NCBI RefSeq assembly: GCF_008933165.1
Contig: NZ_WBVQ01000002.1
Location: forward strand, 829,569-893,568
DNA from: Phaeocystidibacter marisrubri
GTDB taxonomy: Bacteria; Bacteroidota; Bacteroidia; Flavobacteriales; Schleiferiaceae
DNA: 64,000 bases
Reading direction: 5' to 3'
The notes beneath the pieces were generated by a model. It saw only the letters and a program-made list of their open reading frames with translations. It was not told the origin of the DNA and made no database searches. The translations under genes and the position numbers were made by a program. Positions 1 through 64,000 of the stretch are shown in pieces (the stretch's first letter is position 1; every line of letters starts with the position of its first letter).

Positions 1-1
1 C

Positions 2-784
2 GGCTGGAGCGCCAAAGAAAACTGGACGTACGAGAACCTCAAGAAGATGGCAGGTGAGCATCCCGTGAAGCTCTACGGGAAGTGGCTCGACAATGAGCCT
101 ACGCGAATAGAAATGCCCCCTGTAAAGGAAGTTCCCTTCCGAGAGTACCTCGAGATGCTGGAACGAGATGAGAAAAGTGATCTTCGGATTTTTCTTTTCA
201 ACCTGTTTAAACATTGTCCAGAGTTGTTAAAGGACTTCTCTTTCCCCAACTTCTCTGATCACTTTTTGGAAGATTTCCCATACCTGTTCTTTGGAGCAGC
301 AGGTAGTGATGTAAGGCTGCACTACGACATCGACCTATCTCACGTTTTCATCACCCAATTTGGAGGCACTAAACGAATCACGCTCTTTGAGCAGTCGGAA
401 TCCAAATACCTCTACAAACTTCCCTTCACTACACACAGTGCGGTAGATATGTCGAATATCGATTACGATAAATACCCTGCTGTAAAGTATGCAAAAGGTT
501 ATCAAACGGACTTGAAGCCAGGGGAAACCCTCTTTATGCCTAGCGGAATTTGGCATTACATTCAATACATCGACGGTAGTTTTTCACTGAGCCTGAGAGC
601 CCTTGCTGACTCAAGCATCGACAAACTAAAAGGTGCTTACAACGTTTTTGTAGTTCGCAAGCTTGATGAATACCTCAACAAGTACTATGGAAATAAGTGG
701 AGTGACTACAAGCTGAAGAAGGCGATGGAAAGAGCAAGTGAGATTCTTCAAGAACGAGAAGACGAGCGATTGAGAACCTCGTAA
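2..784 (+). CDS. Cupin-like (JmjC/cupin_8) domain protein, 5' end outside window
   Basis: The reading frame is already open at base 2 and reads through the ATG at 47 without a stop, so the gene starts upstream of the window; the ATG at 47 is probably internal. The C-terminal two thirds is a cupin_8/JmjC-like double-stranded beta helix: HYDID supplies the HxD half of the Fe(II) facial triad and the IWHYI segment the distal His, with LKPGETLFMPSGIWH as the typical pre-His strand. Family members are Fe(II)/2-oxoglutarate-dependent hydroxylases; the substrate cannot be told from sequence. It converges with the OMP gene at 845 across a bidirectional hairpin terminator. Confidence 0.85.
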   Translation, partial: GWSAKENWTYENLKKMAGEHPVKLYGKWLDNEPTRIEMPPVKEVPFREYLEMLERDEKSDLRIFLFNLFKHCPELLKDFSFPNFSDHFLEDFPYLFFGAAGSDVRLHYDIDLSHVFITQFGGTKRITLFEQSESKYLYKLPFTTHSAVDMSNIDYDKYPAVKYAKGYQTDLKPGETLFMPSGIWHYIQYIDGSFSLSLRALADSSIDKLKGAYNVFVVRKLDEYLNKYYGNKWSDYKLKKAMERASEILQEREDERLRTS

Positions 785-788
785 AACA

Positions 789-820
789 AAAGTCCCCATG
801 GCTTACACCACGGGGACTTT
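789..820. terminator. Bidirectional intrinsic terminator between convergent genes
   Basis: A 9-bp inverted repeat AAAGTCCCC / GGGGACTTT with a 14-nt loop lies between the stop of the cupin gene (784) and the stop of the leftward OMP gene (845). The A/T flanks give a U-run on both strands. Confidence 0.8.
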
Positions 821-844
821 CTCTTTATACTCAGTGCGTTCTAT

Positions 845-1435
845 TTATAGCAGGATACCAACAGACATCAACAGTTCTCCTCTGTTCTGAGAGAGTGGAA
901 TTCCGTTCCAATCTCCACGGTTGTCTTTGAAAGATGCATTGTATCCGATATCGAATGTAAGTGGACCTAGATCTACTCCTACTCCTAACTGATATCCCAA
1001 TTCAAAACGTCCAAAGGTGTCGGCATAAGCATCATCTAACCATATGTTGCCGTTTAATCCAACTTGTACGCGCAAGAAGTGGAACATCTTGATACCCGGA
1101 GTCAAATTGGTTTGTATGCTCTGTTGCATCAGTTCAGTTTGAATAGGGTTCCCATTGGCGTCAGTTCCACTAAGGGTAAACTTGGATTGATTGTACAATC
1201 CATCTAACTGAACGTAGAAGTTCTTTGTGAATTCATCGCGAACGGCTAACCCTAAGTGCCATCCGTTATTGCTTCTCTCACCGGAGAAAACTTCACCGCT
1301 GGTATTCACGGCCGACTTCAATCCGAGGTCGGTCATATTATAAGTGAGGCCTCCTTTAACACCCCATTCAACTTCCTGTGCGTGTAGTCCCATCCCGGCA
1401 ACTACCATCGCCATCATCAATAGGATCTTTTTCAT
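845..1435 (-). CDS. Outer-membrane beta-barrel protein (PorT/OMP_b-brl_2-like)
   Basis: I start it at the ATG at 1435, giving 196 aa with a clean signal peptide (MKKILLMMAMVVAGMGLHAQ). The frame is open further upstream, but that part overlaps the acyltransferase gene in another frame and looks non-coding. The mature part alternates short amphipathic strands (WGVKGGLTYN, QLDGLYNQSKF, LTFDIGYNASF) and ends in a hydrophobic strand, as in small Bacteroidetes outer-membrane barrels. It follows the acyltransferase on the same strand after about 60 bp. The exact function (porin, assembly factor or structural barrel) is unknown. Confidence 0.75.
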   Translation of the reverse strand: MKKILLMMAMVVAGMGLHAQEVEWGVKGGLTYNMTDLGLKSAVNTSGEVFSGERSNNGWHLGLAVRDEFTKNFYVQLDGLYNQSKFTLSGTDANGNPIQTELMQQSIQTNLTPGIKMFHFLRVQVGLNGNIWLDDAYADTFGRFELGYQLGVGVDLGPLTFDIGYNASFKDNRGDWNGIPLSQNRGELLMSVGILL

Positions 1436-1493
1436 GGTCTTGTGAATTAGTTCACATCCTCTAAGACAAGGATGGTGCCAAAAGAGTCGGAGT

Positions 1494-2390
1494 TTATTTT
1501 CGAATAGGAGGCATGAGGTTAAAATCTGCTGGTCGCTTGTGCTTCCATCGGCGGTGGGACCACAGCCAGTAAGGGGGATCTTCTCGGATCCAATCTTCAA
1601 GAAGCGCTGCATACTTGCGCATCACCTCTCCAAATTCAATTTCAGACGGATTAGGCTCTAGGGCTTCAAAGTGAACCGAGTAATATCCGCGCTTCACTCG
1701 TTTCAAGAACATGATCACGATGGGATAATCATACCGCTTGGCGTATACTTCGCCTCCTGGCGTGAATCCCGTTTCTCTGTTCAAGAATGAAATCCAAAAT
1801 GAACTTTTGGGATTGGAAGGGTTCTGATCGGCCAATAGGGTATAGGCAACGGGATGTCCTCTGTCTTCAACAAAAGCGGGCTTAGCAACTTGTGTTGGCA
1901 CCAACCACATTCCATCCTTACTTCTATGCTTCGCCATATAGGCTTCAATGCGCGTATTCGAGAGAGGACGATATACCCCAGCCACTTCATGAGGCATTAT
2001 ACTCGGCATACAACGCGTCATGAACTCCCAATTTCCATAATGACTTCCCATGATAATCACATTCTTGGAAGCGTAAGGCTCTTCGTATAAGATGGAATTT
2101 GAGGTAGAAACAAAGCGCTTTTTCAGATCTTCAATGGGGATATGCATCGCTTTAATCGACTCAATGAAGATATCCGCGAGATAGCGATAGTATGTTTTGG
2201 TCATTTGATTCACCCATTCGTCATCCTTCTCAGGAAAGCAGAGGCGAAAATTCTCCTTCACTAAATCCACCCGGTACTTGATCACTCGGAACAAGACGAA
2301 ATAGGCAAAATCCGCTACGGCATACACACCACGCCATGGCAGAATAATCAGGAAAGCATCAAAAATTCGGAAGAAGAAATAGGCAATCAT
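1494..2390 (-). CDS. Lipid A biosynthesis-type (LpxL/HtrB-like) acyltransferase
   Basis: The 298-aa protein has an N-terminal hydrophobic anchor and the family's catalytic HxxxxE-type motif (SHYGNWEF, about residues 116-123). It also has a conserved LADQNPSN block and a C-terminal WIREDPPYWLWSHRRWK segment, all hallmarks of the LpxL/LpxM family. Members transfer an acyl chain to lipid A or related lipids at the inner leaflet of the inner membrane. Its start overlaps the stop of the HPt gene (ATGA), so it is probably co-transcribed with the histidine kinase and HPt genes; whether signalling controls acylation is speculative. Confidence 0.85.
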   Translation of the reverse strand: MIAYFFFRIFDAFLIILPWRGVYAVADFAYFVLFRVIKYRVDLVKENFRLCFPEKDDEWVNQMTKTYYRYLADIFIESIKAMHIPIEDLKKRFVSTSNSILYEEPYASKNVIIMGSHYGNWEFMTRCMPSIMPHEVAGVYRPLSNTRIEAYMAKHRSKDGMWLVPTQVAKPAFVEDRGHPVAYTLLADQNPSNPKSSFWISFLNRETGFTPGGEVYAKRYDYPIVIMFLKRVKRGYYSVHFEALEPNPSEIEFGEVMRKYAALLEDWIREDPPYWLWSHRRWKHKRPADFNLMPPIRK

Positions 2391-2725
2391 GACAGCTCTT
2401 TCACAACCTGAAGCACAACATTTTTAACTCTTTGAATCAGAGCTGGTAATTGATCGTCGTCCCGATCTTCCTTACCGCAACCCTCAATGAAGAGCAAATC
2501 TTCGTGAATACTGTCTATACCAAACATTTGGGCATTTGGCTTCAAGCTGTGAGCCTGACGACCTGTGGTTTCTAGATCTCCATCGTTATACGCCGACTCC
2601 ATTGACTCGACAATTCCTGGAGCTTCGTTCACAAAAGTGGTGATCAATATCGCTTCAAACTCTGCATCGCCTTCCGTAACTGTTTGGAGAGCAGCAAGAT
2701 TATGATATGTTCCTTCTCTTAGCAT
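2387..2725 (-). CDS. Histidine phosphotransfer (HPt) domain protein
   Basis: I choose the ATG at 2725, just after the kinase stop (2733), giving 112 aa; a longer frame begins at 2791 inside the kinase gene. The phospho-acceptor signature is AHSLKPNAQMFG with His about residue 59, inside a helical bundle typical of stand-alone HPt modules. Such proteins shuttle phosphate between a hybrid kinase or receiver and a response regulator. It is sandwiched between the kinase and the acyltransferase and overlaps the latter by 4 bp. No receiver-domain protein is encoded nearby, so its partner lies elsewhere. Confidence 0.75.
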   Translation of the reverse strand: MLREGTYHNLAALQTVTEGDAEFEAILITTFVNEAPGIVESMESAYNDGDLETTGRQAHSLKPNAQMFGIDSIHEDLLFIEGCGKEDRDDDQLPALIQRVKNVVLQVVKELS

Positions 2726-2732
2726 AAGCGAC

Positions 2733-3938
2733 TCAAGGTACTGGGAAAATCGAAACAAAGGTACAGCCTCCGCTTGAATTGCGCTCCACATAGATATCCC
2801 CGTTGTATCGACTCATCATATCCTTAACAAACATCAACCCCAATCCTGTACCTACTTCCCCCTTGGTTCCCTTAGTGCTCTTCTGAACTCCACCAGCAAA
2901 CATGTTCGCCATTTCCTCATCGGTCATTCCCACTCCTTGGTCAATGACTTCAAGATGAAGGGCGTTGTTTTCCATGAATGACCTTATCTCAATCATGGTA
3001 TTCGGCTTGGAATACTTTACGGCATTCGCTACCAAGTTTCGCAGGACCAATCGGAATACGTTCACGTCCAACAGCACGGTAAGCGCCTCATCTGAGGTGT
3101 CTTTCACTTTCACTTTCTTCATCTTCGCTTGACCTGCCGTTAGCTCACATACATCTTCAATAATATCGTGAACAGGAACTTCGCTGTAATTGAAGAGTTC
3201 TTCAAACCCAATTGCCTTCCCCCATTCAAGAATGTTCTGAAGTAGGTCGTCCGTTTGCGTAAGTACATCCGACATCATTTGAGCAAACTCAACACGCTCC
3301 TCTACAGATAAGTCACCATCCACCAATAAATCCATGACCATGCGCATGGATGAAATTGGCCCTCGAATATCATGAGCCAACACATTAATCAGCCTTGTTC
3401 GAAGCGCATTGATGTTAGATAGGGTATCAAAGTTACTCTGGAGTTCTCGTTTGGTTCGCCCCAACTCGAGACGCTTGATCACTTGTTCCGCCAAAATTCG
3501 AAGAGCCTCCACCTGATCCTTCGTCAGCTTTTTGGGTTCTCGATCAATGACACACAAGGCACCCAAGCGTTCTCCATCGCTTGTTTCAAGTGGGAACCCT
3601 GCGTAGAAGCGGATATTAGGATCGCCCGTTACCAGTGGATTGTGCTGAAAGCGTTCATCGTCAAAGGCGTCTTCTACCTGAAAAAGCGAACTGCTCTTAA
3701 TGGTATTCGCACAAAACGCAACCTCGCGCTTTGTGCTTTCTAAATCAATACCCTTAGCCCCGCGAACCAATTGCTCATGCTCGGTAATAAAGGTGACCAA
3801 TGAGATCGGAACCTTGCAAATCAGACTAGCTAAATTGGCTACGTCATCCAAGGCATCTCGCTCATCCCTACTGAGTTTTTCATACTCTTCTACGGCAGCT
3901 AATCTGCTGCTTTCCTGATCGGTCATTGGTGATATCAT
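2733..3938 (-). CDS. GAF-domain sensor histidine kinase
   Basis: I start at the ATG at 3938 (401 aa); the frame extends to a TTG at 3959. Residues of about 20-160 form a GAF domain (ICKVPISLVTFITEHEQ, FYAGFPLETSDGERLGALCV). HisKA follows, with the phospho-His in LAHDIRGPISSM, then HATPase_c with its N box (LRNLVANAVKYS), G1 (DQGVGM) and G2 (GTGLGLMFV). No membrane segment is visible, so it is a soluble sensor. It lacks its own receiver domain. It is divergent from the DUF4856/imelysin operon and heads a kinase-HPt-acyltransferase transcription unit. The ligand is unknown. Confidence 0.88.
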   Translation of the reverse strand: MISPMTDQESSRLAAVEEYEKLSRDERDALDDVANLASLICKVPISLVTFITEHEQLVRGAKGIDLESTKREVAFCANTIKSSSLFQVEDAFDDERFQHNPLVTGDPNIRFYAGFPLETSDGERLGALCVIDREPKKLTKDQVEALRILAEQVIKRLELGRTKRELQSNFDTLSNINALRTRLINVLAHDIRGPISSMRMVMDLLVDGDLSVEERVEFAQMMSDVLTQTDDLLQNILEWGKAIGFEELFNYSEVPVHDIIEDVCELTAGQAKMKKVKVKDTSDEALTVLLDVNVFRLVLRNLVANAVKYSKPNTMIEIRSFMENNALHLEVIDQGVGMTDEEMANMFAGGVQKSTKGTKGEVGTGLGLMFVKDMMSRYNGDIYVERNSSGGCTFVSIFPVP

Positions 3939-4025
3939 GGGGAGTAAATTCACTTTCAATATAAGGAAGTTTTACAGGGAAACCCTCGCACTTTCTGCCG
4001 TGCTAAAAAAGTTCAACACCATGAC

Positions 4026-4056
4026 TTGCGCAATACTAATATCGACCTTACTTTTG
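4026..4056 (+). promoter_or_regulatory. Bacteroidetes-type promoter of the DUF4856-imelysin-HTTM-TonB operon
   Basis: A -33 TTG (4026-4028) is followed after 20 bp by a perfect -7 element TACTTTTG (4049-4056, consensus TAnnTTTG). Transcription would start near 4062, about 28 nt before the lipoprotein ATG at 4090. Confidence 0.65.
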
Positions 4057-4062
4057 CCACTG

Positions 4063-4079
4063 TTTAGAATTAGTCTAAA
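4063..4079. promoter_or_regulatory. Palindromic operator candidate (DtxR/IdeR-box-like)
   Basis: TTTAGA-ATTAG-TCTAAA is a 6-bp perfect inverted repeat with a 5-bp centre. It lies exactly at and after the predicted transcription start. The half site and spacing resemble DtxR-family metal-repressor boxes (TTAGGTTAGSCTAA type). Regulation by such a repressor is inference, supported by the iron-linked imelysin/TonB genes downstream. Confidence 0.45.
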
Positions 4080-4089
4080 TCATAATACC

Positions 4090-5226
4090 ATGCGCTACAC
4101 ACTCCCAGTTCTCGCTGTACTAACACTTGCAGCCTGCTCTAAGGAAGAAGATCCAAAGAGCAAAACAGCCGTTCCATCTACCTATTCTTTTGAAAGAAAT
4201 GGCGAATCAACCGTAAGCTTCAATGGTCAAATCCAACGTCAAGCTATGCTCGGCGAATTGAGCAATGCGGTGAAAGCAGGAACAGAAGGCACTATCAACT
4301 ACCAAGACTTGGTAGATATGTACGAGAACGCCAACAATCCGTTCTCAGATGCAGAATTGAACGCTTCTGGAAAATCACTTTCCACAAAGACTTCTGCTTC
4401 TGCTACTCATGTTTTTGATCAGGGAACTTCCATCAACTTCTTTAAGACCATTCTTCAAGCAGCCGCTGACGCAAGTGCCGCTGGTTCTCAGGCATCAGAT
4501 GGTGTGGCAGGTGTGATTAGCAATGGCGATGGTTCTCGCAAATACTTAGTAGCGGAGAACGGCCTTGAATACGCACAAATTCTCCAAAAGGGAATGATGG
4601 GTGCTGTATTTATGGATCAAATGGTAAATAACTACCTCACTCCTCTTAAACTCAATGTAGACAATGATGCTTCTGCTGTAGAAAGCTACACCGCAATGGA
4701 ACACCACTGGGATGAAGCCTATGGATACTTTAGCATCGTTCAAGACTACAACGTAGATCCAAGCGTATCGCAAAGTCGCGGTTATTGGGGCGGATACCTT
4801 CTCGAATTGGAAGAAAGCTTCAACTTGGCCTCTGATGTTTACTTGGCCTTCCGTACAGGTCGCCAGGCAATTGTAGAAAAGAACTATTCGGTTCGCGATG
4901 CTCAAGCTGACATCATTGCTGAAAAGATGGAAATGGCTTGTTATATCAAAGCACTGAGCTACTTAAATAAAGGTGCTGCACGACTCAACACGGGTGAAGC
5001 CGCTGTTGGTTTCCACGCTCTTTCAGAAGGTGTAGGATTCATCTACTCACTCCGCTTCATTGCCAGTGAATCAGTTACGGCAGCACAAAGTGATGCATGG
5101 ATTGCAACCCTTACCGATGGAAGTGGATTCTGGTCAGGCGATATTCAAACACGTATCGAATCAGTGAAGACCTCTATGGGCAATACCTTGGGTCTTTCTG
5201 AAGACATCGTTAACGGCACATATTAA
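4090..5226 (+). CDS. DUF4856 domain lipoprotein of the imelysin cassette
   Basis: I start at the ATG at 4090 (378 aa) because it gives a lipoprotein signal (MRYTLPVLAVLTLAACSKEE, lipobox LAAC). The longer frame from 3937 runs through the promoter region. The mature protein opens with YSFERNGESTVSFNGQIQRQ and continues as a largely helical domain typical of DUF4856. That family occurs almost only in Bacteroidetes and next to imelysin genes. The product is probably periplasmic or surface-anchored. It is the first gene of a four-gene operon ending in a TonB receptor, so a part in metal capture is likely but not shown. A strong hairpin separates it from gene 2. Confidence 0.8.
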   Translation: MRYTLPVLAVLTLAACSKEEDPKSKTAVPSTYSFERNGESTVSFNGQIQRQAMLGELSNAVKAGTEGTINYQDLVDMYENANNPFSDAELNASGKSLSTKTSASATHVFDQGTSINFFKTILQAAADASAAGSQASDGVAGVISNGDGSRKYLVAENGLEYAQILQKGMMGAVFMDQMVNNYLTPLKLNVDNDASAVESYTAMEHHWDEAYGYFSIVQDYNVDPSVSQSRGYWGGYLLELEESFNLASDVYLAFRTGRQAIVEKNYSVRDAQADIIAEKMEMACYIKALSYLNKGAARLNTGEAAVGFHALSEGVGFIYSLRFIASESVTAAQSDAWIATLTDGSGFWSGDIQTRIESVKTSMGNTLGLSEDIVNGTY

Positions 5227-5233
5227 TACCTTT

Positions 5234-5263
5234 GTCCCACTGGATAAACCAGTGGGACTTTTT
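5234..5263 (+). terminator. Strong intrinsic terminator / attenuator inside the imelysin operon
   Basis: A perfect 10-bp stem GTCCCACTGG / CCAGTGGGAC closes a 5-nt loop (ATAAA) and is followed by five T. It ends only 8 nt before the imelysin ATG (5272). In this position it would cut or stabilise the message between genes 1 and 2 and set their ratio. Confidence 0.8.
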
Positions 5264-5271
5264 CTATTCTT

Positions 5272-6342
5272 ATGCGAATTTCACGAATCATTCTCCTTTC
5301 AATTGGCCTTGCTCTTTTCACTGCTTGTGGAAAAGATGGTGGACAATCGAACCCCGACAACTTTGATCGTTCAGCAGTGATTGAAAACACGGTGGACCAT
5401 CTCATCTTGCCTTCCTATGGAGATTTGATAGATGAAATGATGGCGCTTGAAAGTGCCTTTTCTACGTATAAAGATGAAACCACAGCGTCCAACAAGGATG
5501 CCTTGAAAACCGCTTGGCTCAATGCCTACCTCGCTTGGCAAGACGCCGCACTTTGGAATTTTGGTCCGGCGGAATCTCAAGGTCTCATGACGGCCATGAA
5601 CATCTACCCGACTGATACCGCACAAATTGTGAGCAATATCAACGGAACATACGATCTCAACAGTATTGCACAAATTGATGCTCAAGGTTTTCCCGCTTTG
5701 GAGTACATGTTGTTTGGCAACTTCGACCTAACGCAAGCAAATGCCCTTCTCTATTTTGAAGCGGTGGTTATGAGAATGAAGGATAAAGCTCTCAACACCG
5801 CCAACCAATGGGCATCGGTTAAGAATGATTTTATCAACTCTACAGGAACCGATCAAGGCTCTGCATTGGGTCAGCTTTTTAACAGCACATTCTTACCTTA
5901 TTTAGAAGTTCACCAACGCGAAGCCAAGTTTGGCATTCCAGGCGGACAAAGAACGGGACAACCCGACCCTTCAAAAGTGGAGTGTAGATATGCTCGAGTG
6001 TACAGCAAGCAACTAGCGCTGAGAGCTTTCCAAGCTTATCGAAGAGCTTGGTTAGGCATGTCTCATACCGATCATAACGCTGGACCTTCGGTAATGGATT
6101 ACGTGGCCTACATGGATAATCGCAACGGTACTTCTCTGGAAACCAAGCTACAAGATCAACTAGACGGAATTGAACTTGCCATTGATGGATTAGATGACGA
6201 CTTTTACGTTATTGCTCAATCTAACCCACAATTATTGAATGACGTCTGGGCTCAGTATCAATTGATGGTATTCACGATCAAAACAGAGATCTCTTCTGCC
6301 TTGAATGTGACCATTAGTTATGTAGATTCCGACGGCGATTAA
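5272..6342 (+). CDS. Imelysin family (M75-like) lipoprotein
   Basis: 356 aa with a lipoprotein signal (LALFTACGKD, Cys at 19) and the two-bundle imelysin fold. The family's GxHxxE signature appears as GFPALE (residues 139-144), with Pro in place of His. This replacement is seen in a subset of imelysin-like proteins, so loss of the classic metal ligand should be kept in mind. Related proteins (IrpA and others) are iron-regulated periplasmic or surface proteins; protease activity is disputed. It lies between the DUF4856 lipoprotein and the HTTM/TonB pair. The gene is complete. Confidence 0.88.
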   Translation: MRISRIILLSIGLALFTACGKDGGQSNPDNFDRSAVIENTVDHLILPSYGDLIDEMMALESAFSTYKDETTASNKDALKTAWLNAYLAWQDAALWNFGPAESQGLMTAMNIYPTDTAQIVSNINGTYDLNSIAQIDAQGFPALEYMLFGNFDLTQANALLYFEAVVMRMKDKALNTANQWASVKNDFINSTGTDQGSALGQLFNSTFLPYLEVHQREAKFGIPGGQRTGQPDPSKVECRYARVYSKQLALRAFQAYRRAWLGMSHTDHNAGPSVMDYVAYMDNRNGTSLETKLQDQLDGIELAIDGLDDDFYVIAQSNPQLLNDVWAQYQLMVFTIKTEISSALNVTISYVDSDGD

Positions 6343-6347
6343 TCGCC

Positions 6348-7673
6348 ATGCCAAAATCCCCCCGCTACACCCATTTGGCGCCACTGGCTCTTCTTCGCTT
6401 CTCCTTTGGAGTGCTGATGTTCATTGCCCTATTACGTAGTCTTTTGAACGGCTGGGTGTACGAGCTCTTCATTGAACCTGAATTCCACTTTTCCTTTTAT
6501 GGTTTTGAATGGGTAAAACCCTTTGGTCAATGGACCTACCTCCTCTGGGGGTTGGCTATGATCTCTGCGGTTGGTGTTGCCTTGGGATACTTCTATCGGC
6601 TGTGCATCATCCTCTTCACCCTTTCATTCACGTACATCGAATTGATGGACGTGGCCTATTACTTGAACCACTATTACTTCGTTTCGGTACTCGCCTTTGC
6701 CCTTTGCTGGCTTCCTGCGGAGCGGTACGGCAGTATGGACGCCTGGCTTGGAAGAGTGAAGTCGTCTGATTTTGCCCCTCGATGGACGCTAACCCTGCCT
6801 CGAATCTTAGTGAGCATTCTGTACTTCTATGCAGGAATTGCCAAAATGAATTCAGATTGGTTACTGAATGGTCAACCGCTTAAAATGTGGTTGCCATCGA
6901 GCTACGACCTTCCGATCTTAGGCGCTTTTGCGGATGAACCATGGTTGCCATTTGTCTTTGCTTGGGCCGGCATGCTGTACGATACCACAATTTGGATATT
7001 CTTGTGGTGGAAGAAAACTCGCAAGTACGCATACATCACTGTTATCTTATTCCACTTACTCACGGCTGCTTTCTTTCCTGCCATTGGTGTTTTTCCATAT
7101 GTGATGATCGTGATTACACTCGTGTTCTTTGATGCTCCTTTCCAATTAATCATGGGAAAGATATTTCCTTCCGCACCTGGAAAAAATCGCGCTTATCGCC
7201 CTTGGAATCCACCACTCGCAAAACTCATTCTCCCCCTCTTCTTAGCCTTTCAAATCTTATTTCCCCTCCGGTTCTTACTTTATCCAGGAGAGTTATTCTG
7301 GACAGAAGAGGGATATCGCTTTTCTTGGAGGGTCATGTTGATGGAAAAATCAGGAGCCGCCGAATTTAAAGTTGTCGATCCAAAGACGAATCGATACGTA
7401 TGGATTGACCCCTCCTATCATCTCAACAGGACGCAAGAGAAACAAATGGTCTTTCAACCCGACCTCATCTTGCAATTTGCACACTATTTAGGCGAAAAAT
7501 ATCGCGAAGCCGGAGTGGAATCACCCGAGGTATATGTTCATTCTGCCGTAACTTTGAACGCTCGTCCAGCACAACCCATCATTGCAGAAAACATCGACTT
7601 GATGAAGGTTGAAGATGGCTGGAATTCAAAGACATGGATTACTCCATGGGAAGGTGTGATATATGGTTGGTAG
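6348..7673 (+). CDS. HTTM domain (vitamin K-dependent gamma-carboxylase-like) membrane protein
   Basis: 441 aa with about eight to nine hydrophobic segments in the first 310 residues, opening with the HTTM-type start LALLRFSFGVLMFIALLRS and containing the SILYFYAGIAKMNSDWL segment typical of HTTM/VKGC proteins. A soluble C-terminal tail follows (about 320-441). Only 5 bp separate it from the imelysin gene, and it overlaps the TonB-receptor start by 11 bp, so translation is probably coupled. In the eukaryotic enzyme this fold performs vitamin K-dependent carboxylation; the bacterial role in this cassette is unknown. Confidence 0.85.
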   Translation: MPKSPRYTHLAPLALLRFSFGVLMFIALLRSLLNGWVYELFIEPEFHFSFYGFEWVKPFGQWTYLLWGLAMISAVGVALGYFYRLCIILFTLSFTYIELMDVAYYLNHYYFVSVLAFALCWLPAERYGSMDAWLGRVKSSDFAPRWTLTLPRILVSILYFYAGIAKMNSDWLLNGQPLKMWLPSSYDLPILGAFADEPWLPFVFAWAGMLYDTTIWIFLWWKKTRKYAYITVILFHLLTAAFFPAIGVFPYVMIVITLVFFDAPFQLIMGKIFPSAPGKNRAYRPWNPPLAKLILPLFLAFQILFPLRFLLYPGELFWTEEGYRFSWRVMLMEKSGAAEFKVVDPKTNRYVWIDPSYHLNRTQEKQMVFQPDLILQFAHYLGEKYREAGVESPEVYVHSAVTLNARPAQPIIAENIDLMKVEDGWNSKTWITPWEGVIYGW

Positions 7674-10065
7674 ATTTCTACTTTTCTTCTTTTTGATCTC
7701 CGCTTCAGCGCAAGCGCAATCGCGCTTTACCGTTGAGATTTTAGGCGCGGGAAATGCACCAATAAGCGACGCTCGCGTTGACCTTCCCCATTCTGGAATT
7801 GCCGTTTATACAAATGCTTTTGGAAAAGCTACCTTTCCAGTTCCATTGGGTGCACAGACCGTTCGTGTGTTTGTATTGGCCGACTTCCATCAAAGTCTAG
7901 ACACCTTACTTCCCATTGAACAAGGTGGGAGCGCCACGCTTCAGCTCAAACTCAACAGTGGGAATTTGACGGAAGTTACCGTTACCGCCGAAAGAGAGCA
8001 GGAAGACTTCACTCAACTTCGAAAGATTGAAGGTGTAAATATCTATGCAGGGAAGAAATCGGAAGTCATTCGTCCTGATGAACAGCCCGTCAATACCGCT
8101 TTGAACAACGCTAGAGAAGTCTTCTCTAAGGTGTCTGGAATGAATGTTTGGGAAGGGGATGAGAGTGGGGTTCAACTCAATATTGGCGGACGAGGACTCA
8201 ACCCGAACCGGGCGTCGAACTTCAATGTTCGCCAAAATGGATACGACATCAGCCCAGATGCACTGGGATATCCCGAAAGCTACTACACCCCTCCAGCGGA
8301 AGCCGTAGAGCGCATCGAAATCGTTAAAGGGGCAGCATCGCTTCAATTTGGAACTCAGTTTGGCGGGCTCATCAATTTCAAGATGAAAGGAGCACCTGAA
8401 AGGGAAGGGTATCAAATACTGAATCGCACCACGGGTGGATCCTTCGGTCTATTCAATCAATTCACCAGTGTGGGATGGCGAAAAAATCGCGTGGGCGTCT
8501 ACGCCTATGGCAACTATCGGAGAGGCGATGGTTGGAGACCTAATTCGCAATTTGAAAGTGGAAATCTCTTTGCCCAAGTTGCATTCGACATCAGTGATGT
8601 ATCCTCTGTTAAAGTGGAATACACCTACTTAAACTACCTCGCTCAACAGCCCGGTGGACTGGATGACAACATGTTCAACAGCAATCCTCGTCAGTCTAAC
8701 AGAGATAGAAATTGGTTTGGCTTGAATTGGAATATCCTTGCGGTACACTTTGATCACCGATTCAAAAACGGACATTTCAATCTGCGTTTGTATGGACTAA
8801 ATGCGGATAGGAAAGCTCTTGGATTCCGAAACTACCGTCCAGCCTCCGTAGACCCCGGAACCGAACGAGAGTTGATTACTGGCGATTTCCGCAATGCTGG
8901 ATTAGAGGCTCGATATTTACAGCGCTACTCCACCGCTATGGGACCTTGGGCAACACTCATTGGAGCTCGTGCGTACGCCGCGAGAAACACCAGTCAGCAA
9001 GGACTTGGCAGCACAGGTTCTGACGCCGATTTCACTTTCATTGAAAGTGAAGAAAATTTACAATCGGACTATAAATATCCAAATGACAACGTTGCGTTCT
9101 TCCTTGAACAGCTGATGAGTCTTGGAGAAAAATGGACGGTGACACCTGGAGTTCGTTTCGAGTATATCAACAGTAGATCCGATGGCTATTATCGTGAAAT
9201 TCAACGTGACTTAGCGGGTAACATCATCTTCAACCAAACCTACTCTGGTGGTCTCTCAAGAGAACGAGCTTTTGTCATTGCCGGGGTGGGAACGGAATAC
9301 CAAGTAACGCCCAAAGCGCAGATTTACTTCAATGCCACTCAAAACTTTAGGGCCATCACTTATTCCGACATTCACATCGTAAATCCGAGCTTCAAAATAG
9401 ATGAGAAGATAGAAGATGAGAAGGGCTACTCCATTGACCTAGGAATTCGTCAGCATGGAGCCAGTTACTGGAAATACGACATTTCCCTTTTCCTTCTCAA
9501 CTACAACAACAGGATTGGCGAAGTCGCTCAGTTTGACACCTCCACCTTCCGCATAGTCAGTTATCGAACCAACATTGGTCAGGCGCTCATTTACGGACTA
9601 GAAAGTTATGTGAGTTATGCCTTTTGGCATCCAGACGCTGTGAATCGCGGAGCCTCTATCTTCGTGAACACCTCTTTTGTAAACTCCACCTACCTCAAAA
9701 GTGCCCTTCCGGAAGTCGTGGGCAATCAGGTTGAATTTGCTCCACACATCAACCTGAAGAGTGGACTGGAAGCCACCTATGACAGTTGGCGGGGACGCAT
9801 TCAATGCACCTATTTAAGCGAGCAATTCACTGATGCCAAGAACGATATCAACGGAGGCGCAGCAGCAGTTACAGGTGTCATTCCTTCCTTCATGGTATTC
9901 GATTTTGGCGCTTCTTATTCCACGGGAAGATGGCAATTCGAAGGAGGAATCAACAACTTCACCAACGAAGCCTACTTCACACGAAGAGCAACCGGCTACC
10001 CCGGCCCGGGCATCATTTCCTCCCCCGGAAGAAGTTTCTACTTGGGAATTCAAGTTAGGATTTAA
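7663..10065 (+). CDS. TonB-dependent outer-membrane receptor of the imelysin cassette
   Basis: 800 aa: signal peptide (to about residue 18, ...SASAQAQS), a carboxypeptidase-like regulatory domain (about 20-105), a plug (about 130-250, containing RIEIVKGAASLQFGTQFGG) and a 22-strand-type barrel ending in a typical terminal strand (RSFYLGIQVRI). It overlaps the HTTM gene. TonB receptors import iron chelates, cobalamin or other scarce ligands; the imelysin neighbours favour iron or another metal here, but the ligand cannot be read from sequence. It is the last gene of the operon, followed by a low-complexity repeat. Confidence 0.92.
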   Translation: MVGRFLLFFFLISASAQAQSRFTVEILGAGNAPISDARVDLPHSGIAVYTNAFGKATFPVPLGAQTVRVFVLADFHQSLDTLLPIEQGGSATLQLKLNSGNLTEVTVTAEREQEDFTQLRKIEGVNIYAGKKSEVIRPDEQPVNTALNNAREVFSKVSGMNVWEGDESGVQLNIGGRGLNPNRASNFNVRQNGYDISPDALGYPESYYTPPAEAVERIEIVKGAASLQFGTQFGGLINFKMKGAPEREGYQILNRTTGGSFGLFNQFTSVGWRKNRVGVYAYGNYRRGDGWRPNSQFESGNLFAQVAFDISDVSSVKVEYTYLNYLAQQPGGLDDNMFNSNPRQSNRDRNWFGLNWNILAVHFDHRFKNGHFNLRLYGLNADRKALGFRNYRPASVDPGTERELITGDFRNAGLEARYLQRYSTAMGPWATLIGARAYAARNTSQQGLGSTGSDADFTFIESEENLQSDYKYPNDNVAFFLEQLMSLGEKWTVTPGVRFEYINSRSDGYYREIQRDLAGNIIFNQTYSGGLSRERAFVIAGVGTEYQVTPKAQIYFNATQNFRAITYSDIHIVNPSFKIDEKIEDEKGYSIDLGIRQHGASYWKYDISLFLLNYNNRIGEVAQFDTSTFRIVSYRTNIGQALIYGLESYVSYAFWHPDAVNRGASIFVNTSFVNSTYLKSALPEVVGNQVEFAPHINLKSGLEATYDSWRGRIQCTYLSEQFTDAKNDINGGAAAVTGVIPSFMVFDFGASYSTGRWQFEGGINNFTNEAYFTRRATGYPGPGIISSPGRSFYLGIQVRI

Positions 10066-10080
10066 GGAGGGGTGAGTAGA

Positions 10081-10215
10081 ATGTCGTGAGAGGTGAGAGG
10101 TGAGTCATGTGAGATGAGAGATGACAAAACCCATTAACTCATTAACACCTCAAACCCCACAAACATCTAAAACGCCTCAAACTCCTAAAACCCATTAACC
10201 CCTCAAACCCCTATC
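10081..10215. repeat. Low-complexity intergenic repeat (GAGAGGTGA and CCTAAAAC/CCTCAAAC-type units)
   Basis: The gap holds degenerate GAGAGGTGA-like units, then many variants of CCTCAAACC, CCATTAACC and CCTAAAACC. Related units, on either strand, lie near 39010-39060 and 47105-47130. Confidence 0.6.
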
Positions 10216-10233
10216 TTTATCAAAACCCTTCCC

Positions 10234-10707
10234 ATGAACATTCGTCCGTACACCGCCACCGATCACGACACTTGCATGGAGGCGATGCGTAGCAATACCC
10301 CAGCTTATTTTGCTGAAGATGAATTAGTCATGTTTGACCGATGGTTGGAGGCACAAGAAATAGGTCGTTTGGAACACCCTGTCTCTGAAAAAGAGGTGTA
10401 TTTTATTTTAGAAGAAGACGGTCGTGTTTGGGGTTGCGGCGGTTATCTCTTGGTGAAAGACACCGATGAAATCTTTTTAGCTTGGGGCATGATACACAGT
10501 AGCAAGCACAAAAAGGGTTGGGGAAAAGCTCTGCTGAATTTCCGCATTCAGCACATTTCTGAGAATCATCCCGACCGAAAAATTGCACTCTCCACCACAC
10601 AGGACATCGTTCCCTTTTTTGAGAAATACGGCTTTGTGATTACACAAGTGAAGCCTCGATATTACTCAAGTACGTTAGATAGAGTTGAAATGGAAAAACG
10701 GACTTAG
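10234..10707 (+). CDS. GNAT family N-acetyltransferase
   Basis: 157 aa starting MNIRPYTATDHDTCMEA, the usual beta1-alpha1 opening of GNAT enzymes. The motif A region is WGMIHSSKHKKGWGKALL, containing an acetyl-CoA pyrophosphate-binding loop of the (R/Q)xxGxG/A type in degenerate form (KKGWGK), and the C-terminal part is FEKYGFV. GNATs move an acetyl group from acetyl-CoA to an amine. The substrate is unknown. It stands alone between the TonB receptor and two small hypothetical genes. Confidence 0.8.
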   Translation: MNIRPYTATDHDTCMEAMRSNTPAYFAEDELVMFDRWLEAQEIGRLEHPVSEKEVYFILEEDGRVWGCGGYLLVKDTDEIFLAWGMIHSSKHKKGWGKALLNFRIQHISENHPDRKIALSTTQDIVPFFEKYGFVITQVKPRYYSSTLDRVEMEKRT

Positions 10708-10760
10708 AAAAGAGGCTATAGAGATCTTTAATCTGGCTCCTTTTCCCAAAAAATGCACAA

Positions 10761-11282
10761 ATGATCAACGTCGCCATCCTTATTCTTCACAGCCTTCTTG
10801 CGGTTCTTATATCAAATTCCACAGAACCATCCACCACTATTCATTGTGATGAAAATGGCTGTAGGGGCGAATATGTAGGGCCTGAATTCATAGAAGGATC
10901 GGACATTGCCCATCAGTTTTCCAACAGCATGTCCGTTGCCGTAGGCGATGAGCTCAAAGAGCAATACAACAATGGCCATTATGTAAAGGTGGATTTTTCC
11001 AAATTGAAGATGTCAACCAAAGGCATGGGCTCCGGAAATGTCACCTATGCTTTGGTAATTCCATTCATAGAAGTCCCGACAAAATGCGAGGCATATACCT
11101 CTTTTGATCATTGTGGAGGTTGGAATCACTCACCTGCCCTTGAGCGCAGAAAACGCGAATTGAGCAGCGTTACTCTTCCAGATGAATCGCTAGACATTAG
11201 CGACCTTAAAACCACACCTGAAGGCTTAGAAGAATATTGGATTCAATGGAAGAACAAAGCACTTCAAGGCGATTGTCAGTGA
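10761..11282 (+). CDS. Hypothetical exported protein
   Basis: 173 aa, not recognised. The N-terminus (MINVAILILHSLLAVLISNS) looks like a signal sequence. The mature part carries four Cys (HCDENGC and CEAY...HCGG), consistent with disulfides outside the cytoplasm, and has a VPFIEV-like TonB-C-reminiscent hydrophobic centre. Its 3' end overlaps the next gene by some 37-46 bp in another frame, which suggests a translationally coupled pair. Confidence 0.55.
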   Translation: MINVAILILHSLLAVLISNSTEPSTTIHCDENGCRGEYVGPEFIEGSDIAHQFSNSMSVAVGDELKEQYNNGHYVKVDFSKLKMSTKGMGSGNVTYALVIPFIEVPTKCEAYTSFDHCGGWNHSPALERRKRELSSVTLPDESLDISDLKTTPEGLEEYWIQWKNKALQGDCQ

Positions 11283-11773
11283 GCCAGAAAACACTTTTAA
11301 TGTATGGCGGATGGATACTGGTTTGCTTCATCCTGAGCTTTCTACTTTGGGATGATTTCAAGAGCCTTTCATTCCACACTTTTCAAAAGAGAGGTTTCGA
11401 TCTTGCGGTGCCTAAATTGAGCTTCGATTTCGATCAAAATCTCATCTTCTCTGGCGCGCTATGCAGTATTCCATTGCTTCACGCCGTCGCCATGAAATTC
11501 ACACAAAACCGAACGTTCAAGGGAAAGTCTCAAGCAATTTTGACCCTCATCATTGGCTTTGCCATTCTAGGCTGGTGGCTGTATTTGGAATACCTCATCA
11601 ACACCTCCATTTACACTCAAACGGAAGGCTCTTCAAGAATCCGAGTTCATTTGAACGATATAAATTTTTCCAAAGGCTTGATCATTGGGATACTATCAGG
11701 GAGTGTGTTTTCAGCGCTTCTCTTTTACAAGAAGAAAAAGAAGGGGGAAATGATGGAGATTTTAGATTTGTAG
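11246..11773 (+). CDS. Hypothetical membrane protein
   Basis: 175 aa from the ATG at 11246 (another in-frame ATG is at 11237). Four hydrophobic segments are visible: LLMYGGWILVCFILSFLLW, a weaker one around FSGALCSIPLLHAVAM, AILTLIIGFAILGWWLY and LIIGILSGSVFSALLFY, followed by a basic tail (KKKKKGE). Not recognised. It overlaps the 3' end of the preceding exported-protein gene, so the two probably act together. Confidence 0.6.
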   Translation: MEEQSTSRRLSVSQKTLLMYGGWILVCFILSFLLWDDFKSLSFHTFQKRGFDLAVPKLSFDFDQNLIFSGALCSIPLLHAVAMKFTQNRTFKGKSQAILTLIIGFAILGWWLYLEYLINTSIYTQTEGSSRIRVHLNDINFSKGLIIGILSGSVFSALLFYKKKKKGEMMEILDL

Positions 11774-11842
11774 TTAGGCGAACGACACAAGACGGAAGAA
11801 AATAGCGCAAAATACGGCCACATGTAGCTCCACCTCGCATTT

Positions 11843-11884
11843 AAGAAAGGACACCTCAAGCATTTTGCTCAAGATGTCCTTCTT
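11843..11884. terminator. Hairpin terminator between convergent genes
   Basis: The outer arms AAGAAAGGACA and TGTCCTTCTT pair, and the inner AGCA/TGCT adds a short second stem. It lies between the stops of the rightward membrane protein (11773) and the leftward T9SS fragment (11898). Confidence 0.5.
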
Positions 11885-11897
11885 AGTATCAAAAGAA

Positions 11898-12386
11898 TTA
11901 TTTGGCTAAAACTATCTGCTGTGTTTCAGACTTTCCATCAGAAATTATAGAGAGAAGGTAGATGCCTGGATCTAGTTTGCTTAGATCAACTGAGGTTGAA
12001 CGAAGGTTTGACCATTCTCCAGACTTGATCACTTTTCCATTAAGATCATGTAATTGAAAAGTAACATGGTCTATTTCCTCCGTAAACTCTAAAACTACTC
12101 GACCTGTAGTTGGGTTCGGGAAAAGACTCTTCACCAAGAGCTGACCTGCCATCGACTCAATGAGTGACGATTTAGGTGAGTACTCTTGAGACATCATCTT
12201 CATTCCATTTTCCAGCAACATCTGGCAGTTGCCTTGTTGCACAGCAAACATGGTTTGGTCAATCTCCCCTTTAAGTAATTCATCTTCTGCCTCACATGGT
12301 AAACTTTCCCAAAAATGAAATCTTCCCCTTTTGGGGAAGTATACCGAATGAGTCCATAGTCTTATAAACAGAGTAAATATGCTCAA
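11898..12386 (-). pseudogene. Remnant of a secreted T9SS type A sorting-domain protein
   Basis: The open frame is 162 aa. Only the last 80 or so residues are convincing: LVKSLFPNPTTGRVVLEF, a beta-sandwich, and the GIYLLSI...QQIVLAK ending of a type A sorting domain, which targets proteins to the cell surface. There is no signal peptide, and the first 40 residues read like non-coding DNA. The 5' part is joined to a mobile-element remnant at about 12346. I read it as the 3' end of a gene cut by that insertion. Confidence 0.6.
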
Positions 12387-12422
12387 GAAATGGAATTTAA
12401 ATTGATAGTATAGAGCTGTCTC
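12346..12422 (+). mobile_element. Mobile-element end remnant, copy 1 (inverted relative to 17547-17623)
   Basis: This 77-bp stretch aligns without gaps to the reverse complement of 17547-17623, with about 60 of 77 identities counted by eye. Both end at the same CTGTCTC. The flanks differ, so this looks like the eroded end of an insertion sequence present twice in opposite orientation. Confidence 0.55.
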
Positions 12423-12671
12423 ATATCAGGGAAGTCTTCACTACACTATTAAATTCAACTTAACATTCTCCATCAATGTAGACGAGTTAAACTGAAAATC
12501 CGAGATATTGAAATCTTTATAGAGAAGTCTTAACTCTTGCCCGTAAATTATAGTCCATTAGAAACCCAAACTTATCTATCCTTATTCGTTAATGCACCAC
12601 TATTTACAATTGAGTTACAATTAGCGGGACTTTAAGTTTTACGATTTGCACAGACAATATTTCTGAGTTGG
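12423..12671. other. AT-rich gap without recognisable gene
   Basis: About 250 bp of AT-rich sequence with stops in all frames. I see no promoter, hairpin or conserved unit, and read it as eroded DNA next to the mobile-element remnant. Confidence 0.4.
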
Positions 12672-13103
12672 CTAGTTTGAGCAATTAAATTCGACTTCTT
12701 TATATAGCTGCTTATCGTTCTCCCAAACACTTACAATTAGCTCGGTTCCTTTCCCAGCTTTAGTTATAGTTTCTCCAATATTATAATGTTTTCCCAATTC
12801 GATTAAAGATGGGTCAAATCTTCCGAAATAGGCAGAATACATGCTATCTGATGTTAATACAAACAAGTAGTTAGATTCAATAGTATCTAATTTGACTACG
12901 ACACCTGAAAAAACAGGATAAACATTAGACAACTTGTCTACCGTAAATAAAAATGATTCACTAGGGTCAGCTATTAAGAAAGGATGAATTGGTGAGTTCA
13001 TACTAATAGATCCATGCTCCAAAGGGCACATAAACTCAATCTTATCCCTCTCTGAATCAATAGAGTATGATGTTAAAGCAATAGCTAGTAGTGTTCTGAG
13101 CAT
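12672..13103 (-). CDS. Small protein with degenerate M23/LytM-like fold (no catalytic His)
   Basis: 143 aa with an ATG start and a weak signal-like N-terminus (MLRTLLAIALTSYS). Residues of about 65-135 follow the LytM/M23 pattern: GVVVKLDTIESNYLFVLTSD for the strand pair, YFGRF where YAH-L usually stands, then LGKHYNIGETITKAGKG for the VGDxVxxGQ-IGxxG part. The metal-binding His residues are missing, so it should be inactive as a peptidase. It sits downstream of eroded toxin-like remnants and could be an accessory or immunity-type protein; that is speculation. Confidence 0.45.
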   Translation of the reverse strand: MLRTLLAIALTSYSIDSERDKIEFMCPLEHGSISMNSPIHPFLIADPSESFLFTVDKLSNVYPVFSGVVVKLDTIESNYLFVLTSDSMYSAYFGRFDPSLIELGKHYNIGETITKAGKGTELIVSVWENDKQLYKEVEFNCSN

Positions 13104-13119
13104 CTTTATTCTTCTTTAT

Positions 13120-13455
13120 ATTCCGATTCAATTGTATTTACAACATCTTTTGCCTCTATTTCGTGCCTTCGTCCTCATATGGTTTAGTACCCTACATGGA
13201 GCTTGATTCAACATGTTCTCCCGTATTTGGATTTATCTAACAATCGGCAAAGTCGGCGTAGTCTTGCAAAGAATGAGCAGCTTCCTCACCTCCCATTCTA
13301 ATCATCCAGACATCCAATGCTTTTTGCTTATCACCCATAATTCCACCCAGAATAGCCGCATTCATTTCAAGATCAGTACCACTAATTAAAATGTAACTGT
13401 CATCAAAAGCTGCTGTTTTATTATATTCTCCTGTTTCACTATTGAATTCAAACAA
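13120..13455 (-). pseudogene. Frame-broken C-terminal remnant of a toxin-type secreted protein
   Basis: The open frame 13237-13455 (72 aa, only a TTG at its start) reads DSYILISGTDLEMNAAILGG...SLQDYADFADC. Beyond its stop, coding-like stretches continue in shifted frames (NPNTGEHVESSSM, GTKPYEDEGTK, then HEIEAKDVVNTIESEYKEE) up to a stop near 13116. Together they look like one decayed gene tail with frameshifts. The source family is not recognised; the setting beside RHS and immunity-like genes suggests an orphan polymorphic-toxin C-terminus. Confidence 0.4.
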
Positions 13456-13702
13456 AGATTAGAAGGCTTCATTTTTAGGGAAGTCTACAGTTCCTATGAA
13501 CTAAAAATGGTCTAAATAGTAATTACAATCTAAATCATTCCTCTCTAGCGCAGAAGACCAGTTCATCTCCTATCAAGATAGGCAACCTGCAATTTCAATA
13601 TGGTAAGTTGTACGTCTTCAAAGAATTCGGACACAAGCGAGGACGCTTGCGCCAGCTAGGTATAAATAATAAGCCCCACATTTCTGTGAGGACTTTAATT
13701 CA
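13456..13702. other. Gap with hairpin near the lipoprotein 3' end
   Basis: No gene is seen. An imperfect hairpin of AAGCCCCACA and TGTGAGGACTT at about 13672-13695 lies just past the stop of the leftward lipoprotein gene and may be its terminator. Confidence 0.35.
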
Positions 13703-14116
13703 TTACGGTGAGATTCTCCTTATTATCGTTTCAAATATTTCTATATCAGGATCAGGAGCTTTTTGTTTCTTAAGATGACTAATCAAACAATCCAAATAAA
13801 TCTTCGTATCTGAAGCATTCAGAATTAATTTCTCACTTCCTATATTAATCTCGAAGGTTCCAAAATCAATTTGTTCGGTTTCTTTACACTCTTTCTGAGA
13901 GCAGGATATTAGCTGCTTAAAATACGAATTTGAATAAATAAGATTATAGTCATAATTGGTCATTTTACAACTACTATCCGTAATAATTACCACTGAAGAA
14001 ATAGGTTTGTCAGACCAACCAATATGCTTTATTGAAATGAATTTCTCACAATTAGTTTGTGCACTTGTACACCCAATAAGAAACAACGAATAAAATAACA
14101 TTAGATATACTTTCAT
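13703..14116 (-). CDS. Small lipoprotein downstream of RHS fragment (possible immunity protein)
   Basis: I start at the ATG at 14116 (137 aa; the frame opens with a TTG two codons earlier). A lipoprotein signal is clear (MLFYSLFLIGCTSAQ, Cys at 17 of the lipobox LIGC). The mature part has four further Cys and is not recognised. It lies just downstream of, and on the same strand as, the RHS C-terminal fragment. That is the place of an immunity gene in polymorphic toxin loci; this role is inferred from position only. Confidence 0.6.
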   Translation of the reverse strand: MKVYLMLFYSLFLIGCTSAQTNCEKFISIKHIGWSDKPISSVVIITDSSCKMTNYDYNLIYSNSYFKQLISCSQKECKETEQIDFGTFEINIGSEKLILNASDTKIYLDCLISHLKKQKAPDPDIEIFETIIRRISP

Positions 14117-14238
14117 ATTCAATCTTATTTTGGGATTTGTGTTTTTTGAAATGCCGATTCTTGTTGAATAGTCACACTCTGTAGTGTTACTGTTCCAGCA
14201 GCATCTACAGAAAAGCCGTAAGACGATGTCAATATTGG

Positions 14239-15339
14239 TTAATAAGCTGTTGTTGTTCCGACTTTCCCAACCAATGTTAATTCAGCTGTCCAAGTTGTAC
14301 CAGCAGCTCGAATAGGACGTTGTGGTGTGTCGGAAAAGAACCTTGTATAACCTGCTTTTGTTCCTCTTGTTGGTATCTCTGCATTTGTCCAGTAAAATGG
14401 TAATCGAACTCCTGGATCATCATTCCTTGCAGGGTCATTATAGGGAACGCTTGTAGCTGCTGGATGTGGATAATCTGTATCAACTGCTTGAATCCATCTA
14501 AACGCTGTATATCCAGTCCCTTTATCTACATAACCCACTTCAATATCCAAACCTCTTCCTCCTCCAGCTGGTGAATAATCTGTATATACATCTACACTAA
14601 GCTCTCCTGTTTCATTAGTAGCATTTACAACTTTTATTTTATCACCTGCTCCATATTCTGGTGAGGATAATTCTATATGACTACCTATTTGAAGCTTTTT
14701 ATCTGGGTGCTGTGTCCAATCCCTGAGATTATCTACGCTTACACCTGTTCTTCCACTAACACCTGAATACGTGTCACCAGATTCTACTTCCCATTTCCAA
14801 ACACCTCCTACTTTCACAGAATCAGCACCATTAGGGTCAATAATCCAAATTGGGCTATTTGCAAAACAAGCGTAAGGCGATTCATGATATTTAACTACTG
14901 GATCAGTATTCCATCTCCTACCTAAACGGCTATCGTATTGCCAATACATTGCTGTATAAGAGTTTCCGCTTCCTGATATCTCGTCATCTTTTTCTTGACC
15001 TTGAAACCCGTAGCCATACCCCTCACTACCATCAATCGCAATGGTCATCCCAAACGGATAGTACGCTTGTGCATGTACCACATCCGCTGCCAATTGAACA
15101 TTAGTTGACACAAAAGTTGCAGGTATAGCTCCCTTATTCACAATTGCTCCCCCTGAAAGTTTTCCCGTAGCATCTTTTAAAAGATACGAATAATCGTCTA
15201 ACTTAAAATAGTACTCCAAGTCAAGTGTGGTGGTGGGATTTGGGATCCCTGTATTGTAAATCGATTGAACTTCCGTTAAAGGTAGAACTTTTGTCCACAA
15301 ACTAACATTGTCCATTTCTCCTGTATAAAAAATACCCAA
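14239..15339 (-). CDS. RHS repeat-associated core C-terminal fragment with LysM-like tail
   Basis: The frame is open without an ATG from about 15370, where it abuts the truncated lipoprotein gene, so the 5' part of the gene is missing. Domain order: the end of a LamG/concanavalin-like domain (GEMDNVSLWTKVL), then the RHS-associated core (YYPFGM...GFQGQEKDDE...YDSRLGRRWNTDP...IDPNG). After that comes a LysM-like stretch (WEVESGDTYSGVSGRTGVSV...IGSHIELS) and a variable tail of about 170 aa with no known toxin motif. RHS proteins deliver C-terminal toxins. This copy is probably an orphan, non-secreted remnant. Confidence 0.7.
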   Translation of the reverse strand: MGIFYTGEMDNVSLWTKVLPLTEVQSIYNTGIPNPTTTLDLEYYFKLDDYSYLLKDATGKLSGGAIVNKGAIPATFVSTNVQLAADVVHAQAYYPFGMTIAIDGSEGYGYGFQGQEKDDEISGSGNSYTAMYWQYDSRLGRRWNTDPVVKYHESPYACFANSPIWIIDPNGADSVKVGGVWKWEVESGDTYSGVSGRTGVSVDNLRDWTQHPDKKLQIGSHIELSSPEYGAGDKIKVVNATNETGELSVDVYTDYSPAGGGRGLDIEVGYVDKGTGYTAFRWIQAVDTDYPHPAATSVPYNDPARNDDPGVRLPFYWTNAEIPTRGTKAGYTRFFSDTPQRPIRAAGTTWTAELTLVGKVGTTTAY

Positions 15340-15782
15340 ATTACCACCCGTTGTGCTGTAAACCGAAGCCAGCCGTACGCGGTTAGATAGTAATTCATTT
15401 TCACAGTACCTCCAACCTGTCGAATTCTACGATCTGAGCGTTCAATATTACCAGAGGAAGGAGTGATGTAAACGGGATCATTGAATACATCGTCATCATT
15501 TAGGGTGAGGTAGTATTCAAGGTCTTCATAGAGGTTATGACTTAAGCGAAAGTTGCCATTGTCATCGCTCCAAACTTGTGCTACAACATGATACCGAGTA
15601 CCACAACCGAAGCAACCTGTAGCTTGGCGTTCCACAATTTGAACTCGTACGGGGCCTCTTCTTATCGCTTCTTCCGTTCCAAAGGTTCGAACTTGGCCTT
15701 TTATGGTGGTAGGTTTAGACGCTTTGTTACAAGAAGTAAGAGCGAGAAGTGCTAGGATATAAAGTGAGAGTAAATTTTTCAT
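15276..15782 (-). CDS. Lipoprotein with carboxypeptidase-like domain, copy A, 3' truncated by recombination
   Basis: The first 137 residues match copies B and C closely: lipoprotein signal (LALLALTSCNKAS), GQVRTFGTEEAIRRG, a CFGCG motif and NYYLTAYGW. From about 15368 the sequence switches abruptly to the LamG/RHS fragment, read out of frame (about 25 unrelated residues), and the usual C-terminal half is gone. The domain resembles carboxypeptidase D regulatory-like beta sandwiches. It starts 49 bp downstream of copy B's stop in a tandem array with a period of about 703 bp. Confidence 0.65.
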   Translation of the reverse strand: MKNLLSLYILALLALTSCNKASKPTTIKGQVRTFGTEEAIRRGPVRVQIVERQATGCFGCGTRYHVVAQVWSDDNGNFRLSHNLYEDLEYYLTLNDDDVFNDPVYITPSSGNIERSDRRIRQVGGTVKMNYYLTAYGWLRFTAQRVVIWVFFIQEKWTMLVCGQKFYL

Positions 15783-15831
15783 GGGTGCTGAAATAGGGTA
15801 TGTGATTCATTCCATGGTGAAAGGTTCTCTG

Positions 15832-16485
15832 TTAGAAGGTTACTTCGTAATCGAGTGTGTCAAAAGCTGTTGGTGTAACCTTGGATTCAAAGTTGATGTA
15901 CTGTCCATTTCGCTTATAGCCATAGTAAATGGTGTATTCAATGTTTCCTCCAAAATCCCAGATTCGATACGCATCAACTGCATTAGGAAATTCTTCGTAT
16001 CCCCCTCCTCCTACACTATACCAATAAATATCCCCTGGCTGAGGATTTGGACTATAGAAATGAAACTTCACCCAGCCGTACGCGGTTAGGTAGTAATTCA
16101 TTTTCACAGCACCTCCAATCTGCCGGATTCTTCGTTCCGAGCGTTCAATACTGCTATGACTTGGAGCGATGTACTTCTTATCATTTAGAAGCTCTTCATC
16201 ATTCACCGCTAAGTAATATTCAAGGTCTTCATAGAGGTTGTGACTCAAGCGAAAGTTGCCATTGTCATCGCTCCAAACTTGTGCAACGACATGATACCGA
16301 GTACCACAACCGAAGCAACCTGTAGCTTGGCGTTCCACAATTTGAACTCGTACGGGGCCTCTTCTTATCGCTTCTTCCGTTCCAAAGGTTCTAACTTGGC
16401 CTTTTATGGTGGTAGGTTTAGACGCTTTGTTACAAGAAGTAAGAGCGAGAAGTGCTAGGATATAAAGTGAGAGTAAATTTTTCAT
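15832..16485 (-). CDS. Lipoprotein with carboxypeptidase-like domain, copy B, intact
   Basis: 217 aa, the only intact copy of three. Lipobox LTSC (Cys at 18), then a beta-sandwich of the CarboxypepD_reg-like type (TIKGQVRTFG...DDNGNFRLSHNLYEDLEYYL) with a conserved CFGCG. The C-terminal half begins KFHFYSPNPQPGDIYW and ends AFDTLDYEVTF. The N-terminal half is almost identical at DNA level to copies A and C, while the C-terminal middle (about residues 145-200) differs strongly from copy C. Function unknown; a surface-exposed anchored protein is likely. Confidence 0.7.
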   Translation of the reverse strand: MKNLLSLYILALLALTSCNKASKPTTIKGQVRTFGTEEAIRRGPVRVQIVERQATGCFGCGTRYHVVAQVWSDDNGNFRLSHNLYEDLEYYLAVNDEELLNDKKYIAPSHSSIERSERRIRQIGGAVKMNYYLTAYGWVKFHFYSPNPQPGDIYWYSVGGGGYEEFPNAVDAYRIWDFGGNIEYTIYYGYKRNGQYINFESKVTPTAFDTLDYEVTF

Positions 16486-16534
16486 GGGTGCTGAAATAGG
16501 GTGTGAGATTCATTCCATGGTGAAAGGTTCTCTG

Positions 16535-17191
16535 TTAGAAGGTTACTTCATAATCAAGCGTGTCAAAAGCGGGAACCAATATGGGCTCCTGCCAATTCGT
16601 CCATTCTCCATTTTGAAACTTATTCAATGCAATTTCATGAGTACGGTTTCCTCCAAAGTCCCATATCCGGTATTCGTCAACTTGGCCATAAAATATCTCA
16701 GATGCACCACTGCCTAAATTGTAGCCATAAATTTCGTTGGGCTGAGGATTTGGACTATAGAAATGAAACTTCACCCAGCCGTACGCGGTTAGGTAGTAAT
16801 TCATTTTCACAGTACCTCCAATCTGCCGGATTCTTCGTTCCGAGCGTTCAATACTGCTATGACTTGGAGCGATGTACTTCTTATCATTTAGAAGCTCTTC
16901 ATCATTCACCGCTCAGTAATATTCAAGGTCTTCGTAGAGGTTGTGACTCAAGCGAAAGTTGCCATTGTCATCGCTCCAAACTTGTGCTACAACATGATAC
17001 CGAGTACCACAACCGAAGCAACCTGTAGCTTGGCGTTCAACAATTTGGACTCGCACGGGTCCTCTTCTTACTGCTTCTTCTGTTCCGTAGGTTCTAACTT
17101 GGCCCATTATTGTGGTGGGTTTAGACGCTTTGTTACATGATACAACCACTATGAAGAGAGCAACTAAATAAATTGGTATTAATCTTTTCGT
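16535..17191 (-). pseudogene. Lipoprotein with carboxypeptidase-like domain, copy C, start and nonsense mutations
   Basis: Homologous to copy B over its full length, but disabled twice. The codon aligned with copy B's ATG is ACG (17189-17191), leaving only a GTG at 17147-17149 after most of the signal peptide. A Leu codon TTA has also become TGA (16913-16915; a single base at 16914). The downstream part stays open (16535-16912, ending AFDTLDYEVTF), so the decay is recent. A single-base sequencing error could explain one lesion but not both. Confidence 0.75.
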
Positions 17192-17989
17192 GATAACTAG
17201 GTATAGGTACTAAAGCTTCAACAACTATTGTTTATCAATACCAAATGTATCGAGAATGACCCAACTCAATTTGCGAATAACTCAAGTGTAAAAAGCGAAT
17301 TTTGCAATATTCGCAATTATCACCCCCGTTCATCTTAGGAACGGTGCATTTGTACGGATTTACGCAAATGCTATTTCGTTTTATGCGAAATATGAAAAAT
17401 AAAGTTTCCGCAATCTCACCTGATGCGAATACTTTATTGCACTGAATGAACAGTTTCCAACGGCAAATGACAAAATCAGGCATCCTTAATGTCGTATCAT
17501 TTCATTAAGTTGACAACCTCTCGAGCTAATGCTCCACATGTGCTTGGAGACAGTTCTATACTTGAGAATGAGATTCCATTTCTCGCACAGATTTACTCTA
17601 TTTGTAAGACCACGGAATCATTCCATTGAGAAATTGATGTGGATGATTCTTGTTGTCAAAACTTATTTATCTCATTGAAGTTAACTTAGGTCCATTCTCC
17701 ACTACAACCACTCTTGGACTTCTTCCCTCCTCAATGAGGATAGACAACATCTGTGTCACACTTTTGATTGGAATCGAGTAGCAGGCTTCATTGAGCGATA
17801 GAATCGTAGAAACCTTTACGGTTCCAGACTAGTCCTTCGTTGGGTATCCTTGAATAGCAGTTATCGAAGCCTCTTCCAGACTCAACAAGATCACTGGAGT
17901 CTTTGGTGCCCGTTGAGTCCTGCCACGCCCATCCAATTGCTAAGTGCTAAAAACCAAAATACTCCCTTAAATATCCCGTTCTAAACCTC
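17192..17989. other. Gene-poor region with an eroded transposase
   Basis: About 800 bp without an intact gene. On the minus strand, about 17665-17820 reads SLNEACYSIPIKSVTQML...RSPRVVVVENGPKLTS before a stop. This fits the central integrase-core part of an IS3/IS481-type transposase around its second Asp (normally DNGPEFTS; here ENGPKLTS). Frames around it are broken. The mobile-element end at 17547-17623 follows in the right orientation. Confidence 0.45.
17547..17623 (-). mobile_element. Mobile-element end remnant, copy 2
   Basis: Reverse complement of this stretch aligns ungapped over 77 bp with 12346-12422 (about 78 % by eye). It lies downstream of the eroded transposase at about 17665-17820, as expected for the right end of that element. 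Confidence 0.55.
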
Positions 17990-18739
17990 ATGAGACACAT
18001 TTTCCTCTTACTCGGCCTTGTTTTTAGCATAACACTGTGGGCACAATCGCCGTTGCACGAGGTGGGTTCCATCAGTATTGAGGACTATTACTCGCAAAAC
18101 AAAGGAAACAAAGAAGAGAGTATTTCTAACGGATCGGTGGGTAACGGTTCTTTGACGAATGGTAAACTTTTCCCTTTTACAGGTGCCAACTATCAGTACT
18201 TCGACACGCTGAGTTACATCAATGGTCGAGCTTTCTTGCACAACCGCATTCTCGCCACCGTTTTAGAGACCTATGATAGTCTAGCTGTGCGACAACCAGA
18301 CAGACAGTTCAGAGTGATGGAATGTTCCAATGAACACGGCGGAGAGTTGTACCCGCATCGCACGCATCAAAATGGACTAAGTGTGGATTTCATGATGCCC
18401 CTCATCAAAAACGGTGAACCTTATTACGAATTAGACGACTTGGGGAAAGAACATTACCTTCTTCACTTCAACAACAAGGGAGAATACGCAGAGGATACAG
18501 AGATTGCCATCGACTTTGACCTAGTTGCTCTTCACCTGCTAATCCTCGATCAACAAGCTAAAACACATGGATTCCGAATCACCAAAGTTATCATCAACAC
18601 CCATCTTAAAGATGAGTCATTTAGCACACCCTTTGGTCAACAACTCCAATCTAGCAACATCTATGTAGTTCATCGCCTCTCTCACCTCATCAACGCCTTA
18701 CACGACGATCATTACCATGTGGATTTTGGGGAGAGATGA
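17990..18739 (+). CDS. Penicillin-insensitive murein endopeptidase-like protein (MepA/M74-like)
   Basis: 249 aa with a signal peptide (MRHIFLLLGLVFSITLWAQ). The metal-binding motifs of the MepA/M15-M74 LAS fold are present: ELYPHRTHQNGLSVDFMMP (HxxH...D) and DDHYHVDFG (HxH) at the C-terminus. Enzymes of this group cleave D-Ala-meso-DAP cross-links in the periplasm using Zn2+. The protein is complete. It stands alone between the eroded region and a surface-protein gene. Confidence 0.8.
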   Translation: MRHIFLLLGLVFSITLWAQSPLHEVGSISIEDYYSQNKGNKEESISNGSVGNGSLTNGKLFPFTGANYQYFDTLSYINGRAFLHNRILATVLETYDSLAVRQPDRQFRVMECSNEHGGELYPHRTHQNGLSVDFMMPLIKNGEPYYELDDLGKEHYLLHFNNKGEYAEDTEIAIDFDLVALHLLILDQQAKTHGFRITKVIINTHLKDESFSTPFGQQLQSSNIYVVHRLSHLINALHDDHYHVDFGER

Positions 18740-18809
18740 TTAATGTTACGAGAGCTACTTCCAACCACCTCGTTGTTGACCTCAAATTGATTATTTTCGC
18801 CGTCTCAAA

Positions 18810-20498
18810 ATGAAGACGCGCTCTCCACTCATATTCACCCTATTCTTTTCCCTCATTTGCTTGAATGGATTTGGTCAACTCGCCAATGGGCTCGTAGGTG
18901 AATATTTGTTCAATGGAGATCTAACCGACTCTAGTCCATCCAACATTACTGGAATGGGTAACAACCTGCAATTGGTTAACGGGCACGATGGTTCACCCAA
19001 TAGTGCATATCATTTTGACGGGAATCTATCTTATATAGATCTGGGCACCTCTATGCGCGGAATTCTAGATGAATTCACCGTATCCATGTACGTTCGAAGT
19101 GTGGATTCAGGGGGGTCTATGCCGCTTGGCGATAAAGCGGTGTATCAATTCAATCCTGGATTTAAAATTGGCATTTCAAGTCAGTACAATACCAATCCAA
19201 CTGGACATGTATTCTTGGCAATCTATAGGTCGTTGAACACTGGAACTATGATTGCAGGGGACCAACCACCCACCGTAGTTGACGGCCTTTGGCATTGTGT
19301 AGTAGTGGTCAAAGAAAAATGGAAAGCCCGCATTTACGTGGATGGAATACTCGCCGACTCTACCCATTTTCTATTCAATCCCAGTCTAGTCAGCCCAGAA
19401 CCTTGGCTGATTGGAATGACCGACACCGTTGTTGGTAGTGGAGACTACTTCTATAAGGGCGACTTAGATAATTACCGAATATGGAATCGACCACTCACTC
19501 AAGTGGAGGTAGATTCACTTTGCGCTTGTCCTTCTACTGCTATATTGGGATCCAACCAGCGAGAACAATGTAGAGCTGAAGGGAGTGTGGTCATCAAGAG
19601 TAGTTTGATGAATGGATCTTCGTATCAATGGAGTCCTACCGGAGCTACTTCTGATTCTATCGTTGTCCCCTATCCCGATTCAGGCTGGTTCGTGTTGAAC
19701 GTAGTTACAACGGATGGTTGTTCAGTTGTAGATAGTACGTTTGTCCGCTGGATAGAACCTCCTTCCCTAGCACTTCCCAGCTCCTTTGTGGGATGCGCAT
19801 CTTCTGGAACACCCATCACAATTAATGCGGGTATTCAAGCGGATTCTTACCAATGGTCAACGGGTGGAACTAGCGCCACTGAAAATGTCTCTTATCCCGA
19901 CTCCGGCTGGGTGACTTTAGAAGCCACCTCAGACGGCTGTACCTCACGAGATTCAACCTTTATCCGGTGGACCTCAAACCCTCCCACTCCTGATTTAGGA
20001 GCAGATCGTTTGGTGTGCAGTGGAGATTATGTGTACTTAAGAGTCGACAATACTTCAGGAACAATTACTTGGAGTAACGGAAGTTCTGGATCTTCCCTTT
20101 TGGTCAACTCTTTTGGAACCTATTGGGTGAGCGTTTCTAATGATTGTGGCATGGGAACCGATACCATACACATTGCAGAAGACTCTACTTGTATCTTCCA
20201 AAACGAAGAGGATCTTGCGCCGTTCTTCATCCCCAGCTCATTCTCACCCAATGCCGATCGGATCAACGATGCTTTTCACATTGTTCCCAATAAGGCATTT
20301 GATCAGTTTGCGTTCCAAATATTCGACCGCTGGGGCAATCTCATCTTTGAAAGTTCAGATCCTAATTTCAAGTGGTACGGGAACATGCCTTCAGGAGAAC
20401 CTGCCATCCAAGGTGCCTATGCCTTTGTGGTGCATTACAAAGTATCAGGCAGTGCAGAAGCAGAGATTCAAAGAGGCTGGCTTACGCTTTTGAGGTAG
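18810..20498 (+). CDS. LamG-domain surface protein with T9SS type B sorting domain
   Basis: 562 aa. A signal peptide (...LICLNGFGQ) is followed by a LamG/concanavalin-like domain (about 25-235, ending in the typical GDLDNYRIWNRPLTQVEV). Two Ig/PKD-like repeats each contain a YPDSGW motif (about 240-440). The C-terminal gliding-motility-type CTD (FFIPSSFSPNADRINDAF...FDRWGNLIFES...GAYAFVVHY) marks export by the type IX system and surface attachment. The ligand is unknown; LamG domains often bind polysaccharide. Confidence 0.88.
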   Translation: MKTRSPLIFTLFFSLICLNGFGQLANGLVGEYLFNGDLTDSSPSNITGMGNNLQLVNGHDGSPNSAYHFDGNLSYIDLGTSMRGILDEFTVSMYVRSVDSGGSMPLGDKAVYQFNPGFKIGISSQYNTNPTGHVFLAIYRSLNTGTMIAGDQPPTVVDGLWHCVVVVKEKWKARIYVDGILADSTHFLFNPSLVSPEPWLIGMTDTVVGSGDYFYKGDLDNYRIWNRPLTQVEVDSLCACPSTAILGSNQREQCRAEGSVVIKSSLMNGSSYQWSPTGATSDSIVVPYPDSGWFVLNVVTTDGCSVVDSTFVRWIEPPSLALPSSFVGCASSGTPITINAGIQADSYQWSTGGTSATENVSYPDSGWVTLEATSDGCTSRDSTFIRWTSNPPTPDLGADRLVCSGDYVYLRVDNTSGTITWSNGSSGSSLLVNSFGTYWVSVSNDCGMGTDTIHIAEDSTCIFQNEEDLAPFFIPSSFSPNADRINDAFHIVPNKAFDQFAFQIFDRWGNLIFESSDPNFKWYGNMPSGEPAIQGAYAFVVHYKVSGSAEAEIQRGWLTLLR

Positions 20499-20580
20499 TG
20501 ATTCTTTCAGCTCAAAATGTCAACGTGTATGTTCAATCCACTCCTCTCAGCATAAGAAACACTCTCTTCCAATAACACGC

Positions 20581-20610
20581 TTGACTCCATCAATTTTTAA
20601 TTTACATTTG
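20581..20610 (+). promoter_or_regulatory. Promoter of tRNA-Ala
   Basis: TTG (20581-20583), 19-bp spacer, then a perfect TACATTTG -7 box (20603-20610). The predicted start lies a few bases before the tRNA at 20621. Confidence 0.65.
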
Positions 20611-20620
20611 TCGTCCGCTT

Positions 20621-20694
20621 GGGGGTATAGCTCAGTTGGCTAGAGCACTTGCATGGCATGCAAGGGGTCGTCGGTTCGAATCCGACTATCTCCA
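20621..20694 (+). tRNA. tRNA-Ala (anticodon GGC)
   Basis: Complete cloverleaf. Acceptor stem GGGGGTA/TATCTCC (two G-U pairs), D arm GCTCAGTTGGCTAGAGC, anticodon stem CTTGC/GCAAG around the loop ATGGCAT (anticodon GGC), T arm GTCGG-TTCGAAT-CCGAC, discriminator A. CCA is not encoded. Its last 13 bases plus the next C recur at 38440-38453, so it is the integration target of the island to its right. Confidence 0.93.
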
Positions 20695-20695
20695 C
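20682..20695 (+). other. attL core of the tRNA-Ala island
   Basis: CCGACTATCTCCAC, the T-arm/acceptor end of the tRNA, is repeated directly at 38440-38453. The integrase gene begins about 300 bp further on, as expected for an island joined at attL. Confidence 0.75.
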
Positions 20696-20718
20696 TATCA
20701 AAAATCGCAGAAATGCGC

Positions 20719-20755
20719 AAAGTCCTGAAAGTCTGAGAACTTACAGGACTTTTTT
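20719..20755 (+). terminator. Intrinsic terminator downstream of tRNA-Ala (island-borne)
   Basis: AAGTCCTG / CAGGACTT stem followed by a T-run. It supplies termination for the tRNA after the original terminator was displaced to 38462. Confidence 0.7.
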
Positions 20756-20802
20756 GTTTTTCAGGGGAGCAGGTTTGAGCAAGTTCTTGCAAAGTTGCGG
20801 TG

Positions 20803-20836
20803 GCTTATTCGTAACCCCACCCTATTTTGGGGTTAC
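20803..20836. promoter_or_regulatory. Candidate integrase arm-binding site (attL side)
   Basis: GCTTATTCGTAACCC (20803-20817) recurs exactly at 38364-38378. Here GTAACCCC is also mirrored by GGGGTTAC (20829-20836), giving an inverted pair. Position and repetition at both island ends suggest arm-type recombinase sites; this is inference. Confidence 0.5.
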
Positions 20837-20880
20837 GATTTTCCTACAAGCTTCCCCTTCGCAGACTTGCTCAAGGATGC

Positions 20881-20903
20881 AGCACTTTGCGCAGTGCTTT
20901 TTT
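20881..20903 (+). terminator. Intrinsic terminator upstream of the integrase
   Basis: AGCACT-TTGCGC-AGTGCT stem-loop followed by a T-run. It would shield the integrase gene from transcription entering from the tRNA side. Confidence 0.6.
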
Positions 20904-20992
20904 CAATGCGCATTTTATGTTTGTTTCAAAGTGAGGACAGAATCAATTGCGAGTGTTTGTAAACGGTGCTCGCAAGTCAAAACAGTTGATCT

Positions 20993-22225
20993 ATGTCTAA
21001 TAGAAACAGTTTTCGATTACTCTACCTTCTGAACAAATCAAAAGCGAACCAAGAAGGTGCTCCCATCCTTTTGCGTATTACCATCAATGGATCTCAAGCA
21101 TCCATGAATTTGGGTAGACGTATTCCCGTCAATTTATGGAACGACAAAACCCGAATGCCTAAAAACAAGGACGCATTCACGGATGACTTATCCGAATACA
21201 TGGAGTCCATGCGTAACAAGGCTTACCAGTGCTACACTCAATTGAGTAAAGAATACGATGATGTTACTCCAGAAATGGTCAGAGCTTCACTTCAAGGGGT
21301 GCAATCTGGAAGTTCTAGAATGCTGATGGATGTCTGGAATGAGCATAACGATGAAATTGAAAAGCGAATTGGTCGAGGAGTATCAAAGGTACTTTGGCAG
21401 AAAAACCGCACGGCTAAAAGACACTTTGAGCGATTTCTGAAGATTGAATTCAGATGCGATGATATTCCGCTGCGGAGACTTAATGCTGCCCTTGTCCGCA
21501 AGTTCTATTCATACCTCACAGTAGACAAGAACCTCGTTCACAACTCCGCTGTAAAGATTCTTCAATTTCTAAAGAAAATTACCCGCAGGTCACTCTATGA
21601 AGGGTGGATAGCCAAAGATCCATTCATGGGCTTCTCTCTGAGCTTTGAGGAGGTAGATCGACCTTACTTGACGGAAGAGGAGCTCGAATTGATTATCAAC
21701 AAAGAATTCGAAATTGATAGACTCAATTTAATCAAGGATATCTTCTTGTTTGCGTGTTATACAGGACTCGCTTATGTTGATGTACACAAGCTTCGAGGCG
21801 ATGAAATTGAGCGCACGTCCGATGGGGTTTGGTGGATCAAGACCAGAAGACAAAAGACCAATCAAAAGAGTCAGATACCTCTGCTAGCTCCAGCGAAAGC
21901 CATCTTGGACAAGTATGTAAACATGACTCAATTGAAGCCCGATGAACGTTTGCTCCCGGTCTATTCCAATCAGAAGGTCAATTCATACCTGAAGGAAATT
22001 GCGGACTTCTGTGGTATCCGGAAAAAGCTGACATTCCACGTGGCCAGACACACTTTTGCCACCACGGTCACATTGCAGAATGGAGTGTCAATTGAGTCTG
22101 TAAGTCGGATGCTCGGTCATTCAAATATTAAGACGACCCAGCACTACGCTAGAGTAGTTGATAAGAAGCTTGTGGAAGACATGAGTCGGCTTGCGTCTAA
22201 CGGAAAGTTCAATTTGGCGAGGTAG
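20993..22225 (+). CDS. Tyrosine site-specific integrase of the island
   Basis: 410 aa. An N-terminal Bacteroidetes arm-binding domain (SNRNSFRLLYLLNKSKANQEG..., about 1-95) is followed by a SAM-like core-binding domain (about 100-210) and the catalytic domain. Motifs: ACYTGLAYVDVHKL, where Arg I is replaced by Ala (a variation known in Bacteroidetes integrases), KTRRQKTNQ for the beta-hairpin Lys, HVARHTFAT (HxxR), MLGHSNIKTTQHYARV with the nucleophilic Tyr. It lies beside attL and most likely integrates and excises the 20.68-38.45 kb island. Confidence 0.92.
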   Translation: MSNRNSFRLLYLLNKSKANQEGAPILLRITINGSQASMNLGRRIPVNLWNDKTRMPKNKDAFTDDLSEYMESMRNKAYQCYTQLSKEYDDVTPEMVRASLQGVQSGSSRMLMDVWNEHNDEIEKRIGRGVSKVLWQKNRTAKRHFERFLKIEFRCDDIPLRRLNAALVRKFYSYLTVDKNLVHNSAVKILQFLKKITRRSLYEGWIAKDPFMGFSLSFEEVDRPYLTEEELELIINKEFEIDRLNLIKDIFLFACYTGLAYVDVHKLRGDEIERTSDGVWWIKTRRQKTNQKSQIPLLAPAKAILDKYVNMTQLKPDERLLPVYSNQKVNSYLKEIADFCGIRKKLTFHVARHTFATTVTLQNGVSIESVSRMLGHSNIKTTQHYARVVDKKLVEDMSRLASNGKFNLAR

Positions 22226-23188
22226 AGTCAATTGGCAACAGGATGCATCTCGGTTGATTCCGAGGTGCTGATTTGGCTCTCCTGACACCTCGGGGAGATA
22301 TTACGAAGTGAGTTGTACTTCTCGCCGTTGCCCACTTATGCACGAATTTGCGCTTTGCTTTAATCTAAGACCTCCCTAAAATTGCTATAGTCAATTGAGC
22401 GTAACGATTGACAAGACTAGAACGAAGCAATGCCTTTCATGGCAGAAAGTGCACCGAGAGAAGTCCCGGCTCTGAGGATCAATTGACACTATCTTATCAC
22501 TAGTTCATCCTCGAGTCGGACTTCCTTTATTGAATGATAATCAAAACCAAATCTTGGAATGGAAACCACATCGAAACCGTCAATTATCTCCATAATGTCC
22601 CCATCCGTCAGCGACTTCATCATGAAAGATTATGGCTCTCTCAATAGCCTCGAAGGAGGTATCCAAACAACCTTATTCGACCCATTTTTTTTGACCTCTC
22701 ATTGCGGAAAAAATTTCCGAAGTCCATTTTTAGATTAGCAACGAAAACATGGGCGTTTCAGAAGGGATTCCGGTAAAAACGACAACCATACCAGTATATT
22801 CTAACTATTTAAATAAAAGATTAAAGCAAGAAGGAGCGTCTGAGCAGGGCTCATCCGCGCACTCAATTGAAATGAGAAAGAACACACCAAGAGAAGTCAA
22901 AATGAAGACAAATCGGCCTGCGCTAAATTCCTTAGCAAGGGTTATAGACAACTGCTAATGATCAAAACACTAAACAATGAGGCGATAGGCCAGAAGTCAA
23001 AGCGGAGTACAATCACTTCAAGAAACGCGAAAGCTGGCAACAGGGATACCTTAGGCCCGTCAATTGACGGCTCACACAGAAGTGCAGGTGTAAAGTTACT
23101 AGAGGGCCAAGGAGAGATTGCTTTACGATTTTGAAGAGAATTAAAATGTCCTCTCAAAGTGAGAACAATGATGAACGACCGCAACTTT
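22226..23188. other. Island stretch without clear genes, rich in TCAATTGA sites
   Basis: About 960 bp. I count CAATTG-centred sites at 22227, 22391, 22479, 22863 and 23056. A degenerate copy of the CACCTCGG/CCGAGGTG hairpin block lies at 22245-22300. A 44-aa frame on the minus strand (22489-22623) and a 69-aa one on the plus strand (22749-22958) are open; the former, with coding-like sequence in another frame just upstream, could be an eroded gene. None is recognised. Confidence 0.4.
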
Positions 23189-23241
23189 TTACTTCGCAAT
23201 ATTGCGAAGTAACACCTCGGAATCGACAGAGATTCCGAAGT
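23189..23241 (+). repeat. Left copy of the 53-bp inverted repeat flanking the metal module
   Basis: It holds a 24-bp perfect palindrome (23189-23212, centre AATATT), then the hairpin CACCTCGGAATC-GACAGA-GATTCCGA. Its reverse complement occurs at 36864-36916 with one mismatch. Confidence 0.85.
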
Positions 23242-23277
23242 CCTATGAATATTGAGTTAACGTAAATCGATGGTATG

Positions 23278-23646
23278 CTATCTTTGGATAGGTACCGGGG
23301 GTTCGAGTCCCCCTCTCTCCGCCTCAGCTTCTTCCTCATCAAAATACCGGATGTCTGCATCGGTAAAAGGTTTCATGATATCTGTCATGAGTTCGTGCCA
23401 CTTCTTTTGGCCAACAATGGCTACTTTTTTAAGATGCTCCTTATTTTTAAGATCAAACTTCGCATCGCGCCAAAGAGCGCTTGCTGACCAGCCTTCAAAA
23501 TCCTGCATCTCAAAGTACCAGCTAATTTGTTCGTGCTGCTCAATTTTCTGCCACAGTAGTGGTAACATTTTATCGTAATCGGTATCATCAAGTTTGCCTG
23601 TAGCAACCATGTAAATTTTGTCTATATTTTCTTCTATCTGTATCAT
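23278..23646 (-). CDS. STAS/SpoIIAA-like protein, C-terminus replaced at the junction
   Basis: 122 aa. Residues 1-105 match the SpoIIAA-like/STAS pattern of the second copy at 29085-29441 (ISWYFEMQDFEGW here, VDFYFELEDFDGY there; VGQKKWHELM and VGDKKWQEW). The last dozen residues (RGGLEPPVPIQR) come from reading the antisense of the tRNA-Ser-like fragment, so the native end is lost. These small proteins often lie beside membrane transporters; here it follows the CDF gene by 7 bp. Probably a regulator or partner of the transporter. Confidence 0.7.
   Translation of the reverse strand: MIQIEENIDKIYMVATGKLDDTDYDKMLPLLWQKIEQHEQISWYFEMQDFEGWSASALWRDAKFDLKNKEHLKKVAIVGQKKWHELMTDIMKPFTDADIRYFDEEEAEAERGGLEPPVPIQR
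23291..23323 (+). other. tRNA-Ser-like 3' fragment at the left edge of the metal module
   Basis: A perfect T arm (GGGGG-TTCGAGT-CCCCC) is followed by an acceptor 3' half CTCTCTCCGCC typical of tRNA-Ser. No 5' half is present. The STAS gene is cut exactly here, so this is probably an old attachment site. Confidence 0.6.
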
Positions 23647-23653
23647 GTCGTTA

Positions 23654-24448
23654 CTATTTAGAAAGTTTCAAAATGCGAATAGCGCCCCGCATCACAAAGG
23701 CGAACACGATTCCACCAATTAACAGGTCAGGCCATTTGCTGTTTAGAAAATAAACCATTACACCGGCCAGGATCACTCCGCCATTAACAATAATGTCGTT
23801 GGAAGTGAATATGGCGCTGGCCTGCATGTGCGCTTCATCGCTTTTGGCTTTATTGATCAACCATAGGGAAACCAAGTTGCCGATAAGGGCCAGAATTGCT
23901 ATAACTATCATCCATTGAAACAGCGGTGTTTCGCTTTCGCTGAAAAATCTGCGCAAAACTTCTGAGAATCCTAAGAACGCCAATCCCATTTGAAAATAAC
24001 CGCTGAATTTAGCGACTTTCTTCTTTCTGGAAACAGCACCACCAACTGCAAACAGGCTTAGTGCATAAACGATGGAATCTGCCAGCATATCCAATGAGTC
24101 GGCTATCAGGCCCATAGAGTTGGAAATCCATCCAGTAGTCAGCTCTATCACAAAGAAGCCGAAATTGATGCCCAGCACCCACCAAAGTATTTTTCGCTGT
24201 TGGGAGTCGTCAGTAGCCAACGGCAACTCAGCTTCATATTCCGTACTTTCCAAGTGGTCATTGAGCTTAAGTTCACGAATGGCCTGATGGATCTTGTCTA
24301 CTTCTTCCGTGTGATATACCTCCAGTTTACGATTGGGAATATCAAATGAAAGTTGCTTTACCTCACTATAAGGCTCCAGCTTCATGCGGATCATCTGCTC
24401 CTCTGATGGGCAGTCCATTTTTGTTATTATGAATGTGCTTTTTTTCAA
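23654..24448 (-). CDS. Cation diffusion facilitator family transporter with HMA-like N-terminus
   Basis: 264 aa from a TTG at 24448; an in-frame stop precedes it and the next ATG lies inside the first domain. Residues 1-75 are a ferredoxin-like metal-binding domain (ITKMDCPSEEQ, a one-Cys variant of the HMA motif). Five or six membrane segments follow, with GLIADSLDMLADS carrying the metal-site Asp pair. The usual C-terminal cytoplasmic domain is missing. CDF proteins export Zn2+, Co2+, Fe2+ or Cd2+ by proton antiport. It is in line with the ATPase and STAS genes. Confidence 0.85.
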   Translation of the reverse strand: MKKSTFIITKMDCPSEEQMIRMKLEPYSEVKQLSFDIPNRKLEVYHTEEVDKIHQAIRELKLNDHLESTEYEAELPLATDDSQQRKILWWVLGINFGFFVIELTTGWISNSMGLIADSLDMLADSIVYALSLFAVGGAVSRKKKVAKFSGYFQMGLAFLGFSEVLRRFFSESETPLFQWMIVIAILALIGNLVSLWLINKAKSDEAHMQASAIFTSNDIIVNGGVILAGVMVYFLNSKWPDLLIGGIVFAFVMRGAIRILKLSK

Positions 24449-24469
24449 GTGTTTTTTTATTTACCCGTT

Positions 24470-24526
24470 AGTTTAGTTGGCAAAAAATAGTTGGCAAAAG
24501 CAGTTGGCAGTTTGCAAAAGGTACCG
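24470..24526. repeat. GTTGGCA repeats, left flank of the four-helix-bundle gene
   Basis: TTGGCAAAA/AGTTGGCAG units occur four times here. Related units, in part inverted (TTGCCAACTG, GTGCCAACTT), lie on the other side at 24995-25090. Confidence 0.6.
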
Positions 24527-24904
24527 TCATTTATTTCTTGGTTTATATTTTTCGGGGTTTTCAATCATATGGTTGAGCATTCGACCTACCTCTTCTGATT
24601 TAACGACAAGTTCATTTCGCTCTCCTTCCGATATATATTGGCAGGCCAAAGCAAAATCAAGAGAAATCTGAGTTTCAGAGTTTTCCATATCTGCATCACT
24701 CATTTTACTTGAGAAGTGCTTTGGATATTGACGTTTTCTATATCCTTCGCCAATAGCCCGACACACTGATCGTGAAGATCTTCTTAATTGATCAGTCAGC
24801 GCATACTTCTCTTCGGATGGAAATTTCTTAGTAACCTCAAACACCTCCATCGCCAGCGAAAATGCTTTCTTGAAAACAGTCAAATCACGAAAACTACCTG
24901 CCAT
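24527..24904 (-). CDS. Four-helix-bundle protein (S23/IVP family)
   Basis: 125 aa from the ATG at 24904 (a GTG is two codons upstream). Family marks: FRDLTVFKKAFSLAMEVF, then FPSEEKYALTDQLRRSSRSV and IGEGYRKR, and a C-terminal helix with LNHMI. These proteins were first described in 23S rRNA intervening sequences and resemble Avd of diversity-generating retroelements; their function is unresolved. The gene is bracketed by GTTGGCA-type repeats and begins inside the remains of a PII gene, as if it had inserted as a small mobile unit. Confidence 0.85.
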   Translation of the reverse strand: MAGSFRDLTVFKKAFSLAMEVFEVTKKFPSEEKYALTDQLRRSSRSVCRAIGEGYRKRQYPKHFSSKMSDADMENSETQISLDFALACQYISEGERNELVVKSEEVGRMLNHMIENPEKYKPRNK

Positions 24905-24914
24905 AACCACCTGC

Positions 24915-24956
24915 CTTTACTTTCTTTGGTCTGATAAATGTCTTGATCTCTTTCAT
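24915..24956 (-). pseudogene. 5' remnant of a second PII-like gene
   Basis: MKEIKTFIRPKKVK matches the start of the intact PII protein at 29565-29900 (MKEIKAFIKPKRAQ). After 14 codons the sequence turns into the four-helix-bundle insertion, and I do not find the rest of the gene. The insertion explains the truncation. Confidence 0.65.
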
Positions 24957-24994
24957 ATTGTTAGTTGTTTTATTTCTTTCCATCTTTTTAAGTT

Positions 24995-25090
24995 GGCAAT
25001 AGGCAAATAGCAATTGGCAAAAGTTGTCGCGGTTAAGCTTCCTTGCCAACTGTTTTTTTTCTCTTTGCCAACTGCCCAGTGCCAACTTTT
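24995..25090. repeat. GTTGGCA-type repeats, right flank of the four-helix-bundle unit
   Basis: AGTTGGCAATAGGCAAAT and CAATTGGCAAAAG units are followed by inverted TTGCCAACTG, TTTGCCAACTG and GTGCCAACTT. With the left flank they enclose 24527-24956. Confidence 0.6.
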
Positions 25091-25097
25091 AAAAATT

Positions 25098-27602
25098 CTA
25101 TTTCTTATAAGCCAACAATCTCAAAGCATTAAACACCACTACCAGAGTTGACCCTTCATGAATGAGTACCGCAACACCGATATTAGCAAAGCCGAAAACC
25201 GTGGCAGGTATTAACAATGCTACTATTCCCAAACTAACCCAGAGGTTTTGTTTGATAATAGCTTTGGCCTTCCTACTTAAACCGATTGCAAAAGGCAAGG
25301 TCTCCAGCTTATCAGCCATCAGGGCAATATCAGCTGTTTCCAGGGCTACATCACTGCCAGCTGCTCCCATGGCAATGCCTACTGTGCTATTTGCCATGGC
25401 CGGGGCATCATTCACGCCATCACCTACCATCGCTACTTTGGATTCTTTCTCCTTAAGTTCTTTAATGGCTTCAACCTTTTCTTCTGGTAACAAACTGCCC
25501 CAGGCATCTGTAAGGCCAATCTCTTTGGCTACTGCATCGGCTACTTTCTGGTTATCACCCGTTAGCATGATCATACGCTTGATACCAATCTTTTTGAGCT
25601 GCTCCAGGGTATTTTTTGCTTCCTTTCTGGGCGTATCCATCAGGGCAATAATGCCAATGTAGTGGTCATTCTGACGGATCAGCATGGTGGTATTTCCATC
25701 CGATTCCAGTGACTTCACTTTTTCTTCTATTTCCTTCTCTGGCTTATTATCATCCAGGGATTCAAACAGGTCCAGGTTGCCGATGTACACTTTATTATTT
25801 CCCAGTGAAGCTTTTATCCCTTTACCAAGCACCGCTTCCAGATCTTTCGCTTCAAGCACATCAGCACCATTTAATCGCTCTTTCCCATCCCGCACTACAG
25901 CTTTGGCCAGAGGATGGTCGCTGAGGTTTTCTACAGCTACTGCTATTTTCAACAGCTCGTCCTCGTTTACATCACCTAAAGCAATTACTTCGGTGAGCTT
26001 GGGTTTACCTTCTGTTAGCGTTCCGGTTTTATCAAATGCCAGGGCAGTGAGTACACCCAGGTCTTCCAGCGGACGACCACCTTTAATAAGCACTCCGCTT
26101 TTGGCTGCCCGGGCTACTCCACTTAGCACTGCACTTGGGGTGGCAATGGCCAAAGCACAAGGGCTGGCAGCCACCAATACGGCCATTGCTCGGTAGAAGC
26201 TTACACTAAAAGGCTCATCTATGACCAGAAAAGCGAAATTGAGCAACACGACCAGTACCAATACGGACGGGACAAAATACTTCTCAAATTTGTCGGTGAG
26301 CCGTTGTGTAGGTGATTTCTGGGTTTGAGCTTCATTCACCAATTTTACCAAACGGGAGAGCGTAGAGTCCTTTGCTACTTTAATCACTTTGATTTCCAGC
26401 GTATTGTTGCCATTTATGGTACCCGAAAATGCACGGTTCTCATCTTTGATATCATCTTCCTGTGACCAGTCTTTATCGGGATTATCCACCGGTTCTTTAT
26501 CTACCGGCACACTTTCCCCGGTGATAGGCGCCTGATTCACGCTACTTGATCCGCTGACAACCACACCATCGGCTGAGATTTTGCTATTGGGCTTCACCAC
26601 GATGATGTCACCGATGCTCAATTCCTCAATACCGACTTCTTCGGTCTTACCATTTCTCTTAAGCAATGCCGTTTTAGGAGCGAGCTCTGCCAAAGCAGCA
26701 ATGGACTTACGAGCTTTGTTCATGGCGAAGTGTTCCAGTGCATGGCCCATGCTGAACAGGAATAACAATAAGGCGCCTTCCGCCCATTCGCTAAGAATAG
26801 CCGCTCCAATGGCTGCTACCAGCATCAGGAAATCAATTTCAAAGCCGCCTTTGGCCACTGTTTGAATGGCTTCTTTGGCTGTAAAAAAGCCTCCAAAGAA
26901 ATAAGCTCCGATATAAAGTGAAAGACTTACCCATGAAGGCACAGCTTCGATATAAGTAAGCCCAAAGCCAATACCTAATAATGCTCCGCAGATAATGGAA
27001 AAGATCAACTCTGTATTTTTACCGAAAATACCGCCATGCGAATGTTTATCATCTTCACCTTCCTCATGGTCATGTCCCTTGTCAGCTTCTTTTTTTTGCT
27101 CTTCGCCTTTTTTTGTTTCTTTTACTTTATCAAGAAAACGTTCGGCACTCACCTGTGTATCGGGTATATCAAGTCCCTCTTTTCTCAGGGCTTTCAGGAT
27201 TTCCGCCTCATCCACCTTGGCCGTATCATACTCTACCCGCACCATGCCGGATGCCGATACGGAGGCCTCCAAAATACCGGCTATCCCCCGAAGGTCACGC
27301 TCAATATGACGGGCGTGGCGGGTATGGCGAATGCCTTCTACTTCTATGAGTTTATGTCCGAATTTCTGAGTGATTTCCGCCCCGGTTTGCTCTGCCAGCG
27401 ACTGGATACGGTCTATAGAGATCAACTCCGGGTCGTAGTGAAAACAAAGTTGAGGTATGCCATTGTCTGTTTCGTCTGCTACATGCACTTTTTCAAGGCC
27501 TTCTTTATCTTCAAGACGTTGAATGAGTTTTTGCACACATCGATCCTTATCGTCCGGTACTTCGGGCAGTATAAGGGGTATTTTTATTTGTAGTTTTTTC
27601 AT
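25098..27602 (-). CDS. Heavy-metal-translocating P1B-type ATPase
   Basis: 834 aa. Residues of about 1-150 hold two ferredoxin-like domains in which the CxxC metal site is replaced by His (IRHTRHARHIER). A His/Asp/Glu-rich linker (GHDHEEGEDDKHSHGG) and six to eight membrane segments follow. Motifs: SPCALAIATP in the transmembrane metal site, phosphorylation DKTGT (Asp 524), HP locus (SDHPLAKA), MVGDGVNDAPA, HEGSTLVVVFNALRLL near the end. SPC plus HEGST points to the P1B-4 type (Co, Zn, Cd or Fe export). It is in line with NhaA and the CDF gene. Confidence 0.92.
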   Translation of the reverse strand: MKKLQIKIPLILPEVPDDKDRCVQKLIQRLEDKEGLEKVHVADETDNGIPQLCFHYDPELISIDRIQSLAEQTGAEITQKFGHKLIEVEGIRHTRHARHIERDLRGIAGILEASVSASGMVRVEYDTAKVDEAEILKALRKEGLDIPDTQVSAERFLDKVKETKKGEEQKKEADKGHDHEEGEDDKHSHGGIFGKNTELIFSIICGALLGIGFGLTYIEAVPSWVSLSLYIGAYFFGGFFTAKEAIQTVAKGGFEIDFLMLVAAIGAAILSEWAEGALLLFLFSMGHALEHFAMNKARKSIAALAELAPKTALLKRNGKTEEVGIEELSIGDIIVVKPNSKISADGVVVSGSSSVNQAPITGESVPVDKEPVDNPDKDWSQEDDIKDENRAFSGTINGNNTLEIKVIKVAKDSTLSRLVKLVNEAQTQKSPTQRLTDKFEKYFVPSVLVLVVLLNFAFLVIDEPFSVSFYRAMAVLVAASPCALAIATPSAVLSGVARAAKSGVLIKGGRPLEDLGVLTALAFDKTGTLTEGKPKLTEVIALGDVNEDELLKIAVAVENLSDHPLAKAVVRDGKERLNGADVLEAKDLEAVLGKGIKASLGNNKVYIGNLDLFESLDDNKPEKEIEEKVKSLESDGNTTMLIRQNDHYIGIIALMDTPRKEAKNTLEQLKKIGIKRMIMLTGDNQKVADAVAKEIGLTDAWGSLLPEEKVEAIKELKEKESKVAMVGDGVNDAPAMANSTVGIAMGAAGSDVALETADIALMADKLETLPFAIGLSRKAKAIIKQNLWVSLGIVALLIPATVFGFANIGVAVLIHEGSTLVVVFNALRLLAYKK

Positions 27603-27723
27603 GATTGAATTTGTATAGTCTGTTTAGAAATTCTTGCATTTTAATCTCTATAATTCAATTAAATGTTGAATATACCGGAGTATTTCCATGGATTGGTATA
27701 GTGGGACATTGAAAACATCGGGA

Positions 27724-29100
27724 TTATTCATTTTCAGAATGATTATAACTTTCAGTCTCCTTATAGTTATTCTGCTTCGTGCCGATTACCAAAGTAATGA
27801 CACCACCTATAGCAGCAATCAGAGAAGCCATTAAAATACTGATTTTGGATACCTTGATAATCTCAGGATTGTCAAATGCCAGGTTGGTAATAAACAGTGA
27901 CATAGTGAACCCTATACCGGCTATCATGCCCATACCAATAATATGCCGCCATTTCAATGAAGGATGCAGTTCTGCAATACCTATTTTCTGACCTATAAAT
28001 GCAAACAATCCAATACCGGCAACTTTACCCACGGCAAGCCCTAATAAAATACCAAGTCCAAGAGAGCCCGAAACCACTTCCATAAACCCGACATCCAGTT
28101 TTACACCTGCATTGGCAATGGCAAAAATTGGGATAATGAAAAAGGCATTAAAATCAATTAATCTGTTTTCTAACCGGAGCAACGGTGGTCTGGCGTTTTC
28201 CGTGTCTTTTTTAATGGTTTTCAGTATTTGTCCTTGACGCTTATCCTGCATGGGGTCAAGGTTTTCAATATCTGTTTCTTCTAATTCTTTGATATTATGA
28301 GCGGTACGCTCCTTTAATACCTTACTGTCCAATTTGGGTTTTATAGGTATGGTAACCGCGAAAAGCACCCCTGCTATGGTCGGGTGAATGCCTGAATTCA
28401 GGAAGCAATACCATAAAGCGACTCCTCCCACAATGTACCAGAAGAGGTTTTTTACCCCAAAACGGTTTAACAGTAACAATAGGATGAATACACCTCCACC
28501 AGCGCTTAAGTACAGCCCACTAAGCTCATTGCTGTAAAAGAGTGCAATAACGAGTATTGCCCCCAAATCATCCGCTATGGCCAGCGCCACCAGAAAGATT
28601 TTAAGCTGTGCCGGCACCCGCTTCCCCAACAGGCCAATGATGCCCAAAGAATAGGCTATATCGGTAGCCATAGGGATTCCCCAGCCATTGATATTTTCGG
28701 TACCGTAGTTAAAACTTACGAAAATCAGTGCGGGTAAAACCATTCCTCCGATTGCTCCCATGAGCGGCATAGAAGCTTTTTTGAAGGACGACAATTCGCC
28801 CACCATTATTTCCCGCTTCAGTTCCATGCCGGCCACCAGAAAGAATATGGCCATCAGCCCGTCATTGATCCATTCCTTGATGGTCAGACCAAAAGAAAAA
28901 TGTTCGGATAGTTCAAAGAGAAATTCATCTTTAAGATAGTGGTGGTAAGCATCTGCCCAAGGGGAATTGCCCAGCACCAGGGCAATAATGGTTGCGCCAA
29001 TCAGAAGCAATCCTCCGGTGGTCTCCCTGTCCAGAAACTTACGGGCAGTCTCTCTGATATATGCTAATTGGGAGTTACTATTTTCTACTGACTGATCCAT
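27724..29100 (-). CDS. nhaA: Na+/H+ antiporter NhaA
   Basis: 458 aa with 11-12 membrane segments. The transport site Asp pair is in LVALAIADDLGAILVI (D177/D178), and FFLVAGMELKREIMVGEL is the conserved cytoplasmic loop. It is longer than E. coli NhaA (388 aa), mainly by a hydrophilic insert after GVLFAVTIPIKP (about 60 residues) seen in other Bacteroidetes members. It exchanges external H+ for internal Na+/Li+. Its start overlaps the STAS gene by 16 bp, so the two are translationally coupled. Confidence 0.93.
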   Translation of the reverse strand: MDQSVENSNSQLAYIRETARKFLDRETTGGLLLIGATIIALVLGNSPWADAYHHYLKDEFLFELSEHFSFGLTIKEWINDGLMAIFFLVAGMELKREIMVGELSSFKKASMPLMGAIGGMVLPALIFVSFNYGTENINGWGIPMATDIAYSLGIIGLLGKRVPAQLKIFLVALAIADDLGAILVIALFYSNELSGLYLSAGGGVFILLLLLNRFGVKNLFWYIVGGVALWYCFLNSGIHPTIAGVLFAVTIPIKPKLDSKVLKERTAHNIKELEETDIENLDPMQDKRQGQILKTIKKDTENARPPLLRLENRLIDFNAFFIIPIFAIANAGVKLDVGFMEVVSGSLGLGILLGLAVGKVAGIGLFAFIGQKIGIAELHPSLKWRHIIGMGMIAGIGFTMSLFITNLAFDNPEIIKVSKISILMASLIAAIGGVITLVIGTKQNNYKETESYNHSENE

Positions 29101-29441
29101 TCTTTTGCCTTTTTCTTCTCCTGAAGGTGAAAAAATCTGACTTCTGAATCCGTAAAAAAATCAGTGGCTTTGGCCGCCCACTCCTGCCATTTTTTATCTC
29201 CAACAAATGCCATTTTTCCATAATCTGATAGATGTGTGGTATCTACTTTTAAATCTTCCCATAAACCTTCCAACTCGTAGCCGTCAAAGTCTTCCAGTTC
29301 AAAGTAGAAATCTACCTTTTGGCCTTTTTCAATAGTGTTGTGGATGAGCGGGTGGAATCTTTCCACGTCTTTTTTGGAGATTTTACCGCTGATTTTAGCG
29401 GCAATCAAGTTTTCCTCTTTTGTTTCCATTATCTGCATCAT
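29085..29441 (-). CDS. STAS/SpoIIAA-like protein coupled to NhaA
   Basis: 118 aa, intact paralogue of the truncated protein at 23278-23646. It has the SpoIIAA-like core (KVDFYFELEDFDGYELEGLWEDLK, MAFVGDKKWQEW, TDSEVRFF). Two ATGs are adjacent at the start, and a third, METKEEN, is five codons in. Its last codons overlap the NhaA start. STAS domains often regulate anion transporters; pairing with NhaA and CDF exporters here suggests a similar task, not tested. Confidence 0.75.
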   Translation of the reverse strand: MMQIMETKEENLIAAKISGKISKKDVERFHPLIHNTIEKGQKVDFYFELEDFDGYELEGLWEDLKVDTTHLSDYGKMAFVGDKKWQEWAAKATDFFTDSEVRFFHLQEKKKAKEWISQ

Positions 29442-29564
29442 CTTACTAATTGTTCATGGGTTTCTAAGTCTGTTTATGTTCAAATCATTGTTGTTTGCAG
29501 CATGTCCCTCCTCCACATACCGGTGTTTCATTTCAACTGGACGCATTAACATCTTAAAATCGCT
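29442..29564. other. Gap with a Cys-rich open stretch
   Basis: No gene is called. On the minus strand a frame without ATG reads NETPVCGGGTCCKQQ before a stop, which could be the tail of a lost metal-binding protein; a 32-aa ATG frame overlaps it. Confidence 0.25.
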
Positions 29565-29900
29565 TTAGACCTGTTTTCGGATCGACTCACCCGTTTTTAT
29601 CCGAAACGCATCCTCAATTTCCGAAACGTATATAATCCCATCTCCCGGCTCAGGTGTTTTGGCCTTGCCAATTATCAACTGTACCGCTTTATCCATTTCT
29701 TCATTCTGGCAGACCAGCTCCAGCTTTACCACCGGGCTATCGGTAACATGAAAATCAAGAGAGGGTGAGGCGCCCTTTGCTTTGTGGGCTCCTGTACCCT
29801 CTGCCTGTGAGATAGTCATGCTTTGAAAACCAGCCTCGCTCAAGGCTTCAATGACTACCTGTGCCCGCTTGGGCTTGATAAATGCTTTTATTTCTTTCAT
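29565..29900 (-). CDS. PII-like regulator of the heavy-metal-linked group (PII-NG-like)
   Basis: 111 aa with the PII fold: MKEIKAFIKPKRAQVVIEAL at the start and GKAKTPEPGDGIIYVSEIEDAFRI near the end, the nucleotide-binding C-terminal signature. The T loop (about 37-55) lacks the uridylylated Tyr of GlnB/GlnK. A group of PII proteins encoded next to CusA/CzcA-type efflux genes (PII-NG) has been described, and this one fits by sequence and setting. It probably senses ATP/ADP or metal and acts on a transporter, not on nitrogen control. Confidence 0.82.
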   Translation of the reverse strand: MKEIKAFIKPKRAQVVIEALSEAGFQSMTISQAEGTGAHKAKGASPSLDFHVTDSPVVKLELVCQNEEMDKAVQLIIGKAKTPEPGDGIIYVSEIEDAFRIKTGESIRKQV

Positions 29901-29993
29901 AATTCCTTTATTTTTATTGATTGTAGCGCATTGGCAAAAAACCGGTATTGGCCTGCTGCCAATGCGCTGCTAAATTCATTTCAAGAGGCTTTC

Positions 29994-30155
29994 TCAATGG
30001 TCGTGGCCTTCATGGTTTTCTTCTGACTCCCCATGCTCCTCGCTATTTTCGTGCTGGTGTGTGCCTTCCTGTTGCTTCGAGTTACAGCCGGTAGCCATAA
30101 AGCCTCCGGCTATTATGAAAGAAGCAATCCACAGTTTTAAAAAACTCGTCTTCAT
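29994..30155 (-). CDS. Tiny His-rich lipoprotein (53 aa)
   Basis: The frame starts at an ATG (MKTSFLKLWIASFIIAGGFM) with lipobox ATGC (Cys at 24) and continues into a mature tail of about 30 residues packed with His and Glu (HQHENSEEHGES, NHEGHDH). Stop at 29994. It lies between the CzcB and PII genes on the same strand. The tail looks like a metal sponge or chaperone at the periplasmic face; the His-rich N-terminus of CzcB next door is similar. No named family is recognised. Confidence 0.65.
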   Translation of the reverse strand: MKTSFLKLWIASFIIAGGFMATGCNSKQQEGTHQHENSEEHGESEENHEGHDH

Positions 30156-30182
30156 AATGGTATGTATTTAATTTTAAGATAA

Positions 30183-31397
30183 TTAATGACTATGCGATGT
30201 CTGGCTTTTCTTCATCTCTGAGATCAGGTAATAGGCATTGTTCCAGGCTACTTTAGCTCCTTTGGGCAGTGGTTCCAACAGGTTTATTTCCACCCAACCC
30301 TCATCGGCAATACCGGTTCGTATTTCCACCGGTTTAAAGGCCCATTCCGTCTCACCGTCTTCATTGTGCTGTTCGGCAATGAAGATATAGGGTTTGCCTT
30401 CTTCCTCGATAATAGCACTTTCCGGCAGGGCTTTTACAGCTTCACTTTCTGTGTGGATTTTACCGTTGATGTACATCCCTGGGATCAGGAATTCTTTCTT
30501 TTGCTCAATTTCTGCGTGGACGTGAACCGCCTTTGGGTTTTGTTCAAATTGTTTACCCACCGAATAAATTTTGGCAGTAAGGCGGGAACCGGGCACGGAC
30601 TCCACAGTAAAAGAAACTTTCTGCCCTTCTTTCACTTTGTACACATCTTTTTCGAATACCATTAGGTCAGCATGAATATGTTTGGTATTGACAATTGTGA
30701 ACATTCCCGTTTGCGGCTGAATGTACTGACCTACCTGAATCAGAACGTTCTCGATATAACCATCTATGGGGCTTACCACAGGCACCTGCTCATATACATC
30801 GCCATTCCTGATTTTCTCTACATTCAGGTTCAACTGGCGCAGTTGGGCTTCGTAGCCCTTTACTTCTCCTTTCATGGATTGATAGTCAGACTTGGTCTCC
30901 TGAAAGGTTTTGCCTGAACCTACCTCTTCCTCGTACAGCTTCTTTTGCCGGTTGTATTCCTGCTCCAGGTATTCGCTGCGGTTGTAGGCCGTGATGTATT
31001 TGGTTTGAATTTCAATAAGGTCAGGATGAGACAGGTATGCCAGCACCTGGCCTTTGTTGACTTTGTCCCCTTCGATCACCTTGATGGAGGTAATGTTACC
31101 TCCAACTATCGCTGTAACTGTGGCCTCGTGCTGGGGTGGCACTTCCAACTGGCCATTGGCTTCTACCACGCCCGATATGGGGCGAGTGGGCATAGTGTCC
31201 ACTTTCATTCCCAGGCTCTTAAATTTCAGGTTGGACAAATGAACTTCGCCCATTCCTTCTTCACCGTGGCCTTCGTACGGTTCGTGTTGCTCACCTTCCT
31301 CGTGATTGTGCCCATCACCATTTCCTTCGTTGCCACAGGCCGAAACAAAACCTGCTATAAATAGCAGTACAAATAATTTTATGATCTGATTTTTCAT
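30183..31397 (-). CDS. Periplasmic adaptor subunit of a heavy-metal RND efflux system (CzcB/CusB-like)
   Basis: 404 aa lipoprotein (LLFIAGFVSACGNEG). A His-rich segment (GHNHEEGEQHEPYEGHGEEG, residues 29-48) is followed by an HlyD/biotinyl-lipoyl hairpin (AIVGGNITSIKVIEGDKVNKGQ), a coiled-coil hairpin (about 125-200), beta-barrel and membrane-proximal domains. The tail ends in HSH. It bridges the inner-membrane RND pump and outer-membrane channel and may hand metal to the pump. Its start is 28 bp downstream of the stop of the pump-channel fusion gene. Confidence 0.9.
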   Translation of the reverse strand: MKNQIIKLFVLLFIAGFVSACGNEGNGDGHNHEEGEQHEPYEGHGEEGMGEVHLSNLKFKSLGMKVDTMPTRPISGVVEANGQLEVPPQHEATVTAIVGGNITSIKVIEGDKVNKGQVLAYLSHPDLIEIQTKYITAYNRSEYLEQEYNRQKKLYEEEVGSGKTFQETKSDYQSMKGEVKGYEAQLRQLNLNVEKIRNGDVYEQVPVVSPIDGYIENVLIQVGQYIQPQTGMFTIVNTKHIHADLMVFEKDVYKVKEGQKVSFTVESVPGSRLTAKIYSVGKQFEQNPKAVHVHAEIEQKKEFLIPGMYINGKIHTESEAVKALPESAIIEEEGKPYIFIAEQHNEDGETEWAFKPVEIRTGIADEGWVEINLLEPLPKGAKVAWNNAYYLISEMKKSQTSHSH

Positions 31398-31424
31398 GTC
31401 TTTTATTTTTATCCGTTGCCGGTT

Positions 31425-34400
31425 TTAGTTTGTTGTTTGTAAATAGTATTCGAGTTCATAGCGGCTGTCCAGGTAATTGCCCAAAGCATTCCATGAATCC
31501 ACTTCTATGCGGATAGCGTCCCTTATGTTTTGCAAAAAACTTACATAGTCTATTGCGCCTTCTCGGTAAGCCGTTATCGAACCTTGTCTTTGCTCGCGTG
31601 CCAGCGGCAATGCCTGGTCACGATAGTAAATCCATGAGTTACGCCATTTCAGGTATTCTTCCCGCATGGATTGGTACTCGGCATTGAGTTGAAGCTGGTT
31701 CTGCCTGAGATTTTCCGTGGCAATTTCGCGCTGGATTTTAGCCTCTTGCGTACGGCCCAGCTCGGGCCCAAAAAACAAGGGGATTTGTATGCCTATTTGG
31801 TAGGTGTAAAACCCGGTTTGCCCCCCAACTTCTTGCCAGCCATACTGTCCTTGTAACTTGGGCAAAAACTCCGATCTTCTTTCCTTTATTCGAGCATCGG
31901 CCACTTTTATTTGCTGTTGATACACATTAAGCAAAGGGTGAGTACTTAGGGAATCCAAGTCATAATTAAGGATCCCGGTCAATTGCTCACTGGGCACATC
32001 CGGTACTGTATAAAGGGTATCGCTGACCAGCCATAAGTTGAGCCGCTGCAAAGCGCCCAGGTAATCGCGATAGGCCTGTTCCTTTTGGATGCGCACTTCA
32101 TTGGCCTGGTTTTTAGTGGCCAAATAGGCCAGTTTAGAAGTTTCTTCTACTTCCAACCTCACATCTGCCGCTCGTTCTATATCGGTAAAGAGCGAATCCA
32201 AACGGTTGTACACCTGGTAGGTGTTTTTAGCGGTGTAAACCTGGCCCCAGGCCAACTTCACTTCTCGTTTAAGCTCTGTTAATGACAGGTCGAGAGCGCT
32301 TTCGGCAAGGGCGACCCGTTCCTTTTGCAAGCGCAGTCGTGGAGCAATTCCAAAAACATCAATATTTTGTTGTTGAACCCCTATCCGCGTATAAACTCCA
32401 TCAGTATTGCTGCTTGCTTCTTCCGCTCCCGTGAAAATTTGGGTGTTCCCAAAATCCCATGCGGTTTTCTTCAAGGCTTCCTCACTTTCTATTTGCAGCC
32501 TTTTGGCCTTCACTTGCGGGAAATACTCAACAGCCCGATTTTGGGCACCTTCAAGGGAAATGCTTTGCAAGGTATCCGGGTTTATTCCCTGTGCGTGTGC
32601 AGATTGGGAAAAGCCAAGAAAACTACCTAAACCAATGAGTAGAACGATGGTGTTCAGAGCTGTTTTATGCCCCTGGTTTCCGATTTTCTTTTCCCTGCGT
32701 TTCTCAACGAAGGTATAGAGTACAGGCAGTACAACCAGCGTAAGAAGTGTAGCCGACAGCATTCCACCAATTACTACGGTGGCCAAAGGCCGTTGCACTT
32801 CCGCTCCGGCAGATGCCGAGAAAGCCATAGGCAGGAAACCGAATATATCCGTGGTTGCAGTAAGCATGATGGGGCGAATCCTTTCTTTGGTACCGGTCAA
32901 AATTCGATCCTTTAAGCTGGTCACCCCTTCTTCTTTGAGGGAATTGAAGCGGTTGATCAGAACCAAACCATTCAATACAGCTACACCAAACAGCACGATA
33001 AATCCAACACCGGCTGAAATACTAAATGGCATATCTCTCATCCACAAGGCAAAAACGCCCCCTATGGCTGCCAGGGGAATGGCCATGTAGATCATAATGG
33101 ATTGCGAAAATGACTTTAGTGCAAAATAGAGCAGCACGAAAATCAAAAAGAGTGCAATGGGCACTACAATAGTGAGCCGTTTTTTGGCACTCTGTAAATT
33201 CTCAAATTCGCCACCATACGTAATATAATAGCCAGATGGTAAATCCAATTGATCATCCAATTTAGCCTGTATGTCATTTACTACCGACTCCACATCCCTG
33301 CCTCGCACGTTTACACCTACGTAAGTCCTACGGTAGGTATTGTCGCGGCTAATCTGCATCGGGCCTGGTTGGTAACTTATGTCAGCTATTTCTTTGATGG
33401 GAATTTGTGTTCCGTTCTCAAGGTCGATATACAGGGTGCGCAGATCGTCTATACCTTGGCGGTGGGCCTCATCAAAACGGATGACCAGATCAAAGCGTTT
33501 TTCGCCTTCAAAAATCACCCCTGCCTTTCCACCTGCAAAAGCAGAACTGATGTAGGCGTTCACCTTTTCAATGTCCAACCCGTATTGTGCCATTTTCTTG
33601 CGGTTATAGCGCACGGTCATTTGAGGCAAACCCGAAGTTCGTTCGGCATTCACATCACCTGCACCCGGCACGGTCTCAATAATATCGGCCATTTCCTGAA
33701 CTTTGGTAGCCAATACATCCAGGTCTTCACCATAGAGCTTGACAGCAATGTCTTCGCGCACTCCCTCCAAAAGTTCATTGAATCGAAGTTCCACAGGTTG
33801 TGTGAACACAAGGTTGACACCAGTCAACCGCTCTTCAAGCAGTTCCTTGATTTCGTCAATAAGCCCTTCCTTCGTTTCTGCCGTAGTCCACTTATCCCGG
33901 TCTTTTTCCAGAATGAGGTACATATCGGCAATATCCATTGGCATAGGGTCGGTAGGAATGTCGGCCACACCTATGCGAGCTGTTACGGTTTTGATTTCCG
34001 GGAAATTCTCCAGTAAGAGGTTTTCAATTTTATAGGATAATTCTGTAGATTCACTGAGCGAACTTCCTGGCCTTATCAATGCCTGCATGGCGATATCACC
34101 TTCATCCAGTTGGGGCACAAATTCTCCTCCCATTCGGGAAAAGGTATAGCCTGCTATGCCGAGCAGAACAACAGCAACGATAATTACCATTGTTTTAAAC
34201 CGGAGTGCACTTTTGAGTAAGGGCAGATAGGCCCAATGAATGCCACCAATGACTTTATCACTGATTTTTTCCAGCCAGCGTTCAAATCGCCCAAACCAGT
34301 TCTTTCTGTTTTGGATGGGTTTCATGAAAAGGGCAGACATCATGGGAACGTAAGTGAGGCACAAGACTATAGCACCTATCATGGCAAATCCAAAGGTATA

Positions 34401-35837
34401 GGCCATGGGCTGGAACATTTTACCTTCCACACCTGTGAGGAAAAGAATAGGGGCAAATACAATCAGGATGATAATCTGTCCGAAAAAGGCTGAACCCATC
34501 ATTGTGCTGCCGGACTCATAAGCTACCTCATCCATTACACTCTGGTTGAACTTGATTTTCCCTGACCGAATACGTTTCTGGATTTCGTAAACTGTTCCTT
34601 CAATGATAATCACTGCCCCATCAATGATAATCCCGAAGTCAATAGCGCCCAGGCTCATCAGGTTGGCCCAAACGTTAAACTGCTTCATCAAAATGAAGGC
34701 AAAGAGCAGAGAAAGCGGAATGGTAGTGGCCGTAATGAGACCCCCGCGCAAACTTCCCAGGAGGATTACCAAGGCGAAGATTACGATCAGTGCGCCTTCA
34801 ATCAGGTTGTTCTTTACCGTATCAGTGGTTCTCCCTATAAGTGCGCTACGGTCGATAAAAGCATCAATCGTGAGCCCTTCGGGAAGCGATTTTTCTACTT
34901 CCTCCATGCGCTCTTTCACGTTTTGGATAACGGCATTAGGGTTGGATCCTCTCAGCATCATTATTATGCCTCCTACGGCTTCTTTACCATCACGGGTGAA
35001 AGCCCCGTAGCGCACCTGGTGGCCAAAATGAACTTTCTCGGCCACGTCATCAATGGTGATGGGAATACCATTTTCGTTTCGGATTACAATACTCCGTATG
35101 TCGTCCAGAGAGCGCACCAGTCCTTCCCCGCGAATGAAATTGGACATCCGGTTTTTTTCGATGTAAGCACCGCCAGTATTTACGTTATTTCGGGCAAGGG
35201 CACCGTAAACCTCTGAAATGCTCACATCCATGGCGTTGAGCTTTTCAGGATTAATAGCCACTTCGTATTGTTTGATGTAACCACCAAATGAGTTGACCTC
35301 CACCACACCATCAAGCAAGGTGAGTTGTCTTTTTACGATCCAATCCTGAATGGTTCGCAGTTCCATCGGGCTGTAGACTGTGTCATAACCCGGTTTCGGT
35401 TGGATGGTATATTCATAGATCTGGCCCAAGCCTGTAGAAATAGGGCCCATAGTTGGGTCGCCAAACTTTTCAGGGATGGTCTCCTGTAATTCATTCAGTT
35501 TTTCCTGTACCAATTGGCGGGGCAGGTAGGTGCCCATATCGTCTTCAAAAACGATGGTGACGACCGACAGGCCAAACCTTGAAACGGAACGGATTTCTTC
35601 CACTCCGGGAAGATTTCCCATGGCCAACTCCACAGGATAAGTGACAAACTGCTCGATATCTTCGGTAGCCAGGTTTTCTGATACGGTCATTACCTGTACT
35701 TGGTTGTTGGTGATATCCGGCACCGAACCGAGGTTAACCGTGGACATGGAGTAGATACCTACTCCTATGAGGGCCAGCGTGAGCAGGCCCACAATAAATT
35801 TATTCCTTATGGAAAAGGAAATGATTTTGTCTATCAT
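31425..35837 (-). CDS. CzcA-type heavy-metal RND pump fused to a TolC/CzcC-like outer-membrane channel
   Basis: 1470 aa. Residues of about 1-1045 are a complete HME-RND transporter with 12 membrane segments; segment 4 carries D400-FGIIID406-GAVIIIE413, the proton-relay signature of divalent-cation (Zn/Co/Cd-type) members. After KRREKKIGNQGHK a new hydrophobic signal-like stretch (TIVLLIGLGSFLGFSQSAHAQ) leads into an outer-membrane efflux domain (about 1075-1470). The one frame thus encodes inner-membrane pump and outer-membrane channel. The internal AHAQ site suggests cleavage by signal peptidase. No stop or frameshift separates the parts. Confidence 0.9.
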   Translation of the reverse strand: MIDKIISFSIRNKFIVGLLTLALIGVGIYSMSTVNLGSVPDITNNQVQVMTVSENLATEDIEQFVTYPVELAMGNLPGVEEIRSVSRFGLSVVTIVFEDDMGTYLPRQLVQEKLNELQETIPEKFGDPTMGPISTGLGQIYEYTIQPKPGYDTVYSPMELRTIQDWIVKRQLTLLDGVVEVNSFGGYIKQYEVAINPEKLNAMDVSISEVYGALARNNVNTGGAYIEKNRMSNFIRGEGLVRSLDDIRSIVIRNENGIPITIDDVAEKVHFGHQVRYGAFTRDGKEAVGGIIMMLRGSNPNAVIQNVKERMEEVEKSLPEGLTIDAFIDRSALIGRTTDTVKNNLIEGALIVIFALVILLGSLRGGLITATTIPLSLLFAFILMKQFNVWANLMSLGAIDFGIIIDGAVIIIEGTVYEIQKRIRSGKIKFNQSVMDEVAYESGSTMMGSAFFGQIIILIVFAPILFLTGVEGKMFQPMAYTFGFAMIGAIVLCLTYVPMMSALFMKPIQNRKNWFGRFERWLEKISDKVIGGIHWAYLPLLKSALRFKTMVIIVAVVLLGIAGYTFSRMGGEFVPQLDEGDIAMQALIRPGSSLSESTELSYKIENLLLENFPEIKTVTARIGVADIPTDPMPMDIADMYLILEKDRDKWTTAETKEGLIDEIKELLEERLTGVNLVFTQPVELRFNELLEGVREDIAVKLYGEDLDVLATKVQEMADIIETVPGAGDVNAERTSGLPQMTVRYNRKKMAQYGLDIEKVNAYISSAFAGGKAGVIFEGEKRFDLVIRFDEAHRQGIDDLRTLYIDLENGTQIPIKEIADISYQPGPMQISRDNTYRRTYVGVNVRGRDVESVVNDIQAKLDDQLDLPSGYYITYGGEFENLQSAKKRLTIVVPIALFLIFVLLYFALKSFSQSIMIYMAIPLAAIGGVFALWMRDMPFSISAGVGFIVLFGVAVLNGLVLINRFNSLKEEGVTSLKDRILTGTKERIRPIMLTATTDIFGFLPMAFSASAGAEVQRPLATVVIGGMLSATLLTLVVLPVLYTFVEKRREKKIGNQGHKTALNTIVLLIGLGSFLGFSQSAHAQGINPDTLQSISLEGAQNRAVEYFPQVKAKRLQIESEEALKKTAWDFGNTQIFTGAEEASSNTDGVYTRIGVQQQNIDVFGIAPRLRLQKERVALAESALDLSLTELKREVKLAWGQVYTAKNTYQVYNRLDSLFTDIERAADVRLEVEETSKLAYLATKNQANEVRIQKEQAYRDYLGALQRLNLWLVSDTLYTVPDVPSEQLTGILNYDLDSLSTHPLLNVYQQQIKVADARIKERRSEFLPKLQGQYGWQEVGGQTGFYTYQIGIQIPLFFGPELGRTQEAKIQREIATENLRQNQLQLNAEYQSMREEYLKWRNSWIYYRDQALPLAREQRQGSITAYREGAIDYVSFLQNIRDAIRIEVDSWNALGNYLDSRYELEYYLQTTN

Positions 35838-35849
35838 AATGCTTTGATG

Positions 35850-35990
35850 TTATTTTAAATGGACAGTGAAGTAATGATGTATCCGTTCGATAGTGGCTAA
35901 GAGCAGGATTATACAAGCAATGGCAATTAAGAACCACTTTAGCACTTTTTGCCAGGTAACTTTCTCGCTGCCTTTTTTCTTTTTACTCAA
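35850..35990 (-). CDS. Small single-span membrane protein upstream of CzcA (46 aa, TTG start)
   Basis: From a TTG at 35990 the frame reads a Lys-rich head (SKKKKGSEKVTWQKVLKW), a hydrophobic span (FLIAIACIILLLATIE) and a short tail with HHYFTVHLK. It ends 12 bp before the CzcA ATG. No ATG is available, since a stop lies further upstream. Charge layout predicts N-in, C-periplasmic with the His pair outside. It may be a small subunit of the pump; this is only a suggestion. Confidence 0.5.
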   Translation of the reverse strand: MSKKKKGSEKVTWQKVLKWFLIAIACIILLLATIERIHHYFTVHLK

Positions 35991-36145
35991 CTGCCCTTTT
36001 CTTGAATTAAAAATTCTTGCTACAGATAATGCCGTTTTCCGGCCTGATACAAAAAAGGCTTATGAAATCAGGATTATTGAAATAGCTGCTCTATCAGCTC
36101 CTCTGAGGAGATGAAAAGGCATAACTATCCTGAAATTGCCCGGGT
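35991..36145. other. Gap between DUF6660-like gene and the small membrane protein
   Basis: No gene is seen on either strand, and I find no clear promoter match. Confidence 0.3.
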
Positions 36146-36469
36146 TTAGGCCCTTGGAGGAATAAAAAGCTCGAAGAGGTCGAGGCTTTTGAAATTTTGA
36201 TGATAAAAAGGGTAATGCGATGGATTGCCAAGTGGATTGGCTTCGCTCATTGCATTGGGGAAGATAACATGGATATGGCAACAATGGCAGGAGCATATTG
36301 GATTACATAAGTCATTGGAAGATGACCCGTTATCGTGCCCGGAATGGGAATCACTGCTCATCACAACCTGCTGATTTTCAGTAGAGGAATTATTGCTAAG
36401 ATCATCCGCGCAGGTTATGAACGAAAGACCCAGAAAATAAACTGCCAATATGTAGCATAGCCATTTCAC
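36146..36469 (-). CDS. Small Cys/His-rich exported protein (DUF6660-like)
   Basis: I prefer the GTG at 36469 (107 aa), which puts a signal peptide first (KWLCYILAVYFLGLSFITC); the frame is open to a TTG at 36505. The mature part has HSGHDNG and a cluster CNPICSCHCCHIH, a likely metal-binding site, and a tail rich in aromatic residues and Pro. Proteins of this shape precede CusA/CzcA efflux genes in Bacteroidetes. It is the first intact gene of the leftward metal run, so it probably serves as a periplasmic metal buffer or sensor. Confidence 0.6.
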   Translation of the reverse strand: MKWLCYILAVYFLGLSFITCADDLSNNSSTENQQVVMSSDSHSGHDNGSSSNDLCNPICSCHCCHIHVIFPNAMSEANPLGNPSHYPFYHQNFKSLDLFELFIPPRA

Positions 36470-36532
36470 AGTCGGCAAAAATAAGGAAAGGTCTTGAGAT
36501 TTCAAAAAGTAGCTGCTGGAGGCCCGAAAGTC

Positions 36533-36795
36533 TCAGAATGAGGTTTCTTCAACTTTTAGAGACGCTTTTATTTCTTCGCGAATATCCTTTCTCAAGTGAT
36601 ACCAAAATCCTTTCTTGACCGGGTTGCCTAAGGTGGCTAAGCGTTTGTGACAATAGGAAGCCTCTGTATCGGACAATTCCAACCTTCTTTCAATGAGGTA
36701 TTCCCGGTATTTGTAAACGGCTGAGATCAACTTATGATCCTTGCTCTTGGCAAAGCTGATAAAGCTTTCAAAAATAAGGAGCCGCGGAGAGGGAG
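36533..36795 (-). pseudogene. 3' part of a gene cut at the right edge of the metal module
   Basis: The last 65 codons (from a TTG at 36730) read ISAVYKYREYLIERRLEL...REEIKASLKVEETSF. The frame is open further upstream (RLLIFESFISFAKSKDHKL) to the tRNA-Ser-like fragment at 36784, with no start codon. It is therefore the C-terminal remnant of a gene that once continued beyond the junction. Not recognised. Confidence 0.5.
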
Positions 36796-36813
36796 GGACT
36801 CGAACTCTCGGAG
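36784..36813 (-). other. tRNA-Ser-like 3' fragment at the right edge of the metal module
   Basis: Read leftwards it gives GAGAG-TTCGAGT-CCCTC (T arm with one mispair) and an acceptor half CCTCTCCGC. It is inverted relative to the fragment at 23291-23323. No 5' half exists. Confidence 0.55.
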
Positions 36814-36862
36814 GTTTTTCTTTAAATATACTTAAATAATATTACGAACCCAGTGTTTCTGG

Positions 36863-36917
36863 CACCTCGGAATCTCTGTCGATTCCGAGGTGTTACTTCG
36901 CAATATTGCGAAGTAAC
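36863..36917 (-). repeat. Right copy of the inverted repeat flanking the metal module
   Basis: The hairpin CACCTCGGAATC-TCTGTC-GATTCCGAGGTG (36863-36892) abuts a 26-bp perfect palindrome (36892-36917). The block mirrors 23189-23241 with one mismatch over 53 bp. Confidence 0.85.
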
Positions 36918-36948
36918 ATATTTGAATATTCTCCTTCTTCTTGGACAA

Positions 36949-38226
36949 TTAGTCTTCCGATTTGCATTCGCACTTGGTGCATGAGCATGTTTGGTTAGTT
37001 GCTAGTCTCTTTTTGATGCTTTCTGCAAGTGTTTCTTTCAGATCCATCCAATTATTATTGCCCTGGAGGACTTCTGCAGGCGTGTATATACCATGCTCAC
37101 TATGCGGTCGATTGTTGTAATCGTTTATGATCGACCCCAAAACATGCTCTAACTCTTCGTGATTCTCAGCTTGGAATATCTTGTCAAACTCCCCTTTTAT
37201 AGTTTTGAACACTCGCTCTATCATTGAGTTGGTGTGATGGATGTCCTTCATCGCAATCAGGTGTTTGATATGCTTCTCCTCCTTTGCTAAGTACTCCTTC
37301 ATCTCAATACTTCGGTTTTCGGGGCCACCGTCAGTAACGTATTTTGAGTTTGCAGGCGAATGTGTACGTACAGCATTTTTCAGAACCTCAAGAGAATATT
37401 CTGCCTTGATTTTACGCTTTACGGCATAGCTCAATATGGCTCGGGAGTAATTATCGATGATGACGTAGATGTAGCTCTTGCAACCGTCTAAGGTCTTCAC
37501 CTGGGTGATGTCTGCATGCCATATTTGATGTAGTTTTTTCGCTCTGAATTTCGACTTTTTGGGCTTCCTTCTTTTTCGTTTAGGCTCACTCAATCCCAAT
37601 ACATGAACATACTTGTAAAATGTCGATTTGGATATAGCAAGTTGTTTTTCTCTTACCGCTATAGCCCAGCTCGCGCCTATATTCCACTTGACCTCCTTAA
37701 CTGCCCTTTTAATACTCCGCGCTTCAGCTAATGTGATCTGCTGTGACGATTGTTTTGCACATTGATTCAATGGGCTAGAATCACAATGATAAAGTGAAAT
37801 GGCTTGCCAGTAGTTGAAGGTCGCAGCGGAAACGCCCAAAATTTCAATAAGGCTTTTCTTAGTTATGTGTTCATGGTTTTGAAAAACCCAACCTACGACG
37901 CTCTCCCGATTGTCCTTAAGAATATCCTGAAAAGCATTATCTCCTCCCAGTGCTTCTTGCATTAGGTCAACGAAAGACCGCAACGCCTTTTCAAATGCAG
38001 CATCTATTTGCATGCGCTCATCCAGTTTAGAATAAATGTGCTGCATAAGTGCGTTACTCTTAGGGTCTTCATGACCCAGAATCTCCAGCGGATTCAATTG
38101 ACGCCATCTGTTAGATGTGGAGTAGGGTATGGTTTTGCGAATATCTTCTTCTAGCAATTCTTTTTCTGCTCCCAATGCATAGGCAAGTTTGTACTCGTTG
38201 GGATACCTAGAGTTTCCATGTGCCAT
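36949..38226 (-). CDS. DDE (rve-type) transposase/integrase with C-terminal Cys cluster
   Basis: 425 aa. Residues of about 1-210 are helix-turn-helix regions (KKSLIEILGVSAATFNYWQ, AISKSTFYKYVHVLGLSEPKRKRRK). The RNase H-like core has HADITQVK (first D), TDGGPEN (second D) and MIERVFKTIKGEF (E); NDYNNRPHSEHGIYTPAEVL is the usual end. It resembles single-frame IS3-like transposases of Bacteroidetes but carries an unusual tail CSCTKCECKSED. It lies just beyond the right inverted repeat, at the right end of the island. I see no clear terminal repeats of its own. Confidence 0.85.
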   Translation of the reverse strand: MAHGNSRYPNEYKLAYALGAEKELLEEDIRKTIPYSTSNRWRQLNPLEILGHEDPKSNALMQHIYSKLDERMQIDAAFEKALRSFVDLMQEALGGDNAFQDILKDNRESVVGWVFQNHEHITKKSLIEILGVSAATFNYWQAISLYHCDSSPLNQCAKQSSQQITLAEARSIKRAVKEVKWNIGASWAIAVREKQLAISKSTFYKYVHVLGLSEPKRKRRKPKKSKFRAKKLHQIWHADITQVKTLDGCKSYIYVIIDNYSRAILSYAVKRKIKAEYSLEVLKNAVRTHSPANSKYVTDGGPENRSIEMKEYLAKEEKHIKHLIAMKDIHHTNSMIERVFKTIKGEFDKIFQAENHEELEHVLGSIINDYNNRPHSEHGIYTPAEVLQGNNNWMDLKETLAESIKKRLATNQTCSCTKCECKSED

Positions 38227-38439
38227 CTTCTTTGATTTAGTTTTTAACCTATTAGAAGATAGCCCATCTGTAAATTGATTCTCAGTTTATATAAAAGGCA
38301 TTACTTTTGACATGGTGTGAATCCGAGCAATTCTGAGAAGCCAAGTCCTCTACTTCTCCGATAGCTTATTCGTAACCCTTCTGAGAAGCACCAAGTCTTT
38401 TCAACTGACTTTCAGAACGATATGCGAGATAGTTCAAGA
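38227..38439. other. Right end of the island, no gene
   Basis: Upstream region of the transposase. It contains several CTTCTGAGAAG/ACTTCTCCG-type short inverted motifs and the arm-like site at 38364-38378. No reading frame is convincing. Confidence 0.4.
38364..38378 (+). promoter_or_regulatory. Candidate integrase arm-binding site (attR side)
   Basis: GCTTATTCGTAACCC, identical to 20803-20817, lies 61 bp before the attR core. See the attL counterpart. Confidence 0.5.
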
Positions 38440-38453
38440 CCGACTATCTCCAC
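38440..38453 (+). other. attR core of the tRNA-Ala island
   Basis: CCGACTATCTCCAC, direct repeat of the tRNA-Ala 3' end. The preceding GTTCAAGA is a degenerate form of the tRNA's GTTCGAAT, as expected for the incoming element's half. Confidence 0.75.
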
Positions 38454-38461
38454 AAAAAGAA

Positions 38462-38486
38462 GGCAATCCGAAAGGGTTGCCTTTTT
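38462..38486 (+). terminator. Displaced original terminator of tRNA-Ala
   Basis: GGCAATCC-GAAA-GGGTTGCC (8 bp, GNRA-like loop) followed by a T-run, 8 nt after attR. Before the island inserted, this hairpin would have lain directly behind the tRNA. Confidence 0.75.
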
Positions 38487-38571
38487 CGTTTTGATACGCT
38501 CCGGCTAGAGCATCCCGATAGCAACGTGAGGAGAGTGAACTAGCTTTCGAAATGCTTCTAAAACTGTCTTC

Positions 38572-38994
38572 CTACTCCTTCACCTCCACCGGCTCCAAGG
38601 CCATTCTTAGCGATATAAAGGCAAGCAATAGAGTTGCTATGGCAAAGAACTTCTCAAAGCTAGATTCCGCTAGTAAGTTTCCTAGAGTATTTAGAGCAAA
38701 GATGACGGTGAGCACCCAGAGTAACACTCTGCTTACTTTCATGAGTTTGGGAAGACGAAGAATTTTGGTGCGAATAAGAACAACAAGCAAACAAATGGTC
38801 ATGATGATGAGCGATATGAACTCAAAAACAAGTAACTCTTCTGCTGTTTTCATTTTGCCTCCCCATAGATATTCAACTGGAGCAAAATCAAACAACACTA
38901 TTCCTAATATGATGCTCAAATGAAACACCTCTAACAAGCTAAAGAGTAGAAGGGCTAATTGAGATGCACGTTGAAAGGATAGAATGGTTTTCAT
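38572..38994 (-). CDS. Conserved hypothetical four-span membrane protein
   Basis: 140 aa with four hydrophobic segments: LALLLFSLLEVFHLSIILGIV, LLVFEFISLIIMTICLLVVL, VLLWVLTVIFALNTLGNLL, FFAIATLLLAFISL. A conserved-looking FDFAPVEYLWGGKMKT loop lies between the first two. I recall similar Flavobacteriia proteins without known function. It stands alone just outside the island. Confidence 0.65.
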   Translation of the reverse strand: MKTILSFQRASQLALLLFSLLEVFHLSIILGIVLFDFAPVEYLWGGKMKTAEELLVFEFISLIIMTICLLVVLIRTKILRLPKLMKVSRVLLWVLTVIFALNTLGNLLAESSFEKFFAIATLLLAFISLRMALEPVEVKE

Positions 38995-38997
38995 GGG

Positions 38998-39065
38998 AGG
39001 GGATTCAAACGTTTAAGGGGTTTTGGGGGTTTTAGGGGTTTTAGGAGTCTCAGATGTTTTGAGAG
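38998..39065. repeat. GGTTTTAGGGGTTTTAGG-type low-complexity repeat
   Basis: Units of GGGGTTTT/AGGGGTTTTAGG, reverse complement of the CCTAAAACC units at 10140-10215. Confidence 0.6.
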
Positions 39066-39152
39066 TTGGACATTGAAACCAATGCAAAAATAAAGAAGCT
39101 GGATTAATACGTACTGAGACTCGCACGAGGTATCGCTACTCCATTTATCTTT

Positions 39153-39205
39153 TAAGAAAAGAGCCCCAGGAGTTGAGTCTCAACATAGAGCTCAATTCCC
39201 AGGGC
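39153..39205 (-). terminator. Terminator of the TonB receptor-phytase operon
   Basis: Imperfect 15-bp stem of GCCCCAGGAGTTGAG (39163-39177) and CTCAATTCCCAGGGC (39191-39205). On the minus strand it ends in CTCTTTTCTTA, about 35 bp past the phytase stop. Confidence 0.7.
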
Positions 39206-39238
39206 ACAATTATCCCCGTCTAACTAAATACTTAACAA

Positions 39239-40303
39239 TTAATGCTTTGCATCAAACGCTTCGACAATCTCACTCCAACTCACAATCTTAAAATTCTGTG
39301 GAACGTCTATTCCGTCTTTCGTGTTGAATCCGTCTTGTGCAATGAAAATACCTTTTGGAAACTGTGCACCCAGACTTTTTGCAATCACGTCAATGCCATC
39401 GGTTTCTTTTACGCCGTCAATGGCATCCCCCGCAACTACTTCAAAGAAGCCTAAGTATGCGTAGGTATGACGATCGTACATAGCAAAACGGTTGTTCCCC
39501 TGACTCGATGATATCAAGTAACCACTTCCATCTTCGTTGATGTACAGCGCCAATCCTTCAATGTCGTACTGCAAATCAGGGTTCTCTTCACCAGAATGGT
39601 CAATCCGAGTTCTGGGTTTATCACTTCCAATAGTGTACACGTATATTCCGCCATCTTCTTCACCCACGTAAAGAAGGCCGCGTTCTTCATCGGTTACCAT
39701 TCCTTCAACCTGACCTTCCGCATGGTACTTATGGAGAAGTTGGAAAGTAACCGTCGAGTCGTTCTCTACTAACTGATATTGCTCTACAACGCCCTCTTTT
39801 CCATTCACAAATACATGAATGGAATTGTCACTCACTTGCGAATACATACACAAGCCGTACACTTCTTCAAGTGGAGATACAAAGGTAGTATCCGACACCA
39901 ATTCAAACTGGGTTCCGCTCGGATCAATCACCCAAACATCAAGTCCATTTCTGGTGCGATTGCTAGCTGCTACTACATCCACTAATTGTCCGCGGAAACG
40001 GAAACCCCGACGCACATCTACGTTATTCAATCGTCCAGTTGGATATGTCGCTAAGCGCTTCCCTTCCAAGTTGTACACTTCTAATCCCAACTTCTTATTG
40101 GTTCCCAAAATCAAGCTCTTTTCAGGTTGAGCTTCATTGTACCAGATGGCAGGATCATCGGCTGCATCATCTCCTTCTACGGAGTTGCTCTCTTCGGTTT
40201 CTACCACTGCTTTTACTTGAAACCCATTTGAGGATGGGGTAGTATTCGGGTTACAAGCGGCCATTTGAATGCAAACAGCAGCTATCATTAATTTCTTCAA
40301 CAT
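39239..40303 (-). CDS. Beta-propeller phytase (3-phytase-like) lipoprotein
   Basis: 354 aa with a lipoprotein-type start (MLKKLMIAAVCIQMAACNPN, lipobox MAAC). The propeller shows the family marks DDAADDPAIWYN, NNVDVRRGF, YVGEEDGGIYVY, DIEGLALY and IFIAQDGFNTK, many of them Ca2+ and phosphate ligands. These enzymes release phosphate from phytate in a Ca2+-dependent way, here at the cell envelope. The gene is 5 bp downstream of a TonB receptor, an arrangement that suggests uptake of the products or of phytate itself. Confidence 0.9.
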   Translation of the reverse strand: MLKKLMIAAVCIQMAACNPNTTPSSNGFQVKAVVETEESNSVEGDDAADDPAIWYNEAQPEKSLILGTNKKLGLEVYNLEGKRLATYPTGRLNNVDVRRGFRFRGQLVDVVAASNRTRNGLDVWVIDPSGTQFELVSDTTFVSPLEEVYGLCMYSQVSDNSIHVFVNGKEGVVEQYQLVENDSTVTFQLLHKYHAEGQVEGMVTDEERGLLYVGEEDGGIYVYTIGSDKPRTRIDHSGEENPDLQYDIEGLALYINEDGSGYLISSSQGNNRFAMYDRHTYAYLGFFEVVAGDAIDGVKETDGIDVIAKSLGAQFPKGIFIAQDGFNTKDGIDVPQNFKIVSWSEIVEAFDAKH

Positions 40304-40308
40304 TCGTA

Positions 40309-43206
40309 TTAAAATTTAAGTCGAACGCCTACTCGTGCCCAAAACGAGTAAAATTCTTTTTGTCTAACTCTTTGATTTGCTGGAGACCCTAAGTAGTATC
40401 TCAAGGGTTGATTGGTGATGTTTCGCACATCGGCGAACACTTGAAAGTGCTCTGTAAATTGGTAGTATGCATTAGCGTCCAGTCGCCATGCCTCACCGTA
40501 ATACTCATCTAAATCTTTGTCTACCCCAAGCTCATTCAAGAAGGCGTCGTGGTAATTTGCTGACAGTTTGATGTAGAACTTCTCATTGTCGTAAAACAAG
40601 GCCAAATTCAAAGTGTGTTTTGCCTGACCTGGAAGGGTGATATGCTCTACTCCTTCGCCTTCAAACAACACGTCGTAATCTCCACCAAAAATGATATTCT
40701 CCGAGAAGTCGTTTGCCGATCTACGTTGACGCATTTCTGCATCCGAATCTGTAAACGTATAGTTTGCAAACACCCCCAAATTGCGCATCCAACTGGTGGT
40801 CACTTTTCGCGCCATCCATTGGGTTTGAATCTCTGCCCCTCGCACATGAGCCGCAATACCATTCAATGGAATTTTGATGAGATATCGACTGTAATTGGAT
40901 TGGGTAGGATCCCCTTCATAGCCGAAGAATTGGTTGTTGAAAATAAAGTTGTCGATCTTCTTGTAAAACACGCCTCCCGACACCATATTCTGTCCTTCCC
41001 AGTAATGCTCTGCTAGAAGGTCAACATTGGTAGCGGTTGGATATTTCAAGTTCGGATTTCCATATGCCAACTCCTTGCTTTCAACGGTTTCGCGATAGGG
41101 AATCACTTCGTTGAAGTTGGGGCGGGCATAGTTATACGTCAGTGCCGCACGCAAGTTGAAGCCCGGACTGAGGGTGTATTTCAATTGCAGGTTGGGCAAC
41201 CAAAAATCTCGGGTTTGTGTGGCCGAAATGGTATCCAAACCCTCAAAATATCCGGAACTGGTTTTTGTGATGGCATATCCTTCATAGCTGATATCCGTGC
41301 GCTCATATCGTACTCCACCCATAATCATCAACTTCTTCCACTGATGCTGTGCCATGGCGTAAAAGGCATAGATATCCTCTGTCGCCAAATAATCTTCACC
41401 AAAAGTGAGCTCTCTGGTCTCCGTGATTCCCGAACTTCCGTACACGAAAAGACTTCGATATTCCTCAAAGAATCGACGCATATTCTCCCCATTCGGCATG
41501 GCTTCCAACACATATCCCCTGTTCAAAAAGTTGACATCTTGAAAGTCATCAGACACCGTTGCGAGCGTGAGGGGTGGCCCCGGAAGTGGGTACGTATTGG
41601 ACCGCTCAAAATAGGCCGCATACGATTGAGCGGTAATATCCCTGTTCTTATCCTTGTTTCGAACCAGTCCCCCAAACTTCACGAATCCGCCGTTCTCGGA
41701 GTTTCCATAAGGAAGCTTCACATTTAAGCGGTAGTTCAGATTGACATCTTCCGAATAGTAGTCCTCGAGGGTCAGTTGATCAAACTCAAAATTCGCATAA
41801 TCTGTGGCATTTCCGTTATTGCCGGGAAATGTCGCCACAGGATATTCCGGATCATTCATGTTGAATCGAATGCGAATGGCCTCCCCTACATTGCTGAAAG
41901 ACACTTCTAAACGATCGGGTTGTTCTTCAATGGCACGAGCATATGAAACTTCGTAATCCACAATAACATCGCTGTACTCATGCTCAGCCCCTAAACTTAC
42001 AACCGACAATTCCTGTATCCGCTTTCTGTCTCGCAGCTCATGATGGATACTCCCGTACAAGTAATTCCTCTCTGATGTTGCATCATCGAGTCCGTATACT
42101 TTCCGGCGACGCTGTTCATCCTCGACATAACGGTTGTACATCCCCGTTAAGATCAACGTGGTGTGCTCATCAACCTGATAATCTAAAGTTGTGCTCAATC
42201 CCGCTCTTTGACGAACGACATCATAATGGCGCAACTGAACATCATTGTACTGAATGTGGTAGTTATTTCGCCCCGTATCTCCGAAGAAAACGCCCTTCTC
42301 ATAATTGAATTCAATGTTATCTGCACCTTGATGCGTATACATGTAATTCGCATTGATGAGGAAACCGAAACGCTCTTTTCTGGCTCCGTAGCTAAACTGC
42401 AATTCACCATTGCCAGTCTTGCGCAGATTGTTGAATCCTCCTGCTGCAACAGCATTAATTTGAGGCGTGGTCGTTTCAGCTCTTTTGGTCACGATGTTCA
42501 CACTTCCCCCAATGGCATCGCCGTTCATGTCTGGCGTGAGCACTTTGGACACTTCAAGGGTTTGAATTTGGCTCGAATTGATGATATCCATACCCACTGT
42601 TCGCATTCCCGTTTCTGGAGATGGAAGCTGAATACCATTGACATTAAAGTTGGTAAAACTCGGAGGCGTACCGCGCAATTGCACGTACTTCCCTTCACCT
42701 TGATCACGAGAAACCGTGATGCCAGATACCCGTGAAATCGCATCGGCCGCATTCAAATCGGGAAAAGATTGAATTTGCTCCAACTCAACTATGTTCACAA
42801 TATTAGGAGCTTCTTCTTGTCGCTTTAGGGCTAAAACGGTGCCCTGGGCACGTGCTCGAACTTCTACTGTACCCAGCTCAGCGTGACTTTGCTCCAATGA
42901 AAACTGAACTTCAACTACCTGATCTTCAGATTCAACCACAATGGTAAAACGCTGAGAGACATAACCAAAGAACGAAACTTCAAACTCGTAGGTTCCGGGC
43001 TGAATACGGCGGACTTCAAACGATCCGTCGGTTGCTGCTACCACATCCCCCAAAGAAGTATGTGTGGAGATCAAAGCTCCGGGCAGCGGTTCACCGTATT
43101 CAACATCCATCACCTTGCCTCGAATGATGGCTGCATGAACAGCAGTAACACCAATAAAAAGAAAAACCGCAAGTAGGAATAGGCGAAGTGAATGCAAACT
43201 GTTCAT
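40309..43206 (-). CDS. TonB-dependent receptor paired with phytase
   Basis: 965 aa: signal peptide (...FIGVTAVHA), carboxypeptidase-like domain (about 26-115, IIRGKVMDVEYGEPLPGALI), plug (about 130-245, with SRDQGEGKYVQLRGTPP), and a large barrel ending YSFWARVGVRLKF. The plug/barrel layout fits the large TonB receptors that accompany surface hydrolases in Bacteroidetes. With the downstream phytase it forms a probable phosphate-scavenging operon. No operator could be recognised upstream. Confidence 0.92.
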   Translation of the reverse strand: MNSLHSLRLFLLAVFLFIGVTAVHAAIIRGKVMDVEYGEPLPGALISTHTSLGDVVAATDGSFEVRRIQPGTYEFEVSFFGYVSQRFTIVVESEDQVVEVQFSLEQSHAELGTVEVRARAQGTVLALKRQEEAPNIVNIVELEQIQSFPDLNAADAISRVSGITVSRDQGEGKYVQLRGTPPSFTNFNVNGIQLPSPETGMRTVGMDIINSSQIQTLEVSKVLTPDMNGDAIGGSVNIVTKRAETTTPQINAVAAGGFNNLRKTGNGELQFSYGARKERFGFLINANYMYTHQGADNIEFNYEKGVFFGDTGRNNYHIQYNDVQLRHYDVVRQRAGLSTTLDYQVDEHTTLILTGMYNRYVEDEQRRRKVYGLDDATSERNYLYGSIHHELRDRKRIQELSVVSLGAEHEYSDVIVDYEVSYARAIEEQPDRLEVSFSNVGEAIRIRFNMNDPEYPVATFPGNNGNATDYANFEFDQLTLEDYYSEDVNLNYRLNVKLPYGNSENGGFVKFGGLVRNKDKNRDITAQSYAAYFERSNTYPLPGPPLTLATVSDDFQDVNFLNRGYVLEAMPNGENMRRFFEEYRSLFVYGSSGITETRELTFGEDYLATEDIYAFYAMAQHQWKKLMIMGGVRYERTDISYEGYAITKTSSGYFEGLDTISATQTRDFWLPNLQLKYTLSPGFNLRAALTYNYARPNFNEVIPYRETVESKELAYGNPNLKYPTATNVDLLAEHYWEGQNMVSGGVFYKKIDNFIFNNQFFGYEGDPTQSNYSRYLIKIPLNGIAAHVRGAEIQTQWMARKVTTSWMRNLGVFANYTFTDSDAEMRQRRSANDFSENIIFGGDYDVLFEGEGVEHITLPGQAKHTLNLALFYDNEKFYIKLSANYHDAFLNELGVDKDLDEYYGEAWRLDANAYYQFTEHFQVFADVRNITNQPLRYYLGSPANQRVRQKEFYSFWARVGVRLKF

Positions 43207-43293
43207 CAGAGGATTTTCAGCAGATACCGAAATGCAATGGGCAACTGAACATCACCCATTGCAAGTCTTTGAAAAATGGACGGTAATTGATAA

Positions 43294-44310
43294 TTACTTG
43301 AGAATTACGCGCTCGGTGTAAACGCGCTCGCCTTGAGCAACGCGAAGGACGTACACACCATTAGCCACATCGGCTACGTTGAAGTGAATCACGTCTCCAC
43401 CCATATGGTTGTGCGACTTCACAACTTGACCATTGATGTTGAGCAGTTCAACAGAGGCCGCAGCATCTGAAGGGAGCTCTACATTCAATTTACCTTCGGT
43501 CGTTGGGTTCGGGTATACGTTCAATGCATTGAAAACAACTTCTTCGGTTCCCAATGGGCCGTTCACGTACACCAACAACATCGGGCGACGCTCTGGGTGA
43601 TTCGCACCATCCCCTGGATTTCCTTGTGGATCTTGGTCATCTGGATCAGCAATATTCTCGTAAGATGTAAACTCACGCGCATTCTCTACTGTGCTTGCTC
43701 CTTGATCTTCACCCAAAAGAATAAATGCCATGGCGTTGCCAGAAGCCCAACCCGGACGACCTACAATTTCCTCTACAATGCTTCCGATATTCGGAGACTT
43801 GTAGGGTTGCCAGATCACCCATTCTTCAGCAACTACCCATGAAACTTGTGCTGTTGTCTGCGGACGATCGGTTAGAAGATAAGTATCGTTGAAGTTGGTT
43901 TCATCGAATGTAAGCGCGTCATCGGTGGCTTCACCCACAATGGTGATATTGGCCACATCTGCGGCTGATTTTCCCTCATGTGCGTGAACCACTATAAAGG
44001 CAGAATCAATAGAAGCTCCCTGAGGAATCCACAAATCCACAAATCGGAATCCGAGGTGAAGTACATTTTGATCCGCTGGATCTCCTTCCCATCCCAAGTC
44101 CAAGTCGTCATCGTAACGACCATCCACTTCATCGTTCTCTTGTTCTACGTCATCCGTAGAAAGATCCAAAGTGACAACGGTTCCGTTATCTAGTGTGTCG
44201 GTAATTTGACCGCCCGTTCCTTCAATGTGGCGAATCAAAACACTCTGCTGAGCCATCCCGAAGAGAGAGGCCGTAACCAATGCAGTAGTAAGGAGTAATC
44301 TCTGTCTCAT
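43294..44310 (-). CDS. Secreted DNRLRE-like protein with T9SS type A sorting domain
   Basis: 338 aa. Signal peptide (...TASLFGMAQQ), then a beta-rich domain (about 20-245) with GLRF-like HLGFRFVDLWIPQGASIDSAFI, ITIVGEATDD and RPGWASGNAMAFILLGED, as in DNRLRE-type surface domains. The C-terminal sorting domain (LNVYPNPTTEGKLNVEL...VYVLRVAQGERVYTERVILK) marks T9SS export. It precedes the TonB receptor/phytase pair on the same strand by 87 bp the other way round (it is transcribed first). Role unknown. Confidence 0.82.
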   Translation of the reverse strand: MRQRLLLTTALVTASLFGMAQQSVLIRHIEGTGGQITDTLDNGTVVTLDLSTDDVEQENDEVDGRYDDDLDLGWEGDPADQNVLHLGFRFVDLWIPQGASIDSAFIVVHAHEGKSAADVANITIVGEATDDALTFDETNFNDTYLLTDRPQTTAQVSWVVAEEWVIWQPYKSPNIGSIVEEIVGRPGWASGNAMAFILLGEDQGASTVENAREFTSYENIADPDDQDPQGNPGDGANHPERRPMLLVYVNGPLGTEEVVFNALNVYPNPTTEGKLNVELPSDAAASVELLNINGQVVKSHNHMGGDVIHFNVADVANGVYVLRVAQGERVYTERVILK

Positions 44311-44456
44311 TTTGTAACGATTTTAGACGTTTAGATTTTCCGTGGACGAAGAGACTTTCGCTTCGTTCAACAGGGACAAAACTAGAGGCATCACGATCCG
44401 AAACTACTGGATGAACCGTTACAAAAAGGCAGTAAACACAAAGGATAACGTTACAA
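44310..44456. promoter_or_regulatory. Three CGTTACAA motifs in the divergent promoter region
   Basis: TTTTGTAACG (44310-44319), CGTTACAAAA (44417-44426) and CGTTACAA (44449-44456). The first is inverted relative to the others. They lie between the T9SS gene and the divergently transcribed regulator gene and could be its binding sites. Confidence 0.35.
44377..44384 (-). promoter_or_regulatory. Possible -7 element for the T9SS/TonB/phytase unit
   Basis: On the minus strand this reads TAGTTTTG, a perfect TAnnTTTG, about 65 nt before the ATG at 44310. The -33 element is poor (TTTCG). Confidence 0.35.
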
Positions 44457-44591
44457 TCAGGATACTTTAACGGGGGGTGCACCTTGACGTAATATTCGGA
44501 TAACACGAGGGTCGTTTCATTGCAAAGCGACCTTTCAAACGCAATAACAATTGTTCGAAAAAAGGAGGTCGGATGAAAAACTCCCACTGAA

Positions 44592-46223
44592 ATGCCACTT
44601 TCCCTACCTACACATTTTCAAAAGATTACACCTCTACTGACTTTATTCGTCCTGAGTCTTTCGGTCTATTCACAATCCGATTATAGAGAGGTGGAAAGGG
44701 AAGGATTTTCCGAAGCTATGGACAGCCTAATCGTGGAATCCATTGAACAATTGACGGACAGCATCTCCATAACAGACCCCCAAGTAGCACCGTTACAGCA
44801 GCTCCGCTTGTACAAGAAGTTAAGCGAGCTCTATTTTGAAAATGAACTCTTCAGCGAAGCACTAAAAATGGTGAATCTCGCTCTAGATTTCCAAAAAGGA
44901 GAATTGAAAACTCATCCCATTTTTATCGATTTCTACCTCTTGGCTGGTAAAATTGAACTGATCAGTCGGAATCTAGATGCCGTTATCTCCAATGCCGACA
45001 AAGCCATTGAACTATCAATTGCCACGAAACAACCCTCTCTTCATGCGGCAGGGTTAGCACTAAAGGGAGAAGCTTTTGAAAAGACAGGTGATGCGGAAAA
45101 GTCGCTTCAACTTCAAAACAAAAGTTTGGCGATCTATTTGGAGCTCAATGACACCCTCGGCATAGCCACCGTTTATAGTCATTTGGGAAGTGTTTATGAA
45201 GACCTCAGAGAGGAGGAATCAGCCTTGAAGTACTTCCTTAAATCGTATGAACTCATTGCCCACACTGAAAACGAATTGGTTCCCAACGTTCTCAACAACC
45301 TAGGGGATGGATATGGACGTACCAAGCAGTATGCAGAATCCATTGCCCATTATCAGGCGGCCCTCCAAGTGGCCGAACAAACCCACAATTTGCGCGAACT
45401 CAATGCGTCTCACGAAGACATTTCTGAGATACTCTACGAAAGTGGAGATTATGAAGGCGCATATAAACACTTGGAACTTGCCTATTTGCTAGAAGGTCAA
45501 ATCAATGAACTACAGAACAGGCGACAAATCAACGTCCTGAACGCAGTTCACGACACCAAAGAGCGGGATAGCCAGATTAAACTCCTCCAAAAGAAAGACG
45601 ACCTCAACTCCATTCGTCAACGTACGCTTTTGATCTCCATTGGAGCTCTCATTCTCCTCGTTGTCCTGTATTTCCTATATCTCAAAAAGCAGCAACGCAC
45701 TCAGATAGAATTGCGGGAATACCGAGAAAAATTGCTGAGCTCAGAGATAGAAAAACAGAAAATTGAAGAGTCAAACTTGCGACTCAACATCCGAAGTAAA
45801 ACGAAGGCCCTATCGAGCTATAGTCTGCACCTTTCCCAAAAGAACAACCTGCTGTCCGACATTTCTCACACCCTCACAGAACTGATGCGCAAACTGAGTG
45901 TTGAAAATCGGCCACACATAAAAACGCTCATCAAGAAAATAGACCACAACATTAAAAGCGACAGTGAATGGGATGATTTCAAAGTCTATTTTGAGCAGAT
46001 TCATCCTGAATTCATCCAAAACTTAGGAAAAGTGGCTAGTCAACCCCTCACTCCGGCAGACATCCGCATTGCCATGCTCATCCGACTCAATCTTACATCC
46101 AAAGAAATCGCTTCCATTCTTCGTGTTTCGCCTGATAGCGTGCGTGTATCTCGCCATCGCCTTCGCAAAAAGCTAGCGATTGATCACGAAAGCAGCTTGG
46201 TTGGCTTCTTAGCAGAAATTTGA
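44592..46223 (+). CDS. Membrane-anchored TPR protein with LuxR-type HTH
   Basis: 543 aa. Signal sequence (LTLFVLSLSVYSQ), six to seven tetratricopeptide repeats in the presumed periplasmic part (about 60-310), a single membrane span (LLISIGALILLVVLYFLYL, about 350-368), a coiled coil, then a LuxR/GerE-like helix-turn-helix (LTPADIRIAMLIRLNLTSKEIASILRVS, SVRVSRHRLRKKL). This layout is common in Bacteroidetes one-component regulators. It is divergent from the T9SS-TonB-phytase genes, its likely targets. Confidence 0.88.
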   Translation: MPLSLPTHFQKITPLLTLFVLSLSVYSQSDYREVEREGFSEAMDSLIVESIEQLTDSISITDPQVAPLQQLRLYKKLSELYFENELFSEALKMVNLALDFQKGELKTHPIFIDFYLLAGKIELISRNLDAVISNADKAIELSIATKQPSLHAAGLALKGEAFEKTGDAEKSLQLQNKSLAIYLELNDTLGIATVYSHLGSVYEDLREEESALKYFLKSYELIAHTENELVPNVLNNLGDGYGRTKQYAESIAHYQAALQVAEQTHNLRELNASHEDISEILYESGDYEGAYKHLELAYLLEGQINELQNRRQINVLNAVHDTKERDSQIKLLQKKDDLNSIRQRTLLISIGALILLVVLYFLYLKKQQRTQIELREYREKLLSSEIEKQKIEESNLRLNIRSKTKALSSYSLHLSQKNNLLSDISHTLTELMRKLSVENRPHIKTLIKKIDHNIKSDSEWDDFKVYFEQIHPEFIQNLGKVASQPLTPADIRIAMLIRLNLTSKEIASILRVSPDSVRVSRHRLRKKLAIDHESSLVGFLAEI

Positions 46224-46355
46224 AAGCCTCACCTCGTTCCCAGAATTCCAGATTACCAATTCCGAGGACTCGTACTTAGTACCCGTACCTCGTACCGCTC
46301 TAAACTTTCCACTCTCCCTCTTGTTACTTCCTCTTTGGCCCCTTCAACAATCAAC
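46224..46355. repeat. Short GTACC/CGTACTTAG repeat gap
   Basis: The gap holds degenerate CGTACTTAGTACC and CGTACCTCGTACC units (about 46270-46300). No gene is seen. Confidence 0.4.
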
Positions 46356-47099
46356 ATGAAGTCAACACTATTGGCAGGACTAAGCGTTGCAATTGCGACC
46401 CTGCCTTCTTGCAGCTCAACGGAAACCACAACGGCACAAGTTGCTCCGGAAACGGAAAAAACTCAAGCTCAAGCATTGGATGAGCGAAAGGCTAATTTTG
46501 CCCAAAGTGCTGATGAACGAACGCAAGAAATCTACAGAGAAGGTTTAACACAAGTCAGTGAAAGTGGTATTTTGGAAAAAGCCTTGAACGTAGGCGATAC
46601 CGCTCCAAACTTCACCTTACAAAATGCACTAGGTGGAGAAACCAGCTTGGCAGAAAACCTAGAAAATGGCCCTGTAGTCCTAGTTTGGTACAGAGGCGGA
46701 TGGTGTCCTTATTGCAACATCAACCTACACTATTTACAGGAAGAGCTTCCCAATTTCAAAGCGGAAGGCGCAAGTTTAATCGCCATCTCTCCTGAACTCC
46801 CAGATCAATCCATTTCTACTGCAGAAAAACACGAATTGGAGTTCGAAGTACTAAGCGACATCGGAAATCGTGTAGCCAAGCAATACCACGTTGTCTTCAA
46901 ATTGACTGATGAAGTTGCCGAGATCTACAACAACAAATTTGGGCTAAATGAGCACAATGGCGACACTTCAAACGAACTCCCATTGGCCGCAACCTACATC
47001 ATCAACACCAATGGCGTTATTGAATACGCCTTCCTGGATATTGATTACCGAAACCGCGCAGAACCTTCTGAAATCACGGAGTTCTTGAGGGGGATGTAG
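46356..47099 (+). CDS. Peroxiredoxin-like (AhpC/TSA family) lipoprotein
   Basis: I start at the ATG at 46356 (247 aa), which gives a lipoprotein signal (ATLPSCSST). The thioredoxin-fold domain begins at GDTAPNFTLQNALG and carries VVLVWYRGGWCPYCNIN, i.e. WCPYC with two Cys in CxxC spacing, instead of the PxxxTxxC site of standard peroxiredoxins. This defines the peroxiredoxin-like branch. It probably reduces peroxides or disulfides in the periplasm. It lies alone between the regulator and the peroxidase. Confidence 0.85.
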   Translation: MKSTLLAGLSVAIATLPSCSSTETTTAQVAPETEKTQAQALDERKANFAQSADERTQEIYREGLTQVSESGILEKALNVGDTAPNFTLQNALGGETSLAENLENGPVVLVWYRGGWCPYCNINLHYLQEELPNFKAEGASLIAISPELPDQSISTAEKHELEFEVLSDIGNRVAKQYHVVFKLTDEVAEIYNNKFGLNEHNGDTSNELPLAATYIINTNGVIEYAFLDIDYRNRAEPSEITEFLRGM

Positions 47100-47600
47100 G
47101 GGCAAACGTTTTAGGGGTTTCAGGGGTTATCTAGTAGTGTAGTAAGCTAGCAAAGGGGTTCAAGGCAATCGGGACTCTTCGTGCTTGTCTGCCTAGACGG
47201 TTCAGGGAATTGGTTAACTAAAGTCTATCCGGTCAAATAGCCTCTCAATACACAGAAAAGTTCAATACCGTCAATTATCTTGAATGGGAACCAACCAGCA
47301 AATTCTCCCAAAACCAAGTCAACAGGTATAAACACGCCTCAACTAGAGGTGCACTTCCAAAACTCAAAATCAACTCTAGTAACCTGACCTGAGTTGATCC
47401 TCACCGATGAAGTTGGATCAAATACGAATGGTGAGGTGGGAAAAACCATGTACTCTCCTTCCTCTATTGATGCGGACAATATTCCGCCTACGACCCTAAC
47501 CTTTGTAGATGCTCTGATAATGAAAAGTACTTCATGATATTATCAGATTCTTCATGAAGATAACGAATGACTACCTTAAAGGATGGTACGAAACGAATAC
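47100..47600. other. Gene-poor 500 bp with a repeat and an eroded frame
   Basis: ACGTTTTAGGGGTTTCAGGGG at the left belongs to the dispersed CCTAAAACC family. On the minus strand about 47350-47530 is open without an early ATG (STKVRVVGGILSASIEEGE, YMVFPTSPFVFDPTSS, VDFEFWKCTSS), perhaps an eroded gene. ACCGTCAATTATCT at 47267 also occurs at 22576 in the island, which may be chance. Confidence 0.35.
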
Positions 47601-49505
47601 TCAATACACCCCGCCAACCTTTCTCGCATTCCACTCTGGACGGCCATCCATCTTTGGAAGAGATTCTGGTGCAGTTCCGTTTTCGGGCAAATCCGTTAGC
47701 GCTTCCATAAACTCAATAATGTCCGCCAACTCAGCGTCGTTCAAACTCAAACTATCAAATGGCAGTGTTTGGTTCGGAACTTCAAAGCCCTTGCCGGCAC
47801 CACCTCCATTGTTATAGAACTCCATCACTTGATCTAGGGAAGTAAATACTCCGTTGTGCATGTATGGCGCCGTTAGTTTGATATTGCGTACCGTTAGCGT
47901 TTTAAAGCTATTATTGTAAATCTCTGAGCGCTCTTTCATGATTCCTTCTGAGCGACCCATATCAGGGTCCATTGCTGAATACATCGTATCAACAGGTACT
48001 CCCAGCACTTCCGTTTCTATATCTTGGAACAATGGAGGAACCAATCCGGCAAAGGTTGGAGCAAAGTGACAGGTGCCACATGCCGCCTTCCCCATAAACA
48101 GATTGTACCCGCGCTTCACACCTTCAGAAACCTCCGCTTCACCGCGTAACCAGCGATCTACAGGCGAATCAAAAGCCGAGAGCGAAACCACAAAAGACGC
48201 GATGGCGGTTTCCACATTGCGCTTGTTAATTTGCGCTCCTTCTCCGTAGGCATTCTCAAACAACTCGCGGTACTCTTTACTGTCGCTCAACCGCTCAACA
48301 ATAGCAGAATAAGTCATGTTGAATTCCTTCGGATTGAAGATCACATGATCAAATTGCGTCTCCAAGCGCTCTGTGCGCAAATCGTAAAAGAAGCGAGGAG
48401 AGAGAGCGGCATTGACTAAAGTTGGAGCATTTCGTTCAACCGTCCCATCAAAATGGAGTGAAATACTCTTTGGAAGTCCATCGGTAAACGCCAATTCTGG
48501 TCGGTGACAACTCGCACAACTACGCTGCACATTTTGGGATAAGATAGGATCAAAAAACAATTGCTTACCCAATGCAATCTTCTCGGGAGAGTACTCACCT
48601 TCTCGCATTTGGGTAAAGAAAAATGGATTGATCAAATCCGCCGAAAAGATGTGCTTGCTTCGGGTATTAACCGATTCAACACCTGCACTCGTTTCATCTG
48701 AAAACTCAATGTAGAGGATGCTCTGTGCAGTTAATGTCATCTGAAAAAGCGGCTCAATATAATCCACTGTAAAAGTGGCTCTATCAAAAGAATCGAAATC
48801 GGGATTATCCTCTAGAAAAGAAACCGCCCCATTCCATTTCTCTACAAATTCCGATGCAAACGCTGCATCCTTCTTCTCCAACTGATCATCATACAGCAGG
48901 ATGGCATCTCGAGCAGCGCCGAGAGCTATTGCGCTTTCCGCAATCGCCAAATCAGACCCAGGAGTATCAAAACCGGTCACGCCTTGTGCTAAGGTCCGAA
49001 TCAACTCAAGTCGAACAGCCTCAAAAATCTTACGATCATCAAAATTGTGATGACGAGCAAAAGTTTTGAGTTGAGCGGTTTGATCGCGCAGAACCTTGGA
49101 CTTTTCCAATAGAACACTCCATTCCATCTCATCGGTATACACCAACTCTTCCATGCGTTGTAACCCTTCGGGTTCAAGGACTACAATACCAGAAGTTTTA
49201 GGCTCCAAATGAGGCAAAGGTGCACCGTTGATAAAGTTGGCGTGCCATTCTGGATCAGCATAAGCCAAAAGGTATTCCACACGTTTAAACGCATTCCTAA
49301 GCTCAACAAAATCCGATTGCAATGAAACCGAATCTTTCATTCGAACCACTTCAGTAAACGAAGCGGCTTTACTCGCAAAATCATCAATACCCAATTCGTA
49401 GGAAGAAGCAACCCATTCCACTGGATTCTTTTCCATATTCTGAAATGCTGGAGTGATGCTAAGAACACTAGCCACACCCAAATACGCAATCCATTTCCCT
49501 TTCAT
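47601..49505 (-). CDS. Di-haem cytochrome c peroxidase with imelysin-like N-terminal domain
   Basis: I start at the ATG at 49505 (634 aa), giving the signal MKGKWIAYLGVASVLSITPA. Residues of about 25-280 are a helical domain with imelysin-like features (LRNAFKRVEYLLAY, NGAPLPHLEP, EPEGLQRMEELVY). The rest is a CcpA/MauG-type di-haem peroxidase with haem sites CASCH and CGTCH and a distal PYMHNGVF. Such enzymes detoxify H2O2 or oxidise substrates in the periplasm. It follows the PhoX-like gene on the same strand, with a hairpin between them. Confidence 0.85.
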   Translation of the reverse strand: MKGKWIAYLGVASVLSITPAFQNMEKNPVEWVASSYELGIDDFASKAASFTEVVRMKDSVSLQSDFVELRNAFKRVEYLLAYADPEWHANFINGAPLPHLEPKTSGIVVLEPEGLQRMEELVYTDEMEWSVLLEKSKVLRDQTAQLKTFARHHNFDDRKIFEAVRLELIRTLAQGVTGFDTPGSDLAIAESAIALGAARDAILLYDDQLEKKDAAFASEFVEKWNGAVSFLEDNPDFDSFDRATFTVDYIEPLFQMTLTAQSILYIEFSDETSAGVESVNTRSKHIFSADLINPFFFTQMREGEYSPEKIALGKQLFFDPILSQNVQRSCASCHRPELAFTDGLPKSISLHFDGTVERNAPTLVNAALSPRFFYDLRTERLETQFDHVIFNPKEFNMTYSAIVERLSDSKEYRELFENAYGEGAQINKRNVETAIASFVVSLSAFDSPVDRWLRGEAEVSEGVKRGYNLFMGKAACGTCHFAPTFAGLVPPLFQDIETEVLGVPVDTMYSAMDPDMGRSEGIMKERSEIYNNSFKTLTVRNIKLTAPYMHNGVFTSLDQVMEFYNNGGGAGKGFEVPNQTLPFDSLSLNDAELADIIEFMEALTDLPENGTAPESLPKMDGRPEWNARKVGGVY

Positions 49506-49528
49506 AGTACCTGTTTTTAGTAACGGCA

Positions 49529-49552
49529 CAAGGGGCCCAAATAGGCCCCTTG
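49529..49552. terminator. Hairpin between PhoX-like and peroxidase genes
   Basis: A perfect 9-bp stem CAAGGGGCC / GGCCCCTTG with a 6-nt loop, 24 bp before the peroxidase ATG. No T-run follows on the minus strand, so it may be an mRNA-stabilising or partial-termination hairpin. Confidence 0.55.
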
Positions 49553-49590
49553 CTCCGTAGAGTGGTTGGTTTTTAGTAGGTAGTTAATCC

Positions 49591-51375
49591 TTACTGGATT
49601 ACAAGGCGTTGAACGTCACCTTCAGCGTTTTTCACAAAGTATACGCCCGGAGTAAGGTGAGTTACATCGATGCGCTCAACATTGCGGAATACGTTCACAC
49701 GGCGACCGTTTACGTCGTAGATAGCAACATCCGTAGTTTCATTGAAGAAAAGCTCACGAGTTGCTGGGTTTGGATAGATTTGGAAACCGTTACCCTCAAA
49801 AGATGGCTGCTCGAATAGACCAATTCCTCCAGTCTCAAATCCGCTGATAGCGAAAGTAAGTGAGTTGTTGAAAGGGAATGGGTTAGAGCTGCTTGGGTGC
49901 TGACAATCCACCAACAAAGTATTTCCGTCAATGGCACGTGCACCTGTGATTTCTGCACCTGCAGGAACACCTGTAATGCGCATCAACTTATTAAGTGCAG
50001 GGTTCGGATCGCTCATGTCGTACATGTACAATTCACAGAAGCTGTTATTCACTCCATCTGGAACACGACCATAAGAACGACCGTTCAAGTCTTCTTGGAT
50101 CACCATGTAGCTCGTACCGTTAATGGTCATGAAAGTAAGACCGTCAGGGTTAGAGAGGTGGTTGGTTGGGTACGATTGTGGATCAGCTACTGGAAGGTAA
50201 GGACCACCTTCTAGGAAAGAAGTCAACACTTCAGTGGATGGATCATACTGAATCACACGACCGTAGTAATCCCAGTAAGCAGAGCTATCTGGATGAGTGT
50301 TTTGCGCAGTAGCACGTGCCATGTGGTGGTTAGCGTGAACCGCACCTGCAGCGTGCTCATCCGCCCAACGACCCGCTGGGTTGTCACGACCAGTTTCAGT
50401 GAAGTAAACGATACCCGTAGCTGGATCGATCGCGAACCACTCGATACGGTTGAACATAGTAGCTTCTGCTGCGATGGCTTGAGCTTTAACGCTCAATGCA
50501 TCACTCATAGAAGAGTTGTTAATTTGGATCCACTTTGAACCTGTGGCGTCTTGCTTGTAAACATAAAGATTACCAGAGGTAAAGTCGCCTGCTGTAGTAG
50601 CTACGAACTTAGAGAAGAAGCCTGGAGTGTCATCCTGACCCAAGTAAACCGTTTTGTTGTCTGCTGCAATTGCACCACCTTCAAACGGCTGACGACCCCA
50701 GTTGTACTGCTTGCGAATAGCAACCGCATTGATCGGATCAATCTCTGTCATGTAGTTAACGTTATCCACTTTGCGAACCGTTTGACCTTCTGCGAAAGAG
50801 ATACCGCTACCTGAAATGGTGTAATCTGAAGTATCGCGGATACCAGCACCACCAGCGTAGATTGCAGAGTTAGAGCCTTGCCACCACTCTTCAGCTGTCC
50901 AGATACGTCCAGTTGGACCCACAATTCCACCACAGTTCATACCCGTTTCACCAGTGGCAGAAAAATCCACGTTGAAGAAGCGACCTGAACGACCGTCTGT
51001 CAACGTTTGAGGAACGATAACGATAGAATCGCCAACACGAGCAATCTTGAAAGAGGTCATACCTCCACCGTCACCAATCTTGTCATTGGCTTCAATCATT
51101 TCGTGGTTAACCGTAACCCAACCCAAATCATTGCTGTTTGGATCTTCAGTAAACCCGATGAAGTCATGCCATTGCTTGGCAAGAACAGAATCACCTTGAC
51201 CCACTTGTACATAGTCGTGTCCACCTACGAACAAAACTTGCATCTTTAGAGGGCTAGTAGGCATTACTACTGTAGGAGGAGCAAAATCCGACACCTGAAT
51301 AGAAGGGTCAAACTTAATTTGAGCTTGTGCAGCTGCTGAAAGTGCAACACCAGCGATGAGTAAACTTTTTTTCAT
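49591..51375 (-). CDS. PhoX-like (DUF839) secreted protein with T9SS type A sorting domain
   Basis: 594 aa. Signal peptide (MKKSLLIAGVALSAAAQAQ). The DUF839/PhoX beta-propeller includes GWVTVNHEMIEANDKIGDGGG, TAEEWWQGSNSA, FEGGAIAADNKTVYLGQDDT, EWFAIDPATGIVYFTETGRDN and LSNPDGLTF, matching Ca/Fe-binding stretches of PhoX phosphatases. The sorting domain runs YPNPATRELFFNET...GVYFVKNAEG. Alkaline phosphatase activity is possible; many DUF839 proteins are untested. Co-orientation with the peroxidase suggests one unit. Confidence 0.82.
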   Translation of the reverse strand: MKKSLLIAGVALSAAAQAQIKFDPSIQVSDFAPPTVVMPTSPLKMQVLFVGGHDYVQVGQGDSVLAKQWHDFIGFTEDPNSNDLGWVTVNHEMIEANDKIGDGGGMTSFKIARVGDSIVIVPQTLTDGRSGRFFNVDFSATGETGMNCGGIVGPTGRIWTAEEWWQGSNSAIYAGGAGIRDTSDYTISGSGISFAEGQTVRKVDNVNYMTEIDPINAVAIRKQYNWGRQPFEGGAIAADNKTVYLGQDDTPGFFSKFVATTAGDFTSGNLYVYKQDATGSKWIQINNSSMSDALSVKAQAIAAEATMFNRIEWFAIDPATGIVYFTETGRDNPAGRWADEHAAGAVHANHHMARATAQNTHPDSSAYWDYYGRVIQYDPSTEVLTSFLEGGPYLPVADPQSYPTNHLSNPDGLTFMTINGTSYMVIQEDLNGRSYGRVPDGVNNSFCELYMYDMSDPNPALNKLMRITGVPAGAEITGARAIDGNTLLVDCQHPSSSNPFPFNNSLTFAISGFETGGIGLFEQPSFEGNGFQIYPNPATRELFFNETTDVAIYDVNGRRVNVFRNVERIDVTHLTPGVYFVKNAEGDVQRLVIQ

Positions 51376-51746
51376 CTTCTTTGAAATTAGATAGTGAGAT
51401 GGTTTTCAAAAGTCTCTTCATCAGGTTACCCCTTTCTTAGTGGAGCGCTAACCCTTCGTACATTTTATGTTACCCATGTTGAGCAAAGGTTAAGGATAAA
51501 TTCCTCCTTAAACAGCGCATTAACACTGCGGTAAAATGCCATTTCGCAGATTCTTTGAAAATGAAGACTTTCCGCTTTACCCCAAGGTTACTATTCACAA
51601 TTGACTGCGCTTATCTGGATTCCGTTCAAATAAGAGAATCCACCTATACCTTGCTCGTCAACCCGCATCAAACCTAACTTTAACGACCCTTTAACCGTCA
51701 TTCCGTACAGTAGCTGTTTACTTTGTGCACATTCAATTGAAACATT
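51376..51746. other. Divergent intergenic region between PhoX-like and moxR genes
   Basis: About 370 bp without genes. TACTTTG near 51719 is a near match to the -7 consensus for moxR. I found no convincing promoter for the leftward gene and no repeat. Confidence 0.35.
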
Positions 51747-52745
51747 ATGGAATCTAGTACCACGGACACCCGAACGCTATCCGAAAGCATTGCGGAGGAA
51801 AGTGCATTTGTAGATGATATCAATAAAGAGTTAAGCAAGGTCATTGTTGGGCAACAACACATGGTGAACTCGCTCCTCACTGGACTTCTCACCAATGGTC
51901 ACATCCTGTTGGAAGGCGTTCCTGGCTTGGCGAAAACGCTAGCCATTAAGAGTTTAGCGGAGGCTTTAGACGGCACCTACTCCCGACTCCAATTTACCCC
52001 CGACCTTCTGCCTTCTGATTTGATTGGGACGCAAGTTTACAATGTACAAGACCACAGCTTCTCTACGCGAAAAGGGCCTGTATTTGCCAATTTCGTTTTG
52101 GCAGATGAAATCAACCGCGCACCTGCAAAAGTGCAATCTGCACTTCTGGAAGCGATGCAAGAGAAGCAGGTTACCATTGCCGACGAAACCTTCGCCCTTC
52201 CAAAGCCGTTCCTTGTAATGGCCACACAGAACCCAGTGGAACAAGAAGGTACTTATCCTCTTCCCGAAGCTCAAGTGGATCGCTTTATGCTGAAGGTACT
52301 GATCGATTATCCAGAGTTGGAAGATGAACGCCTCATCATTCGCCAAAACTTGAGCAAGGAACGAGCGAAGATCAACCCTGTAGTGAGTCTGGATCAGATT
52401 CAAAATGCCAGAGAGCGAGTTCAAAATGTTCAGTTGAGTGAAAAGATGGAAGAGTATGTACTCAACCTGATTTTTGCCACTCGTGAACCCGATAACTTCA
52501 AGCTTCGCAAACTAAAGCCTCTCATTCGCTTTGGCGCCTCTCCGCGTGGATCCATCAATCTAGCTTCTGCCGCTAAGGCTCACGCATTCCTCAGCAAACG
52601 CGCTTACGTAACTCCAGAAGATGTTCGCGCCATGGCCTTGCCTGTACTGCGTCACAGAATTGGTCTTAGTTACGAAGCAGAAGCGGAAGGCTATCGTCCA
52701 GATGATGTTGTGGTTGAATTGATCAACGGAATAGCCATTCCATAG
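51747..52745 (+). CDS. MoxR family AAA+ ATPase of the Bat operon
   Basis: 332 aa. Walker A is LEGVPGLAKTLAIK (GxxxxxKT type), Walker B NFVLADEINRAPAKVQ, sensor 1 MATQNP, and the C-terminal lid contains GASPRGS. MoxR ATPases work as chaperones for VWA-domain proteins, here encoded downstream. First gene of an operon; its TAG overlaps the GTG start of the next gene by one base. Confidence 0.93.
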   Translation: MESSTTDTRTLSESIAEESAFVDDINKELSKVIVGQQHMVNSLLTGLLTNGHILLEGVPGLAKTLAIKSLAEALDGTYSRLQFTPDLLPSDLIGTQVYNVQDHSFSTRKGPVFANFVLADEINRAPAKVQSALLEAMQEKQVTIADETFALPKPFLVMATQNPVEQEGTYPLPEAQVDRFMLKVLIDYPELEDERLIIRQNLSKERAKINPVVSLDQIQNARERVQNVQLSEKMEEYVLNLIFATREPDNFKLRKLKPLIRFGASPRGSINLASAAKAHAFLSKRAYVTPEDVRAMALPVLRHRIGLSYEAEAEGYRPDDVVVELINGIAIP

Positions 52746-53614
52746 TGGATACAACGGAACTCATACAACGCGTTCGACGAATTGAAATAAAAACTCGTCG
52801 CCTGAGCAGCAACGTGCTTTCTGGAGAATATCATTCCTCCTTCAAAGGGCGTGGTATGGCGTTTAGTGAGGTTCGTCAATATCAAATTGGAGACGACATC
52901 CGCAGTATTGACTGGAATGTGACCGCTCGGAAACGCGAACCTTTTATCAAGGTGTTTGAGGAAGAACGCGAACGGACACTCATGCTTTTGGTAGATGTTT
53001 CGGCTTCGGAAAGTTTCGGAACCACCGTTCAACGCAAATCCGACTTGGCTACAGAAGTGGCCGCTTCGCTGGCGTTTTCGGCCATTCAAAACAACGACAT
53101 GGTTGGCGTAATCTTTTTTACCGATCGCGTAGAGAAGTTTATTCCACCTAGAAAGGGTCGACAACACATTCTAACCATCATTCGGGAATTGATTGAATTA
53201 AAGCCCGAAGGAAAAGGAACCAACATCGCCGCAGCCCTAGAATTCCTCAGCGGTATTCAGAAAAAGAGAGCCATCGCCATGATCTTGTCGGATTTTGAAG
53301 ACAACAACTATGAGCACAGCTTTAAAATTGCAGCACGTCGACATGACTTAACTGCTATTCACCTTTCCGATCCAGCGGAATGGGACTTGCCTTCATTGGG
53401 TATGATTCCCCTTCGCAATCCTGAATCAGGAGAGGTGGAATGGACCAATACCTCTTCTCGAAAGGCCAAGAAATACCACAGAGACAGAAGAGAATTGAGC
53501 TTTAGAAGATTCACACAAGCCTGCACCCAAGCCGGTGTTGGTAAAGTGGTACTTCGCACCGACCAAGACTATGTGAAGCCATTGATCACTTACTTCAGAA
53601 GCACACACGGATGA
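52745..53614 (+). CDS. DUF58 (VWA-like) protein of the Bat operon
   Basis: 289 aa from a GTG at 52745 that shares its first base with the moxR stop. The DUF58 core is visible: GEYHSSFKGRGMAFSEVRQY, GDDIRSIDWNVTARKREPF, and the MIDAS-like VDVSASESFG. These cytoplasmic proteins pair with MoxR ATPases. Its TGA overlaps the next ATG (ATGA). Confidence 0.9.
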   Translation: MDTTELIQRVRRIEIKTRRLSSNVLSGEYHSSFKGRGMAFSEVRQYQIGDDIRSIDWNVTARKREPFIKVFEEERERTLMLLVDVSASESFGTTVQRKSDLATEVAASLAFSAIQNNDMVGVIFFTDRVEKFIPPRKGRQHILTIIRELIELKPEGKGTNIAAALEFLSGIQKKRAIAMILSDFEDNNYEHSFKIAARRHDLTAIHLSDPAEWDLPSLGMIPLRNPESGEVEWTNTSSRKAKKYHRDRRELSFRRFTQACTQAGVGKVVLRTDQDYVKPLITYFRSTHG

Positions 53615-54525
53615 GAGTACAGTGGATCACATACTTATTGTTGCTCATCGGCTTTGGAGCACACAGTCAAACGGAATTGAAGGCGTCCCCCTCAACTCAG
53701 AGGATTCTCATTGGAGACCAGTTTACCCTTTCACTGAGCGCCGAGGTAAGCGCTTTGGACGAAATCACCTGGCCCGCAACTGAGGAAATAGGATCTGGAC
53801 TCCTCCTCAATCGCTCCGGCATAGACACCACCGAACGCGGAGATATCCTCTTGCTGCAAGAAGAATGGGTCATCACTTCGTTCGACAGTGGATTTGTGGT
53901 GATTCCACCTCTCACGCTAAGTGTAAATGGTGAACCTGTACAATCTGACCCCGTTTTGGTTCAGGTTGATATGCCAAGAACACAAGAGGAATACCTAGAT
54001 ATCGTAGACCCACTTTCCATTCAACGCCCATGGTGGTACTACGCTTTGATGGGATTGGGCGCCCTAGTTGTCGTTTCCCTATTCGCACTTGTGATGTCCA
54101 AATGGACCAAGAATAAATCGGTACAAAGCCGTGCAGTAGACAAGCGTACATTCCGCGAAAAAGCGATAGATGCCGCTAATGGACTAGTTGAAGAAACCCA
54201 ATGGGACAACAACGCCGAAACCGATGCGGCATATTCCAAGGGCATCCGACTTCTCTATGCCTATATCACCCGTGAATTGGGAGCAAATACCGCCGCTGGG
54301 GATTTCACTATGTGGAGTGCTGTGATGGAGAAGAATCCACACTATTCCGGCGATACCCAAAAGCTCCGCCAATTGATAGAACGTTCAAATGAGGTTCGCT
54401 TTGGAGGGCTTCCTTCCACCGCTGAAGAAAATAAAGAGTGGGCTCTCCAATTGTCCGATTGGATTCGCTCTGCCACTGTAGTTCAACCCGTAAACACCGA
54501 AGAGAATGTTGACGTGGCTGACTAA
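53611..54525 (+). CDS. DUF4381-like membrane protein of the Bat operon
   Basis: 304 aa. Signal peptide (...LLLIGFGAHSQ), a beta-sandwich domain similar in style to BatD (about 20-135), one membrane span (YYALMGLGALVVVSLFALVMSK) and a cytoplasmic helical domain (about 180-290) as in DUF4381-type proteins of MoxR loci. It lies between DUF58 and batA. Its exact role is unknown; it presumably anchors the complex. Confidence 0.75.
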   Translation: MRVQWITYLLLLIGFGAHSQTELKASPSTQRILIGDQFTLSLSAEVSALDEITWPATEEIGSGLLLNRSGIDTTERGDILLLQEEWVITSFDSGFVVIPPLTLSVNGEPVQSDPVLVQVDMPRTQEEYLDIVDPLSIQRPWWYYALMGLGALVVVSLFALVMSKWTKNKSVQSRAVDKRTFREKAIDAANGLVEETQWDNNAETDAAYSKGIRLLYAYITRELGANTAAGDFTMWSAVMEKNPHYSGDTQKLRQLIERSNEVRFGGLPSTAEENKEWALQLSDWIRSATVVQPVNTEENVDVAD

Positions 54526-54526
54526 T

Positions 54527-55507
54527 ATGGAATTTGCAGATCCTCTGTGGTTATGGGCACTGCTGCTGCTGCCTCTTACCGCCGTGATCAAAATTGTGCG
54601 TTGGAAAAAGCAATCGGGTGTAATGACCTATTCCAACGTTTCTGGCGCTGGAGGATTTTCGTGGGCGCAGTTGCGACCTCACTTGTTCTGGCTGGGCTGG
54701 GCTGCCATGGGCTGTTGGATTGTGGCTTTTGCTCGTCCGCATACGCGGGATGTCAACGCTGAACGCAAGGGCATGGATGGCATTGATATCGTGCTGGCCA
54801 CAGATATCAGCGCGAGTATGCTAGCCAAAGACTTAAAGCCAAGCAGGCTAGAAGCCCTGAAAAAAGTAGCTATAGATTTCATCGACAATCGTGAATCCGA
54901 TAGAATTGGATTGGTGGCCTATGCTGGAGAGGCCTTTACCGCCACCCCTCTAACCACCGATTACGAAGTGGTGAAAAGTTCTCTAAACGACTTGAATTAC
55001 GATTTGCTAAAAGGAGGTACAGCCATTGGAACTGGCTTGGCAACTGCCGTAAATCGACTCAAAGATTCTAAAGCCAAGAGCAAGGTGATCATTCTAATGA
55101 CCGACGGTGAAAACAACGCTGGAAACATCACTCCCACCGCTGCCACACAGATGGCGAGAGAGACGGGAATTCGAGTGTACACCATCGGTCTAGGCACCAA
55201 AGGTTTCGCCCCCACTCCCGTTAACATCGTTGGAAATCGAATCATCTACAGAAATGTTCAAGTGAACATTGACGAAGACCTACTCAAGGATATTGCAAAT
55301 AAAACCAATGGCGAGTATTTCCGAGCCAAAGACGAGGAAGAACTTCAAGCCATTTACGAGAAGATCGATCAACTGGAAAAGTCAAAAATCGAAGAGATCA
55401 AGTTCGTGAATTACAACGAGCACTTCTATCCATGGGCTTTAGCAGGACTCCTGCTCTTAGCGGCTGAACACCTATTCAAGAACACCTTATTCCGATCTGT
55501 GATATGA
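54527..55507 (+). CDS. batA: BatA, VWA-domain membrane protein
   Basis: I start at the ATG at 54527 (326 aa), one base after the previous stop; the frame is also open 7 codons upstream. N-terminal BatA-type segment (MEFADPLWLWALLLLPLTAV), second span (LFWLGWAAMGCWIVAFA), a VWA domain with MIDAS DISAS (VLATDISASMLAKDLKPSRLE) and a C-terminal span. BatA and BatB are thought to form a periplasmic complex important for oxidative stress tolerance or envelope homeostasis. Its stop overlaps batB. Confidence 0.92.
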   Translation: MEFADPLWLWALLLLPLTAVIKIVRWKKQSGVMTYSNVSGAGGFSWAQLRPHLFWLGWAAMGCWIVAFARPHTRDVNAERKGMDGIDIVLATDISASMLAKDLKPSRLEALKKVAIDFIDNRESDRIGLVAYAGEAFTATPLTTDYEVVKSSLNDLNYDLLKGGTAIGTGLATAVNRLKDSKAKSKVIILMTDGENNAGNITPTAATQMARETGIRVYTIGLGTKGFAPTPVNIVGNRIIYRNVQVNIDEDLLKDIANKTNGEYFRAKDEEELQAIYEKIDQLEKSKIEEIKFVNYNEHFYPWALAGLLLLAAEHLFKNTLFRSVI

Positions 55508-56523
55508 TGATGATCTGGGCACATCCGGAATGGCTACACGCCTTATGGGCTATCCCTCTCTTGGGTGGGGTTTGGCTATGGCATGAGCTCTGGGTGATCC
55601 GCGCCTTGAACAAACTCGGCGAACCTCAACTCCGCAGCAACTTGATGCAAAATCGCTCCATATGGCGTCGACTAGCACGAAATGGAGCCGCTATTCTCGC
55701 CTTGACCTGTGGAATAATCGCTTTGGCGAATCCTCAAAAATCGCTGGGAGAAGTTGAGGTTGAAACGTCGGGGATTGACATCATATTCGCGATGGACATG
55801 AGTAGAAGTATGCTGGCGAAAGATGTAAAGCCCTCTCGATTAGACGTAGCCAAGCAAATCGTTAAAAACACTATTGAGAAATCGGCAGGCGACCGCTTCG
55901 GCATCATTGCGTTTAGCAGCTCTGCCTATCCTCAGCTTCCCATTACCACAGATGTTGCCGCTGCAGAAATGACACTAACCGACATGGACCCAGATTACCT
56001 TCCCTCTAGCGGTAGTGATGTAAGCAGTGCCATCGTATTGGGAACGAAAAAATTCGATCCCGAACTTCCTCAAGACAAAGCCCTCATTATTCTAAGTGAT
56101 GGCGAAGACCACCAAGGAGAATGGGAAACAGCAGTGGCCAACGCCGTCGATTCTGGTGTGTTTGTATTCACCATTGGATTGGGAACCGAGGAAGGTGGTC
56201 CCATCCCAACCAAGACTTATGGAGAATACCACCGTGACAACAGCGGAGAAGTAGTGATTTCAAAGCGAAACAGCGGTGTACTTCGCTCTATCGCAGATGC
56301 CGGTAACGGTCGTTATTTTGATGGCAACCGATTGCGTGTAGCCGATGAAATCCTCTCTTCTTTGGATGAACTGCAAAAAGCTCAGATGGGCGTCAAAAAG
56401 CAGTCGCAAATGGAAGACCAATTTCAATTCCCATTGGGGCTTGGGCTTCTACTCTTATTAGCGAGAACCTTATTGGGTGAACGAAGTTCCGACACCCTTA
56501 AAAAATGGCTGAAGAACGCATGA
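55504..56523 (+). CDS. batB: BatB, VWA-domain membrane protein
   Basis: 339 aa, starting with a triple ATG that overlaps the batA stop. Two N-terminal spans, then a VWA domain with MIDAS DMSRS (FAMDMSRSMLAKDVKPSRLD), TTD and GED loops, and a C-terminal span (LGLGLLLLLARTLLG). Paralogous to BatA. Confidence 0.92.
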   Translation: MMMIWAHPEWLHALWAIPLLGGVWLWHELWVIRALNKLGEPQLRSNLMQNRSIWRRLARNGAAILALTCGIIALANPQKSLGEVEVETSGIDIIFAMDMSRSMLAKDVKPSRLDVAKQIVKNTIEKSAGDRFGIIAFSSSAYPQLPITTDVAAAEMTLTDMDPDYLPSSGSDVSSAIVLGTKKFDPELPQDKALIILSDGEDHQGEWETAVANAVDSGVFVFTIGLGTEEGGPIPTKTYGEYHRDNSGEVVISKRNSGVLRSIADAGNGRYFDGNRLRVADEILSSLDELQKAQMGVKKQSQMEDQFQFPLGLGLLLLLARTLLGERSSDTLKKWLKNA

Positions 56524-57560
56524 AAAAGTGGATGAACATAGGACTCTTCCTCTGTGCTCTTGGTGGCTCAGCGCAAACGTACAAGGAGAACATTGATTTG
56601 GGCAACGAGCTTTACAAGGACGGTGAATACGCTTCTGCCGAAGCGGCTTATCGAACGGCCATGTACGAGGAATCCGAGAGATATGAATCGAGATTCAACC
56701 TGGGCAATGCCCTCTTCCGACAAGAACAATACGATGCGGCCATCAATGCCTATCGGGAAGCTTCCTTTCGCACCACCAATCCGATGGAACAAGCCAACGC
56801 CTTTTTCAACATGGGTGATGCATACCTGAAAAAAGGCGACAAAAACAAGGCGCTTGAGGCCTTCAAACAAGCATTACTTCGAAATCCGAAGCACTTGGCT
56901 GCACGTCACAACTTGGCCAAACTCGTTCGCGAACTTAATCGCGAAGAGCAAAACCAAAATGACGAAAATCAGCAAGGACAACAAGATCAGGATCAGCAGC
57001 AAAATCAGGAGAATCAAGATCAAAACGGCGAGCAGCAAAACCAACAGCAGCAAGGCGGACAAAACGACGATTCTCAAAACGAACAAAGCCAATCGCAAGA
57101 CCGCGGCGAGAGTCAGTCCAATGAACACGGAGATCAACAAGGAGAGAGCTCCGGAAATGGGGAACGTGATCAACGCGAAGAAAACGACCGACCGCAGGGC
57201 GACAATCCAGATGACACCCCACGCGATCAACCCATGCAAGAAACGCAGGGTTCCAATGCAAAGAAAAACGAGAATCAAGAGCGAAGAGGTGAAGATCAAA
57301 TGGGAGAGCGCGACAATAGTGCCGATACAGAGAACCGAGAAGAACCGGGTTCTACTCCACAAGTTGGTGAAATCAATCCCGACCAAAATGGAAACGAAGA
57401 AACCAACGGTGCAGGCACGGGCATGGTACGTGTTCAACTCACCCCAGAAGAACTTCAAAACTTGTTAGATCAAGCGTCCAAACAAGAAGCAGACACGCGC
57501 AGACGGGTGATGAAAAAAACAGCACCGAGTCAGGAAACGGAATCAGAAAAAGATTGGTAA
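56520..57560 (+). CDS. batC: BatC, TPR protein with a Gln/Asn-rich low-complexity tail
   Basis: 346 aa from the ATG at 56520 (ATGA overlap with batB). Signal peptide (...FLCALGGSAQ), two to three TPRs (about 24-135), then about 150 residues dominated by Q, N, E, D (for example GQQDQDQQQNQENQDQ) and a basic end. Such tails are usual for BatC. TPRs probably bind BatA/BatB or BatD. TAATG couples it to batD. Confidence 0.88.
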   Translation: MKKWMNIGLFLCALGGSAQTYKENIDLGNELYKDGEYASAEAAYRTAMYEESERYESRFNLGNALFRQEQYDAAINAYREASFRTTNPMEQANAFFNMGDAYLKKGDKNKALEAFKQALLRNPKHLAARHNLAKLVRELNREEQNQNDENQQGQQDQDQQQNQENQDQNGEQQNQQQQGGQNDDSQNEQSQSQDRGESQSNEHGDQQGESSGNGERDQREENDRPQGDNPDDTPRDQPMQETQGSNAKKNENQERRGEDQMGERDNSADTENREEPGSTPQVGEINPDQNGNEETNGAGTGMVRVQLTPEELQNLLDQASKQEADTRRRVMKKTAPSQETESEKDW

Positions 57561-59296
57561 TGAAAAAGTGGTATTACATCAGCTTACTTGCCATTGCCTC
57601 GCTTATTACTCGAGGTCAAGAAGTGGCCATGGCGATCGATCAAAACCCCATGGGAGAAACCCAAACGGTAACACTTACGGTCTCCATCAATCGCATGAAT
57701 GGACAGCTCCTCCTTCCAGACAACCTGGAAGAGCATTTCCATGTGTTGTCGCAAATTGGAACCAGTCGGCAACAATACATTACCAACAACGGTATTTCAA
57801 CCACCATGGAGTGGACCATCCGCTTGCGACCGAAGCGAAAGGGCAACTTTACGTTGAACCCTGCTGCGGTAACAATTGGAGACGACAATTTCATTTCGAA
57901 TTCAATTGACGTTAAAGTCATCCCCGATTCGGAACGCCCAAAAGACCCCAATTCACCTGAGGAAATTGCCAAGGTTTTAACCTTCGGTGAAGTGGAGGTC
58001 TCCGATAGAAAAGTCTACGTTGGCGAACCATTGAACATCAAGTACAACCTCTTTGGATTGGTGAATCCAGCCAATGAAATCGACATCAGGAAAAAGCCAG
58101 AATGGGATGGTTTCATTCGCGAAAACATCGACATTCAACCTGGTAGAACTCAACAAACCGTTATGCGCAATGGTCGTCGCTATGCGCGATGGACACTCGA
58201 GTCATTTGTACTCGTTCCGCAGAGAGCTGGAGAATTCTCCTTTGAACCCATGGAGATGATTATTCCTACTCCAGTAGCCAATAACCGCATGATGTGGGGA
58301 AGGCAAATCGTAAATAATCTCGACATCTCCCCCATTCCGAGCATCACCGTCCTTCCACTGCCGGAAGCGTCTAAGCCGGAATCGTTTGATGGTGCCGTGG
58401 GATCTTTTGATCTCAATGTGACACTTTCGAGAGACAGTCTCAAAACCAATGAGAGTGTCACCCTCAACATTGAAGTGTCGGGCAGAGGAAATATCAATAC
58501 CGTGCGCCTTCCTCAAATCACGTTGCCTTCTCAAATTAAAATCTTTGGCCCTACCCCTCACCACACCACCCAAGCCAGTAGCAATGGGCTTCGTGGAGAG
58601 GTGAATGACGAATATGTGCTCGTTCCCCACTTTGCCGGAACGTACAAGATTCCTGCCATTGAGTTTTCGTACTTCGACCCCAATTCTGAAGAATACATCA
58701 CACTAAAAAGTGAAGAACTCGAATTTGTAGTAGAGGGTGAGAACAATGCGGTAGCGGTTCAAAATCCTGAAACGGGAAGTAAAGACCTCAGCAGCGGAGA
58801 AAGCTCAGAAAAGCTAGATGTTGAAGTGCTAAACAAGGATATTCGCTGGATTCACGAAGCTGACGAGCACACGGCCGTTAGAACCGGGGCCTTCTGGAAA
58901 TCGGTGTGGTTTATAGGTGGAGTCTCCTCTTCCTTCTTACTCGCAGCATGGGTACTCTTTGCTGGAAGAATCTCCGATTGGAGAAAGAACCGTACCGATG
59001 CCTTGAGCGCAGCTCGAAAAGAAGCCCTCAAGAGTTTGAGCAAAACACAATCTTGGAAAGAGCTTCACTCCGCCTTAAGTGAATATTTGAAAAAAGCCTA
59101 TCACATTCCTTATGCCGACCAAGTTCGGGAGAGGTTGCCAAAGGCAATGAGCGAACACGGATTCAGCGAAGAAACAGGCACAAAGGTTCACCAACTTCTT
59201 ACGGAATGTGAGGCGGGACAATATGGCTCTCCTCTGAGATCCATGCAAGATGTTCAAGCCGATATCACCGAATGGATTAAAGCACCTCAGTCATGA
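57560..59296 (+). CDS. batD: BatD, large exported beta-sandwich protein
   Basis: 578 aa from the ATG at 57560, which overlaps the batC stop (TAATG). Signal peptide (...IASLITRGQE), several Ig-like strands (BatD/DUF7507-type) up to about residue 430, one span (FIGGVSSSFLLAAWVLFAG), then a cytoplasmic helical domain (about 480-575). The protein is full length for the family. TCATGA joins it to batE. Confidence 0.9.
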   Translation: MKKWYYISLLAIASLITRGQEVAMAIDQNPMGETQTVTLTVSINRMNGQLLLPDNLEEHFHVLSQIGTSRQQYITNNGISTTMEWTIRLRPKRKGNFTLNPAAVTIGDDNFISNSIDVKVIPDSERPKDPNSPEEIAKVLTFGEVEVSDRKVYVGEPLNIKYNLFGLVNPANEIDIRKKPEWDGFIRENIDIQPGRTQQTVMRNGRRYARWTLESFVLVPQRAGEFSFEPMEMIIPTPVANNRMMWGRQIVNNLDISPIPSITVLPLPEASKPESFDGAVGSFDLNVTLSRDSLKTNESVTLNIEVSGRGNINTVRLPQITLPSQIKIFGPTPHHTTQASSNGLRGEVNDEYVLVPHFAGTYKIPAIEFSYFDPNSEEYITLKSEELEFVVEGENNAVAVQNPETGSKDLSSGESSEKLDVEVLNKDIRWIHEADEHTAVRTGAFWKSVWFIGGVSSSFLLAAWVLFAGRISDWRKNRTDALSAARKEALKSLSKTQSWKELHSALSEYLKKAYHIPYADQVRERLPKAMSEHGFSEETGTKVHQLLTECEAGQYGSPLRSMQDVQADITEWIKAPQS

Positions 59297-60051
59297 AAAT
59301 CACAGCCTATCTAATTGCATTCGCGTTGGCGATACCTGGATTTTCGAGCCAATCCGACAGCACCAACCTTTGGAATTCTGCACGTGCCGCCTACGAAAAC
59401 GGCAACTACGAAGAAGCCTACAATCATTGGCAGGAATGGAATGAAACAAATTCAGAGGCCAACCCCGACTTGTTCTACAACTTGGGCAATGCTGCCTTTA
59501 AATCCGACAAAATTGGACAGGCCATCTTGAACTGGAACAAGGCCTTAAAACTGAATCCAGAAATGGAAGATGCGCAGGTAAACTTGGCACAGGCCAAAAT
59601 GCGCGTCGTAGACAATATCGTTCCGGCAAAAGTTTCCCCCATCACCGAATTTAGTCGCACCCTATGGCTGTACTACTCACCACTCACTTGGGGAATTCTA
59701 GCCTGTTTATCCTTTGCATTAATGGCACTTTCCTTCGCCATATTCAAGTTTAGCAATCGATCGATTTCTGGCTTGTTTATGCCATTAGCTTTTGTGCTCA
59801 TGGTAGGCGGACTCCTTCTTACAGCCGCAGGAGTGCGCCATCAATACCACTTAGATCACAACTTAACCGCAGTGGTTGTTCAACCGAACATTTACGTGAA
59901 GTCGGCGCCTATGACAAGCGGAGCAGACGCCTTTATCCTTCATGAAGGAACCGAAATGAAAGTGGTGAAGAGCGTGGGAGATTGGTACGAAATCAAACTT
60001 GCTGACGGTAAAGTAGGTTGGGTACAAGATGGACAAGTAGGCGTGTATTGA
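59293..60051 (+). CDS. batE: BatE, TPR and SH3-like domain protein
   Basis: 252 aa. Signal peptide (...AIPGFSSQ), two TPRs (about 20-100), two membrane spans (WGILACLSFALMALSFAIF, PLAFVLMVGGLLLTAAGV), and a bacterial SH3 domain (about 193-252: VVQPNIYVKSAPMTSG...GWVQDGQVGVY). Last gene of the Bat operon. Confidence 0.9.
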   Translation: MKITAYLIAFALAIPGFSSQSDSTNLWNSARAAYENGNYEEAYNHWQEWNETNSEANPDLFYNLGNAAFKSDKIGQAILNWNKALKLNPEMEDAQVNLAQAKMRVVDNIVPAKVSPITEFSRTLWLYYSPLTWGILACLSFALMALSFAIFKFSNRSISGLFMPLAFVLMVGGLLLTAAGVRHQYHLDHNLTAVVVQPNIYVKSAPMTSGADAFILHEGTEMKVVKSVGDWYEIKLADGKVGWVQDGQVGVY

Positions 60052-60073
60052 TACTCCTCCAAATGCGACCATT

Positions 60074-62065
60074 GTGTATCTTTCGGTCGTGAAGAAATCC
60101 CTCGAAAACCTACTCGTACTCCTTCTCCTTCTTCCACTCCTTTGGATTTACACCCCTGCAACGCAAGACTGGGGAGGTGATTTTGCGGCCTATATTCATC
60201 AGGCACAAAACATACTCCAAGGTGAGGAAATTGGAGATATTGGCTACCTCTACAATCCCGATTATTATCGCCTAGCACCTCCTTCTTACCCACCCGGCTT
60301 TTCCATTCTATTGGCGGGATGGATTGCCGTTTTTGGAAGTGAGATTGGAGGATTGGTTCTTCTCATGAGCTTGTTGATGGTGGTCTTTGGATTGGGATTC
60401 TATCGCGTACTGCGCTTGCAGTTCAAACCGGTTGTGAGTATGGTGGCCCTCCTGCTCACGTTTTACAACCCCTGGATGATCCGCTTCAAAATTGAAGTGA
60501 TTGCCGATATGCCTTTTGCCTTGCTTGTTGTATGGAGCACATTAGCCTACTTCAAAGCCGCAACAGCTAAAGAAAAGCAGTTTAGAAAATGGTTGATCTG
60601 TGCCATACTTGTTGCATTGACCATTCTCACCAAAACACTAGGATGGGTGGTGTTAATCGCCTTTGTTCTGGATGGTGTTGTTCGCTTTATTCGCAGCAAA
60701 TGTGCTGAATCACTCTTGGGCGTGGGAATCTTATCAGGTGTAACCTTCGGACTCGTTTACATCACTCAGCACTTTTGGCTTCCTGCTCCGGCCGACCATC
60801 TTGAACACTTTACTTCCATCGCTGCCAATAGCCCTTCCACGTGGGATACTCTTGTAGCCAATGTGCCACTCTACTTCGATATTTACAAAGCCTTCTTTAT
60901 TAAAGACTTGGGAAGCTGGGGGTGGATAGGCACAACCACTTCTTCCATACTCCTACTGTTTGCGCTTATTGGTGCTGTTGTGAGTTGGATAAAGAAGGGA
61001 ATGCATGTAACGGATTGGGTATTCCTAGGCCTAATGGGCGGACTCGTTCTCTTCCCAATCACCAACGGCTTTCGCTACCTCCTACCAGCCTACGTGTTCT
61101 TCTTTAGTTATTCCATTTACGGACTTGGACTCCTTCCTTGGCATTGGTTGATACGCGGATGGCTCCCTTTCCTTTCTCTGATGTTCTTAGGAGGACAGTA
61201 TGTGAATGGCTGGACAAAGATTGCCGATTTACCCCATCAATCCGAAGGCCCATACCTACTGGAATACGCTGAACTTCATCAGAGAATTGACGATATTTCT
61301 GAACGATATCCAGATGCACTGTTTGCAGCGGCTAAACCAAGGGTTTTCGCATTCATGCACGACATCGAAGCGTTTTCCGTTCGACCAGACTTGGGTGTGA
61401 AAGCCACAGAAAAGCAATTCTATGAACTCGCCGCGGGCCGAAGAGTATATGTCATTCACGTCAAGGCAACCCCGCATGCTAGCTTGGATTCCCTGAGCAG
61501 AAACACACCATTACCGGACGACTCCCAACCGCGGGCCTACGTTGTGGGGCCTTGGAGAGAACCCGTTCAATCTACACCTGACAGTTCGGATATCAGCTTG
61601 CATTACGACTTCCCGTATTCCTATATGCTGACGTACTTCCAACTTCCCTCGAGATGGCAGTACAGCGAATCTCCACTCTTTCGCTACTTTACGAGTGGTT
61701 TAACGCATTCTTACTTCGCCATTGAAAAGCGGGATACCACCTACCACTGGCAATACAATTCTAACCTTCCTGAATCTGATATTTCGGAGGGAACACTGAC
61801 AGAAGAGTTATGGTCACAACTCGACGCTACCCTCAGAGCGTATGACTTTTACCAACGCCCCATCTACCATGGATACTTGTTCAGCTCTTTGGACGGTGGG
61901 CCAACAACCATAGAAGCCGCGTCAGGGGGACAATACAATCTCATTTCTCGTAGAAGTAGAAGTTTTGACCGTTTCCCCGGAACCCATGAAGACAGCCTGT
62001 TCTTGTCGCTAGATACCGCTGTCCTTCATTTCATCAATGAGTCAATAGTGAAATTAGAGCCATGA
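60074..62065 (+). CDS. Polytopic membrane protein, glycosyltransferase 39/ArnT-like
   Basis: 663 aa from a GTG at 60074; a second GTG is at 60089. The opening WGGDFAAYIHQAQNILQGEE has the acidic residues of the GT-C first loop, and about ten spans follow up to residue 385. A soluble C-terminal domain (about 390-663) has no recognised motif. GT-C enzymes move sugars from polyprenyl phosphates to lipids or proteins outside the inner membrane. It is 22 bp downstream of batE, possibly co-transcribed, and overlaps the next gene by 4 bp. Confidence 0.75.
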   Translation: MYLSVVKKSLENLLVLLLLLPLLWIYTPATQDWGGDFAAYIHQAQNILQGEEIGDIGYLYNPDYYRLAPPSYPPGFSILLAGWIAVFGSEIGGLVLLMSLLMVVFGLGFYRVLRLQFKPVVSMVALLLTFYNPWMIRFKIEVIADMPFALLVVWSTLAYFKAATAKEKQFRKWLICAILVALTILTKTLGWVVLIAFVLDGVVRFIRSKCAESLLGVGILSGVTFGLVYITQHFWLPAPADHLEHFTSIAANSPSTWDTLVANVPLYFDIYKAFFIKDLGSWGWIGTTTSSILLLFALIGAVVSWIKKGMHVTDWVFLGLMGGLVLFPITNGFRYLLPAYVFFFSYSIYGLGLLPWHWLIRGWLPFLSLMFLGGQYVNGWTKIADLPHQSEGPYLLEYAELHQRIDDISERYPDALFAAAKPRVFAFMHDIEAFSVRPDLGVKATEKQFYELAAGRRVYVIHVKATPHASLDSLSRNTPLPDDSQPRAYVVGPWREPVQSTPDSSDISLHYDFPYSYMLTYFQLPSRWQYSESPLFRYFTSGLTHSYFAIEKRDTTYHWQYNSNLPESDISEGTLTEELWSQLDATLRAYDFYQRPIYHGYLFSSLDGGPTTIEAASGGQYNLISRRSRSFDRFPGTHEDSLFLSLDTAVLHFINESIVKLEP

Positions 62066-62457
62066 AATTATTCTCCACTTGTCCCCATTGCAAGCACGAA
62101 AATAGCTTTCGCACTTTTGCGTCCGACCGCAAGGATGTGGCTATGGAAAAGGGAGAGATTGCCAACCTAAACTGTGATGAATGCCGACAGGAATATCAAT
62201 TCCCGATAGATGAACTCATCCCAGAAATAGACTATAGAACTCTCATTATTAGTTCGGTTGTTCTCTACTTTACAGCCCTTGGTTTGAACTATGTATTCTT
62301 CCTACTTACTCAAACCTCAGGTATACTTCGTCCAGTTGCCCTACTTATTCTGCCAATGGGCTTTGCTTACTTTTTTCATAAGACAGAACTCATTCGCGTA
62401 GAAAAATTCAACCGCTCCCGTCGAGAGCGTAAAGAGCGCAAGAAGGCGCACAAATAA
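62062..62457 (+). CDS. Hypothetical zinc-ribbon membrane protein
   Basis: 131 aa. Two CxxC pairs (CPHC at 7-10 and CDEC at about 38-41) make an N-terminal zinc ribbon. Two spans follow (LIISSVVLYFTALGLNYVFFL and GILRPVALLILPMGFAYFF), then a very basic tail (RSRRERKERKKAHK). Its ATG overlaps the stop of the GT-like gene. Function unknown. Confidence 0.7.
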   Translation: MKLFSTCPHCKHENSFRTFASDRKDVAMEKGEIANLNCDECRQEYQFPIDELIPEIDYRTLIISSVVLYFTALGLNYVFFLLTQTSGILRPVALLILPMGFAYFFHKTELIRVEKFNRSRRERKERKKAHK

Positions 62458-62535
62458 TAAGACACCGGCCTGTAGGTAAGTTCGTTCAGAGAGGAAATCT
62501 AGAATTGCGACCTTTGTCTTCAAACCTACCCTCAC

Positions 62536-63252
62536 ATGAATCGCATTATAGCTTCATCGATTCTGGCACTTGTCCTTCTTTCGTGTTCCAATTCCACGCA
62601 CGATGAAGCAGGCATTCTCCGCAGTAAACTAGCGCCAGACACGGTCATTGCTATCGACACTCCAGCAGTAATAAAAGCAGAGGAAGAAAGGGTTCCCGAA
62701 AGTGTGGTTAATGAACCCGACTCCATGATCCCCTTCCAATTGCAAAACGGAAGTGACACATTGATCGCCTTTCGAGATTTGAACATCGAAAACTTCGATA
62801 TGGATCGGATTCACCTTCCCAAACTCAAGGTATATGTAGAGGGAGATTTAGTAGTGATCGAACATCCAGAATACGAATTCAAGTTGAGAGAAATTCCTTT
62901 CGACACCACCATGAGTGAATTGACATTCACCAATGAAGGTGAGAATCTAGCTTACATCAACGACAACAACTTTTACGGAACGGACGGCGGCATTCCCAAA
63001 ACACAGTTTGGACGATTCACCTTCAAGAAAAAGGAAGGCGATGTTCAAATTGTAGACCCTAAGTATTACGACGATTTGTACAATGTAGGCTTCATCAACC
63101 GCAGGGGAAAAACGAATGTAAAAGCGTTTAAAGTAGACGAAAACAAAGCGCTCATCACGTTTACAGGCTCCGATGGGGCTGGGGGATACATTGCCGTTTT
63201 CCTCATGAACGGCGAAGGAGAAGTTACAGATAGAACCATCATTATCCCGTAA
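62536..63252 (+). CDS. Hypothetical lipoprotein
   Basis: 238 aa with lipobox LLSC (MNRIIASSILALVLLSCSNS). The mature part looks beta-rich (VYVEGDLVVIEHPEYEFKLREI, GRFTFKKKEGDVQIVDPK). Not recognised. 15 bp upstream of the pentapeptide-repeat gene. Confidence 0.65.
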   Translation: MNRIIASSILALVLLSCSNSTHDEAGILRSKLAPDTVIAIDTPAVIKAEEERVPESVVNEPDSMIPFQLQNGSDTLIAFRDLNIENFDMDRIHLPKLKVYVEGDLVVIEHPEYEFKLREIPFDTTMSELTFTNEGENLAYINDNNFYGTDGGIPKTQFGRFTFKKKEGDVQIVDPKYYDDLYNVGFINRRGKTNVKAFKVDENKALITFTGSDGAGGYIAVFLMNGEGEVTDRTIIIP

Positions 63253-63267
63253 GTTTTACCTTGCGGC

Positions 63268-63834
63268 ATGATTCAGTTTCACGACGAAAAAGAGTTTGAA
63301 AAGATAACCGCTGAGGACCTCCCTACTGGTACTTTTGAATACTGCACCTTCCTACAATGCGATTTCAGAAACGGGGATTTATCGGGCAGAATTTTCGTCG
63401 ATTGCACCTTTATAGAGTGCGATTTATCCAATGCCAAAATTCTGGAATGCTCTTTCCAGACCACTCGCTTTGACGGATGCAAATTGATGGGACTCCGCTT
63501 TGAAACCTGCAAGTCGATGATGTTCTCCCTTCACTTGGAAAACACTCGCCTTGAACTCTGCACCTTTACGGGTATGAATCTTCGCAATCTCAGCGCGAAC
63601 TCCTGTGAATTGTACGATGTGGATTTTTCAGGAGCCGATTTGAAAGGAGCTTCCCTCAGTGGATGCGATTTGCGCAGATCTGTCTTTGTAGGATGTAACC
63701 TTGGCGGAACCGATTTCAGAAACACGGAGAATTTGGTTCTCAACCCAGAAGAGAACACACTAACTGGAGCCTACTTTTCCAAGGATGGATTGGAAGGCTT
63801 ACTCACTCGCTATCAGCTAAAAATTCAGGACTAG
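63268..63834 (+). CDS. Pentapeptide repeat protein
   Basis: 188 aa of A(D/N)LxX-type repeats: FEYCTFLQCDFRNGDLSGRI, FIECDLSNAKILECSF, CKLMGLRFETC, VDFSGADLKGASLSGCDLRR, CNLGGTDFRN. They would fold as a right-handed quadrilateral beta helix. The family includes DNA mimics of gyrase-protection type, but many members have other roles. No membrane part. It converges on and overlaps the next gene by 3 bp (CTAG). Confidence 0.88.
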   Translation: MIQFHDEKEFEKITAEDLPTGTFEYCTFLQCDFRNGDLSGRIFVDCTFIECDLSNAKILECSFQTTRFDGCKLMGLRFETCKSMMFSLHLENTRLELCTFTGMNLRNLSANSCELYDVDFSGADLKGASLSGCDLRRSVFVGCNLGGTDFRNTENLVLNPEENTLTGAYFSKDGLEGLLTRYQLKIQD

Positions 63835-64000
63835 AAGTCGCGAAGAATTAAGCGTCCTTCTCCTTTGGTAATGGTCTTAGAAATTGAACCATCTGCAGAT
63901 TTCATGATGCCCGAGAAAGTGATGTCGATATAGCCCGGCGATGCTCCTTTGGTTTCACGGAAGAACTTCACACGGAGCTCGCCTTCGGTAGAATACAGAG
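63831..64000 (-). CDS. 3' end of a leftward gene, unknown function
   Basis: The minus frame is open from the window edge to a TAG at 63831-63833. The last 55 residues read STEGELRVKFFRETKGASPG, YIDITFSGIMKSADGS, TKGEGRLILRDF. They look beta-rich and are not recognised. The stop shares CTAG with the stop of the pentapeptide gene. Confidence 0.7.
   Translation of the reverse strand, partial: LYSTEGELRVKFFRETKGASPGYIDITFSGIMKSADGSISKTITKGEGRLILRDF

Follow-up and report, generated by a model that had tools for sequence, protein, structure and literature searches.

Inverted heptad arrays frame S23 four-helix-bundle genes in operon gaps: a statistical pattern over many loci and a putative self-recognising unit

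Genes of the S23 (23S_rRNA_IVP) family are, as a statistical pattern over many loci, enclosed by an inverted frame of period 7 with the consensus NAG(T/A)NNN, whose G-rich strand lies upstream of the gene, and a locus-specific word is partly common to both arms. The GTTGGCA frame found around one S23 gene of Phaeocystidibacter marisrubri is one case of this general pattern. As the best explanation we propose a widespread S23 unit residing in operon gaps, in which a pentamer of the S23 protein would recognise the heptads framing its own gene; taken as a whole, we regard this explanation as somewhat more probable than its opposite.

The window, i.e. the whole analysed stretch of 64,000 nucleotides to which all coordinates refer, contains the following features:

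24527 to 24904, minus strand: S23 / 23S_rRNA_IVP four-helix-bundle gene, 125 aa from the ATG at 24904 (TIGR02436, PF05635, AlphaFold2, Foldseek)
24473 to 24516, minus strand: downstream array, C-rich on the gene strand, with plus-strand GTTGGCA at 24476, 24490 and 24503 (period-7 score 8, shuffle P 0.004)
24894 to 24956, minus strand: 20-codon ORF with the PII-like start MKEIKTFIRPKKVKAGGYGR, overlapping the S23 start codon (DNA match to the intact PII gene)
24990 to 25026, minus strand: inner part of the upstream array, opposite in polarity and reading TTGCCAA on the gene strand (period-7 score 9, shuffle P <0.001)
25040 to 25089, minus strand: outer part of the upstream array, G-rich and composed of AGTTGGC words as read on the gene strand (period-7 score 7, shuffle P 0.02)
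25098 to 27602, minus strand: E1-E2 metal ATPase, upstream host gene (PF00122, PF00702)
23654 to 24448, minus strand: cation efflux protein, downstream host gene (PF01545)
29565 to 29900, minus strand: intact PII gene; the genome has no second PF00543 match, and the PII-like leader has its nearest source here
10060 to 10215, strand not assigned: heptad tract without S23 located between two genes, with a G-rich period-7 tract at 10086-10124 preceding a C-rich run

In the profile search the S23 protein, whose ORF is listed from a GTG at 24910, reached 89.6 bits with TIGR02436 (cut-off 24) and 104.8 bits with PF05635 (cut-off 33.8). AlphaFold2 modelled it as one chain with pLDDT 96, and the best Foldseek match of this model was 2gsc (2gsc_E, E 7.4e-06, TM 0.84/0.93). 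The protein is a secure family member with, according to the model, the four-helix-bundle fold of 2gsc/2rld, as had been stated in the preliminary description of this locus. Its statement that GTTGGCA-type, partly inverted repeats lie on both sides was likewise confirmed: seven of the eleven GTTGGCA copies of the window fall within 24476-25086 (Poisson P about 7e-12). The order on the minus strand is metal ATPase, upstream arrays (25089-24990), PII-like ORF, S23, downstream array and cation efflux gene. All three arrays have a strict period of 7, the shuffle P at lags 6 and 8 being at least 0.055. The upstream array is double, its outer G-rich part and its inner part of opposite polarity forming the inverted pair I1, and the inverted pairs I2 and I4 represent termini that can pair into a stem enclosing the S23 ORF. 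Folding of the flanking RNA, which had been proposed as a check, paired the outer upstream array with the downstream array (z -2.95 vs 20 shuffles). Between the arrays the ORF list contains S23, the PII-like ORF and one antisense or overlapping ORF of 64 aa and no transposase; S23 itself matched no transposase family in the profile search. A 23S rRNA gene does not surround the unit, as a search of 23000-27000 yielded no match to rRNA at E values of 1 or below. The Rfam scan of the same region gave nothing at gathering strength and two weaker matches, both outside the unit. A match to Plastid-psbl-rps4 at 23263-23321 on the minus strand has 36.6 bits (gathering score 68, E 3e-05).

A copy of the S23 region that is 99.9% identical over 3,096 aligned bp was found in a genome of another genus of the same family (G029), and this identity suggests that the metal-resistance island including the S23 region is a recent transfer. 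The PII protein is 100% identical in G029 (window 23654-29900 compared). A tRNA-Ala gene (ggc, 20621-20695) is followed by a phage-type integrase gene (20993-22225, PF00589), probably marking an island edge; direct repeats of at least 20 nt, as possible island ends, were not present in 20200-23700. At 31425-35837 a single ORF of 1470 aa combines an AcrB-type efflux pump with an outer-membrane efflux protein (PF00873 and PF02321). In a search for viral relatives with the window S23 as single-protein query, which covers close relatives, three stretches matched a pattern and none encodes a relative.

Conservation of the flanks around other S23 genes had been named as a check of the unit, and the answer is divided: the literal word is not conserved, the period-7 arrays as a class are. 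GTTGGCA as a shared end of S23 units was tried and rejected, since the flanks of the genome's three further S23 loci carry other words and show no GTTGGCA. A pattern search of the same genome for the window repeat gave no exact matches, yet this was a poor probe by which the window copy itself was not matched exactly. By eye, two of the own-genome loci (L003, L004) appear as weak, probably decayed S23 copies with word arrays still adjoining, of the GGGATAA type and, on both sides, of the GCAAGGGGC type, respectively.

At E<=0.001 S23 was detected in 185 of 247 Bacteroidia genomes, with up to 18 matches each. The first flank set comprised 133 loci from 91 genomes, selected from 144 loci by leaving out duplicates (L006, L007, L036, L037), weak or degenerate copies (L003, L004, L021, L031) and loci with a short flank (L027, L060, L173). 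Among the seeds of the S23 HMM, L060 had entered with a wrong adjacent ORF, and the false match due to it was taken out manually. Heptamer sharing was determined by comparing the 150 nt directly upstream of the gene with the reverse complement of the 150 nt directly downstream. For the 133 loci the mean inverted sharing was 10.50, compared to 4.75 for direct sharing, 2.29 for cross-locus pairs and 1.67-2.81 for inverted sharing when the same geometry was moved by 150-1000 nt along the same DNA. The cross-locus 95% point was exceeded by 72 loci for inverted and 14 for direct sharing (47 and 8 for the 99% point), and 61 of the 133 loci did not lie above the 95% point of inverted sharing. Restriction to one locus per site gave 39/70 inverted vs 10/70 direct over the 95% point.

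For the tract analysis a minimum of 20 nt and a co-directional neighbour were required, leaving 117 upstream and 113 downstream arms of the 133 loci and both arms in 104. Identity within 221 arms between S23 and its neighbours was 0.493 at distance 7 vs 0.321 expected, 0.449 at 14 and 0.414 at 21, whereas the remaining distances up to 24 gave values close to or under expectation. Lag-7 tracts exceeded the shuffle limit in 80/117 upstream and 75/113 downstream arms, compared to 17 and 26 for lag 8 and 2-9 for lags 5, 6, 9 and 10. From 155 tracts the consensus N-A-G-(T/A)-N-N-N was derived (A 0.67, G 0.86), and it was found independently in a second set of 94 tracts (A 0.74, G 0.87). The consensus scores were higher than in every permuted-phase run (201.2 vs at most 146.2 in 40 runs; 273.9 vs at most 210.1 in 30 runs). 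Read from the outer end inward to the gene, G exceeded C in 135 vs 12 of the 155 tracts and in 79 vs 11 of the 94. The median tract measured 31 nt, corresponding to 4.4 heptads. The five non-AG positions had an identity of 0.678 among the heptads of one arm, 0.477 across the two arms of a locus and 0.346 across different loci (90 of 208 loci).

In a scan of named genomes the best 80 loci were kept, of which 75 were usable (61 Bacteroidota, 2 Balneolota, 12 others) after one locus already present in the first set (L262) and four with a short flank (L281, L291, L297, L319) were left out; only protein-identical repeats of the first set were removed, so that some hosts may be close. The 63 Bacteroidota and Balneolota loci gave an inverted sharing of 10.84, a direct sharing of 6.44 and a cross-locus value of 2.69, with 31/63 inverted and 9 direct over the 95% point. 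Lag 7 exceeded the shuffle limit in 86 of 126 flanks, compared to 3, 3 and 1 for lags 5, 6 and 10, 20 for lag 8 and 10 for lag 9. The 12 other loci carry titles such as Clostridia, Pirellula, Omnitrophica, Nomurabacteria and one 'bacterium'; they are mostly metagenome bins whose single labels may be wrong. Their inverted sharing was 10.67 (direct 1.58, cross 2.01), with 5/12 over the 95% point and lag 7 in 15/24 flanks. Furthermore, 25 plasmid records match S23, and ten among the 15 listed were examined, all of them cyanobacterial. A period-7 tract was present upstream in 9/10 (P <0.002) and downstream in 6/9 testable flanks (P <=0.022), for example as (AAAAGCT)n S23 (AAAAGCC)n between cas6 and cas4 on a Pseudanabaena galeata plasmid and as GGGAACA/TGTTCCC around S23 on a Nostoc edaphicum plasmid. 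The exception is a Picosynechococcus S23 between cas10 and a cmr3-type gene, which has no period-7 tract. On three cyanobacterial plasmids (L339, L343, L346) S23 lies inside CRISPR gene rows, twice at cas6-cas4 and once at cas10-cmr3-type.

The word of the arms is linked to the lineage of the protein. For 103 loci with a tract, out of 126 with an arm, word and protein similarity correlated at one site with rho 0.65 (246 pairs). Between sites a Mantel r of 0.213 was obtained, which was reached in 0/2000 permutations (103 loci; same-site pairs were left out and host relatedness was otherwise ignored). The mean word similarity between sites was 0.28 at protein identities of at least 60% vs about 0.04 below 45%. 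As a statistical pattern, the linkage holds also between different operon sites. Within one genome the words of paralogues were mostly different, but no more distinct than those of other pairs (29 within-genome pairs). Covarying S23 residues (151 of 208 loci) were listed and not relied on, as one clade makes up 103 of the 151 loci.

The preliminary description had treated gene plus repeats as a minimal mobile unit that seems to have jumped into a protein gene, and the operon sites bear on both parts of this claim. In 118 of the 133 loci S23 lies in sense between two co-directional genes and in four it is antisense to two such genes, the remaining 11 being mixed or unresolved. Adjacent genes are co-directional anyway (147/166 pairs in the fetched loci, 43/51 in the window), and the contrast of 118 vs 4 is therefore the informative part. 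In the median of 91 loci, the aligned arms leave about 3 nt to the stop codon of the upstream gene and 8 nt to the start codon of the downstream gene. For the SufB-SufC slot, defined by PF01458 plus an ABC ATPase, 21 out of 28 SufB loci were read; among the other seven, at least four genomes (G115, G173, G224, G270) have S23 at this slot. The gap is bare in six of the 21 loci with 10-23 nt (L179, L183, L188, L191, L199, L203) and measures 467-688 nt in the seven that contain S23 with flanking arms (L176, L178, L181, L184, L193, L198, L202), so that gene and repeats appear to form one unit, and empty sites, as had been asked for, exist. Three gaps of 74-98 nt hold other repeats or a solo tract (L186, L187, L190), three of 358-422 nt hold other inserts (L177, L180, L189), and L182 (1210 nt) and L185 have no usable gap. 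By eye, the insert of L189 includes a small ORF reading like a GIY-YIG nuclease beside GTCATTCTGAGCGAAGCGAAGAATCT, and L190 a solo repeat of similar kind. From their neighbour proteins, we take further slots to be of fad type or those of thiolase, Sdh, PDH and RNR. An exact empty site of the window ATPase-CDF junction was not found among the related junctions; L231-L233 hold other small genes, and in L230 and L254 the efflux gene follows an adaptor gene (named by reading).

On a quick S23 tree with a simple model, 75 loci at 17 recurrent operon sites required 22 site changes, with a minimum of 16 and at least 49 in 100 shuffles. For comparison, host family required 42 changes on the same 75 rows (23 families, minimum 22, shuffles at least 54) and 82 on all 133 rows (40 families, minimum 39, shuffles at least 100). 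S23 proteins of one slot mostly group together irrespective of the host family; the slots are thus old and mostly kept, and S23 follows its slot more closely than the host family. The remaining 58 of the 133 loci are at sites seen once, so that the S23 family reached many places over time. The dN/dS values were about 0.03-0.13 in six usable close pairs of nine (three were saturated), which shows purifying selection on the S23 proteins. Frequent jumping is thus not supported by the 22 site changes. The similar words carried by close proteins at different sites are in line with gene plus repeats being one unit. This unit is passed on mainly by descent, arriving at a new slot only occasionally.

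A transposon-like unit is the alternative that has to be considered first. In this case the arrays would be DNA ends with repeated binding sites, S23 an accessory protein binding these ends, an enzyme encoded elsewhere would move the unit, and arms without S23 would be non-autonomous copies. The inverted ends, the presence or absence of the unit at the SufB-SufC slot, the existence of S23-less arms, the similar words of close proteins at different sites and the missing RNA-wobble signal (see below) are all in line with this. However, no transposase is encoded in the unit, the slots are old, S23 is strongly biased to the sense strand between co-directional genes, and by eye no target duplication is seen in the SufB-SufC gaps. 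We consequently consider a transposon-like nature unlikely, though worth keeping in mind.

Our preferred explanation, recognition of the heptads by the S23 pentamer, starts from the solved S23 relatives 2gsc (from Xanthomonas) and 2rld (from Bacteroides), which contain five chains each. The title of the 2006 structure paper on Xcc0516 mentions five four-helix bundles. Together with the fixed AG and the four to five heptads of a tract, the number of five subunits suggests that each subunit reads one heptad. The pentamer would accordingly cover the heptads of its own gene with about one heptad per subunit, AG being the putative common contact and the free heptad positions the specific part. Most likely S23 would bind the G-rich strand as a single strand in the operon transcript, and binding would compete with base-pairing between the two arms, by which the S23 message can come to lie inside a stem as in the rRNA intervening sequences that carry S23. 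In this way the unit may control or cut out its own message while sparing the host genes; a gene for a mover is not part of it. RNA is our first choice over DNA as the nucleic acid predicted to be read, because the units have the sense orientation within operons, S23 is already familiar from transcripts with a stem, and the outer arms of the window unit pair in the fold. Two tests able to favour an RNA stem did not do so. Transitions compatible with wobble pairing were no more frequent than incompatible ones and gave no signal of selection (85 vs 102, P 0.24; 91 aligned of 104 loci), and the heptad register between the arms was weak, with a mean z of 0.47, P<=0.05 in 10/84 and P>=0.5 in 47/84 (84 of 208 loci).

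The same two tests bear on the simpler possibility of a pure intervening sequence, in which the arms are merely an RNA stem for the host RNase III; the heptads would then only preserve the complementarity of the arms and would not be read by the protein. According to PMC4990558, the ORF of the rRNA intervening sequence belongs to the same protein family and lies in a 28 bp stem that is cut by RNase III. The inverted arms, the sense position in operons and the fold of the window unit agree with this possibility as well. A stem, however, needs neither period 7 nor a fixed AG, the wobble asymmetry is missing, the arms are hardly in register, and the words follow the protein lineage between sites, which makes a pure intervening sequence quite improbable.

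Heptad tracts also occur apart from S23, and slippage might produce heptanucleotide repeats in many gaps, S23 merely sitting where it is tolerated. Tracts without S23 exist, and heptamers have been reported to be the commonest long simple repeats in many bacteria. Against such hitch-hiking, tracts with a score of at least 10 were present in 200/352 gaps next to S23 vs 17/105 other gaps of the same loci, and for gaps of 25-50 nt in 47% of 133 next to S23 vs 0/25 others. In addition, the inversion is centred on the gene, the polarity is pronounced in both tract sets, and the words are linked to the protein, so that we attribute very little probability to hitch-hiking. Heptad tracts were found in 176/266 S23 flanks, in 31/167 far sides of neighbour genes and in 2/18 flanks of nine solitary DUF559 genes. 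Score-14 tracts occurred at 0.997 per kb within 250 nt of S23 (140 tracts) vs 0.063 per kb farther away (33 in 523 kb, mostly coding). The enrichment beside S23 is strong, not exclusive. The tract at 10060-10215 of the window is a possible S23-less frame, the absence of S23 being judged from the four matches of the genome. By eye, some S23-less tracts consist of back-to-back arms (L099, L158, L176, L195). Likewise by eye, DUF559 (PF04480, confirmed for L067), which is present in 121/247 Bacteroidia genomes, resembles a second gene-plus-repeats unit (loci L066-L069, L071, L073, L075, L083, L086, L087, L090, L091). Its solitary copies adjoin palindromic TCCTTCTCC..GGAGAAGG repeats, and several top matches are in-frame inserts in long ORFs that resemble MetH and LeuRS, flanked on either side by repeat-derived peptides.

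The PII-like ORF had led to the description of the unit as an insertion inside a PII gene. It begins MKEIKTFIRPKK and shares 9 of 12 residues with the intact window PII protein (MKEIKAFIKPKR). At the DNA level it matches the intact PII gene (29900-29565, minus strand) over 34 bp with 79% identity (E 0.038 in a search within the window), the match beginning one base before both ATG codons. The spacing given earlier, S23 starting 11 bp after PII codon 14, is correct (codon 14 ends at 24915 and the S23 ATG occupies 24904-24902). As to the PII remnant itself, the PII-like start is probably real, despite an E of just 0.038 within the window and although the 20-residue peptide alone gave no Pfam match; a fuller match was not found among the other PII genes compared. 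The ORF lies between the upstream repeats (24990-25089) and S23, its end overlapping the S23 start codon (ATGGCAGGTAG), and it is not continued anywhere in the unit. That the unit was inserted into a PII gene, in favour of which only the PII-like start directly before S23 speaks, has hardly any likelihood left, since the piece comprises 20 codons within the repeat frame, a PII 3' part is found beside the unit neither in the window nor in the 99.9% identical G029 copy, the single PF00543 match of the genome is the intact gene, and related ATPase-CDF junctions hold other genes. The PII-like piece is more readily explained as a captured leader than as the target of an insertion.

Structures of S23/IVP proteins have been available since 2006; no role assigned to these proteins was found in the literature. 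Known heptanucleotide repeats include the STRR of cyanobacteria. TAACTGA repeats have been described for Beggiatoaceae, cyanobacteria and five Bacteroidetes (PMC4679880), and GGGAATC of Xanthomonas, where inverted pairs are reported, and GGGGA(C/T)T of Nostoc in PMC4692102. An excess of heptanucleotide repeats in bacteria has been described, for which slippage was proposed as the cause. Like the S23 arms, these repeats are tandem 7-mers located in gaps near stop or start codons; they comprise a few words per species, unlike the locus-specific S23 words. MacGregor suggested that a repeat-binding protein might itself be the mobile element. The text of PMC4679880 contains no occurrence of helix bundle, 23S or intervening, and that of PMC4692102 none of S23 or four helix. 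A paper joining S23 genes to heptamer repeats was not found in the open-licence literature, to which the search was confined. Joining the two makes both questions testable by one binding assay, and if the word-protein code holds, it would provide a natural set of sequence-addressed small binders. In its widest form, S23 proteins would be pentameric readers of their own seven-base address, present in about four or five heptad copies on each side, the words keeping paralogues within a genome separate. Self-addressed control units would then reside in operons of core metabolism, Fe-S assembly, CRISPR and DNA transfer, and many of the heptanucleotide repeats that still lack an explanation in Bacteroidota, Cyanobacteria and other bacteria would represent S23 sites, live or dead; we put this forward tentatively and lean somewhat against it in its full extent.

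Among known systems, the 23S rRNA intervening sequences of Coxiella and Leptospira (PMC4990558) contain an S23 ORF, reported as decaying in Coxiella, inside inverted termini able to form a stem. The units studied here share the S23-family ORF between such termini, but differ in their location in protein operons, their locus-specific heptad arms, the many copies per genome and the purifying selection on the protein. Avd of the diversity-generating retroelements (PF22296, 4dwl) has the same fold and distant homology to S23 (PMC10053308), with the window protein staying under the Avd cut-offs (39.1 of 40 bits for PF22296, 31.3 of 80 bits for NF033474). Unlike in the Avd setting, an unsystematic look noticed no reverse transcriptase beside S23. 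REP/RAYT and MITE-type units are small inverted-repeat units in gaps, with and without a gene, from which the S23 unit differs by lacking a transposase and by having period-7 arrays with one word per locus as arms. TRAP is a ring protein that reads evenly spaced, AG-containing repeated triplets, one per subunit; here only the proposed logic is alike and no homology is claimed, the S23 homologues being five-chain four-helix bundles with putative binding to repeats at a spacing of 7.
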